Shown here one piece after another: positions 1 to 40,349 of a DNA stretch of 40,349 nt; within the stretch, counting starts at the first letter, position 1, and every line of letters starts with the position of its first letter. Source of the DNA: Deltaproteobacteria bacterium (lineage in GTDB: Bacteria > Desulfobacterota > Desulfobacteria > Desulfobacterales > B30-G6). Under the pieces are notes generated by a model, which was given only the letters and a program-made list of their open reading frames with translations, searched no databases and was not told where the DNA came from. The stretch covers positions 1-40,349 of the forward strand of contig JAJDNW010000067.1 of assembly GCA_022340465.1 (NCBI GenBank). The letters are read 5' to 3'. A program made the translations under genes and the position numbers.

Positions 1-1254
1 CAGATCGATCAGGCCATGACCGCTCCAGTTGAATAGAATAACCTTTTCCTTGCCTTCTTCTTTGGCTTTCCTGGCTTCATCCACAACGCAGGCCAGGGCA
101 TGGTTCGTTTCCGGTGCCGGGATGACGCCTTCCGTCCTGGCTATGAGCAAGCCGGCTTTATAGGTGTCCAGCTGACCCACCGCTTTCGCCTCCAGGATGC
201 CTTCCGATACCAACTGGCTGACCGTGGGCGCCATGCCGTGGTATCGAAGGCCGCCGGCGTGCAGCGGCGGCGGCACGAAGGTGTGCCCGAGGCTGTGCAT
301 GGGCAGAAGCGGGGTCATACAGGCAAAATCGCCGTGGTCATAGGCAAAAGGTGCCCGGGTCATGGTGGGGCATGCCTCGGGTTCGACCGGATAGATGGCG
401 ATCTCCTTGCCGTTGATTTTGTCATAGACATAAGGAAAGGCGATGCCGGCAAAGTTGCTGCCTCCGCCTGCGCAACCGATGACAATGTCCGGATATTCAC
501 CGATTTTCTCCATCTGTTTTTTTGCTTCCAGGCCGATAATTGTCTGATGCAGCATCACGTGATTGAGGACGCTGCCCAGAGAATATCGGGTGGTGCCGGA
601 TGTGTCCGTCACGGCGGCTTCCACGGCTTCACTGATCGCAATTCCCAGGCTTCCGGGTGTGTCGGGATCGTTCTCCAAAACGGCTCTGCCGGCCTGGGTT
701 TCCGTGCTGGGGCTGGCGATGCATTTTGCCCCCCAGGTTCCCATCATCGACTTGCGGTAGGGTTTCTGATCGAAACTGATGCGTACCATGAAAACCTTGC
801 ACTCCAAGCCGAACTGAGCGCATGCGAACGCAAGGGCGCTGCCCCACTGCCCTGCACCGGTTTCCGTTGTCAGTCTCTTGATGCCGAACTCACGGTTGTA
901 GTAGGCTTGGGCAACGGCGGTATTGGGCTTGTGGCTTCCCGGAGGGCTGACGCCTTCGTATTTATAGTAGATTCGAGCGGGGGTATCCAGCGCCTTTTCT
1001 AGCCCCCTCGCCCGGATCAACGGAGAAGGACGCCAAATGCTGTAAACGTCCAACACGTCTTCGGGGATATCGATCCAGCGTTCGGTGCTGACTTCCTGCT
1101 CGATCAGGTTCATGGGAAATACCGGCGCCAGATCATCCGGACCGACGGGATTTCCGTCCGGTCCCAGCGGCGGATTCATCTTGATATCGGCAAGCACGTT
1201 ATACCACTGCCGCGGCATTTCATCTTCACTCAAATACACCTTTCTGTTCTTCAT
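1..1254 (-). CDS. TrpB2-type tryptophan synthase beta-like PLP enzyme (3' end off window)
   Basis: Reading leftward from ATG at 1252-1254, the frame stays open to the window edge for about 417 codons. TrpB2 proteins are usually about 430-450 residues, so only the C-terminal tail is missing. The PLP lysine lies in a GSHKPNTA motif near residue 105, and a glycine-rich phosphate-binding GCAGGGSNF motif is visible near residue 260. Other family landmarks are [15 protein letters not shown] and a late NWSGHG. The known reaction is condensation of indole with L-serine, with PLP as cofactor. TrpB2 proteins often stand alone without TrpA, as here, and may use other nucleophiles or salvage indole. A strong Shine-Dalgarno sequence (GAGGA) precedes the start. 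The gene is divergent from an acyl-CoA ligase. Family assignment is firm; the physiological substrate is not known. Confidence 0.9.
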
Positions 1255-1295
1255 ACAATCCTCCTCGGTTGATATTTAACAAATCCTGGAAAAAG

Positions 1296-1310
1296 TTACA
1301 TACTGTGTAA
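1296..1310. promoter_or_regulatory. Candidate operator palindrome between trpB2-like gene and acyl-CoA ligase
   Basis: TTACA and TGTAA are perfect 5-bp inverted arms around a 5-bp spacer. They lie 42 bp upstream of the trpB2-like start in the 338-bp divergent intergenic region 1255-1592. The rest of that interval is AT-rich near 1311-1345, with a TATAAT at 1335-1340. It also holds a TTGACA at 1375-1380 with a weak CAAGAT 17 bp downstream, which could drive the ligase. A TTGCAG/CTGCAA inverted pair (1368-1373, 1395-1400) brackets that possible promoter. No regulator gene adjoins the site. Confidence 0.3.
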
Positions 1311-1459
1311 ATCATTTCAACAAATAAATAAAGGTATAATATCTCCTTGCCGTTTTATGCGGCAGGGTTGCAGCTTGACAATGTGCAGTAAATCCTGCAA
1401 GATGAGTCACCTCGGAAAAACCGTGCCATGTTGTTTACGCAATTGGGGGACACCGTATC

Positions 1460-1603
1460 GTGCCTTTGGAACAAAGCGGCCGTTTTCTCACCCGTACCAA
1501 TACCCGTCTTACCATTGTAACGGTTGAACGCGGCTTGGATCGCATATCGGAAAGTGTGAAGAAAAAAGTTTCCAAAAGAGGAGGATCCGTCCATGTATGC
1601 TGA
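1460..1603 (+). CDS. Possible 47-codon leader ORF overlapping the acyl-CoA ligase start
   Basis: A GTG-initiated frame with an upstream GGGGGA encodes a basic 47-residue peptide. It ends in TGA at 1601-1603, 11 bases inside the downstream ligase gene. It was not recognised as any family. It is listed because the frame is open through almost the whole leader and its overlap with the ligase start would allow translational coupling. Chance openness in GC-rich DNA is an equally good explanation. Confidence 0.2.
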   Translation: MPLEQSGRFLTRTNTRLTIVTVERGLDRISESVKKKVSKRGGSVHVC

Positions 1604-3296
1604 TCGATTCTGGAAGAAAAATTGGGATGAAGGCGTCGAAGACCTGGAGGCACACGAGTTTGAAACCACTTACGATGAAATGATCGAACAAGCCTTTAAG
1701 GAAGTGCCCGACAAAACCGCGATGGGCTACCTGGGAGTCAACCTGACCTTCGGCGAATTGGACAAGCGCGCCAACCAGTTCGCCAACATGCTCATCAAGA
1801 ACGGCTTCAAAAAGGGTGATGTAGTCGGGGTCAATCTGCCCAACATCCCCCAGTACGTCATCACGGTCATCGGCACTTTGCGCGCCGGCTGCATCGTTTC
1901 CGGCGTCTCCCCCCTTTTGTCCGCCGAACAGATCAAGTACCAGCTCAACGACCTCGGCAGCACCGGGAAAAAAGTGGCGCTGGTAACCCTGGACGCCATT
2001 TTCGCCGGTCACCTGGTCAACATCGTCGGCGACATTCCCCAACTGAAACTGGTGGTGGCCACCAGTGTCGCCAGTTTCCTGCCCAAGATCAAACAGATCC
2101 TGGGAAAACTCCTGAAAAAAATCCCCACGGGGAAGGTGACCCCCCTTGCGGGTGTCACGGTTCTGGACTATTGGAAAAATGTGTTCGGCGAATATGCCGA
2201 CACCCCCGTGAACGGCGGTTTGACACCCGACGACATCGGCTGGATACAGTACACGGGAGGAACCACCGGCGACCCCAAGGGCGCCATGCTCAGCCACCGC
2301 AACGCTGCACACAACATCCTCAGCATCTGCCGCTGGCTGGGATGGGAAAGAGGCAAGGGTATCCTGCTGTCCGGGTTTCCCTTCTTTCACATCGCCGGGC
2401 TTACCGTGTGTGAATGCGCCATTTTCCTGGGATGGACCCAGGTGCTGATCCCCAACCCGCGGGACACGGACCATATCTGCACCGAGATGGAAAAATACAA
2501 ACCCACCAACATGGCCAACGTCCCCTCCCTGTATCAGATGCTCCTGGAAAACCCAAAATTCAAGGCCATGGACCACACCTCCCTCGGCATCGTTATCTCC
2601 GCGGCAGCGCCCTTTCCCCACGATTCACAGGTGGAACTCGAAAAGATTATCGGAAAAGGCAAGCTGCTCGAACTTTACGGCATGACCGAAACCTCGCCGG
2701 TATCCACCATGAACCCCTCCAAAGGTCCCAAGAAGCTCGGCACCGTAGGTATGCCCTTTCTGAACACGGAACTCAAGCTGGTGGCCCCGGAATCGGGCGA
2801 GGAGGTCCCCATCGGGGAAGCCGGCGAAATATGCATCAAGGGCCCCCTGGTCATGCAGGGCTATTTCAACAAACCCGAGGCCACCAGAAATGCGATCGAT
2901 GCCGACGGCTACATGCACACCGGCGACGTGGCCATCATGGATGAAGACGGCTTTTTGAGAATCGTGGACCGCACCAAGGACATGATCATCGTCGGCGGAT
3001 TCAAGGTGTTTTCCAGCAAGGTGGAAGACATCATTTCCAAGCACCCGGCGGTGGGCGTCATGGCCCTCATTGGCGAACCCAACCCGGAGCGGCCCGGCTC
3101 GGAAATCGTGAAGGCCTATATTCAGAAAAGCCAGGATTATGTGTTCGACGGGACCGAAGACGAACTGAAGGAGGATATTATCAAGTTCGCCAAAGAGAAA
3201 TGCGCCCCTTACGAGGTGCCCAAAAAAATCGAACTAATCGATGAAATACCTCTTACTGCCGTCGGCAAGATCGATAAAAAAGCACTCAGAAAATAG
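1593..3296 (+). CDS. Acyl-CoA ligase (AMP-forming, FadD-like)
   Basis: This is a 567-residue member of the ANL superfamily, the usual length for a long- or medium-chain fatty-acyl or aryl-CoA ligase. It would activate a carboxylic acid to its CoA thioester through an acyl-adenylate. Visible motifs are the P-loop YTGGTTGDPKG near residue 220, LYGMTETS near 362, the hinge region with HTGD near 440 and DRTKDMI, and the C-terminal A10 motif PLTAVGK with the catalytic lysine near 557. That lysine is the kind acetylated by Pat/AcuA-type enzymes, and an AcuA-like gene lies at 18170. A good ribosome site (AGAGGAGG) precedes ATG 1593. The stop codon lies inside a strong terminator hairpin, so the gene appears monocistronic. 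The substrate cannot be read from sequence. Confidence 0.92.
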   Translation: MYADRFWKKNWDEGVEDLEAHEFETTYDEMIEQAFKEVPDKTAMGYLGVNLTFGELDKRANQFANMLIKNGFKKGDVVGVNLPNIPQYVITVIGTLRAGCIVSGVSPLLSAEQIKYQLNDLGSTGKKVALVTLDAIFAGHLVNIVGDIPQLKLVVATSVASFLPKIKQILGKLLKKIPTGKVTPLAGVTVLDYWKNVFGEYADTPVNGGLTPDDIGWIQYTGGTTGDPKGAMLSHRNAAHNILSICRWLGWERGKGILLSGFPFFHIAGLTVCECAIFLGWTQVLIPNPRDTDHICTEMEKYKPTNMANVPSLYQMLLENPKFKAMDHTSLGIVISAAAPFPHDSQVELEKIIGKGKLLELYGMTETSPVSTMNPSKGPKKLGTVGMPFLNTELKLVAPESGEEVPIGEAGEICIKGPLVMQGYFNKPEATRNAIDADGYMHTGDVAIMDEDGFLRIVDRTKDMIIVGGFKVFSSKVEDIISKHPAVGVMALIGEPNPERPGSEIVKAYIQKSQDYVFDGTEDELKEDIIKFAKEKCAPYEVPKKIELIDEIPLTAVGKIDKKALRK

Positions 3297-3336
3297 AATT
3301 GTGCCGATCACTCGGATCGGCACAATTCTATTTTTA
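3294..3336 (+). terminator. Strong intrinsic terminator overlapping the ligase stop codon
   Basis: A perfect 15-bp stem (3294-3308 with 3316-3330) around a 7-nt loop is followed by a T-rich run. The TAG stop codon of the acyl-CoA ligase forms the first three bases of the 5' arm. Confidence 0.92.
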
Positions 3337-3445
3337 TATCGGTTGTCATACGTATGTCCCGATTGAAACTCGAAATAGGGGCCGTTCGGAGCGTTTTTCT
3401 GGCAACCACTCTACATACTCAAGACAATAAATTCTCGTTATCGAT

Positions 3446-4867
3446 ATGATCAGGACGAAAATAGTGGCCACCATCGGCCCATCCTCCAACACCCGGCCGA
3501 AATTGGAAGCAATGATCGACGCCGGGATGAACATCGCGCGGCTCAACTTCTCCCACGGCACATACGAGGAGCACGGGGAAGTCATCAATACCATCCGTTC
3601 CCTTTCCCGCACCATGAACAGGCCCATCGGTATTCTCCTGGACCTCCAGGGGCCCAAAATCCGCACCGGAACGCTAAGAGGCGGCCGCCCGGTAGAGCTG
3701 AAAAAAGGCGGCACCATCCGCATCACAACCCGGAAAATAGAAGGCACGGCGGAAATGGTTTCCACCACCTACACCCACCTGCCCAAGGACGTCAAAAAGG
3801 GGGACAGGATACTCATCGACGACGGCCTCATCGAGCTTATGGTCCTTTTTAAACGCAAAGACACTATCAAGTGTAAAATAATCAGCGGCGGGCTCCTGAA
3901 AGAACACAAGGGCATCAACCTGCCGGGCGTCGCCGTGTCCGCACCGTCGCTCACGGATAAAGACCGGCGGGATATCAATTTCGGCATCAAGGTAAGCGTA
4001 GACTATTTCGCCCTCTCCTTTGTAAGAAAGGCCGAAGATTTGAGGCAGGTCAAGCGGTTCATCAGACGCCAGGGGCATCATACGCCGGTTGTCGCCAAGA
4101 TTGAAAAACCGGAGGCCCTGGACAATATGGACGCCATCCTCGAAGAGGCCGACGCCGTCATGGTTGCCAGGGGGGACCTCGGCGTCGAGCTCAATCCGGA
4201 ACAGGTTCCCTGCGAGCAGAAGAAAGTCATCGCGGCCGCCGTCCGTGCCAACAAGCCGGTCATCACGGCCACGCAGATGCTGGAAAGCATGTGCACCAAT
4301 CCGATACCGACGCGTGCCGAAGCCTCGGATGTCGCCAATGCCATTTTCGATGGGACGGACGCCGTCATGCTGTCCGGGGAAACGGCTTCAGGTCGATACC
4401 CGGTGCAGGCGGTGAGGATGATGGCAAAAATAGCGGCTCAGTCCGAAGGATCGAAATTCATGCGTTTCAACCTCCAGCATAAAAAGGACCCTACGGACCT
4501 GGTTCCCCAGGCGGTCGCCCAATCGGCCGTCAACATTCTCCAGGATCTAAAGGCCAAGGGAATCGTCGTTTTCACTTTTTCCGGCAGCACGGCCCAGCTG
4601 ATCTCTCAAAAACGCCCCTCGAAACCCGTTTACGCCTTCACGCCCAGCCTTCGTGTCTACAACCGCCTGTCCCTCATGTGGGGCATCACCCCGCTGTACA
4701 TCGCCAATATCGACAAAACCGACCGCCTTATCCAGGCCAGTGAAAACATCCTGATAGACAAGCGTATCGCCAGAAAAAATGACATCATCATCATCGTCAT
4801 CGGTTTCGGCCTGAAAAAGGGCTCCACCAACGTCATCAAAATTCACCGGGTGGGTCGGGCCGACTGA
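3446..4867 (+). CDS. pyk: Pyruvate kinase
   Basis: This 473-residue protein catalyses phosphoenolpyruvate + ADP to pyruvate + ATP in the cytoplasm, the last step of glycolysis. The N-terminus carries RTKIVATIGP and NFSHG. The active-site segment KIEKPEA lies near residue 219, MVARGDLGVE near 240 and TATQMLESM near 275; these bind Mg/K and PEP. The length fits a standard A-B-C domain enzyme without the extra C-terminal PEP-utiliser domain. No clear Shine-Dalgarno sequence precedes ATG 3446, although the family N-terminus fits this start exactly. The gene stands alone, with the upstream ligase terminator at 3294-3336 isolating it. The A/B-domain motifs are intact, so I expect an active enzyme. 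Confidence 0.97.
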   Translation: MIRTKIVATIGPSSNTRPKLEAMIDAGMNIARLNFSHGTYEEHGEVINTIRSLSRTMNRPIGILLDLQGPKIRTGTLRGGRPVELKKGGTIRITTRKIEGTAEMVSTTYTHLPKDVKKGDRILIDDGLIELMVLFKRKDTIKCKIISGGLLKEHKGINLPGVAVSAPSLTDKDRRDINFGIKVSVDYFALSFVRKAEDLRQVKRFIRRQGHHTPVVAKIEKPEALDNMDAILEEADAVMVARGDLGVELNPEQVPCEQKKVIAAAVRANKPVITATQMLESMCTNPIPTRAEASDVANAIFDGTDAVMLSGETASGRYPVQAVRMMAKIAAQSEGSKFMRFNLQHKKDPTDLVPQAVAQSAVNILQDLKAKGIVVFTFSGSTAQLISQKRPSKPVYAFTPSLRVYNRLSLMWGITPLYIANIDKTDRLIQASENILIDKRIARKNDIIIIVIGFGLKKGSTNVIKIHRVGRAD

Positions 4868-4937
4868 TTTTCCAACCGCCAAGCGATTTTCATTCCCCGT
4901 AAAAAGTACATTTAACCCGTAAGAATAAAAAAACTGC

Positions 4938-4966
4938 TTGACAGATCCAAATATGTGCCTTAGTCT
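4938..4966 (+). promoter_or_regulatory. Candidate sigma-70 promoter of the ABC/YtrA operon
   Basis: TTGACA at 4938-4943 is a perfect -35 hexamer. TAGTCT at 4961-4966 follows after exactly 17 bp and matches the -10 consensus at three positions, including the key first two and last bases. The predicted start point, near 4973, falls inside the adjacent palindrome. Confidence 0.6.
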
Positions 4967-4969
4967 TCG

Positions 4970-4993
4970 AGTGTACTATTTGACTAATACACT
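4970..4993. promoter_or_regulatory. Candidate YtrA-type operator
   Basis: This 24-bp imperfect palindrome has outer half-sites AGTGTA and TACACT, with further symmetric TA steps inside. It sits directly downstream of the -10 element and just before the ribosome site of the first operon gene. GntR regulators of the YtrA subfamily are known to bind GTGTA...TACAC-type palindromes, and this operon encodes such a regulator at 6635. Autoregulation is inferred. Confidence 0.65.
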
Positions 4994-5012
4994 AAGAGGG
5001 GAGCAAACCACC

Positions 5013-5864
5013 ATGATCACCATCCAAAATCTTGCATTCTCCTACCCCCGAAAAAAACTCTTCTCCGGGCTTGATCTCGAGCTGTCTGCCGGCGGGATCT
5101 GCGGATTGTTGGGCAAAAACGGGGCCGGCAAAACCACCCTGCTGAAGCTTTTGGCCGGGCTTGCGTTTCCTCATCACGGGGACATTCTGGTTGCCGGCCA
5201 CCGGCCGGGCAGGAGGTCGCCGGCCCTGCTTCAGGATCTGTTCCTGGTTCCGGAAGAGTTCAGTCTGCCTGCAATATCGCCGCTGAAATACCAGCAGCTG
5301 TTCGCTCCCTTTTACCCCCATTTCAGTGCCGATAGCTTTGCAGCCCACCTCGACGAATTCGAGTTGGACGCCCGCACCAACATGCGACAATGTTCGTTCG
5401 GCCAGCGTAAAAAATGCTTCCTGGCATTTGCCCTGGCTGCCAGCTGCCGGCTTACGTTACTGGACGAACCCACCAACGGCCTGGACATTCCTTCCAAGAG
5501 CCAGTTTCGCCGGGCCCTGGCCTCTGTCTTCACCGACGACCGCTTGTTCATCATCGCCACCCACCAGGTGCGCGATCTGGAAAGCATCATCGATCCGGTG
5601 GTGATCCTGGATGCGGGGCGCATTATCTTCAACCGTACCACGGCCGAAATAGATCGGGGGCTCGAGGCCGTCCTGCAGGCGGCTCCCCCCAGCCCGGAAA
5701 CGACCCTGTACAGCGAAAAGACCCTGGAAGGATACCGCGTTGTCAGGGAGAACGTAACCGGCACCGAAACCCGTATGGACCTCGAACTGCTTTTCAACAC
5801 CGTCATCCAAAACCATGAAAAAGTGGCGACCCTATTCAAAAGGAGGTCCGCCCATGCAAGCTAA
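5013..5864 (+). CDS. ABC transporter ATP-binding protein
   Basis: This is the nucleotide-binding subunit of a small exporter, about 283 residues from ATG 5013. That start is preferred over upstream alternatives because AGAGGGGAG lies just ahead of it and the ABC fold begins immediately. Walker A GKNGAGKTT is near residue 33, a divergent signature CSFGQRKK near 127, Walker B LTLLDEPTNGLD near 147, and the H-loop histidine in ATHQV near 180. The C-terminal 80 residues beyond the ABC domain are not a recognised domain. The gene overlaps the permease start by 11 nt. The arrangement ATPase-permease-YtrA regulator matches ytr/bcr-type operons, which often respond to cell-envelope stress or antimicrobial compounds. 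The transported substrate is unknown. Confidence 0.92.
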   Translation: MITIQNLAFSYPRKKLFSGLDLELSAGGICGLLGKNGAGKTTLLKLLAGLAFPHHGDILVAGHRPGRRSPALLQDLFLVPEEFSLPAISPLKYQQLFAPFYPHFSADSFAAHLDEFELDARTNMRQCSFGQRKKCFLAFALAASCRLTLLDEPTNGLDIPSKSQFRRALASVFTDDRLFIIATHQVRDLESIIDPVVILDAGRIIFNRTTAEIDRGLEAVLQAAPPSPETTLYSEKTLEGYRVVRENVTGTETRMDLELLFNTVIQNHEKVATLFKRRSAHAS

Positions 5865-6633
5865 ACCGGATTTCCAACCGACAAGAGTATTCCTGCTAAT
5901 CCGCAACGCCCTGGTGCTCAACCGTTCGTCCATCGCCGTTACCACGGCAGCCGTGGGCGGCGTCCTGATGCTGGTTTCCCTTCTGGACGTTCTCGGCCAA
6001 TGTCGGCCCGGTCTGCACCGGAACCTTTTTCTACTCGTTCTTTTCTCGGGCGGTACGCTAGTGACCAGCCGCAGCTTCAAGGAACTGCACGATCCAATCA
6101 AAGGCCTGCCCTGGCTGCTGCTGCCGGCCTCGCTGCTGGAAAAAACCCTGGCCCGGATTCTCCTCACCACCGTAGTGGTGATCGCCGGCAGCATGGTGTT
6201 TTTTTTCTTTTTTTCCCTGATTTCCGAAGGTGTGAACACCTTTTTGTTCAACCGCCGCCATGCGCTCTTTCAGCCCTTCGATCCGCTGGTTTTAAAAGGC
6301 GCCATGACGTACACCGCCGCCCAGGCACCCTTTCTACTCGGGGCCGTTTACTTTCGAAAACACGCCCTGAGCAAAACCACATTGGGCATGCTGGGTTTTA
6401 CCGTCCTTTTCAGCCTGGGGGTCTACGTGGCTGCACGGCTTATCTTTGGCGGGCACCTTTCCGGTCTCGAGTTCGACGATCTCTTCACAGGAGCGGGCTA
6501 CGACCTGGAGTGGAGCGCGCTTTCCGGGTTGGGCCGTGCTGCGATCATAACAGGCAAGGTGATCTTCTGGCTGGTCCTACCCCTTGTTTCCTGGACGGCA
6601 TGCTACTTCAGGCTGAAGGAGACGGAGCGTTAA
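5854..6633 (+). CDS. ABC transporter permease (ABC-2-like membrane subunit)
   Basis: This 259-residue integral membrane protein starts at ATG 5854, chosen because AGGAGG lies 7 nt upstream; longer upstream starts would lack a ribosome site. About six hydrophobic segments can be seen. They include one near residues 30-50, one around 100-120 containing a run of phenylalanines, and several toward the C-terminus ending in a short basic tail. No soluble catalytic motif is present. Its 11-nt overlap with the ATPase gene and 1-nt spacing to the GntR gene indicate translational coupling in one operon. It probably forms the membrane channel with the preceding ATPase. Sequence conservation in this class is low, so the assignment rests largely on topology and context. 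Confidence 0.8.
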   Translation: MQAKPDFQPTRVFLLIRNALVLNRSSIAVTTAAVGGVLMLVSLLDVLGQCRPGLHRNLFLLVLFSGGTLVTSRSFKELHDPIKGLPWLLLPASLLEKTLARILLTTVVVIAGSMVFFFFFSLISEGVNTFLFNRRHALFQPFDPLVLKGAMTYTAAQAPFLLGAVYFRKHALSKTTLGMLGFTVLFSLGVYVAARLIFGGHLSGLEFDDLFTGAGYDLEWSALSGLGRAAIITGKVIFWLVLPLVSWTACYFRLKETER

Positions 6634-6634
6634 A

Positions 6635-7003
6635 ATGGAATTTAAAAAAAAAGACGCCATCTATCTTCAAATAGCCGATCTGATGTGCGAACGCATCCTG
6701 CGCGGCACCTGGCCCGAAAACGAACGCATTCCTTCGGTGCGTGAGTTGGCCGTGGACATGGAAGTGAACCCCAACACGGTTATGCGGACCTACACCTACC
6801 TGCAGGAGCATGCAATCATCTTCAACAAGCGCGGCATCGGGTATTTCGTAGCCGCAGACGGCAGGCAGGCGACTCGCCGCCTGTTGAAGTGCAATTTCGT
6901 GCGTAGCGAGTTGCCTCGTGTTTTCAACACGCTCGAGCTGCTCGATTTGGATTTCGATGAATTGTACGCCCTTTACAGGGAGTATCGGGAGGCAAACACA
7001 TGA
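6635..7003 (+). CDS. GntR-family regulator, YtrA subfamily
   Basis: This is a 122-residue DNA-binding repressor. The N-terminal winged helix (about residues 1-72) contains YLQIADLM, the family-typical PSVRELAVDMEVNPNTVMR recognition region, and a GIGYFVA wing. The short C-terminal tail, about 45 residues, is too small for a ligand-binding domain and defines the YtrA subfamily. It starts 1 nt after the permease stop and overlaps the next gene by ATGA (7000-7003), so it is the third gene of the operon. The likely target is the palindrome at 4970-4993, giving negative autoregulation. The inducing signal is not visible in sequence. Confidence 0.92.
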   Translation: MEFKKKDAIYLQIADLMCERILRGTWPENERIPSVRELAVDMEVNPNTVMRTYTYLQEHAIIFNKRGIGYFVAADGRQATRRLLKCNFVRSELPRVFNTLELLDLDFDELYALYREYREANT

Positions 7004-7719
7004 AAACAAGCAACAAGATACTGTGGGGGGCATTCGCCGGAATTTTGGCCACCGCCGTTATATTTCTCGTCGCGCTGCGGTCATTCCTGGACCAACCCGT
7101 CGATATCGGCGGGAATGTCTCCGGCAGCACCGCCGTGGGTTCGCGGGAAATTACCCTGTCGGGATTCGTGGCCATCAATCTCCAGGGAAACTGGCAGGCG
7201 GAACTGTCCCGGGGAGACACGACGAAAATTCGGGTGGAAGGGCCCGAAGATCTGCTCGCAACGCTTTCCGTAAAGATGCAGGGTGAATCGCTGACCTTGC
7301 GCTCAATAGAGCGACGTGGGGAAAAACACAAACTGGTTCTCACCGTCACCATGCCTGAACTACACGGAGTGCAAACCAAAGGGGTCGCCGACCTGACCAT
7401 CAAGCACTTCGAAACGGACCGCTTGTCCATCCGCACGGAAGGTGTGTCGAACGTCCGCGGTTATGACAGCCGCGTCGGCACCCTCGACCTCAAAGGAAGG
7501 GGGGTGTCCCGCATGAGACTTGTAAAGGTTCCTGCGGGTGACGCCTCGTTGGACTTCAAGGGCGTTTTCAACGTCGGTCTTTTCATGGACGGCGGCGAAC
7601 TTACGGGCAGTCTCAAGGGCGTCGGCGAGGTGCGTTACCGCGGCAAGACCGGCCGCATTTCCATACGACAGGAGGGGCCCTGCAAAATAACCCGCGAGCC
7701 GGAGGACAACCACGTATAA
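7000..7719 (+). CDS. DUF2807 (head GIN domain) putative exported protein
   Basis: This 239-residue protein has an N-terminal membrane anchor or signal segment (about residues 8-28, rich in A/V/I/L/F) followed by a beta-rich repeat region. The sequence GFVAINLQGNWQAELSRGD is typical of DUF2807 proteins, which are predicted beta-helices outside the cytoplasmic membrane. The molecular function is unknown. Genes of this family often accompany small ABC or stress-response operons. Here it is translationally coupled (ATGA) to the YtrA regulator, suggesting an envelope-related role regulated with the exporter. The reading frame continues open past its TAA into a degraded segment (7720-8046). Confidence 0.75.
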   Translation: MKTSNKILWGAFAGILATAVIFLVALRSFLDQPVDIGGNVSGSTAVGSREITLSGFVAINLQGNWQAELSRGDTTKIRVEGPEDLLATLSVKMQGESLTLRSIERRGEKHKLVLTVTMPELHGVQTKGVADLTIKHFETDRLSIRTEGVSNVRGYDSRVGTLDLKGRGVSRMRLVKVPAGDASLDFKGVFNVGLFMDGGELTGSLKGVGEVRYRGKTGRISIRQEGPCKITREPEDNHV

Positions 7720-8046
7720 GGGGCCGGTAGCCCTAGCGCAAAAACACGGTTCGACAAGCGCCCGCAACGCGTCCTCGGCGTTTTTATCTTTTTGACGATT
7801 CTCCTTTTCTGCATATGCCTACTGGATGCTGTCGGTGAGTGCGGGGATCTGTTTGCCTCTAAGTATCTGGCAACGGGAAGCACAACCCTGTCCGTCCTGC
7901 CGGTCGACCTGGACAACGCCGGAGCCTCCGAAATAATTGTGGTCAGCCGAACCGGCGTCTTCCCACATGAAAACGATGGTTTTCCATATACAAAGCCGGA
8001 TACGGGGTTCTGTACGCCCCGGCACCCCTTCAACGATGGGAAATAA
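7720..8046 (+). pseudogene. Degraded FG-GAP/VCBS-like exported protein fragment
   Basis: The 404-bp stretch between the DUF2807 gene and the convergent phosphorylase gene has no full gene. In frame with the DUF2807 stop, an open stretch of about 108 codons encodes a hydrophobic segment (VLGVFIFLTILLFCICLL). A segment VDLDNAGASEIIVVSRTG follows, resembling an FG-GAP/VCBS calcium-binding repeat (DxDxDGxxEIIV pattern). There is no ATG; only a TTG at 7792 could start it, and it stops after one repeat, whereas such proteins normally hold several. I read it as a truncated remnant. A short genuine lipoprotein with a weak start is possible but less likely. Confidence 0.4.
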
Positions 8047-8123
8047 ACAGCCGGGAAGGTGTCCTCCCGTCGATACGGGCTGCCACCGGAACGATAAATT
8101 GTCATGCCCGCCACGGGGGCACA

Positions 8124-9827
8124 TCATGCATTGGTGAGCCACACATACTGGTACGGGCTCAACCGGAGTTCGCCGTCTGTATGCTTCTTTCCTGTCAAAA
8201 GATCCACGGAAGAACGTTGCACGCTGATTTGTCTCAAGGGAATATGCAGCGTCCGGCGGGTTATATTGGTCAAGGCAACGATCTCCTGCTCCCTGCAAAA
8301 ACGCTTGATGGCAAACACATGCGGCCCGGCATCGATCACTTCGAATGCCGCCTTGGGATGAAAAGCGGGTTGCCCGCGGCGCGTTCGTATGAGGCGCACG
8401 TACCCGGAAAATATCTTGGCCCGCAACGCGTCGGTATCGCTCAATTCGGCGGCAATCTCGCGCATGTCCAGTTTTTCCCTGTTGATTGTCCGGGGCATTC
8501 CCGTTTTCCTGACGCCTTCCAGCCAGTTGCGCGATCCTAAGAGGCTGTGAATGTAAGTGGCCGGCACGCCCGGCAAGACGTATTGGATGGCCTGCGAAGC
8601 TAGAAATTTCTGCGCCGCCAAGCGCCGCTCCCCCGCCAGAATAGCATCCACGTAAGTGATGTTCAGTTCATAGGGACTTTCGGTGCCGTCGGGGTTCTGC
8701 TTGTGTGAAACCAGCCCGCCGTGGGCTTTTACCAGCGCGACCAGCCGGTCGATCTCGTCTTGCGTCAGAATCCCTTCCAGGGGCCGCACGCCGATGCCGT
8801 CATGGGAAGCCGTAAAATTAAAGAAGGTGGTGTTGCCCTCCTCCAGGTACAGCGTTTGCGCCCACGCCGCCAGGCGGGATACGTCTCCTACGGAAAACGC
8901 GTGCAGCAACAGGGGAGGCAGGGTGAAATTGTAAACCATCTGAGCCTCGTCACCGCATTTCCCGAAATACCGGATGTTTTCCTCATGGGGTACGTTGGTT
9001 TCCGTCAGGAGAACGACATCCGGAGCCGTCATGTCCAGTATACAGCGAAACAGTTTCACCACGGCATGGGTTTGGGGAAGATGGATCGAAGGGGTCCCGA
9101 TCTCCTTCCACAGGTAGGCGATGGCATCCAGTCTCAGAATAGAGGCCCCCTTGGCCACATAAAAAAGAAGGACGTCAACCATTTTTTCTAGCACGTCCAG
9201 GCTCTTGAAATTGAAGTCGATCTGGTCTTTGCTGAAGGTGGTCCACAGGTGCACCCGGTCACCGTTCTTTTTGCGGTATGCCGACAACAGCGGCAGTGAA
9301 CGGGGTCGGGTGACCGTGGACAGGTCTGAGGCCGGGTCTACCTCGATGGCAAATTCCTCAAAGCCCTTTTCACCGGCAAGATACTGTTCAAACCACCGGC
9401 TTTTGGATGAAAAGTGGTTCACCACGTAGTCGAACATCAATCGAAAGTCCCTGCCGATGGCCGCCACATCGTCCCAGGTGCCGAGCCGTGGATCGATGCT
9501 GAAAAAATCGATAACCGCAAAGCCGTCATCGGATGAAAAGGGGAAAAAGGGAAGAAAGTGAATGCCCGCAACCACTTCTTTGAGGCGGGTCTTCAAAAAG
9601 TCATGCAGGGTTTTGAGGGGCGCCTCCCCCGGTCTTTTCAACGTGTCGCCATAGGTAATCAGCACCACGTCCTTTTGTGAAAAATAACCGCCGGCCTTTC
9701 TGGGTCGCCTGGGGAATGCCCGAACAAGGGGCATGATGCGGTCAAACGCCCTGGCGCCCTTTTTATCCCCGTAAATACGGATGAGCAGCCGCTTTACCTT
9801 CCGAGCACCTTCTTTCATCGATGTCAC
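8124..9827 (-). CDS. GH13_18 sugar phosphorylase (sucrose/glucosylglycerate phosphorylase-like)
   Basis: This 567-residue alpha-amylase-superfamily enzyme phosphorolyses an alpha-glucoside to glucose 1-phosphate. Visible catalytic regions are FDYVVNH, LRLDAIAYLWK (nucleophile Asp), LLTETNVPHEENI (acid/base Glu) and ASHDGIG (transition-state Asp). The order and spacing closely resemble E. coli YcjM, known as a glucosylglycerate phosphorylase, rather than a hydrolytic amylase. Sucrose or glucosylglycerol are other possible substrates within the subfamily. The start is either GTG 9827 or ATG 9818; GGGGTGA in front favours the latter. No sugar transporter or synthase adjoins it. Glucosylglycerate is a compatible solute, so turnover of an osmolyte is a reasonable inference. 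Confidence 0.87.
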   Translation of the reverse strand: MTSMKEGARKVKRLLIRIYGDKKGARAFDRIMPLVRAFPRRPRKAGGYFSQKDVVLITYGDTLKRPGEAPLKTLHDFLKTRLKEVVAGIHFLPFFPFSSDDGFAVIDFFSIDPRLGTWDDVAAIGRDFRLMFDYVVNHFSSKSRWFEQYLAGEKGFEEFAIEVDPASDLSTVTRPRSLPLLSAYRKKNGDRVHLWTTFSKDQIDFNFKSLDVLEKMVDVLLFYVAKGASILRLDAIAYLWKEIGTPSIHLPQTHAVVKLFRCILDMTAPDVVLLTETNVPHEENIRYFGKCGDEAQMVYNFTLPPLLLHAFSVGDVSRLAAWAQTLYLEEGNTTFFNFTASHDGIGVRPLEGILTQDEIDRLVALVKAHGGLVSHKQNPDGTESPYELNITYVDAILAGERRLAAQKFLASQAIQYVLPGVPATYIHSLLGSRNWLEGVRKTGMPRTINREKLDMREIAAELSDTDALRAKIFSGYVRLIRTRRGQPAFHPKAAFEVIDAGPHVFAIKRFCREQEIVALTNITRRTLHIPLRQISVQRSSVDLLTGKKHTDGELRLSPYQYVWLTNA

Positions 9828-9959
9828 CCCGCTTTCAGCGCAACCCTCCGCGCAGCGAGCTTAGAGCGGTTGTTGAAGTAGATCCAAATAGCGCCCATGG
9901 CCGGGGGGTATCCTATCGGGCGAATTAATCATCACAACGTTGCAAAAGCCTGAGACTGC

Positions 9960-10532
9960 TCAGCTCTGGAAGCGCTCTTCCTCGAGTTCCAGGTTCAGAA
10001 ACTCGAAACGCCCCGCCTTCCTGTCTTCGAAATAGCTTTTCAGGGTGGTGCGGATGACGGGAAAGGCGATGTCGTCCCATGGCACCTCTTCTTCGTCCAA
10101 CAATCTGACTTCGGAACTTTCCCGGGTTTTCCGGAACTCGGGCGCTAACATGCGGGCGCGGAACATCATGTACACCTGGTTGACCCACGGCAGGTCATAT
10201 ACCCTGTAGGGGGCGATGATGCGCACCGTTGTCCGGGTTTCCTCCCAGGTTTCGCGCGCGGCCCCATCGGCGGCGGTTTCGCCGTTTTCCATGAAGCCCG
10301 CCGGCAGGGTCCACTTTCCCAGTTGAGGCTCGATGTCCCGTCTGCAGAATAGGATGCGGTCTTGCCATTCCGGTATGCAGCCAACCACCATTTTGGGGTT
10401 TTGATACTGGATATGACCGCAGTTGTGGCACACATGCCTGAGACGGTCGTCATCTTCCGGTACTTCACGGCTGACTTTCAAGCCGCACACGGGGCAGTAT
10501 TTTATTTTTGCAGGAGATAGATCATGTATCAT
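9960..10532 (-). CDS. Nudix hydrolase with N-terminal zinc ribbon
   Basis: This 190-residue protein has a zinc ribbon formed by Cys13, Cys16, Cys35 and Cys38, followed by a Nudix fold. The Nudix box is GFMENGE...RETWEE near residues 92-112; the usual glycine after EE-x is replaced (EETRT), but the metal-binding glutamates are kept. Zinc-ribbon Nudix proteins in this group hydrolyse nucleoside-diphosphate derivatives such as NADH or ADP-ribose, in the manner of NudC. The substrate is not determined here. It ends 132 bp upstream of the phosphorylase gene and begins after a 227-bp intergenic region with a palindromic repeat, so it may be co-transcribed with the phosphorylase. Confidence 0.88.
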   Translation of the reverse strand: MIHDLSPAKIKYCPVCGLKVSREVPEDDDRLRHVCHNCGHIQYQNPKMVVGCIPEWQDRILFCRRDIEPQLGKWTLPAGFMENGETAADGAARETWEETRTTVRIIAPYRVYDLPWVNQVYMMFRARMLAPEFRKTRESSEVRLLDEEEVPWDDIAFPVIRTTLKSYFEDRKAGRFEFLNLELEEERFQS

Positions 10533-10600
10533 AGGTATCGCTCATAGTCACCGTGTCGTTTATGCAACCTTGACATTATTCAATAAAATAAAGGCTCCGA

Positions 10601-10684
10601 GGAGTCCAAAGTTCATAAGTCATAGCTGATAGCATGCCATGTGCTATCAGCTATGAGCTTATTCTTCGGATCCTTGGACCCTGG
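10601..10684. repeat. Intergenic palindromic repeat module R1
   Basis: A perfect 14-bp stem (10621-10634 with 10642-10655) built from CATAGCTGATAGCA is flanked by GTCCAA (10604-10609) and TTGGAC (10674-10679), which are inverted. A GGATCCTTGGACC segment closes it. It shares words with modules at 20691, 30486 and 37890. It lies between the Nudix gene and the end of the fusion gene, and may act as a terminator for the fusion gene. Confidence 0.7.
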
Positions 10685-10759
10685 TTCATTAAACCGTGTA
10701 CCGTATACCGTAACCCGAAGTCTGCGCTTGTTTAGGATTATTGTATCACCGACAGAGTG

Positions 10760-13700
10760 TCAGCCGTCAACCTGTAAACAATCCTCCTGCAGCACCTTCT
10801 CCAGCGACGCCAGCAGGCCTGCTGCATTTTCCTCCGAAAAAACGAGCGGCGGTTTCAGTTTGAGTACGTTGTGCAGCGGGCCGTCGGTACTCATCAGATA
10901 GCCATGGTCCCGCATACGATTCACGATGTAAGCGGCGTGTCCGGGTGCCGGCTCGAGGCTTTGGCGGTCTTTGACCAATTCCACCCCGATAAAAAGCCCC
11001 AGGCCGCGCACCGAACCGATAAGCGAAAATTGGCGCATCAGGTTTTTGAAGCCGGCCAGCAGCCCGGCACCCACCTTGAGGGCGTTTTCCTGCAACCGCT
11101 CCTCTTGGATGACGTCCAGCACCGCCATGCCGATGGCGCACGACACGGGATTGCCGCCGAAGGTGTTGAAATACTCCATCCCGTTGTAAAAAGCATCCGC
11201 GATTTCGCGCGTGGTCACGACGGCCGCCATGGGGTGGCCGTTGCCGATCGGCTTTCCAACGGTAACGATGTCCGGTACACAGCCTTGTGTTTCAAAGGCC
11301 CAGAAGTGGGTGCCGGCGCGACCGAGGCCGACCTGCACCTCGTCCGCGATGCAGACGCCGCCGGCGGCACGGACATGCTCAAAGGCCAGCCGCATGTAAT
11401 TGTCGGGCAGCACCACCTGTCCGCCGCACCCCAGTATGCTCTCACAGATAAAGGCAGGGCCGCCCCTTCCATGATCGGCTATCTGCAGAACGGCTTCCTT
11501 GACGTAGGCGGCGTAGGCGGCAGCGGTGGCCTGATCCATCCCTTTATGCGGCCCGCGATAGCCGTCGGGCATGACAACGGTTTTCACATACCCCGGCGCC
11601 CCCATCCCCCCCGGGCCGTCATGCTTGTACGGGCTGACGTCTATGAGCAGATTGGTGTTACCGTGATAGGAACCGTCAAGGGAAATAATCTCTTTCCCGC
11701 CGGTGTAGGCCCTCGCCAGGCGGAAAGCGAGCTCGTTGGCCTCGCTGCCGGTGCAAACGAAAAAGCAGACGCTCAATGGGTCCGGGAGCGTTGTGAGCAG
11801 GCGCCGGGCGTATTCCACGATGTTGTCGTGCAGATAGCGTGTGTTGGTGTTCAACACCGCCATTTGCCGCTGCCCGGCATGCACCACATGGGGGTGGCAG
11901 TGCCCCACATGGCTCACGTTGTTGACACCGTCCACATAGACCTGACCGTCCTCGCTGAACAGATACTGCGCCTCCCCCCTGACGATTTTCAACGGATTGT
12001 CGTAGGAAATGCTCAGGTTGCGCCCGATGTGCGCCTCCCTGAAAGCCAGGATCTCCTTTTCCGTCCTCCCGCTGAATTTCAGACAGGTTTCGGGGATTCC
12101 CAGGATGACATTCGGATCCGGGCAGATGCTTTGCCATACCGTTTCCCGGCTGGGCCGGGCCACCCCGGGGAAGTTTCCGGCTGCATCCAGCATGTCGGTG
12201 ATGACCTGAAAGTGGAGGTGCGGCGGCCACCCGCCGTTCACCGCAGTGTCGCCCACTTCGGCAAACACCTCGCCCTTTTCGATGATCCTTCCAGCCGTCA
12301 ATCCGTCCAGGGATTCCAAGCTCAAATGCCCGTAAAGGGTGTAAAAGGGGCCTTCTCCCGTGGTGTGTTCCAGAATAATGGTGGGGCCGTAATCCAGCGG
12401 CACGGCATTGTTGTGAAAACTGTGGACCTTGCCCTCCATGAATGCAAAGACAGATGCGCCGGCGTCCATGTAGAGGTCGATGCCCAGATGAATCGTTCGC
12501 CGTTCCGGCATGGCTTCCGTTTTGTTTTCATAGGCCGCTGTGCGATAGATAAAGCGGGCTTCGCCATAGCGGCCTATGCCGACCTTGGCATTGTGGCGGT
12601 GCAGTTCCGCCGTTATGCGGTCTGCCAGAAGGACGGCGTCACCGGCTTTCTGCCCCGGCCCCAAAAAGGCGCTGCCCACGGAGAGATCGAATACGAGCTG
12701 GTCCGGCTTGTGAAGGCCTGGCTCGACCACGGGCGCGAACTCCTTGCGCCGCTCCTCCAGCCACGCCAAAATGCGGCTGCTGTGAGCCACCGGCTGCAAT
12801 CCGCAGGCCGCCCTGAAAACATAACGGGCCAAACGTGGATGAATGCCCTCAAGGCGCTGCAGCAGCGACCAGGCCGGCTTCTCCGAAATGCGCAGGTAAG
12901 CGTTTTCCGGTTCCAGGCTGAACTGGTGGGCGCTGTGGCACACGCTCATGCAAAGTCGCATGCATATAAGGCCGTAAAGGGCCTCGAGTTCCGCTTCCGA
13001 CAGCGGGTTTATTTCGTGGTAGCCCTTGACAATATGTCCGGCGACGGCCAGCGGGTCATGTTTCCCCAGCATGGCGTACGCACACACGATGGCCAGTTCA
13101 TTCACCGTCCGGGTGTGCGCCATGTCGCCGAAGTCGATGAGGCCGTCCACCCGGTTTCCCCATTTCCCATCGGGAACGACCAGGATATTGTAATCGTTGC
13201 CGTCATTGTGAATCACACCCACGCGCAAATCCGCCGTCAGCGGCTCCGTGTGTGTTTGAAACGTTTTGAGAAAACCGGCCACCAGGTGACGCCTGTTTTT
13301 TTCGGCAATGCTGCCGATCAACCGTTCAACCACTTGAGACGCCTGCTTCAAATCCCAGTGAAACGGCCGGTGGGCCACGGGATGATCGTATCCCGAAAGG
13401 GAACGGTCCACGCGGCCGAAAAACCGTCCGAGGTCAGCCAGCAAACGTGCGTCGTGCGGCTTTACCAGGGCGAAAGGCGTGCCGGGAAGATAGGTGAGCA
13501 ATCGCACGAAATGCCGCCTTCCCTTTCCACCGTCGACCGTGGTTATGGAATCCCCCTGCAGGGTCTTGCACACGGTCGGGCATCCCGCCCTGCCGCCGGC
13601 ATGTAGCTTTTTGTCCCGTCCCAATCGTTGCATGACCTGGTTCTGAAAATCCAGCCTGTCATATGCTTCAACGGCATTGGCGATCTTCAAAACGAAGGCC

Positions 13701-13846
13701 TTCCCGTCTCCCGTGGTAACGCTGAAATTTTGATCCCGCTCGCTGGGAAGTTCCCGGCAGGCGCCCGCGATGCCATACCGTTCGGCGGCTAACTTCCGGG
13801 CATCCTGCGCACTGAAATTCGGTGCGTGTTGTACGATTGATAACAT
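10760..13846 (-). CDS. APH kinase - M23 peptidase-like - class III aminotransferase/phospholyase fusion
   Basis: This large cytoplasmic protein is about 1,028 residues from ATG 13846; a GTG at 13897 is also in frame, but family homologs begin near the ATG. Domain 1 (about 1-400) is a phosphotransferase of the APH/hydroxylysine-kinase type with HNDGNDYN (HxDxxxxN) near residue 210 and IDFGD. Domain 2 (about 440-560) is an M23/LytM fold with HLGID, YGHL and HLHFQ, so its zinc ligands appear intact. Domain 3 (about 610-1028) is a class III PLP enzyme with the Schiff-base lysine in [11 protein letters not shown] near 864. Related human enzymes are hydroxylysine kinase and the ammoniophospholyases for phosphoethanolamine and phosphohydroxylysine. 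A reasonable reading is phosphorylation of an amino alcohol followed by elimination of phosphate and ammonia. The role of the M23 domain is unknown. Confidence 0.88.
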
Positions 13847-14022
13847 CTTTAATACCTTGAACCCTTTTTCCGCATATTGCCAGAGCGGGCGCCTCACCGT
13901 ATTATTTCGAACGTATAGCCCTGTTCGGCATTACGGCCGCTTCTAACCGAGTTTTTCACGGCCGCGGCGCTATTATTCCTCGGCAATCGTTGTGCCTTGG
14001 TTTGGGTTATTGACCCGTTAAA

Positions 14023-15189
14023 TTATGTCTGCCTGACTCTTGGAAAAAAGCAGATTATCACCACCGTTGCAAGGGGCATCAGCGTCAAGCAGAACAGGGT
14101 TGTCTGTAACGATGACAGGTCCGCCAGCTTTCCCACCAGTGGTGAAAAAGCCCCTCCGAGACCGTAGGCAAAGCCCATCATCAGACTCGCCACCATGGAG
14201 CGCCCCTTCGGCGCCAATTCCTGAGCCATTACGACGCCGATGGGAAGCGTGGCAAGGGCAAAAAAGCCGCCCACAGCGGCCGCCGGGTAAGCCCATTTTC
14301 CCTGGGCAAAGAGAAACAGCATCAGTGCTGGAGCCATTGTCATATGGGCGGCTATGAAGATCTTCTTAAAATCGATCCGGTCGGAAAGAAAACCCGCCAG
14401 AAGCCCGCTGGCCGTACCGGCGACGATGAAGATGGACGTTATGGCTCCGATGGAAACCAAAGAATATCCCCTCTCCGCCAGCAGCACCGTCATGAAGGTG
14501 AGAAATGATTGTGCAATGGCCGCCCGCAGCACCATGACCAGCCAAATAAGCACAAGCGGTTTCCAGACAGCGCCCAGGGTTTCTTTCAGGGACCCCAAAA
14601 ATCCGGCGTATTTCAAGCCTTCGCTCACGGGAACCGGCAGAGCATAAAACAGATAGACAAGGGGTACGATGCCGATGAGCATGGTCGCCGGCATCATGGC
14701 CATGCCGAATTCAACCACATACCAGGTGATGAAGATAGGCCCGATGCCGAAGGCCAGGGTTCCACCCGTGTTGAAAATAGACATGGAAAAGCCCGTATTG
14801 CGTCCGCCGTACAAAGGCACCATGCCGGTGACAGCCGGATGGAACATGGACGACCCCACGGATCCCAGGGCAAACATGCAGACAAGCAGAAAGAAGGAAG
14901 GGGTGATTCCGGCCAGGGGGATGCACACGGCGGTCAATGCCACCCCGCCCAGGGCGAAAACCCTGGTCTGGTAACGATCGGCAAAATAGCCCACGGGCGG
15001 CTGAACGATGAAGGCCAGAAAGCGGATAATACCCGTAAACAGACCCACCTGGGCCATGGACAGGGAAAACTTTTCTACGAAACCGGGGATCAGCGGCGTG
15101 GAAAAGGAGGAATAGAAATCGCCGGTGAAGTGAACCAGGGTCAGGGTAAAAATGATCTTGATGTCGGTCCTGGGGTTGCGCGGCGTCAC
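14023..15189 (-). CDS. MFS transporter (fosmidomycin-resistance-like)
   Basis: This is a 388-residue membrane protein with the roughly 12 hydrophobic segments of the major facilitator superfamily. GYFADRYQTR between TM2 and TM3 is the typical loop motif. GSSMFHPAVTG and SIFNTGGTLAFGIGP resemble the Fsr group, which exports or exchanges small molecules. GTG 15189 is the start, with AAAGGATC upstream. It lies 14 bp after the MttB-like gene stop, so the two are almost certainly co-transcribed and it may import or export that enzyme's substrate. No ligand can be inferred from sequence. Confidence 0.88.
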   Translation of the reverse strand: MTPRNPRTDIKIIFTLTLVHFTGDFYSSFSTPLIPGFVEKFSLSMAQVGLFTGIIRFLAFIVQPPVGYFADRYQTRVFALGGVALTAVCIPLAGITPSFFLLVCMFALGSVGSSMFHPAVTGMVPLYGGRNTGFSMSIFNTGGTLAFGIGPIFITWYVVEFGMAMMPATMLIGIVPLVYLFYALPVPVSEGLKYAGFLGSLKETLGAVWKPLVLIWLVMVLRAAIAQSFLTFMTVLLAERGYSLVSIGAITSIFIVAGTASGLLAGFLSDRIDFKKIFIAAHMTMAPALMLFLFAQGKWAYPAAAVGGFFALATLPIGVVMAQELAPKGRSMVASLMMGFAYGLGGAFSPLVGKLADLSSLQTTLFCLTLMPLATVVIICFFPRVRQT

Positions 15190-15203
15190 GAGCGATCCTT
15201 TCT

Positions 15204-16627
15204 TTATTCGCAGGCCTTTTTTTTCAGCCTTTGGAACTCCCCATCAATTTCATCGCCCAGAGGCAGGGACCTGTGTGAAGCCAGAATCCGATCAACCTGC
15301 CGACGGGAGCGCCCCAGCAGGGTCTCCCGGCCCCCATCGTCCCACTCCTCGAACGACCAGGACCGTTCGAGTCCGCTCATTTGCCAGACGCCTGCCCTCA
15401 GCGCTTCGAGCGTCGAGGGGTGATCCAGAAAGTGACCGCCGGGTCCCTTTTCATCGATCAGATCTTCCATCCAACGATCCCCGCCGGTCGGAATGCCTTT
15501 GCCTGCATGCAGGCATGCATTGAATATCTCCACGTCGATCATCATTTTTTCAAGGCTCAAAATCATCGAGCTCCCCAAAAGTCCGGCCCCCTCCAGAATA
15601 TCCGGCCGGGCCATCACAGCTAAAGACGCGGTCATCGCCGCCTGGTAACTGCTCTGTATCCCGGGTGTGAAAGCGGCCGTACCCAGACCCGACGTCTGGG
15701 CAGCCAGTCCGTAATACCTGGCCATTTCGGTGGAAGCGGCGCTGATCAGACCGTGCTCGACGGCCCCGCTTTTTACACAACCGGTTCTGGGATCCATCAG
15801 CGCCGAAACCGGTGCGTAAATCACCGGCACCCCTTCTTCGGCGGCCTGAACGAGCGTTAACGTCGCCAGAATCTCGCAGTTGGCCATCAGCAGGGTGGAA
15901 GCCAGGCTGGCAGGCGCCGTCGCCCCCATCAGCGGCATGGGTACGACGGCAACGGGAAGTCCGTATCCAGCGAGTTCCAGATAGGCCTCGGTGTATCGCG
16001 CGTCGATGCGCAAGGGAGATTCCGGGCACAGCACCAGCGACAAGGGTTTTTTCTGCCTGATCTCGTTTGTCGATCCGAAAACGATTTGCAGGGCCTCCTT
16101 CAGCCAGACGGCGTGGTCGGTGGAAGCGACCACGTCTTGGACATGCTTGGAAAAATTGGCAAACAGGCTGTAGAGGTAGTCCACGTAATCACGCATGGTT
16201 CCCTTACGGTCCGTTGCCGTGACGATACACCAATAGACGCCTATTTCATCCAACGCATCCGCGAGGCGGGTGGCCGCCAGCCAGTCATCGAAGGTCGAAT
16301 CCCGGTATTCCCCGGTGACCCGGTCGATGGCTCTGGTTCCTTCTCCGGACATGAGCAGCGTGCAGCCCCCTGTATTCATGGGAAGGTCCCGGCCGGTCCT
16401 CCTGGCGCCCAGGCTGAATCTCCTGGGAACGGATTGCAGGGCGCGTTCAACCACCTCGCGGGGCAGCCGGACCACGTGGTTTTTCCCCCCGACCTGGGCT
16501 CCGTATCGTGCAAGGCAGGCTCTCCCCCTGCCGGTTTCCACTTTTACCCCGGTAGTGGACAGAACACGCAGGGAACGCTCGTGAAGTGCTTCTTTCTCAT
16601 CCGCGGAAAGAAGGTTCAAAACCGGTT

Positions 16628-16631
<4 letters not shown>
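15204..16631 (-). CDS. MttB-superfamily (non-pyrrolysine) methyltransferase
   Basis: This 475-residue protein of the trimethylamine methyltransferase family has its normal length and no in-frame TAG, so it is a non-Pyl member. Characterised non-Pyl members such as MtgB demethylate glycine betaine, proline betaine or carnitine and pass the methyl group to a corrinoid protein. Family features include the LPREVVERAL N-terminal segment, GCTLLMSGEGTRAID and LGSSMILSLEKMMIDVEI near the C-terminus. GTG 16631 is the start and overlaps the TGA of an eroded upstream frame (GTGA). No corrinoid protein or MtrH-like partner is encoded within the window, so the methyl acceptor must be elsewhere. The MFS gene follows after 14 bp. 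The substrate is unknown. Confidence 0.88.
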
Positions 16632-16841
<210 letters not shown>

Positions 16842-16997
16842 TCAGGTTGCGTTCCTGCAACCTAACCTGGGTCTACGTCTCGGGAACACCCGGCAACCGG
16901 ATCGGAATCCGAAATTGCGCTATTATTATCACACTTTCGTTTTAAAAACAGTGACAAATTATCCCAATGCCGCATCCTTACAACAAGGAGGTATGTC

Positions 16998-17897
16998 ATG
17001 CAGAAATCACGGACGCCTGTCGCCCTGCTGAACACCGCTGACCGCAAAGGCGGTGTCGGCCCTACCATCGACAAACTGGGAATCAACCCCGTTAAAGGCA
17101 AACAAGTACTGGTAAAACCCAATTTCAACACGGCCGACCGCACGCCGGGATCGACCCACAACGACACCCTTGTCGCTTTGGTGAAAAAGATCTGGGACAT
17201 GGGCGCCCGTACCGTCAGTCTGGGAGAACGCAGCTATCCGCCCACCCGGCAGGTAATGGAGCAGAAAGGCGTGATTCCGCTTCTGGAAAAGCTGGACGTA
17301 CAAATTATCGACTTCGATACGCTGCCGCCCGAAGACTGGGTAAAGGTGGATGTGGAAAACTCCCACTGGCGGGATGGCTTCAGGATCGCGCGGCCCGTTA
17401 TGGAAAGCGAGTGTCTGGTCTCCACCGGTTGTTTGAAAACCCACCAGTTCGGTGGCGTGTTCACCCACTCCCTGAAGCTGCACGTCGGGGTCGTTCCAAC
17501 CACCCGCAACGGGTTCGATTACATGACCGAACTCCACGGGTCTCCTCACCAGAGGCAGTTAATCGCCGAAATCAACGCCCCTTTCAAAACCGATCTGATC
17601 TTCATGGACGGCGTCGAAGCTTTCGTGGATGGGGGACCGGCCACGGGAAAAAAGGCAAGAGGCGATGTGCTGCTGGCGTCTGTGGACAGAATCGCCATCG
17701 ATGCGGTGGGTATCGCGGTCTTGAAAACACTGGGATCCAATCAGGAAATCATGAATACGGCCATTTTCGACCATGATCAGATTGCCCGGGCCGTCGAGCT
17801 GGGCATCGGCGTGAGCGCCGTATCCGACATCCGGGTCGTGGCCGTCGACGAAAAAAGCACGGCCTTAAAAGACCGCGTTCTCAAAGAACTCATCTGA
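16998..17897 (+). CDS. DUF362 domain protein
   Basis: This 299-residue protein of the DUF362 family shows the characteristic N-terminal VLVKPNFN, the middle segment CLVSTGCLKTHQFGG and the later FMDGVEAFVDGGPATG. The family is found in many anaerobes, sometimes fused to ferredoxin domains; no ferredoxin motif is present here. The biochemical role is not established. A very strong ribosome site (AAGGAGG) precedes ATG 16998. It is followed 13 bp later by a zinc-ribbon gene, and the pair ends at a bidirectional terminator. The divergent region 16815-16997 has an AT-rich stretch but no promoter I would commit to. Confidence 0.85.
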   Translation: MQKSRTPVALLNTADRKGGVGPTIDKLGINPVKGKQVLVKPNFNTADRTPGSTHNDTLVALVKKIWDMGARTVSLGERSYPPTRQVMEQKGVIPLLEKLDVQIIDFDTLPPEDWVKVDVENSHWRDGFRIARPVMESECLVSTGCLKTHQFGGVFTHSLKLHVGVVPTTRNGFDYMTELHGSPHQRQLIAEINAPFKTDLIFMDGVEAFVDGGPATGKKARGDVLLASVDRIAIDAVGIAVLKTLGSNQEIMNTAIFDHDQIARAVELGIGVSAVSDIRVVAVDEKSTALKDRVLKELI

Positions 17898-17910
17898 AGC
17901 GGCCGATGTC

Positions 17911-18144
17911 ATGATGACTGTTTGCAAACACCGCAATCTCGTGCTCCTGCCCGCAAAACAAAAACGGTTGCGTTGCCGCCACTGTCACTTGACAATTACC
18001 CCGGAAGAACTCGATGGCGGCTACTGTCCCGAATGTTACGAGGTCTCCGGGATAAGGCGGGATGACTTCGAGGAGATCGAAGACAAAACACAGGGCGCCG
18101 TCCAGTACCGCTGTGAGGATTGCGGTGTGCTTGTAACCTCATAA
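17911..18144 (+). CDS. Small multi-zinc-ribbon protein
   Basis: This 77-residue protein has cysteine pairs CRHC, CPEC and CEDC plus an N-terminal CxH, enough for two treble-clef or ribbon zinc sites. No enzyme domain is present. Small zinc ribbons like this often act as nucleic-acid or protein adaptors, but no specific family was recognised. It starts 13 bp after the DUF362 gene and ends at the hairpin 18141-18173, so it is likely the second gene of a two-gene operon. Two adjacent ATG codons (17911, 17914) could serve as the start. Confidence 0.7.
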   Translation: MMTVCKHRNLVLLPAKQKRLRCRHCHLTITPEELDGGYCPECYEVSGIRRDDFEEIEDKTQGAVQYRCEDCGVLVTS

Positions 18145-18173
18145 ATTTTCGGGCCTATGACCCAAAAATTTAT
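18141..18173. terminator. Bidirectional terminator between convergent genes
   Basis: A 13-bp stem with one mismatch (18141-18153 with 18161-18173) surrounds a 7-nt loop. The stem is ATAAATTTT-rich with a GGG/CCC core, so it presents T-runs on both strands. It separates the zinc-ribbon gene from the AcuA-like gene and overlaps the latter's last codons. Confidence 0.85.
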
Positions 18174-18799
18174 GAAGATACGCCGAAACGCAGCCATTTG
18201 AAGCGTTTGCGCAACGCTTCAGACACCCGCGCCCCGATCCTGGCCATGAAAATGTTCTCCGGTTTGAGGCAAATGTTGGGTTCGTTGGTCTGAAGATCCT
18301 GGAATCCGAAGGGTTCGAATAAAGCGATGAGCATTTTGCGGTAGGCTTGCGCCGTCATTCCGGAACCGTCGAGATCCCAGGTCCAGGAATAGCCCACGAG
18401 ATAGAGAATTTTATCCTCGACGGTGTCGTGGGCCACCATGCGTTTCATGATGGCGGCCGCCACGCCCGCCGATCGCCAGCGGCGGCAGACCTCGATCACT
18501 TTCAGCTCCATCATCACACCCGGCCCCAGGTCCAGCCAGCGAGCCCCCTGTTCGGGATGGTCGAGCACGCCGAAACCGATGATGGTGTCGTCCGCATCGA
18601 CGGCCAAAACGACATTGACCTCTTCCCTGGCGGCATCTTTTTCCAGGCTTTCCCTCTTGGTGTAAAGCGACCTGTACTGTGCATGGCCGCCAAACTCACT
18701 GTCAAATGCATACCGCTGAATCTCTTCGCTACTGCAAAAAGAGTGCACCCAGACGGCACCGGACCCTGTCTGCAATATGGCTTCATTCCGATCGGGCAT
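18170..18799 (-). CDS. acuA: AcuA-like protein N-acetyltransferase
   Basis: This 209-residue GNAT protein has the length and layout of Bacillus AcuA. Shared landmarks are IEVCRRWRSAGVAAAIMK (acetyl-CoA loop region), the YSWTWDLDG segment matching YYWHWDLKG, QAYRKMLIALFEPFG, the TNEPNI segment and FMARIG near the C-terminus. AcuA is known to acetylate and inactivate AMP-forming acyl-CoA synthetases on the lysine of the A10 motif. Both acyl-CoA ligases in this window carry that motif (PLTAVGK, PVSAAGK). The gene lies downstream of bamQ-bamA and a second GNAT on the same strand, so control of aromatic or acyl-CoA ligases by acetylation is a reasonable inference. No AcuC-like deacetylase is present in the window. 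Confidence 0.72.
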   Translation of the reverse strand: MPDRNEAILQTGSGAVWVHSFCSSEEIQRYAFDSEFGGHAQYRSLYTKRESLEKDAAREEVNVVLAVDADDTIIGFGVLDHPEQGARWLDLGPGVMMELKVIEVCRRWRSAGVAAAIMKRMVAHDTVEDKILYLVGYSWTWDLDGSGMTAQAYRKMLIALFEPFGFQDLQTNEPNICLKPENIFMARIGARVSEALRKRFKWLRFGVSS

Positions 18800-18822
18800 A
18801 CGCCCCCACGTTCTCGATCTGC

Positions 18823-18858
18823 AATTTAAACCGGTCCGTCAACGGGCCGCTTTAAATT
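18823..18858. other. Imperfect hairpin between the two acetyltransferase genes
   Basis: AATTTAAA (18823-18830) pairs with TTTAAATT (18851-18858), and the stem continues inward through mismatched CCGG/CCG blocks. It could attenuate transcription from the GNAT gene into the acuA-like gene; no T-run follows on the minus strand. Confidence 0.4.
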
Positions 18859-19412
18859 TAGAAGTCGCTCCATCCCTTGTGCAGGCGCTTGACCATAACG
18901 ACCATGTCGTGGCGTTTACCCCGTGGATCGACGGCGTAGTCCTTGAGCTCCGCACGCTTGAAAAAATCGAATTTCCGCACAGCCTCTATGGCGGCGTCTT
19001 CCATGCCGACGATCAGGTCCGAACGCAGCGCCTCCAGCCCTTTGTCCATGGCCGCCTGAATCAGGTCCAGCAGGATCCAGGTGCCCAGGCGTTTGTTCCT
19101 GAATTCGGGCAATACGATAATGCGAAAGCGCCCGACATGCTTGGTGGCTCCGAATTCGCGGGTGTGCAGGCTGCCGTGCCCCACGATCTTCTTGTTGCAG
19201 AGGGCGACGATGGCAAACACGCTTTCCGACCCCAGATTTTCAAACCAGTGCTGGATGACGGTGGGATTCGACGTGTCGTAGCGCATGCACCACCGGTCGT
19301 TCTCCGGTATCGCGTCAAAAAATTCGGAAAGAAGCCTTTCGTCCCCTTTTTCAAGGGGGCGAATGATCGCTTCTTCGCAGTCCTTCAGCACACACTCTTT
19401 GGGATAGCTCAC
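18858..19412 (-). CDS. GNAT family N-acetyltransferase
   Basis: This is a 184-residue single-domain GNAT. The N-terminal IIRPLEKGDERLLSEFF is typical of the GNAT fold, and the acetyl-CoA-binding segment VLPEFRNKRLGTWILLDLIQ near residues 104-122 contains the R/Q-x-x-G-x loop. It resembles the catalytic domain of protein acetyltransferases of the Pat group more than small-molecule enzymes, but the substrate is unknown. It lies 43 bp downstream of bamA and 58 bp upstream of the acuA-like gene on the same strand. Two acetyltransferases in tandem behind bamA is unusual and suggests a regulatory unit. Confidence 0.85.
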   Translation of the reverse strand: MSYPKECVLKDCEEAIIRPLEKGDERLLSEFFDAIPENDRWCMRYDTSNPTVIQHWFENLGSESVFAIVALCNKKIVGHGSLHTREFGATKHVGRFRIIVLPEFRNKRLGTWILLDLIQAAMDKGLEALRSDLIVGMEDAAIEAVRKFDFFKRAELKDYAVDPRGKRHDMVVMVKRLHKGWSDF

Positions 19413-19455
19413 CTCGCGGGTCCTCCATTTTTTAGAACCAAATGCTCAACGTCGG

Positions 19456-20601
19456 TTAGATATCCTCGGGTTTACCCATCACCTCTGCATACATATCCAT
19501 GTTCCAGAGCTTGGCTTCAGCTAGATTTTGCCTGAACTTGATGAAATCGATGGTATCGCTGCCGGTAATTTTCTTGGTGTTGAAGGCCCCGAAACCGAGA
19601 AAGGCCTCGCCGCTCATGTTGGCCGCCAGCCAGTGGCGATTGGCATTCTTGCAGATATCCCAGAAATACTTCTTTTTCATGCGAACCCCGTCGATGCTTT
19701 TAATGAGGCACCCCGGAAAAAGATTGGCGAACTGCCACACGATCTTGTCTACCTCTTTGTCCAGCAGTTCGAAGTCGGCGTTGGCTTGATGCGCCTTTAC
19801 CAGTGCCCTGCCTTCTTTGAGGGCGTCGCCCTTTTTATACTCCCCGTAAACGATTTCCCCGTCTTCCACATAACGGTCGGTAACAATCATGGGGTTCCTC
19901 ACCCATTCGCCGTCGATCTTCAGAACCGGCGCACATTTACTGATCAGATTCTTGGCTTTCATTTTATAGGCCGACCACATCTCACAGGAAACACAGTTCC
20001 ACATGGCATCCTCGTTGCTGAGCATCCAGGGCAGAAAGTCCGAGGACCCGCCGTCAGGTGCCGAACCGTGTCGGGGGCCTGCCTGGCCAAATATGGCCAA
20101 ATCCGAAGAAACCGTCAGGTCGCAGGCCATGCCGATTTCCTGGCCACCCGCAACGCGCATGCCGTTGACCCTGCAAATCACCGGTTTCTTGCAGGCCAAT
20201 ATGGAGTCGACCATGTGGTTGAACAGCTCCATGTACTGGCCATATTCATCGGGACGCTGGCTGTAGTATTCGCTGTATTCCTTGGTGTTTCCGCCGGTGC
20301 AGAAGGCGTAGGGCCCGGTAGCGGTAAAGACCACGGCAACCACGCTGCGATCCAGGGATGAGTTCTCGAAACCGGCGATAGCCCCCTTGACCATCTCCGT
20401 GGTGTAGGAGTTGTATTGCTTGGGGTTGTTGAGGCGCACCCAGGCCACGTAAAGTCCCTCCACCGTGTTCCCCTGCGGGTCGGTCAGGGGACGCTTTTCG
20501 TAAACCACGCACGGTGCATCCGCATCCGTACCCCAGTGAACATCCGTGTGCAGCATGTGATCCTTCAAACTATTGTCTCTGGGCAACCATTCCAAAGCCA
20601 T
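19456..20601 (-). CDS. bamA: 6-Oxocyclohex-1-ene-1-carbonyl-CoA hydrolase
   Basis: This 381-residue crotonase-superfamily enzyme is far longer than ordinary hydratases but right for BamA/Oah. It hydrolytically opens the ring of 6-oxocyclohex-1-ene-1-carbonyl-CoA to 3-hydroxypimeloyl-CoA and is a classical marker of anaerobic benzoyl-CoA degradation. Diagnostic segments are FCTGGNTKEYSEYY, RVAGGQEIGMACDLTVSSDL, FGQAGPRHGSAPDGGSSDFL and WSAYKMKAKNLI. GGAG precedes ATG 20601. bamQ, which makes its substrate, lies upstream on the same strand, but the 234-bp gap between them contains a repeat element. This BamA is unrelated to the outer-membrane assembly protein of the same name. Confidence 0.95.
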   Translation of the reverse strand: MALEWLPRDNSLKDHMLHTDVHWGTDADAPCVVYEKRPLTDPQGNTVEGLYVAWVRLNNPKQYNSYTTEMVKGAIAGFENSSLDRSVVAVVFTATGPYAFCTGGNTKEYSEYYSQRPDEYGQYMELFNHMVDSILACKKPVICRVNGMRVAGGQEIGMACDLTVSSDLAIFGQAGPRHGSAPDGGSSDFLPWMLSNEDAMWNCVSCEMWSAYKMKAKNLISKCAPVLKIDGEWVRNPMIVTDRYVEDGEIVYGEYKKGDALKEGRALVKAHQANADFELLDKEVDKIVWQFANLFPGCLIKSIDGVRMKKKYFWDICKNANRHWLAANMSGEAFLGFGAFNTKKITGSDTIDFIKFRQNLAEAKLWNMDMYAEVMGKPEDI

Positions 20602-20690
20602 AGTAAAAACTCCTTTTTTTTGATGTTTTCGTTTTCTTGCTATTGTTTATAGTAAAAACATTCCTCTAACACTTTTGCAAAAAAGGGTCG

Positions 20691-20829
20691 AGGATTCAAG
20701 GTCCCAAGGGGTCAAGTGAAAACCGCAATGTGCTTGGTTTTTGCCCCTCGGGCCTCAGTGAATTATCTGTTTTCAGCCATCAGCTGTGAGCGTCGCTTGG
20801 CCCCTCGGATCCTTTAACCCTTGAATCCT
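20691..20829. repeat. Intergenic element R2 with 11-bp terminal inverted repeats
   Basis: AGGATTCAAGG (20691-20701) and CCTTGAATCCT (20819-20829) are perfect inverted ends of a 139-bp non-coding element. The interior has CAAGTGAAAA (shared with R4), CATCAGCTGTGAGC and CCCCTCGGATCC (compare R1 and R3). It sits between bamQ and bamA. Its design resembles a MITE, but no target-site duplication was evident. Confidence 0.65.
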
Positions 20830-20835
20830 TTATGC

Positions 20836-21945
20836 TTAAAAGTCCGGCACCAGGACGATACGCCTGTCCGGTGACTTTTTATGAGCCTCCTCGAAAGCCT
20901 CGGCAATCGTGCTCATGGGGCGCGTCTGCACGAACGGCGCCAGGTCTATTTTCTTCGACAGCACCATGTCGAGCACCTGGGGGTAATATTCCGGCAAACA
21001 GCCCCACGTTCCTATAATCTCCGCGTCGAAGGCCATCAAGCGGCTGATGGAATATTCGACTTTTTGCAGGCCGAAGCCCACGATAATCAGCTTGCCGGTG
21101 AAGCTGAGAAGATTGAGAGCGATTTCCTGACCGGGCTTGCTGCCCGTGACCTCGAAGATTTTCCAGCCGTGGCCCGCCAACCCCTCCTGCTTGCGTATCG
21201 CTTTTGCTTCCTGGGAAATCTCTTTGGGGGTTTTGCCGGTTGCGTCGATGGAAAAATCCGCTCCATAGGAGAGCATCTGCTCGAGCCGCTTCCCGTCTAT
21301 ATCGATGGCAATGACACATCCCGCTCCCAATGCTTTGGCTTCCTGAACCATGTACTGCCCGACACCGCCGACGCCGATGACGATGACATTGTCGCCGATG
21401 TCGAGCCCCGCCCTCTTAGCCGCCTGGAACGGCGTCGTGGCGGCATCGGCCACGACGGCCAGGTGCTCCAGCGGGATCTCTCCCCTGTTTTTGATTTCAC
21501 AAAGGTCGATGGAGGGGACAGGGATGTGGCTGGAAAAACCGCCGTAGATACCGATGCTGTTGCCGGGCATCTTCTGCGAAAGGCAACGGTTGCCCCTGCC
21601 GGTCTTGCACAGGTAGCATCGGCGGCAGGGCATGACCGCCGGGATCAGGACCTCTTTACCCACCCAGGCGTCATCACCGGCCACGACCGTACCCGCTATT
21701 TCGTGCCCCAGGGTGAGCGGTGGTTTCGACACCGTGGGCACACCGTCGTAAAAATACCCCAGGTCCGTGTGGCAGACACCGCATCCTGCGATTTCCACCA
21801 GCACCTCCCCCGGATTCAGTTCTGGAACCGGAATTTCGACTTTTTCGAGCCTGCCGGGAGTAACCTCACCACTTTCCCTGTTCCGTGTCGTGGGCTGCAC
21901 CATCTGCCAAGTCAATATGTTGTCCGGAACTGCTCCCATGTTCAT
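20836..21945 (-). CDS. bamQ: 6-Hydroxycyclohex-1-ene-1-carbonyl-CoA dehydrogenase
   Basis: This 369-residue zinc-dependent medium-chain dehydrogenase oxidises 6-hydroxycyclohex-1-ene-1-carbonyl-CoA to the 6-oxo compound with NAD. Catalytic zinc ligands appear in CGVCHTD and GHEIAG, the structural zinc site in CRRCYLCKTGRGNRC, and the Rossmann motif in GVGGVGQYMV. Length, motifs and the adjacent bamA support BamQ/Had over a generic alcohol dehydrogenase. ATG 21945 has a GGAGGAAA ribosome site. A candidate promoter lies at 22104-22132, leaving a leader of about 150 nt. The product is the substrate of the BamA encoded next. Confidence 0.92.
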   Translation of the reverse strand: MNMGAVPDNILTWQMVQPTTRNRESGEVTPGRLEKVEIPVPELNPGEVLVEIAGCGVCHTDLGYFYDGVPTVSKPPLTLGHEIAGTVVAGDDAWVGKEVLIPAVMPCRRCYLCKTGRGNRCLSQKMPGNSIGIYGGFSSHIPVPSIDLCEIKNRGEIPLEHLAVVADAATTPFQAAKRAGLDIGDNVIVIGVGGVGQYMVQEAKALGAGCVIAIDIDGKRLEQMLSYGADFSIDATGKTPKEISQEAKAIRKQEGLAGHGWKIFEVTGSKPGQEIALNLLSFTGKLIIVGFGLQKVEYSISRLMAFDAEIIGTWGCLPEYYPQVLDMVLSKKIDLAPFVQTRPMSTIAEAFEEAHKKSPDRRIVLVPDF

Positions 21946-22103
21946 TTCCTCCTTTGTTCGTATTTTCGGAAGTAGATACCCGGGCCCGTAGGACCCGACA
22001 CTGGTTTCGCCCTAAAAGCGTTCAAATGGCCCAATTATATCAACCGAAAGCCAACGATCGATACACGTCTTCTGAAAACTTGGAACGCTAAACTTGGGTG
22101 GAT

Positions 22104-22132
22104 ATATTATCGCTACAATATAGCTGAGTCAA
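22104..22132 (-). promoter_or_regulatory. Candidate bamQ promoter
   Basis: On the minus strand, TTGACT (22132-22127) and TAATAT (22109-22104) are separated by exactly 17 bp. The shared box GCTACAATATAGCT occupies most of the spacer. The remaining divergent region (21946-22281) is AT-rich with no further gene. A TATACT near 22180 on the plus strand could serve the hydratase gene, but no convincing -35 partners it. Confidence 0.5.
22112..22125. promoter_or_regulatory. Shared 14-bp regulatory box, copy 1
   Basis: GCTACAATATAGCT lies between the -35 and -10 of the candidate bamQ promoter, upstream of the divergent hydratase gene. It differs at one base from copy 2 at 23219-23232. Outer bases (AGC/GCT) are symmetric. 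The position suggests a repressor site. Confidence 0.55.
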
Positions 22133-22281
22133 GCCTATTTACAGATGCCCCCGAATTGGGATAGTATTGTTTTTGGTATGGCTATACTGCTCCCAGGGTT
22201 GCATCGATAACATGGGAGCCGCAATTCCGATATTTTCGGATTTGTGCAACGGCTCACAGTTTACAACAAAGGAGAAGCTCC

Positions 22282-23070
22282 ATGACCGACCCATTGATCA
22301 TCGTGGAAAAGGAAGACCATCTTACTATCGTAACCATCAACCGGCCCGAAGCCATGAATTCAATCAGCCCCCCGGTCAGTGCGGAACTGTCGGCCGCCTT
22401 CGATGAATTTGCCGCAAATGCGGATGAGTGGGTGTGTATCGTCACCGGGGCCGGCGAACGTGCCTTTTCAGCCGGCAACGACCTGAAGTGGCAGGCCCAA
22501 AACGGGGGTGAGGAGCTCTCCAGGCAGACCGCCAGGATAAAAGGCGGTTTCGGCGGAATCACCTCCCGTTACGATTGCTTCAAACCCATCATTGCGGCCG
22601 TCAACGGGTTCGCTCTCGGTGGCGGCTTCGAAGTCGCCCTGGCCTGTGACATCATCCTTGCGGCCGAACATGCCACCTTCGGATTCCCCGAACCACGGGT
22701 GGGCATGATTGCAGGCGCTATGGGCGTGCACCGTTTGCCGCGTCATATCCCCTACCACCTGGCCATGGGAATGCTGCTGTCGTCAAAACGCATTGCCGCC
22801 CAGGAGGCCATGCAGTACGGACTGGTCAACGAGGTCGTTCCTCTCAAAGACCTCTTGCCCACTGCTAAAAAATGGGCTGCCGAAATCATGATGGGCGCTC
22901 CTCTGGCCCTCCAGGCCACGAAAGAAGCCGCTCTCAAAGGATTGGCCTATCCGCTCGATGAGGTTCCCAAGGTGTTCCCGATGCAGGAGGCTATGCATAC
23001 GTCCGAAGATTTCATCGAAGGGCCCAAGGCTTTTGCCGAAAAGCGCCCCCCCCAGTGGAAGGGACGTTAG
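22282..23070 (+). CDS. Enoyl-CoA hydratase/isomerase family protein
   Basis: This is a 262-residue crotonase-fold protein. Both catalytic glutamates seem present: ALGGGFEVALACDI near residue 118 and FGFPEPRVGM near 136. The oxyanion region is AFSAGNDLK. The family hydrates 2-enoyl-CoA thioesters. Similar proteins include BbsH-type phenylitaconyl-CoA hydratases and CaiD-like hydratases; sequence alone does not decide. It is less like BamR than the gene at 25935. AAAGGAG precedes ATG 22282. It is divergent from bamQ and 214 bp upstream of the SDR gene, which has its own candidate promoter. Confidence 0.87.
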   Translation: MTDPLIIVEKEDHLTIVTINRPEAMNSISPPVSAELSAAFDEFAANADEWVCIVTGAGERAFSAGNDLKWQAQNGGEELSRQTARIKGGFGGITSRYDCFKPIIAAVNGFALGGGFEVALACDIILAAEHATFGFPEPRVGMIAGAMGVHRLPRHIPYHLAMGMLLSSKRIAAQEAMQYGLVNEVVPLKDLLPTAKKWAAEIMMGAPLALQATKEAALKGLAYPLDEVPKVFPMQEAMHTSEDFIEGPKAFAEKRPPQWKGR

Positions 23071-23199
23071 CCACAGTTCACCCCAAAAAGGGGCAACCCT
23101 GCAAGGGGCCACGCCCCCGACACCGCAGACGGCAGGCAAGCGGAAGCTTCGGAACCCCGGGGCCGACGGCACCGTTTACCCCAACGATGGGGTTTTTCC

Positions 23200-23228
23200 T
23201 TGACTTGGCTTTTATATAGCTACTATAT
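23200..23228 (+). promoter_or_regulatory. Candidate promoter of the SDR-thiolase operon
   Basis: TTGACT (23200-23205) is the same -35 hexamer as in the candidate bamQ promoter. A weak -10 follows, either TACTAT after 15 bp or CTATAT after 17 bp. The AT-rich direct repeats TATATAGCTA (23213-23222 and 23224-23233, 11-bp period) overlap it. The preceding part of this gap (23071-23190) has GC-rich small inverted repeats such as CCCC...GGGG near 23180. Confidence 0.45.
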
Positions 23229-23232
23229 AGCT
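23219..23232. promoter_or_regulatory. Shared 14-bp regulatory box, copy 2
   Basis: GCTACTATATAGCT matches copy 1 at 13 of 14 positions and overlaps the -10 region of the SDR promoter. It is part of a perfect TATATAG-CTA-CTATATA palindrome (23213-23229). Two independent sites in one catabolic cluster support a common regulator, which is not encoded nearby. Confidence 0.55.
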
Positions 23233-23284
23233 AGATTCCAAGCTGAACCTTGCAACTTAAAAAACTTTTGAACAGGAGAAACCC

Positions 23285-24037
23285 ATGAATCTCGCAGGAA
23301 AAGTCGCCCTGGTTACCGGAAGCAGCCGCGGGGTGGGACGCGCTGTAGCCCTCGGGTTTGCGGAACAAGGCGCCAAGGTGGTCGTCAACTACACATCCAA
23401 TGCCGAAGCCGCGGATCAGGTGGTTTCGGAAATTGAAGCCTTTAACACTTCGGCCATCGCCGTCAAGGCGGACGTCGCCCTGAAAGCGGACGTCGAGCGC
23501 TTGGTGGGCAGCGCGGTGGAGGCTTTTGGAAAAATCGACATCCTGGTCAACAATGCCGGCTTCACCAGGCCGGCCCTGATGGTGAAAATGGAAGAGGACC
23601 AATGGGACCAGGTGGTCGACATCCACCTGAAAGGTGCATTTCTGTGTTCCCAGGCCGCCGGGAGGCTGATGAAGGAGCAGAAAAAAGGTAAAATCATCAA
23701 TGTCACCTCGGTCGCCGGAATTGTGGGTACCGTCGGACAGGTCAACTACAGCGCCGCCAAGGGCGGCATCATCAGCATGACCAAATCCATAGCCCGGGAA
23801 ATGGCCCGGTACAATGTGTGCGCCAATGTCATTTCCCTGGGAATCGTGGCCACGGACATGACCGAAAAAATCCGGACCGATGAAAAATTGAAAGAGATCT
23901 ATATGAATCGTATCCTGCTGAAACGCTTTGCCGAACCGGCGGACATAGCCCCGGCCTTCTGCTTTCTGGCCTCGGACCAGAGCGACTACATCACCGGCCA
24001 GCTGCTGTGCGTTGACGGTGGATACGGTATGATTTAA
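23285..24037 (+). CDS. Short-chain dehydrogenase (FabG-like; probable 3-hydroxyacyl-CoA dehydrogenase)
   Basis: This 250-residue SDR has the cofactor motif TGSSRGVGRA at residues 11-20, NNAG near 90, and the catalytic Ser-Tyr-Lys set in NVTSVAGIVG and YSAAKGG. The C-terminal VDGGYGM is typical of FabG-like enzymes. Followed by a thiolase and its OB-fold partner, it more likely oxidises a 3-hydroxyacyl-CoA than serves fatty-acid synthesis. 3-Hydroxypimeloyl-CoA, the BamA product, is an attractive substrate. A BbsC/BbsD-type role is the alternative. ACAGGAGAA precedes ATG 23285. Confidence 0.85.
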   Translation: MNLAGKVALVTGSSRGVGRAVALGFAEQGAKVVVNYTSNAEAADQVVSEIEAFNTSAIAVKADVALKADVERLVGSAVEAFGKIDILVNNAGFTRPALMVKMEEDQWDQVVDIHLKGAFLCSQAAGRLMKEQKKGKIINVTSVAGIVGTVGQVNYSAAKGGIISMTKSIAREMARYNVCANVISLGIVATDMTEKIRTDEKLKEIYMNRILLKRFAEPADIAPAFCFLASDQSDYITGQLLCVDGGYGMI

Positions 24038-24150
24038 AATAAATTTTAACCCGTCAGCACCCGCAACGGTTTGTGAATTCAGAATTTCGATTCATTTAAT
24101 TCAGGGTCAACCAAATATGTAAAATTTATTATTTTTAAAAGGGGAAATAG

Positions 24151-25320
24151 ATGGGAGACAAAGTAGCGATTATCGGTGTCGGCCAAAGTAAATTCGTGCG
24201 GCAGTACCCGGGGTCTATCCGGGAACTGGCCTTCGAAGGGTTCAAGGACTGCCTGAGGGATGCCGGCGTTACCACCCGAGATATAGGTGCTTCAGTGGTC
24301 TGTTCGGCCCCGGAATATGACAAGCAGCGATCGCCTGCCGGTGTCTTCGCAGAGTATCTGGGGTTGAACCCCCAACCGACCTTTTATGTCGAGAGCCTCT
24401 GCTCCTCCAGCACCACAGGCGTCAGGCTTGCCTATTCACTGGTGAAGTCGGGACTGCACGATGTCGTCGCCGTTCTCGGCTTTCAGAAAATGTCGGAAAT
24501 TTCATCTTCGGAATCCCAGGAACGGATGGGCCGCGGCGCCGACATCCAGTGGGAGAGTCCTTTCGGCACCATGATGCCGGCATATTATGCCATGTATGCC
24601 CGAGCCCACATGGAAACATACGGAACGACGCCGGACGACCTCTCCAGCATCCGCGCGAAAGCCGCCACCTACGGCCAGATCAACGACCTGGCCGTTTACC
24701 GCAAGCCGGTCACCTTGGAGATGTTCAACGATCCGGAAAACATCATGGGCAGACCGGTGGCAACGCCGCTGCGGGTCGGCGATTGCTGCGCCAATGCCGA
24801 CGGCAGCTCCTGCATCATCGTCGCCAGTGAAGAGAAGGCCAAGACCTTTTGTAAAAAACCGGTTTGGATCATGGGACTGGGTTCCGCCACCACCAGCGTG
24901 AATCTGGCCGGGCGCGATCTGTTCTCCGGCCTGTCGGCCGCCCGGGAAGCCGCCCGGCAGGCTTACGATATGGCCGGCATCGGCCCCAAAGATGTCGATG
25001 TTGCCGAAGTCCACGATTGCTTCACCATCGCCGAAATGATGGCTTACGAAAACCTGGGTTTTGCCGAGCCCGGCGAGGGCAAGGAATTGATCCGCGGCAA
25101 AGAGACCTACAAGGAAGGATCGATCCCCGTCAACGTTGACGGCGGGCTGCTCTCCAAAGGTCACCCCATCGGCGCCACCGGGGGATCCCAGGTCAGGACC
25201 ATCGTGCTGCAGTTGAGGGGGGAAGCCGGCGACATACAGGTAAAAGATCCGGCAATCGGTCTGGTGCACAATATCGGAGGTGTGGGACTCTACGGCAATG
25301 TAACGATTTTGGGGAGGTAG
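24151..25320 (+). CDS. SCP2-type thiolase (BbsB-like or 3-oxopimeloyl-CoA thiolase)
   Basis: This 389-residue thiolase of the SCP-x/lipid-transfer class has the nucleophilic cysteine in ESLCSSSTTG near residue 84. It also has EVHDCFTIAEM, GHPIGATG near 334, and the class-specific ending VHNIGGVGLYGN. It would cleave a 3-oxoacyl-CoA with CoA. Such thiolases often require a separate DUF35 zinc/OB-fold protein, and one follows 2 bp downstream. The best-known pair is BbsAB, benzoylsuccinyl-CoA thiolase of anaerobic toluene degradation. In this bam setting 3-oxopimeloyl-CoA is equally plausible. AAAGGGGAAATAG precedes ATG 24151. The 113-bp gap upstream is AT-rich without clear signals. Confidence 0.87.
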   Translation: MGDKVAIIGVGQSKFVRQYPGSIRELAFEGFKDCLRDAGVTTRDIGASVVCSAPEYDKQRSPAGVFAEYLGLNPQPTFYVESLCSSSTTGVRLAYSLVKSGLHDVVAVLGFQKMSEISSSESQERMGRGADIQWESPFGTMMPAYYAMYARAHMETYGTTPDDLSSIRAKAATYGQINDLAVYRKPVTLEMFNDPENIMGRPVATPLRVGDCCANADGSSCIIVASEEKAKTFCKKPVWIMGLGSATTSVNLAGRDLFSGLSAAREAARQAYDMAGIGPKDVDVAEVHDCFTIAEMMAYENLGFAEPGEGKELIRGKETYKEGSIPVNVDGGLLSKGHPIGATGGSQVRTIVLQLRGEAGDIQVKDPAIGLVHNIGGVGLYGNVTILGR

Positions 25321-25322
25321 AT

Positions 25323-25757
25323 ATGGGCAACAAAAAAGAGGTCGACGACCGGTTTAAAAAATTCGGTACGGTGAGTTTCACCGCCATCACCAAAACCAAC
25401 GATTTTATCGAACACCTTGAAAAGGGAAACGTTGCCGGAACGAAGTGCCTGGACTGCGGCGCGGTTTTCTTCCCGCCCCGTGCCGACTGCTGCCACTGCC
25501 TGACCAGCAACATGGAGTGGTTCGATGTTTCCGGCAGCGGCAAGCTGGTCACCTATAGCAAGCTGACCTTCGCCCCCATCGGTTTCGAGGAGGATGTGCC
25601 CTACTGCATCGCCCTGCTCGATTACGGCGACTACAAGGTGTTCGGCCGCATATCGGGCAGCATACCCGAGGAGGAAATCCGGGTGGGCATGTCCATGAAA
25701 ACGGTGGCCAACACCGTTTCCAACGGTCAGCTGAATTATGTTTTCGAAAAAGCGTAA
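25323..25757 (+). CDS. Zn-ribbon/OB-fold (DUF35) thiolase partner
   Basis: This 144-residue protein has a rubredoxin-like zinc ribbon (CLDCGAVFFPPRADCCHC, residues about 43-60) followed by an OB-fold. This is the BbsA/DUF35 architecture, known to bind acyl-CoA and complete SCP2-type thiolases. It begins 2 bp after the thiolase stop with a strong ribosome site inside the thiolase 3' end (GGGGAGGTAG), so near-equal co-expression is expected. It ends just before a small hairpin, CCCCAA/TTGGGG (25759-25777). No independent enzyme activity is expected. Confidence 0.88.
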   Translation: MGNKKEVDDRFKKFGTVSFTAITKTNDFIEHLEKGNVAGTKCLDCGAVFFPPRADCCHCLTSNMEWFDVSGSGKLVTYSKLTFAPIGFEEDVPYCIALLDYGDYKVFGRISGSIPEEEIRVGMSMKTVANTVSNGQLNYVFEKA

Positions 25758-25778
25758 CCCCCAACATTGCATTGGGGA

Positions 25779-25842
25779 TTTCGTGCTTTCAAATTTTCGT
25801 GGTTTCGTGATTACTCTTTTCTTTGTGGCCTTTGCGCCTTAG
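25779..25842. repeat. TTTCGTG / TTTGCGCCTT-type intergenic repeat
   Basis: Between the DUF35 gene and bamR there are several TTTCGTG-like words followed by TTTGTGGCCTTTGCGCCTT. I recognise this as a class of recurrent non-coding sequence seen in many bacterial genomes, but cannot confirm copy number from one window. GTGAAAC (25851-25857) and GTTTCAC (25872-25878) form an inverted pair next to it. Confidence 0.45.
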
Positions 25843-25934
25843 TTTACCCAGTGAAACCAGGTGTTGCTTTTGTTTCACCGGGGTGCTTCAGAATTGTCTT
25901 ACACACGATGACCCAAACTGCCGAGGTTTAAGCC

Positions 25935-26705
25935 ATGACAGACGACCAGACCATCAAGCTCGAAAAATCGGAAGGAGTGGCCGGCATCACCCTGGACCGG
26001 CCCAAACACAACGTCTTCAACATCGACATGATGCGGAAATTTTGCGACACCCTCGAGGATGTCGGCCGCGACGACAGCCTCAAATGCGTCGTGCTTTACG
26101 GCGCAGGCGCCAGTTGGTGTGCCGGTGTCGATGTCGGTGACCACAGGCCCGAGATGGCACCGGACATGATCGCCACCTTCAACCGCTCCCTGACCCTTAT
26201 CGAAAACCTCGGGGTGCCCAGCATTGCCGCCGTGCATGGCGCGTGTCTAGGAGGCGGCATGGAATACGCCATTGCCTGCGACGTGGTGATCGCTTCGAAA
26301 AGGGCCACCTTCGGCCAACCGGAGGTCAAACTTGGATTTCTGCCCCCGTATGCGGCCATCCGCCTGCCGAAGCTGGTGGGAACCGCCAAGGCCATCGAGA
26401 TTTGCACCTCGGGAAAAATCTACGCCGCGGATGAAGCCCAATCGATGGGCTTTGTCAGCCAGAGCGTCGAGGACGATGAATTTACGGAAACCGTGGTGCG
26501 CATGATCAAGGAAATTCAGGCCAGCAGCCCCTTGATCCTGCGCCTTAACAAACGCGCTGTGAACCGCCACCTGGGAATGTCCGCCGGTGATGCGCTCGAG
26601 GGCGTGAGCGATCTGTTCCTCAACACCCTGATGAAAACCGAAGACACCCTGGAGGGTATCGCCAGTTTCTACGAAAAGCGCAAACCCGAATGGAAGAATC
26701 GATAG
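25935..26705 (+). CDS. bamR: Cyclohexa-1,5-dienecarbonyl-CoA hydratase
   Basis: This is a 256-residue crotonase-fold protein. Segments SWCAGVDVGDHRPE near residue 60, LGGGMEYAIACDV and ATFGQPEVKLGF match the Dch/BamR group better than ordinary enoyl-CoA hydratases. Both glutamates expected in active hydratases are present. BamR adds water to cyclohexa-1,5-diene-1-carbonyl-CoA to give the 6-hydroxy compound used by BamQ. With bamQ and bamA in the window, the three steps after ring reduction are complete. A GAGG ribosome site precedes ATG 25935. Its last codons form the 5' arm of a 20-bp terminator-like stem. Confidence 0.85.
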   Translation: MTDDQTIKLEKSEGVAGITLDRPKHNVFNIDMMRKFCDTLEDVGRDDSLKCVVLYGAGASWCAGVDVGDHRPEMAPDMIATFNRSLTLIENLGVPSIAAVHGACLGGGMEYAIACDVVIASKRATFGQPEVKLGFLPPYAAIRLPKLVGTAKAIEICTSGKIYAADEAQSMGFVSQSVEDDEFTETVVRMIKEIQASSPLILRLNKRAVNRHLGMSAGDALEGVSDLFLNTLMKTEDTLEGIASFYEKRKPEWKNR

Positions 26706-26737
26706 GACAGCCTGGCCGTCCTATCGATTCTTCCATT
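26689..26737 (+). terminator. 20-bp perfect stem overlapping the bamR stop codon
   Basis: Positions 26689-26708 pair perfectly with 26718-26737 around a 9-nt loop. The bamR stop (26703-26705) lies within the 5' arm. Only a short ATTTG follows, so it may protect the 3' end or work with Rho rather than be a textbook intrinsic terminator. Confidence 0.75.
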
Positions 26738-26819
26738 ATTTGAAACATTCACGAATTTTTTGTTACAACCAATTCATAGGGGCGACATCGCGCCTTAGCA
26801 TTAGCGTTGGGAGTCTCAA

Positions 26820-27383
26820 ATGGAATTACCCGCCCTACTGATCATCGACATGGTCAAGGACAACTTTGTGGAAGAACGCAACCTTCCCATCACCCCCCTT
26901 GCCCGCGGCATTATCGACCCTATCAACCGGTTGTCCTCTTTTTTCAGGGACAAGGGGTGGCCGGTGGTCTATTCCACAGATGCCTTCCATGAAGAGGACT
27001 TCATCTTCACCGGCAGGATGCACCCCCATTCCCTTGCAGGAACCGAAGGAGCTGAAATCGTGGATGATCTGGACCGTAGGGATGGCGACTACTGGCTGCC
27101 CAAACCCCGTTTTTCGGCCTTTTTCAAGACCGGTCTCGAGAAGTGGCTGAAAGATCGACATGCCACCCTCTGTGCCGTAGCGGGAATCGCCACCCCTTTC
27201 TGCGTCCTGACCACGGCAATGGACGCCCTGTGCCACGATTTCAAGACCGTGTTGCTGGAGGACTGCTCGACGGCCGCCTCTGTGGAACAGCACCGACGGA
27301 CCCTCGACACCTACCGCAGAAATCCGCTCTATCCGCTTTTCAGGGTTATGACCTCAACTGAATTGATTGAGACTCTCGATTAA
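26820..27383 (+). CDS. Isochorismatase-like cysteine hydrolase
   Basis: This 187-residue protein has the isochorismatase/nicotinamidase triad: Asp in LIIDMVKD (residue 10), Lys in PKPRFSAF near 95, and Cys in GIATPFCVLTT near 132. Such enzymes hydrolyse amides or related C-N bonds. The position behind bamR suggests a link to aromatic metabolism, for example hydrolysis of an aromatic amide such as nicotinamide or benzamide, but the terminator-like stem at 26689 may separate the two. The region 26738-26819 contains no feature I would call. It overlaps the convergent membrane-protein gene by 38 nt. Confidence 0.87.
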   Translation: MELPALLIIDMVKDNFVEERNLPITPLARGIIDPINRLSSFFRDKGWPVVYSTDAFHEEDFIFTGRMHPHSLAGTEGAEIVDDLDRRDGDYWLPKPRFSAFFKTGLEKWLKDRHATLCAVAGIATPFCVLTTAMDALCHDFKTVLLEDCSTAASVEQHRRTLDTYRRNPLYPLFRVMTSTELIETLD

Positions 27384-28119
27384 ATGCGCCTGAGCGATGC
27401 AGGACAAAATGAATTTCAATTTGGTTTAAGATGGCAGTAATCAAAATACGCTCTTGTTTTGAAAGGTTCATTTTAGGCAGAACTGCTGCCGTCATCAAAT
27501 CGACATTCTCTTGACAGGCAACGATCATCAGCACTCCCTTTAAAGGGCGATTTTCAAGCATCGCCCTGTTGCCCACTGCAATCGAGGGAAGCGCCTTTTC
27601 AGGACGCACGACTTTATGCTCCTTTAGCGTTTGCCCATCGGAACGGTTGATAATACGGATAACGATCCATGGCGCCCTGGCAATAGTCATGGCTTTGGAA
27701 GCGTAATTATGTACTAGCAGTTGAAACTCACTGTTGGTCCGAGGGTAGCGCGACAGATCGCAAAAAATAGATTCTATCGCATGCAGCTCGACATTTACGG
27801 TGCCGATGTAACGGAAGGCTTCCCCTACTTGCATTATAAGTTTAGACCGCTCTTCGTTGGCTTTGTACGCAGCCTGCTCGTACGCGTACAGCGTGCGGCT
27901 GAAAACCCTAAGGATAAAGCAGGATATTCCAAATAAAATCACGATCAGCACCGTTTCAAGGATCTCTTCTTCGAGCATGAAAGTAGGGGTTAAGGATATC
28001 CCGTGCCGAATGGTCAGGGGAGTGGCAACAATCGCCAGTAGAAGAAAAAGCAGTACCCCCATGTAGAAGATGATGAGATATTTACGTTTTTGCACGGTTT
28101 TCATAAGATATGCCATCAT
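27346..28119 (-). CDS. Unknown two-TM membrane protein with cytoplasmic domain
   Basis: This protein is about 257 residues from ATG 28119; the frame extends upstream only to a TTG, through a hairpin, so the ATG is preferred. Two hydrophobic helices lie near residues 12-34 and 52-74, separated by a short loop with EEEILE. They are followed by a helical region starting AYEQAAYKANEERSKLI and then a soluble domain. No histidine-kinase, GGDEF or HAMP motif was seen. The layout suggests a membrane sensor or adaptor, perhaps with a degenerate GAF-like domain, but I do not recognise it. It lies between the isochorismatase-like gene and degP on the minus strand. Confidence 0.6.
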   Translation of the reverse strand: MMAYLMKTVQKRKYLIIFYMGVLLFLLLAIVATPLTIRHGISLTPTFMLEEEILETVLIVILFGISCFILRVFSRTLYAYEQAAYKANEERSKLIMQVGEAFRYIGTVNVELHAIESIFCDLSRYPRTNSEFQLLVHNYASKAMTIARAPWIVIRIINRSDGQTLKEHKVVRPEKALPSIAVGNRAMLENRPLKGVLMIVACQENVDLMTAAVLPKMNLSKQERILITAILNQIEIHFVLHRSGAFNRESQSIQLRS

Positions 28120-28123
28120 AAAT

Positions 28124-28200
28124 AGATCCAGGCTGCAACCTTGAGGATCTGAAGCGGGGATAGACTCCCGGCAAGCCGTCCCCGCTTTTTTATTTTTATT
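28124..28200 (+). ncRNA. Candidate small RNA or antisense leader ending in an intrinsic terminator
   Basis: On the plus strand, AGATCC (28124-28129) pairs with GGATCT (28145-28150). A 9-bp stem AAGCGGGGA/TCCCCGCTT (28152-28160, 28179-28187) with an 18-nt loop follows, then a T-rich run. No plus-strand gene lies upstream to use this terminator. It is antisense to the 5' leader of the membrane-protein gene. A promoter was not identified. Confidence 0.4.
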
Positions 28201-28235
28201 GAAGATTCCCCGCAGCAAGCTTAAGGGGAATCTTC
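28201..28235. other. 11-bp perfect hairpin downstream of degP
   Basis: GAAGATTCCCC (28201-28211) pairs with GGGGAATCTTC (28225-28235) around a 13-nt loop. On the minus strand it follows the degP stop by 48 bp and is followed by an A-rich, not T-rich, tract, so it may stabilise the degP 3' end rather than terminate. Confidence 0.6.
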
Positions 28236-28283
28236 ACCGTTAGGAATTCTATCAATTATGATCGCTGCCGATTCGCCTCTGCC

Positions 28284-29777
28284 TTATTCGGTTTTCAGCG
28301 CCACATACCGTGTATACTCGCCCTCCTGAATCAACAGCAGCACCACCCCGTTTTCAGAAACATCGGCAATCGCCTTCTTGAAAGCCTTTAAATCTTCAAC
28401 CGGTGTTCGATTCACTTCCAGAATGATTCCGCCGGGCCTGACATTCGCCAAGGCCGCCACCGAACCCGGTGCGACATCCGTTATGATCACTCCCTTTTTC
28501 TTCTCGAGACCAAACTGTTGCGCCAGCTCCGGCGTTATGTTCTGAACGGTCATGCCGATTTTTTCAAGGTTGTGAGGATTTGCGGCCACGGCGGTTTCCT
28601 TGTCCGGAAGCTTACCGATGGTGACGGATAATTGCTCGCGTTTTCCGTTGCGTAAGACCGTGACATTCACCCGCGTGCCCGGCATCTCGAGAGCCACTTG
28701 ATTGCGGAACGCGCCCACCTGATCAACGGACTTTCCGTCGAATTCGATGATCACATCGCCTTGTTTTAATCCGGCATCTTCAGCCGGCGTGTCCTTCGAG
28801 ACCTGCGCCACTAGTATTCCTTTTTGATCGTTCATCCCAAAAGATTTAGCCAGATCCGGTGTCAACTCCTGGATAGCGACACCAAGATAACCCCGAACGA
28901 CCGTTCCGGTTTTAATCAACTGATCCTTGATCGACCTGGCCATGTTGATAGGAATGGCAAAACCGATCCCCATATATCCGCCGCTCTGGCTGAAGATGGC
29001 CGTATTCATACCCACAACCTTGCCGTCCAGATCCACGAGGGGCCCCCCGGAGTTTCCCGGATTGATAGCGGCATCCGTCTGTATGAAGTTTTCATAATCC
29101 GCGATTCCGATGCTGCTGCGTCCTTTGGCGCTGACCACACCGACAGTCAGGGTATGGGACAGACCGAAGGGATTCCCTATAGCCACAACCCATTCACCCA
29201 CTTCGATGTCATCTGAATTCCCCAATTGGAGAACGGGCAAATTGTCGGCTTCAATCTTGATAACCGCGACATCGGAATGGGGGTCGGCCCCGACCGTCGT
29301 TGCGGTAAACTCACGGCCATCGAGCAGTTTTACGACAACCTTGTCAGCGTCCCCGACGACGTGATTGTTCGTCAGGATATACCCGTCCTTGGAGATAATA
29401 AATCCCGATCCCTGCCCGATTATTTGTTGCCGGGGTGCCTGTTGTGATTGATCGGGGGGTTGCGGTCCGGGCATGCCGAAAAAACGATTGAAAAATTGAT
29501 CGCCGAACGGTGTGCCTTGACCAAATGGTGAAAAAAATTGAACATTGGGCTGCTGTACGGTTTTTTCGATCTGAATAAACACCACAGCCGGTGACACCCT
29601 TTTGGCGACATCGGAAAAGGCCTTGCTGGTTTGCCTCAGGCTTTCTATGCCACCTTCCTTTGCCTGGGAAGCCAACGGAAAAAACAGCAAGGAAACCATC
29701 CACACCATCACCATCGACCACCTTAACCGCTCGAGTGAAAAAATACCGTACCACTTTTGTTGTTTATTGTTCTTCAT
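28284..29777 (-). CDS. degP: DegP/HtrA-family periplasmic serine protease
   Basis: This 497-residue exported protease has a signal peptide (basic residues, hydrophobic helix about 22-36, cleavage after ASQA). A trypsin-like domain follows with His in TNNHVVGDADK, Asp in DPHSDVAVI and Ser in INPGNSGGPL. Two PDZ domains follow, with GYLGVAIQELTP and IGMTVQNITPELA starts. It would degrade or refold damaged envelope proteins. The length matches Do-type DegP with two PDZ domains. It follows a receiver-domain gene by 29 bp, so envelope stress signalling through that regulator is plausible. The linker after the N-terminal region is rich in Gln, Pro and Phe, as is common in this family. Confidence 0.96.
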   Translation of the reverse strand: MKNNKQQKWYGIFSLERLRWSMVMVWMVSLLFFPLASQAKEGGIESLRQTSKAFSDVAKRVSPAVVFIQIEKTVQQPNVQFFSPFGQGTPFGDQFFNRFFGMPGPQPPDQSQQAPRQQIIGQGSGFIISKDGYILTNNHVVGDADKVVVKLLDGREFTATTVGADPHSDVAVIKIEADNLPVLQLGNSDDIEVGEWVVAIGNPFGLSHTLTVGVVSAKGRSSIGIADYENFIQTDAAINPGNSGGPLVDLDGKVVGMNTAIFSQSGGYMGIGFAIPINMARSIKDQLIKTGTVVRGYLGVAIQELTPDLAKSFGMNDQKGILVAQVSKDTPAEDAGLKQGDVIIEFDGKSVDQVGAFRNQVALEMPGTRVNVTVLRNGKREQLSVTIGKLPDKETAVAANPHNLEKIGMTVQNITPELAQQFGLEKKKGVIITDVAPGSVAALANVRPGGIILEVNRTPVEDLKAFKKAIADVSENGVVLLLIQEGEYTRYVALKTE

Positions 29778-29806
29778 GGCAGTTCTCCTTTCTTAATGCC
29801 GTTATG

Positions 29807-30280
29807 TTATCTGCCATCCTCGGCGTGAATATCTTCAAAAACATCCTTCACCTTCTCCAGAAGCAGGTCCACATCAAACGGCTTGTCAAAAACGGCGGCC
29901 GCACCGCATCGATAAGCCATTTCATGGGTTTCGGCATCTCCGAAAGCGGTGATAACAATCATGGGAGGAAAATTCCGGTACTTGGGTTTGCCTTCCAGCA
30001 CCTCCATTCCCGTTATTCCCGGCATACGAATGTCGGAGATAATCAGGTCCACCGCCTCTCGTTCGAATCCATCCGGCAGAAAAAAGGTTTCAAGATGCGT
30101 CAACAACCCGATGCCATCCGAGCATTCAATGACGTCATAACCGGACCTCCGTAAACTCACCGCCAACAAGGTCCGCATTTCATAATCGTCTTCTGCCAGC
30201 AGAATGCGGTATTGGTTTGCCCTTTCCGTCATCGTGTTCCCCTTCCCCGAATGTCCACCAGGTTTCTTTTTGATGTTCAT
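29807..30280 (-). CDS. Stand-alone response-regulator receiver protein
   Basis: This is a receiver domain without an output domain, about 157 residues from ATG 30280 or 141 from ATG 30232. Both have a ribosome site (GGAG and AGGGGA), so the start is open. The acidic pair is in LLAEDDYEM, the phospho-accepting Asp in DLIISDIRMPG, and the conserved Lys in FDKPFD. Without a DNA-binding domain it probably acts in a phosphorelay or on a protein partner. The kinase/NtrC pair encoded upstream on the same strand is a natural candidate partner, though 362 bp separate them. degP follows after 29 bp. Confidence 0.9.
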   Translation of the reverse strand: MNIKKKPGGHSGKGNTMTERANQYRILLAEDDYEMRTLLAVSLRRSGYDVIECSDGIGLLTHLETFFLPDGFEREAVDLIISDIRMPGITGMEVLEGKPKYRNFPPMIVITAFGDAETHEMAYRCGAAAVFDKPFDVDLLLEKVKDVFEDIHAEDGR

Positions 30281-30396
30281 GCTCGTTCTCCACTCCATTG
30301 GATGCAGCCACACAATCATGCCTGATGCCTATTGGCAGATCAAAAACCATGCCAAAGTTTAATCTTTAATTTTCATATAGTTATAAATATTAAAGG

Positions 30397-30413
30397 CGGG
30401 GCATTCCGCCCCG
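30397..30413. other. GC-rich hairpin in the 30281-30642 intergenic region
   Basis: CGGGGC (30397-30402) pairs with GCCCCG (30408-30413). A second GGGGC follows and could pair alternatively. The rest of this 362-bp region holds the repeat module R3 and an AT-rich tract around 30362-30395 that could be the promoter region of the receiver gene. Confidence 0.4.
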
Positions 30414-30485
30414 ATGGGGCAAAATGCACCAGGGGAACGGCTTTCACAACGTAGTGATTACGTGTTAATTCATGGATCGAGAAAT

Positions 30486-30587
30486 GTGAGACGTGAGACG
30501 TGAGACGTGAAAGGTTAACCGAAAAAATTGAAATATAAGACGTCCGACCTCTAAGGTTTTACCCTCGGCCCCTGGATCCTTAGAGGT
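30486..30587. repeat. Intergenic repeat module R3 with GTGAGAC tandem repeats
   Basis: GTGAGAC is repeated three times plus GTGA at 30486-30510. ACCTCTAAGG (30547-30556) and CCTTAGAGGT (30578-30587) are 10-bp inverted ends around CCTCGGCCCCTGGATC, which resembles the CCCCTCGGATCC word of R2. No coding capacity. Units of 7 bp without spacers exclude a CRISPR array. Confidence 0.7.
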
Positions 30588-30642
30588 AGCCGTCTATAGC
30601 GTTTTTCACAATACCGTTCCGGATGCCTGAGAGGCGGAGGGT

Positions 30643-32007
30643 CTATTTTTTCAAAGCGCCATAGCGCTGCAGTTTCCTGTACAGCGTTTTGCGGTCCAGT
30701 TTCAATATCCTCGCAGCCGCGGAGCGATTGCCGCCGACAATCTTCAATACGTGCAGGAGGTAGCGGCGCTCTACGTCTTCCATGGGAAGCAGTTCATGCG
30801 GATCGTGGGAGCCGATGAAAAAGTGTTCGCTTTTATAGGCTTGGATTTTTTGGGGGAGATCGTCTACTGCTATTTTTTCAAAACGCGTCAACGCCACGGC
30901 GCGTTCCATGGCGTTGCGCAATTCACGGACATTGCCGTGCCAGACATAATCAATAAGCCTTTGTGCCGCATTTTCGGAAATCCCCGTCACCCGTTTGTTG
31001 AAGCGTTGCGCATACTGTTTGACAAACTGGTCGGCCAGCAGCAACACATCCGTTCCGCGCGACCGCAGGGGCGGCACTTCGATCTGCATGACATTGAGGC
31101 GATAAAAGAGGTCTTCACGAAAGCGCCCCTCTTCAACGGCGCGTTCGAGGTCCTGGTTTGTGGCGGCTATAATCCTTACATCGATATGAATTTCCGAATT
31201 GCCACCAAGCGGTCGAATGGCGCGCTCCTCCAGCGCCCGGAGCAGCTTGGGTTGAAGCATGATCGGCATCTCTGCGACTTCGTCCAAAAAGAGGGTGCCG
31301 TTTTCAGCTTCCAGAAACAAGCCCTTCCGGTCGGCCGTCGCACCGGTATAGGCCCCTTTTTTGTGCCCGAAAAGTTCACTCTCCAGCAGTGTTTCCGGTA
31401 ACGCGGAGCAGTTGACGGGAATAAACGGCGCCCGACGGCGCCGGCTTTGTTCATGCAAGGTTTGGGCGACAAGCTCCTTGCCGGTGCCGCTCTCCCCCAG
31501 AAGCAGGATGGAAATATCCGTATCTGCGATGTGCGTCATCTGCGAAAACAGTTTTTGCATGGGGGGACTTTCCCCTAAAAGCGCGTCGAATTGCTGTCGC
31601 TTCGGAGCCATCCGGCTCAACAGCTTTACTTTCTCCTGTAACGCATGGTGGGATATTGCCCGATTCAGAACCATTTCAAGAAGATCCGAATCGACCGGCT
31701 TGGTAACGAAATCATAGGCACCCGCCCGGATGGAAGCGACGGCCTTTTCTAGGCTCCCGAAACCGGTCATGGCAACCACCGGAATATCGGGGCGATTCGC
31801 GGCGATTCTTTCGCACAGCTCTATACCGGTCATGCCCGGCAGGTGAATGTCCGCCAGAACGACGTCGAAATCGGCTTCTTTCAGATCTACAAATGCGTCT
31901 TCAGCCATGGTATACCAGGAGACCCGATAATCTCGATGCTTCAAGTCGGCAGCGAGCATCTCACACATCGATTGATCATCATCTACGATCAGTACCCTTC
32001 CCTTCAT
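30643..32007 (-). CDS. NtrC-family sigma-54 response regulator
   Basis: This protein is about 454 residues from ATG 32007, which overlaps the kinase stop as ATGA. The receiver domain (1-120) has the phospho-acceptor Asp in VVLADIHLPG. The AAA+ domain has Walker A GESGTGKE near 173 and the sigma-54 contact loop as GAYTGA, a tolerated variant of GAFTGA. The Fis-type helix-turn-helix (NRSAAARILKLDRKTLYRKL) ends the protein. It activates sigma-54 promoters after phosphorylation by the kinase encoded just upstream. Target genes are unknown; I found no properly spaced -24/-12 element at the promoters I checked. The overlap with the kinase gene makes the pairing firm. Confidence 0.95.
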   Translation of the reverse strand: MKGRVLIVDDDQSMCEMLAADLKHRDYRVSWYTMAEDAFVDLKEADFDVVLADIHLPGMTGIELCERIAANRPDIPVVAMTGFGSLEKAVASIRAGAYDFVTKPVDSDLLEMVLNRAISHHALQEKVKLLSRMAPKRQQFDALLGESPPMQKLFSQMTHIADTDISILLLGESGTGKELVAQTLHEQSRRRRAPFIPVNCSALPETLLESELFGHKKGAYTGATADRKGLFLEAENGTLFLDEVAEMPIMLQPKLLRALEERAIRPLGGNSEIHIDVRIIAATNQDLERAVEEGRFREDLFYRLNVMQIEVPPLRSRGTDVLLLADQFVKQYAQRFNKRVTGISENAAQRLIDYVWHGNVRELRNAMERAVALTRFEKIAVDDLPQKIQAYKSEHFFIGSHDPHELLPMEDVERRYLLHVLKIVGGNRSAAARILKLDRKTLYRKLQRYGALKK

Positions 32008-33467
32008 GGCGACACCTCGATTGGCAGATAAACCGTGAAACAGGACCCCTTTCCCCAGGTGCTCTCCACCTCTATCCACCCGTCATGCTCCTGAACGATC
32101 CCGTAAACGATGGAAAGACCGAGGCCGGTCCCCGCCCCGACATCCTTGGTCGTAAAAAACGGTTCGAATATATGCGCTATGTTTTCGGGTTGTATGCCCC
32201 GCCCTTCATCTTTTATATGCATTGCCAGATAGTCTCCACCCGTATCCCTCTTTTCAGGGTGTTTTTTCTTCAGAATTTCCAAAGCAACTTCCACGCGGCC
32301 CCCGTCGGTCATTGCCTGCATGCCGTTTATCACCAAATTGGTCAGCACCTGTTGAATCTGCAGCGGGTCGACGGGAATCATGGGGAGGCTTTCCTGCTCG
32401 ACAACCTGAAAATAAACCCTTTTCTCGCCTGCCGTTGGCGCCAGCATGTCGATCACCCGTTTAGCCACAGCCGCCATGTCTTGTGGCGACCGCTTGGGCT
32501 TCCTGCGCCGGGCGAAATCGAGCAGGTTCTGCATAATTTTTATGATTTTTTCGGTTTGTTCTCCGATGATACCGGCTGATTGGACGATGTCTGCATGCTC
32601 GAGATCCCCGGAGCGGATCATTTTCGAGCGTCCATGGATGACGTTCAGCGGGGTTCCGAATTCATGTGCCATTCCAGCCGAAATCCGGCCAAGGGTGGCG
32701 AGGCGCTCGCTGTGGCGCAGCTGTTCCAACGCTTCAATCCGGCGTTCGTTTTCCGTTCTGGCAGCCTCCCAGCTTTCACTGAGGTCCCGACACATGGTGT
32801 TCAATGTTTCACAAAGTTCGGCAAACTCGTCCCGCCCGTCGAAAACCAGATCGGGGGCAAGATCCCCTTTCCCGATTCTTCTGGACTTGTCGATAATGCG
32901 AGACAGCGGCCGGTGAATCCATTTCTGGAATTGAAACCAAAGCAGCATTCCGGATGACAGCAGCAGCAAGAAGGTAATGGCAATCAGGTGCAGGGTGGAA
33001 TCCCGGATATATTTTTTCAGCGCGGCCAAGGATTCGGAAAGTTCAATGGCGGAAGGGGGGCCGCCGCTGGTGTCAACAGGAACGTAGGTAAAGCGAAATG
33101 CGCCTTTTTTTCCCTTGTCCATGATGAGCGACACGACCCTCCCCTGCATAACGCTCTCAATGCTATTCAAAGGCACCGCCGGCGCATTCACGGTGGCCGC
33201 CGGGGAGTCCAGTTGCACCCACCGGAAATGAATGTTGTGCTCCTTCAGATTGGCTTCGCGAACAAGTTTTCGCGCCATCTCTGTTCCCGATTGATGGATC
33301 ACATGCTCGATCATGCCCGACATCGCCTTACCGATCAGAATTGCGTCCTTTGCCATGTCATCATTGAAAAGCGCAACCTCACGATGATGATCGACCCACC
33401 CCGAACCCGCCAGGATCAGCACAAGCACCAGAATCAAGAAAAGATAGACTTTGTAAAAAAGCTTCAT
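32004..33467 (-). CDS. Membrane histidine kinase
   Basis: This is a 487-residue sensor kinase. TM1 lies at about 7-25, a periplasmic domain of about 130 residues follows, and TM2 at about 160-182 leads into a HAMP segment (IHRPLSRIIDKSRRI...). The H-box is ISAGMAHEFGTPLNVIHG near residue 272. The ATPase domain has NLVINGMQAM (N box), DEGRGIQPE (G1) and GTGLGLSIVYGI (G2). The NtrB/ZraS-like layout suits its NtrC-type partner encoded downstream with an ATGA overlap. The periplasmic domain was not recognised, so the signal is unknown. Proximity to degP suggests, but does not prove, envelope or metal stress. Confidence 0.94.
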   Translation of the reverse strand: MKLFYKVYLFLILVLVLILAGSGWVDHHREVALFNDDMAKDAILIGKAMSGMIEHVIHQSGTEMARKLVREANLKEHNIHFRWVQLDSPAATVNAPAVPLNSIESVMQGRVVSLIMDKGKKGAFRFTYVPVDTSGGPPSAIELSESLAALKKYIRDSTLHLIAITFLLLLSSGMLLWFQFQKWIHRPLSRIIDKSRRIGKGDLAPDLVFDGRDEFAELCETLNTMCRDLSESWEAARTENERRIEALEQLRHSERLATLGRISAGMAHEFGTPLNVIHGRSKMIRSGDLEHADIVQSAGIIGEQTEKIIKIMQNLLDFARRRKPKRSPQDMAAVAKRVIDMLAPTAGEKRVYFQVVEQESLPMIPVDPLQIQQVLTNLVINGMQAMTDGGRVEVALEILKKKHPEKRDTGGDYLAMHIKDEGRGIQPENIAHIFEPFFTTKDVGAGTGLGLSIVYGIVQEHDGWIEVESTWGKGSCFTVYLPIEVSP

Positions 33468-33948
33468 ATCGACGACCTTTCACCATTAGGCTGACCACTG
33501 TAACGGTTTTTGCCCCGCAGTTGCAACGCCGGTGTTTACGTGGCTTGTTGTTTTTTAATGGAAATGCCCCATCTTTGCAACTCAGGAAGGTGTTCGAGCG
33601 TGAAGGCGTGGCACCTTACCCTGTCCTCAGAGCGAAGCCGGGTTCGCCCCCCTGGCAGCGGAGGCCCTAGCGTCGAGGTTGAAACAATCCTGCATTTCTG
33701 TTATGAATGGCAGCATCCTCCTTACAAAAAAATACATGACGGTATTTACCGATAGGGTATTTTTTTCGATAGCCCCCGCTGGTGGTCAACGTGCAAGGAA
33801 GAGCCCACCTTTGAGCAAAGCGGCGGGCAGCCCTGACCTCAACGGTGCACCTTGAGGCGAATCCATCACCTTGAAGGCCGGTGGCATATTCTGTTGCAGC
33901 TGTCAACATAAGTCCCACTTGCTTTCGAACGATCAAAGGAGGTTGAGA
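33468..33948. other. 481-bp intergenic region without a supported gene
   Basis: Divergent region between the histidine kinase and the second acyl-CoA ligase. It contains CCTCAA/TTGAGG arms (33837-33842, 33852-33857) around the palindrome GGTGCACC. A T-run follows CGGTATTTACCG near 33738. Short open frames here have neither ribosome sites nor recognisable domains. Confidence 0.6.
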
Positions 33949-35655
33949 ATGGCAAAAATATTTACCGCATGGCCCGATGAATGGCCCCGAAGCCTCAACT
34001 ATCCGGAACAACCGGTCTTCTCCATTCTGGACCGAACGGCCTCACGCGTCCCCGAGCGCCTGGCACTCCTATTCGGAGGAATGGAACTGACCTTCGGGGA
34101 ATTAAAAACGCTGGCAGACCGTTTTGCGGCGGCCCTGATATCCACCGGGATCCAAAAGGGCGACAAGGTGGCCATCCATCTTCCGAACTGCCCCCAGTTC
34201 GCCATCGCCTATTACGGTGCGCTGAAGGCGGGCGCCGTTTTTACCCCCCTGAGCCCTTTGCTGGCGCCCAGAGAGATTGTCTACCAGCTCAATGACGCCG
34301 AAGCCAGGATGCTGATCTCCCTGGACCTGGTCTACCCCGGCATCGCCGAAATCATTCCGGAAACGGGGGTCGAGCACGTCATCACCACCAGCATCGCCGA
34401 CTGCTACAGCCCGGTCATCCAGCCCCTCAAACCCCTGGAAAAAATTCCCGTACCCGACACCCTCGACATGGTTGACATGCTCAAGGACAATGAACCCGAT
34501 GCGCCTGAAATCGAAATCGACGTCTTCAAAGACCTGGCCCACCTGGCCTATACCGGCGGCACCACGGGTCTGTCCAAAGGGGTCATGTTGACCCACTACA
34601 ATGTCGTGGCCAACACGTGCCAGTACGGGCATTGGTTCAACGGCGCCCGTCTCGAGATCCGGGATGGTGTGCCCCAATCCGTTCTCCCACCGGGGGTGGA
34701 TCCCGTCAAGGACCGGCCCAGCGCCACGGACACGGAGACCGCCCTGGTGGTGGTGCCCTGGTTTCATGCCATGGGCACCGTGGGCTATCTCAACAACCTG
34801 GTCTACGGCGGCACCACCATGGTGGTCTTCCCGCGCTTCGACCCCCAGGAGTACCTGCAGGGCGTGCGAAAATACAAGGCCACGGTCCTGGGCGGAGCGC
34901 CCCAGCTGTTCATCCCCCTGGTCAACCTTCCGGAATTCGACAGCCAAGACCTGGCCGGGATCAAGATCGTGTCCTCCGGAGCGGCTCCTCTGGCCATGCC
35001 CATACTGGAGAAAATGCTGAATTCTTTTTCCGGCACGGTGTGCGAAGCCTACGGCATGACCGAATGCACCATGGGCGCCACCGCCAACCCGCCGAACCGA
35101 AACGCTATCCGCCAGGGGTCCGTCGGCCTCCCGGTTTTCGACACGGAATGCAAGGTTGTCGACCTGTTTTCCGGCGAAGACCTTCCCCCCGGTGAAAAAG
35201 GCGAAATCTGCATCAAGGGACCTCAGGTGATGCAGGGCTACTGGAACAAACCCGAGGAGACCGACCTGGTGTTGAAAGACGGGTGGCTCCATAGCGGCGA
35301 CATCGGCACCATGGATGAAGACGGGTATTTCTATATTACCGACCGCAAGAAGGACATGATCATCTACAAGGGTTACAATGTCTATCCGCGCGAGTTGGAG
35401 GAGGTCCTTTTCACCCACCCGGATGTGGCCCAGTGTGCCGTTATCGGGAAACCGGCAATGGAGGTCGGTGAATCCCCGGTGGCCTTCGTTCAGTTGCGGA
35501 CCGGTGCGCAGGCCGATGAAAAGGTATTGGCCGAATACGTCAACTCGCAGGTGGCAGCCTACAAGAAGGTGCGTGAAATCCACTTTCTCGAGGCCATACC
35601 GGTCAGCGCCGCCGGAAAGGTTCTAAAAAGGGAATTGAGAGAAATGCTGAAGTGA
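33949..35655 (+). CDS. Acyl-CoA ligase (AMP-forming), second copy
   Basis: This 568-residue ANL enzyme starts at ATG 33949, chosen for the strong AAAGGAGGTTG upstream; an earlier in-frame ATG at 33871 lacks one. Motifs are the P-loop YTGGTTGLSKG near residue 202, the AYGMTECTMG segment near 364, HSGD near 446, DRKKDMIIYKGYNVYPRE, and the A10 motif PVSAAGK near 560. It would activate a fatty or aromatic acid to its CoA ester. It is clearly distinct from the ligase at 1593, with a longer insert around PPGVDPVKDRP. A dedicated aromatic-acid ligase for the bam pathway is possible but unproven. A weak GGC-TTTTT-GCC hairpin follows the stop. Confidence 0.92.
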   Translation: MAKIFTAWPDEWPRSLNYPEQPVFSILDRTASRVPERLALLFGGMELTFGELKTLADRFAAALISTGIQKGDKVAIHLPNCPQFAIAYYGALKAGAVFTPLSPLLAPREIVYQLNDAEARMLISLDLVYPGIAEIIPETGVEHVITTSIADCYSPVIQPLKPLEKIPVPDTLDMVDMLKDNEPDAPEIEIDVFKDLAHLAYTGGTTGLSKGVMLTHYNVVANTCQYGHWFNGARLEIRDGVPQSVLPPGVDPVKDRPSATDTETALVVVPWFHAMGTVGYLNNLVYGGTTMVVFPRFDPQEYLQGVRKYKATVLGGAPQLFIPLVNLPEFDSQDLAGIKIVSSGAAPLAMPILEKMLNSFSGTVCEAYGMTECTMGATANPPNRNAIRQGSVGLPVFDTECKVVDLFSGEDLPPGEKGEICIKGPQVMQGYWNKPEETDLVLKDGWLHSGDIGTMDEDGYFYITDRKKDMIIYKGYNVYPRELEEVLFTHPDVAQCAVIGKPAMEVGESPVAFVQLRTGAQADEKVLAEYVNSQVAAYKKVREIHFLEAIPVSAAGKVLKRELREMLK

Positions 35656-35761
35656 CCCGGTGGGCTTTTTGCCTCCGGTTCGAGCCTGTCGGGATGAAAC
35701 CAGCGATCTGCGGCAGAGCCGGATGCATGAATAAGGCCGCTCGAAGCGAACTGGTCTGCCG

Positions 35762-37810
35762 TCAGCGCTGATTTGTTTTCCGAATCTTGACCGCGCTTAC
35801 CTTGAATTCCGGTATTTTAGCCAGGGGATCGTAAGCGTCGGCGTCGGTCAGCACATTGGGCGGATTTTCACCGAAGTGGATGGGCAGAAAAACTACCCCC
35901 GGTGGAACCGAGGATGTAATCCGTGCCGGGGCCTCCATCTCTCCCCGGCGGGACGACACCAAAAGGATGTCGCCATTGCCGATCGAAAGGCTCCGGGCAT
36001 CCTCGGGATGCATGCTGACATACCCTGTGGATTGTTCGACATCCAGATGCGGAGAAATCCGGGTCATGGTGCCGGTGTGAAAATGGGCGAACATGCGGCC
36101 GGTGGTCAGGAAGTAGGGATAGTCTTTATCGGGTATCTCAGCCGGATCCCGGTAGCTCACAGCGTGGAATTTGCCTTTACCCCGGGCGAAGCCACCCTTG
36201 TGCAGGTACGGGGTTCCGGGATGGGATGCGTCGGGGCAGGGCCACTGCAGACCGTTTATCCCCAGCCGGTCATACGTCATTCCGGCATAGCTCTTGGGTG
36301 TCAATGCGGTCATTTCATCGAAAATTTGTTCGGGGTTTTCGTAATTCATTGCATACCCCATGGCCGAGGAGAGCATGGAGATGATCTTCCAGTCCGGCAG
36401 CGTGTTTTCCACGGGAGGGATGGCCTCATGGATACGCATGCATCTGCGTTCGGTGTTGGTGAACGTACCTTCTTTTTCGGCCACGGAGGCGGCCGCCAGC
36501 ACCACATCGGCCACTTGAGCGGTCTCCGACAAAAAGAGCTCTTGAACGACCAGAAATTCGAGGCCTTTCATGGCTTCGTCCAAATGGTTCCAGTCCGGAT
36601 CGCTGAGCCTTGGATTTTCACCGATAACATAAAGCCCCTTGAGTTTGCCTTCCATCATAGCCGGAATCATGTCGGTAATGGTCAGGCCTGTTTTTTCCGG
36701 CAGGACTTTGCCCCACGCGTTTGAAAATTTTTCCCTGATTTGGGGATCCGCCACCGGCTGGTACCCGGTGTATACATTGGGAAGGCCCCCCATGTCACAG
36801 GCTCCCTGCACATTGTTTTGGCCCCGCAAAGGATTGACGCCGCCGCTGCGAACCCCTACATTGCCGCACAACATCGCCAGATTGCAGCAGGACTTCACAT
36901 TGTCGACGCCGGTGGTGTGCTGGGTGATGCCCATGGCGTAGAGTAATGAAGCCGGCGGATGGGTGGCGTATAGTTCGGCCATTCTTTCGATATCGGAGGG
37001 CGGAACGCCGGTAATACTCTGGACGTATTCGGGCGTGTACGTTTCGATGTGCGCTTTCATCGCTTCAAAATCTTCGGTACGGTCGCTGATGTACGGCAGG
37101 TCGTGCCAGTCGTTTTTAATGATGACGTGCATCATGCCGTTGAGCAGGGCCACGTCGCTTCCCAGACGATGCTGAACCGCGATATCGGCAAAACGGCTCA
37201 ACTGAATGTTCCTGGGATCGGCGACAATCAGTTTGGCGCCCTTTTCTTTGGCCTTGAAAATCCGGCGGGCCACCAGGGGATGGCAGGCGGTCGTGTTTGA
37301 ACCGATGACAAAGATACATCCCGCGTCTTCGATTTCGGCAATGGAATTCGTCATGGCGCCACTTCCAAAGGCTGCGGCCAGACCGACCACTGTGGAGGAA
37401 TGTCAGAGCCGTGCGCAGTGGTCGACATTGTTGGTGCCGATCACCGCCCGGGCGAATTTTTGCGCCAGATAATTCTCTTCGTTGGTTATCTTGGCGGAGA
37501 CCAGAACGCCCACGCTGTCCGGCCCGTACGTGTCAATGATGTCGCCAAAACGACTCGCAACGATCTGAATGGCTTCAGGCCAGTCCGTCTTAATGAACCG
37601 GCCGAAGGTTTTGACCAGGGGTTGTTTCAAACGCATGAAGCTATTGACGTGCTCATGCAGATTCCAGCCCTTGACACACAGTCTGCCCTCGTTGACCGGG
37701 TGGGTCTTTAAAGGCAGCGTGCTCTCGATTTTCCCATCGATAACTTCATACAACACACCGCAGCCCGTTCCACAGTAGGAACAGATCGAAGGAACGAATC
37801 GGCAATCCAT
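35762..37810 (-). CDS. fdhA: Selenocysteine formate dehydrogenase catalytic subunit
   Basis: This 682-residue molybdopterin (Mo/W-bisPGD) enzyme oxidises formate to CO2 or runs in reverse. The frame is continuous from ATG 37810 to the stop at 35762 if the TGA at 37403-37405 is read as selenocysteine (residue 136). The context NNVDHCARL-U-HSSTVVGL matches E. coli FdhF (NNVDCCARV-U-HGPSVAGL). An N-terminal 4Fe-4S motif CSYCGTGCGV with the later CVKGW is present. A SECIS-like hairpin starts 12 nt after the UGA. No additional N-terminal ferredoxin domain exists, so electrons must go to partner proteins, presumably the FdhB-like, MvhD and HdrA-like proteins encoded upstream on the same strand. Confidence 0.95.
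37374..37390 (-). promoter_or_regulatory. Bacterial SECIS element of fdhA
   Basis: In the mRNA, GUGGUC (37390-37385) pairs with GGCCGC (37379-37374) over 6 bp, including two G-U pairs, around a GGUCU loop. The loop is identical to the SelB-binding loop of the E. coli fdhF SECIS. The stem begins 12 nt after the UGA. Confidence 0.85.
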
Positions 37811-37889
37811 TTTTTCCTCTCCCCTACTTTAGCAGTTCAAGCGCTATATCCTATGAAAATCAACTCCCTTCAGTTAAAGCCGAAAGCTT

Positions 37890-37978
37890 GTGAGGTCCAA
37901 TCGGGGGCCAAGTGAAAATCAGCTTATAGGCCATACCTCACAGCTGATAGCCGGCTATGAGCTATCCCCTGGAAACCT
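37890..37978. repeat. Intergenic repeat module R4
   Basis: GTGAGG near 37890 and CCTCAC near 37936 are inverted. CAAGTGAAAA follows a GGTCC-rich stretch exactly as in R2, and CAGCTGATAGC with the perfect palindrome ATAGCCGGCTAT (37947-37958) resembles R1. It fills the 167-bp gap between the fdhB-like and fdhA genes. Confidence 0.6.
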
Positions 37979-38793
37979 CAACCCTTTTTTTGCCCATGCA
38001 TCGGTTTCGGTTCCAAGGTCACGTCGCCGCCGATCATGTTGAAGGGTGACCGACCGTCACTCACACCGGTCTCATAATCGAACAGATCGATGCAAAGCTC
38101 GTTGACCTTGCGGTACAACAGCCGAAGCGGGATATCTACGGGGCAGGCATCTTCACACAAGCCACAGTCGATGCAGCGACCCGCCATATGTACGGCCCGA
38201 ACCAGGTGAAAAATCGGCACGTCCGGCGGCAATTTCCCCGTACCGACCAGGTCCTTGTGCTCGAGGCTGCAATCATCACAAAAACAGACCGGACAGATGT
38301 TCCGGCAGCCATAGCACTTCAGACATTTTCGGAACTCGTACATCCACCGTGAAAACCGCTCGTGGTCCGGGTAGTCCTCCAGGGTTTCGAGCGATTGGGT
38401 GCCGTCAATGCCGACCTTCTTTTTGTGCAGACCCGGCGATGGCGCGTTCAGGTATGAACAGTCGGCATGTTTTTTAAGAATTGAAGGACAGCAGTTGGCG
38501 CTGACTGTCCGGATGTTTTCCGGATCGAGTTTATTCCAGATGCTCAAGACCTTCAGGGCCCGCTGATTGCAGTCGCGGGCCAGCATACCGATCTTGACAT
38601 CCGGTTGCCGGTCGGATAGATGCACGGCTATTTTCTCGAGGGGATACCGGGCAGCCCCGTCCACCATATCGTTGACGTCATCCAATCTCTCCTTGACAAA
38701 GCAATACGGCAGGGGGTGGCCGTAAAACGATTTATACCCCAGGAACACGTCGATGGCACCTTCTTCAAGCCACTTTTTCACCGTAGCCTGCAT
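37978..38793 (-). CDS. FdhB/FrhB-like iron-sulfur electron-transfer protein
   Basis: This 271-residue protein has two cysteine clusters, CLKCYGCRNICPVCFC near residue 154 and CIDCGLCEDACPVD near 208, consistent with two 4Fe-4S centres. The N-terminal half includes KIGMLARDCNQRALKVL and SANCCPSIL and resembles beta subunits of formate dehydrogenase or F420-reducing hydrogenase. ATG 38793 has a very strong ribosome site (AAGGAGG) inside the 3' end of mvhD, which it overlaps by 29 nt. It probably wires FdhA to MvhD/HdrA. The name is by resemblance; a flavin site was not identified. Confidence 0.8.
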   Translation of the reverse strand: MQATVKKWLEEGAIDVFLGYKSFYGHPLPYCFVKERLDDVNDMVDGAARYPLEKIAVHLSDRQPDVKIGMLARDCNQRALKVLSIWNKLDPENIRTVSANCCPSILKKHADCSYLNAPSPGLHKKKVGIDGTQSLETLEDYPDHERFSRWMYEFRKCLKCYGCRNICPVCFCDDCSLEHKDLVGTGKLPPDVPIFHLVRAVHMAGRCIDCGLCEDACPVDIPLRLLYRKVNELCIDLFDYETGVSDGRSPFNMIGGDVTLEPKPMHGQKKG

Positions 38794-39241
38794 CGAGTCC
38801 TCCTTCCAGCGGCTGTCTGTACGACGTCAGGGGGTTTGGTCCGAGAGATCTGATCTTTTCGGTAAAGTCCGTTACCACTTGCACGAACTTCTGGGCTTCA
38901 GCCGACGATATCCATTCCAGCTGCACCCTTCCCTCAAATCCCGTGAAGGCCAGTAATTCCTGAATAAACGTCATGCGCTTGATGGTCATGTGATTACCAT
39001 ACAGGTAATGACAATCTCCGATGTGTCACCCTCCCACGAGTACGCCGTCCGCTCCGCTCTGCAACGCCCGCAAAATATGATGCGGCGAAACCGTGGCCGA
39101 ACACATCACTCTGACCGGCCGGATGTTGGGCGGATACGCCAGGCGGCTGACACCGGCCAAATCCGCCGCTCCATAAGCGCACCAGTTACATAAAAAGGCA
39201 ATGATTCTCGGTTCGAATGAATTTGTTTCCATTTTATCCAT
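38765..39241 (-). CDS. mvhD: Selenocysteine-containing MvhD (hydrogenase/Hdr delta subunit)
   Basis: This 158-residue electron-transfer protein is interrupted by TGA at 39026-39028, which reads naturally as selenocysteine at residue 72. The sequence on both sides is a continuous MvhD: AFLCNWCAYGAADLAGVSR, RVMCSA, ADGVLVGG-U-HIGDCHYLYGN, then MTFIQELL and SLGPNPL. The Sec replaces the cysteine of the usual GCHIGDCHY motif; selenocysteine at this place is known in VhuD of methanogens. A hairpin begins 12 nt after the UGA. MvhD carries a 2Fe-2S centre and passes electrons to HdrA. The downstream fdhB-like gene overlaps its end by 29 nt. Confidence 0.93.
38989..39013 (-). promoter_or_regulatory. 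Candidate SECIS hairpin of mvhD
   Basis: In the mRNA, AUUACC (39009-39004) and GGUAAU (38998-38993) form a perfect 6-bp stem with a UGUAU loop. UGU/ACA extend it below one C-C mismatch. The stem begins 12 nt after the UGA, the same spacing as in fdhA, although the loop lacks the GGUCU sequence. Confidence 0.65.
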
Positions 39242-39270
39242 CCCTATGTCAGCTGATCATTTCATATACC

Positions 39271-40349
39271 TCAGGCCCGCATGGCCGTTTGTATTTGAGC
39301 GTAGATTTGCCGGTTGCTGAACCCCATCAGTTGCGGAGCCTCGGAAGGACAAGCAGCTGCACAGGCACCGCACCCCTTGCAAAGCGCTTGGTTTACTTCG
39401 GCAACATTTTTATCGCTATTGAAATAAATGGCCCCAAAGGGACAAACCTCGATGCAGCCGAGACAACCCGAGCATAGCTCCGGATCTATACGTGCGACGA
39501 TGCCCCCCACGACAATGCTTTCTTGCGAAAGCACCGTGAGGGCCTTGGCAGCGGCGGCCTGAGCCTGGGCGATGCTCTCTTCAATCGGTTTGGGATAATG
39601 GGCCATTCCACAGAGGAAAACGCCTTCGGTGGCGAACTCGACCGGTCTCAGCTTCTGATGGGCTTCCATGAGCCAGCCATCGCTGTCGACAGGAACCTTG
39701 AAAAGCCTTGAAATGCCCAAATCGTCCTGGCGGACAATAGCTGCCGCTAAACACAGGCAATCGGCATCCACCGTAAGGTTGCGTCCCAAAATCTGATCAT
39801 GAAATTCGATGTTCACCTGTCTGCCGGCTACGGTTGCCCTCGGCTTGCGCTCCGGATCATAGCGGAAGAAAAGAACGCCCTTTTGTCTGGCCTCACGGTA
39901 AAGATCCTCCCTGGTGCCATAGGTCCGAATGTCCCGGTAGAGAATAAAAATGTTGGTGTCCGGGTTGTGACGTTTGAGTTCCAGTGCGATTTTAATGGAA
40001 TGGGTGCAGCAGACTTTCGAACAGTAGGGGTGTTCCTCGTTGCGGGAACCGACACACTGAATAAAGACCACATTCCGGGCATTTCGGATACGGGAATCCT
40101 CCAGCCGGAGGCGCTGCTCCATTTCCAGGTGCGTCATGACAGCCTGGTGCTCACCATACAGGTATTCCTTAGGCTTATATTCTTTGGCGCCGATCGCCAT
40201 GATGGCAACACCGTGGTCGACGCTTTCCGTCGATGCCCCTTTAGCGATGCTGGTTTTGAAATTTCCCACAAACCCCTCGACGTTGACGATGTTGGCCTCT
40301 AAATGAAGTTGAACGAGGGGATCTGCTGCCACCATGTCGATCAGGTCCT
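39271..40349 (-). CDS. hdrA: HdrA-like protein, C-terminal part (5' end off window)
   Basis: The frame is open from the right edge to the stop at 39271, giving about 359 residues of an HdrA-type flavoprotein whose N-terminus lies beyond the window. Typical segments are VVFIQCVGSRNEEHPYCSKVCCTHSIKIALELK, split here as QCVGSR and YCSKVCC, then EGVFLCGMAHYPKPI and two ferredoxin motifs, CSGCLGCIEVCP and CKGCGACAAACP. HdrA carries the FAD that performs flavin-based electron bifurcation in Hdr complexes. It is followed 29 bp later by mvhD, the usual partner. The N-terminal flavin-binding region cannot be inspected. Confidence 0.92.
   Translation of the reverse strand, partial: DLIDMVAADPLVQLHLEANIVNVEGFVGNFKTSIAKGASTESVDHGVAIMAIGAKEYKPKEYLYGEHQAVMTHLEMEQRLRLEDSRIRNARNVVFIQCVGSRNEEHPYCSKVCCTHSIKIALELKRHNPDTNIFILYRDIRTYGTREDLYREARQKGVLFFRYDPERKPRATVAGRQVNIEFHDQILGRNLTVDADCLCLAAAIVRQDDLGISRLFKVPVDSDGWLMEAHQKLRPVEFATEGVFLCGMAHYPKPIEESIAQAQAAAAKALTVLSQESIVVGGIVARIDPELCSGCLGCIEVCPFGAIYFNSDKNVAEVNQALCKGCGACAAACPSEAPQLMGFSNRQIYAQIQTAMRA

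Follow-up and report, generated by a model that had tools for sequence, protein, structure and literature searches.

In Rhodopseudomonas palustris, benzoate-pathway ligases such as BadA are reversibly acetylated by a Pat-type acetyltransferase. This organism already provides a known instance of ligase acetylation during the anaerobic degradation of aromatics, and acetyltransferases, according to a review, are often encoded away from their targets (PMC8388817). R. palustris also has BadL, which converts aminobenzoates to acetamidobenzoates and so relieves the repressor BadM (PMC6191541). A second family, AcuA, acetylates K549 of AcsA (PMC11255334) and K471 of MenE (PMC11619455). In the Bacillus subtilis enzyme, mutation of E102 or W140 abolishes acetylation; the phosphotransacetylase side activity of the AcsA–AcuA complex depends on H139, and an H139A exchange only slightly impairs acetyl transfer (PMC11255334). 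AcsA R552, at +3 from the target lysine, is contacted by AcuA W138 (PMC11255334), and MenE likewise has Arg at +3 (KLLR, a motif taken from a primer sequence; PMC11619455). AcuB senses adenine nucleotides (PMC13121692).

The window analyzed here, i.e., the whole 40,349-nt stretch of DNA, holds an acuA-like gene, bam genes, a divergent gene module and two acyl-CoA ligase genes. As the initial annotation had proposed, two acetyltransferase ORFs (18170–19412) lie directly downstream of bamA, and the order on the minus strand is bamQ, bamA, GNAT2, acuA: bamQ/had (20836–21945; 6-hydroxycyclohex-1-ene-1-carbonyl-CoA dehydrogenase, TIGR03201, 483.9 bits, over the cut-off), bamA (19456–20601; 6-oxocyclohex-1-ene-1-carbonyl-CoA hydrolase, TIGR03200, 554.8 bits against a cut-off of 464), the gene for a second GNAT, GNAT2, as the 5' partner of acuA (18858–19412; 184 aa, GTG start), and acuA itself (18170–18799; 209 aa, ATG start), whose product is a predicted protein lysine acetyltransferase of the AcuA family of GNATs. 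The successive gaps measure 234, 43 and 58 bp, and the 234-bp bamQ–bamA spacer is not a repeat element, being single-copy in the genome. A strandless inverted repeat (18133–18181; 21 nt, 86%, loop 7 nt) spans the acuA stop codon where two genes converge, as would be expected at the end of a transcription unit, and is likely a bidirectional terminator. On the plus strand, the divergent module (22282–26705; Pfam and NCBIfam assignments) encodes an ECH, an SDR (23285), a thiolase (24151), an OB/Zn-ribbon protein (25323) and a further ECH (25935), and its SDR–thiolase–OB–ECH part recurs near acuA or bamA in relatives. The layout of Bacilli, acuABC with a divergent acsA, is not seen: acuA neighbors GNAT2 and bamA, acsA lies on contig C160 of the same genome, and a gene for an AcuC-like deacetylase followed by a tandem-CBS (AcuB-like) gene lies on contig C30.

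Other genes of the window include a small zinc-ribbon-like ORF (17910–18145; three CxxC pairs, by eye) that is convergent with acuA and stands behind a DUF362 gene, a neighbor also present near acuA at two further loci (L194 and L196). Further off are an MttB-family methyltransferase gene (15204–16631; pyrrolysine trimethylamine model 343.8 bits, below the cut-off of 525), which adjoins an MFS transporter gene, and a gene for a 1045-aa protein in which APH-type kinase, M23 peptidase and class III aminotransferase domains are fused (10760–13897; PRK06148 family).

In profile searches of Pfam and NCBIfam, no AcuA model matched the 18170–18799 protein, and the Pfam GNAT models barely did (E = 0.02–0.03); its assignment to the family is therefore based on sequence and fold matches to PDB entries. 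Searched against the PDB with phmmer, the protein matches 2q04 (E = 2.8e-20) and chain C of 9g7f, B. subtilis AcuA (E = 3.6e-19), both over its full length (residues 5–205), and its single-chain AlphaFold2 model (built from 53 relatives; pLDDT 89) matches AcuA chains at TM 0.87–0.90, with the other GNATs among the matches listed at ≤0.54. Six residues—E103, W141, D142, R109, E98 and W139, equivalent to E102, W140, D141, R108, E97 and W138 of B. subtilis AcuA—are invariant in the 53 homologues, and the family has largely preserved the acidic residues that line the binding pocket for the ligase lysine (E98, E103 and mostly E86). The position of H139 is taken by Thr in 51/53 family sequences, including the window protein, and by Leu in the other two. 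Since H139 is dispensable for acetyl transfer, we did not count its absence against membership in the AcuA family. These data bear out the earlier AcuA-like assignment and support an AcuA-family protein lysine acetyltransferase with an intact active site. With the catalytic residues kept and H139 replaced by Thr, the enzyme should transfer acetyl groups but would probably not use acetyl phosphate likewise; its use of donors may thus differ from that of B. subtilis AcuA. Activity itself we infer from the sequence and the model.

The second protein, GNAT2, is a single-domain GNAT (PF00583, E = 3.4e-10) whose model (pLDDT 87) adopts the GNAT fold, with RimI-, phosphinothricin- and PatZ-type GNATs among its nearest solved folds. 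Its match to the GNAT domains of Pat is weak (26% identity, E = 2e-5), and it is not itself a Pat, having no CoA-ligase domain; both window acetyltransferases are single-domain proteins that lack the NDP-forming CoA-ligase domain. Of about 60 acuA loci, 45 have GNAT2 as the upstream partner gene. In one family (f33) GNAT2 has been lost, yet acuA is still found beside bamA or the module, and for this reason AcuA looks like the core component of the pair. Elsewhere, at four loci of one family (L274–L277), a thiolase gene is bracketed by GNAT2-like gene pairs, and the surroundings of two of these (L274 and L275) resemble a polyhydroxyalkanoate cluster, as judged from ORF starts only.

An AcuA-family gene is tied to the class II benzoyl-CoA pathway by both phylogenetic profile and synteny. 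Of 291 genomes sampled from the class, 64 carry acuA, 91 carry bamA and 58 carry both; bamA is thus present in 58/64 genomes with acuA vs. 33/227 without it (Fisher p = 2.6e-30). Related genomes do not count as fully independent observations of co-occurrence, but the signal survives counting by genus (bamA in 31/33 acuA genera vs. 11/90 others, p = 1.5e-17). Within the AcuA clade of the window, every one of the 37 genomes carries bamA (background, 21%). For 26 of them—a count that includes the genus-mate of the window by way of its GNAT2 at a contig end—no more than about 10 kb separates acuA or GNAT2 from either bamA or the SDR–thiolase–OB–ECH module, and in the remaining 11 acuA lies away from bam genes. 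Two gene orders recur: bamQ–bamA–gnat2–acuA on one strand, as in the window, and an arrangement with bamA in an opposite operon from which gnat2–acuA diverges. That the neighborhood is kept through such rearrangement argues for a functional tie. As gnat2–acuA is divergent from bamA in many relatives, co-transcription of bamA and acuA is not general, though at the window locus co-transcription of bamA, gnat2 and acuA is plausible. Among the named genomes scanned, Desulfosarcina widdelii and Desulfosarcina alkanivorans show these layouts; Desulfonema magnum has its acuA next to the module, with no bamA nearby. The AcuA protein tree, a quick tree with many open forks, places the window in this bam-linked clade, with a deeper set of relatives in other contexts. 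A search of the open-licence literature, whose coverage is incomplete, turned up no description of an acuA gene at a bam locus and no experiment on any member of this AcuA clade.

Among those other contexts, Desulfobacula/Desulfotignum-type relatives (L143, L152, L154 and L155) carry a deeper AcuA branch that has a cytidylate-kinase-like gene on one side and, on the other, a tandem-CBS gene along with genes for universal stress proteins and for an acetyltransferase of Pat type (NDP-forming CoA ligase plus GNAT). At a further group of loci (L139, L142, L146 and L148), genes for sensor histidine kinases and a receiver protein lie near GNAT2–acuA, a possible sensory context; in all of these except L142, GNAT2–acuA is followed by a gene for an ACT-domain-pair protein.

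By analogy with the proven AcuA substrates, an AMP-forming ligase would be the expected target of the AcuA-like enzyme. The initial annotation had proposed that acetylation controls the ligases feeding the aromatic pathway and, pointing to their target-type A10 lysine, had offered the two ligases of the window. The acuA–bam tie lends weight to the general proposal; the choice of targets does not hold up. The two AMP-forming ligases (1593–3296 and 33871–35655; both plus strand, PF00501) do contain the PLTAVGK and PVSAAGK motifs cited (in full, PLTAVGKIDKK and PVSAAGKVLKR), but the genome encodes roughly 35 AMP-forming ligases and nearly all of those read have the A10 lysine, so that the residue carries no information here and we discarded it as evidence of a target. 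Both proteins match long-chain ligase models best, i.e., are of fatty-acid type, both are encoded on the strand opposite to acuA at a distance of about 15 kb, and both have Lys, not Arg, at +3 from the A10 lysine. Nor is any AMP-forming ligase a conserved neighbor of acuA: one lies nearby at 1/60 and 2/80 loci in two partly overlapping sets, less often than is estimated for a random 18-kb stretch from a genome of this kind, which rules out the window ligases as conserved neighbors and leaves them unlikely as targets. On sequence grounds, likelier targets are encoded elsewhere in the genome, namely AcsA (contig C160; over the TIGR02188 cut-off, PKTRSGKIMRR) or a ligase closest to benzoate-CoA ligases (contig C136; GKILRR), the gene for which lies near an aldehyde-oxidoreductase-like gene (by eye). 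Both have Arg at +3, which, drawn from two known AcuA substrates, is a hint rather than a rule. An AcsA-like enzyme is also encoded on contig C37.

A search for a sirtuin or AcuC deacetylase, which had been suggested earlier, proved positive: five HDAC-domain proteins, among which one is AcuC-like, are encoded in the genome alongside two SIR2 (sirtuin) proteins, and with these enzymes encoded, reversible acetylation appears possible. A gene on contig C10 (L282, 6179–8176) encodes a 665-aa protein with tandem universal-stress-protein domains followed by a deacetylase domain. The genome also encodes a full Pat (contig C100; 899 aa, CoA-ligase-like plus GNAT), which is a competing candidate for the ligase acetyltransferase beside AcuA.

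The explanation that we favor, with a probability of roughly 0.58, is that an AcuA-type lysine acetyltransferase specialized to the class II (Bam) benzoyl-CoA pathway inactivates at least one acyl- or aryl-CoA ligase. The enzyme would be part of the Bam regulon in Desulfobacterales-type sulfate reducers and would respond when ring cleavage and β-oxidation fill the acetyl-CoA pool. It would contact at least one AMP-forming acyl/aryl-CoA ligase at the C-terminal domain, where E103 would deprotonate the catalytic A10 lysine and acetyl-CoA held at W141 would donate the acetyl group, switching the ligase off. This shut-off would halt further spending of ATP and CoA on acid activation, and would last until the ligase was restored by a deacetylase, sirtuin or AcuC-type, whose gene lies elsewhere. 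The feedback logic and the direction of control in this scheme we infer. A more tentative version, which we consider somewhat unlikely, is that AcuA and its paired GNAT2 form a lineage-specific two-enzyme acetyl-CoA sensor, with AcuA acting on a ligase and GNAT2 on a pathway enzyme or an inducer molecule; if so, the class II benzoyl-CoA pathway would be controlled through more than one target.

The AcuA-like protein could instead acetylate the classical target, AcsA, the bam site merely ensuring that it is expressed while aromatics support growth, a state in which acetyl-CoA abounds and acetate activation is unnecessary. The Arg at +3 that AcsA shares with both proven AcuA substrates, and the invariance of the Arg-contacting tryptophan (W138, here W139), are what such a pairing would predict. 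Yet acuA tracks bamA (odds ratio 57) far more closely than it tracks AcsA (2.6), and acs is not near acuA at any locus examined. Further, AcsA is present in 76% of acuA-less genomes and was not detected at E ≤ 1e-170 in seven acuA genomes (including G003, 99% complete, and G263), which disfavors it as the sole target; as an account of the locus, we judge AcsA possible but on balance doubtful. The partner gene brings in a different alternative, i.e., that the substrate of one acetyltransferase, or of both, is a small molecule. BadL, whose gene belongs to a benzoate cluster, is itself a PF00583 GNAT and has homologues in both Geobacter and Magnetospirillum (PMC6191541); single-domain GNAT2, whose nearest solved folds include small-molecule acetyltransferases, fits this role better than the AcuA-like protein, which has the fold and residues of a protein-acetylating AcuA. 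Even for GNAT2, however, the weak match to Pat domains points the other way, and no BadM/Rrf2-type repressor was found among annotated window neighbors (a set that takes in part of the small ORFs) or conserved neighbors in relatives, so that we consider a small-molecule role unlikely.

If conserved neighbors are read as substrates, the pair would acetylate the pathway enzymes BamA, BamQ and the thiolase module rather than a ligase, since it is these genes, and no ligase, that accompany it, and GNAT2 homologues of another family flank a thiolase gene. The known AcuA substrates are nonetheless AMP-forming ligases, the acidic pocket for the ligase lysine is largely retained, and the 11 genomes with acuA apart from bam genes indicate that adjacency is not needed, all of which makes pathway enzymes a quite improbable target. 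The same 11 unlinked genomes, together with the commonness of GNATs, might suggest two unrelated genes hitch-hiking with bamA by chance; against recurrence in 26/37 genomes, in two gene orders, and co-occurrence in 37/37 even where unlinked, we give this very little credence.

The main point of the initial annotation thus emerges stronger than first stated: the attachment of an AcuA-family acetyltransferase to the class II benzoyl-CoA pathway is real, and this lysine acetyltransferase family travels with the pathway in aromatics-degrading sulfate reducers of marine sediments, among them cultured isolates (e.g., Desulfosarcina widdelii and Desulfosarcina alkanivorans). Because acuA and bamA keep company across an order of sulfate reducers, our data suggest that this order regulates its use of aromatic compounds by protein acetylation, and they offer a specific case, amenable to testing, in which a pathway of environmental importance would be under post-translational control, with a short list of targets.

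Compared with described systems, the window protein shares with AcuA of B. subtilis and Exiguobacterium full-length homology (27% identity), the fold and the catalytic Glu, Trp, Asp and Arg, but differs from the B. subtilis enzyme in having Thr for H139 and Gly for E135. Its gene lies beside bam genes and a second GNAT, whereas that of Bacillus lies in the acs/acuABC locus; the AcuC-like and tandem-CBS pair on contig C30 resembles AcuC/AcuB. GNAT2 recalls BadL in being a GNAT encoded within an anaerobic benzoate cluster, but BadL works with the BadM repressor and no BadM-like gene is seen near GNAT2. Pat (PatZ) likewise directs a GNAT domain, to which GNAT2 is weakly similar, at the A10 lysines of ligases, but it has an NDP-forming CoA-ligase domain that both window proteins lack. 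The proposed logic is the same as that of the BadA-type ligases of R. palustris, where ligase lysines are acetylated in anaerobic benzoate catabolism (PMC8388817); there, a Pat-type enzyme accompanies a class I benzoyl-CoA reductase, whereas here the acetyltransferase is of the AcuA type, the pathway is class II and the two are physically linked.
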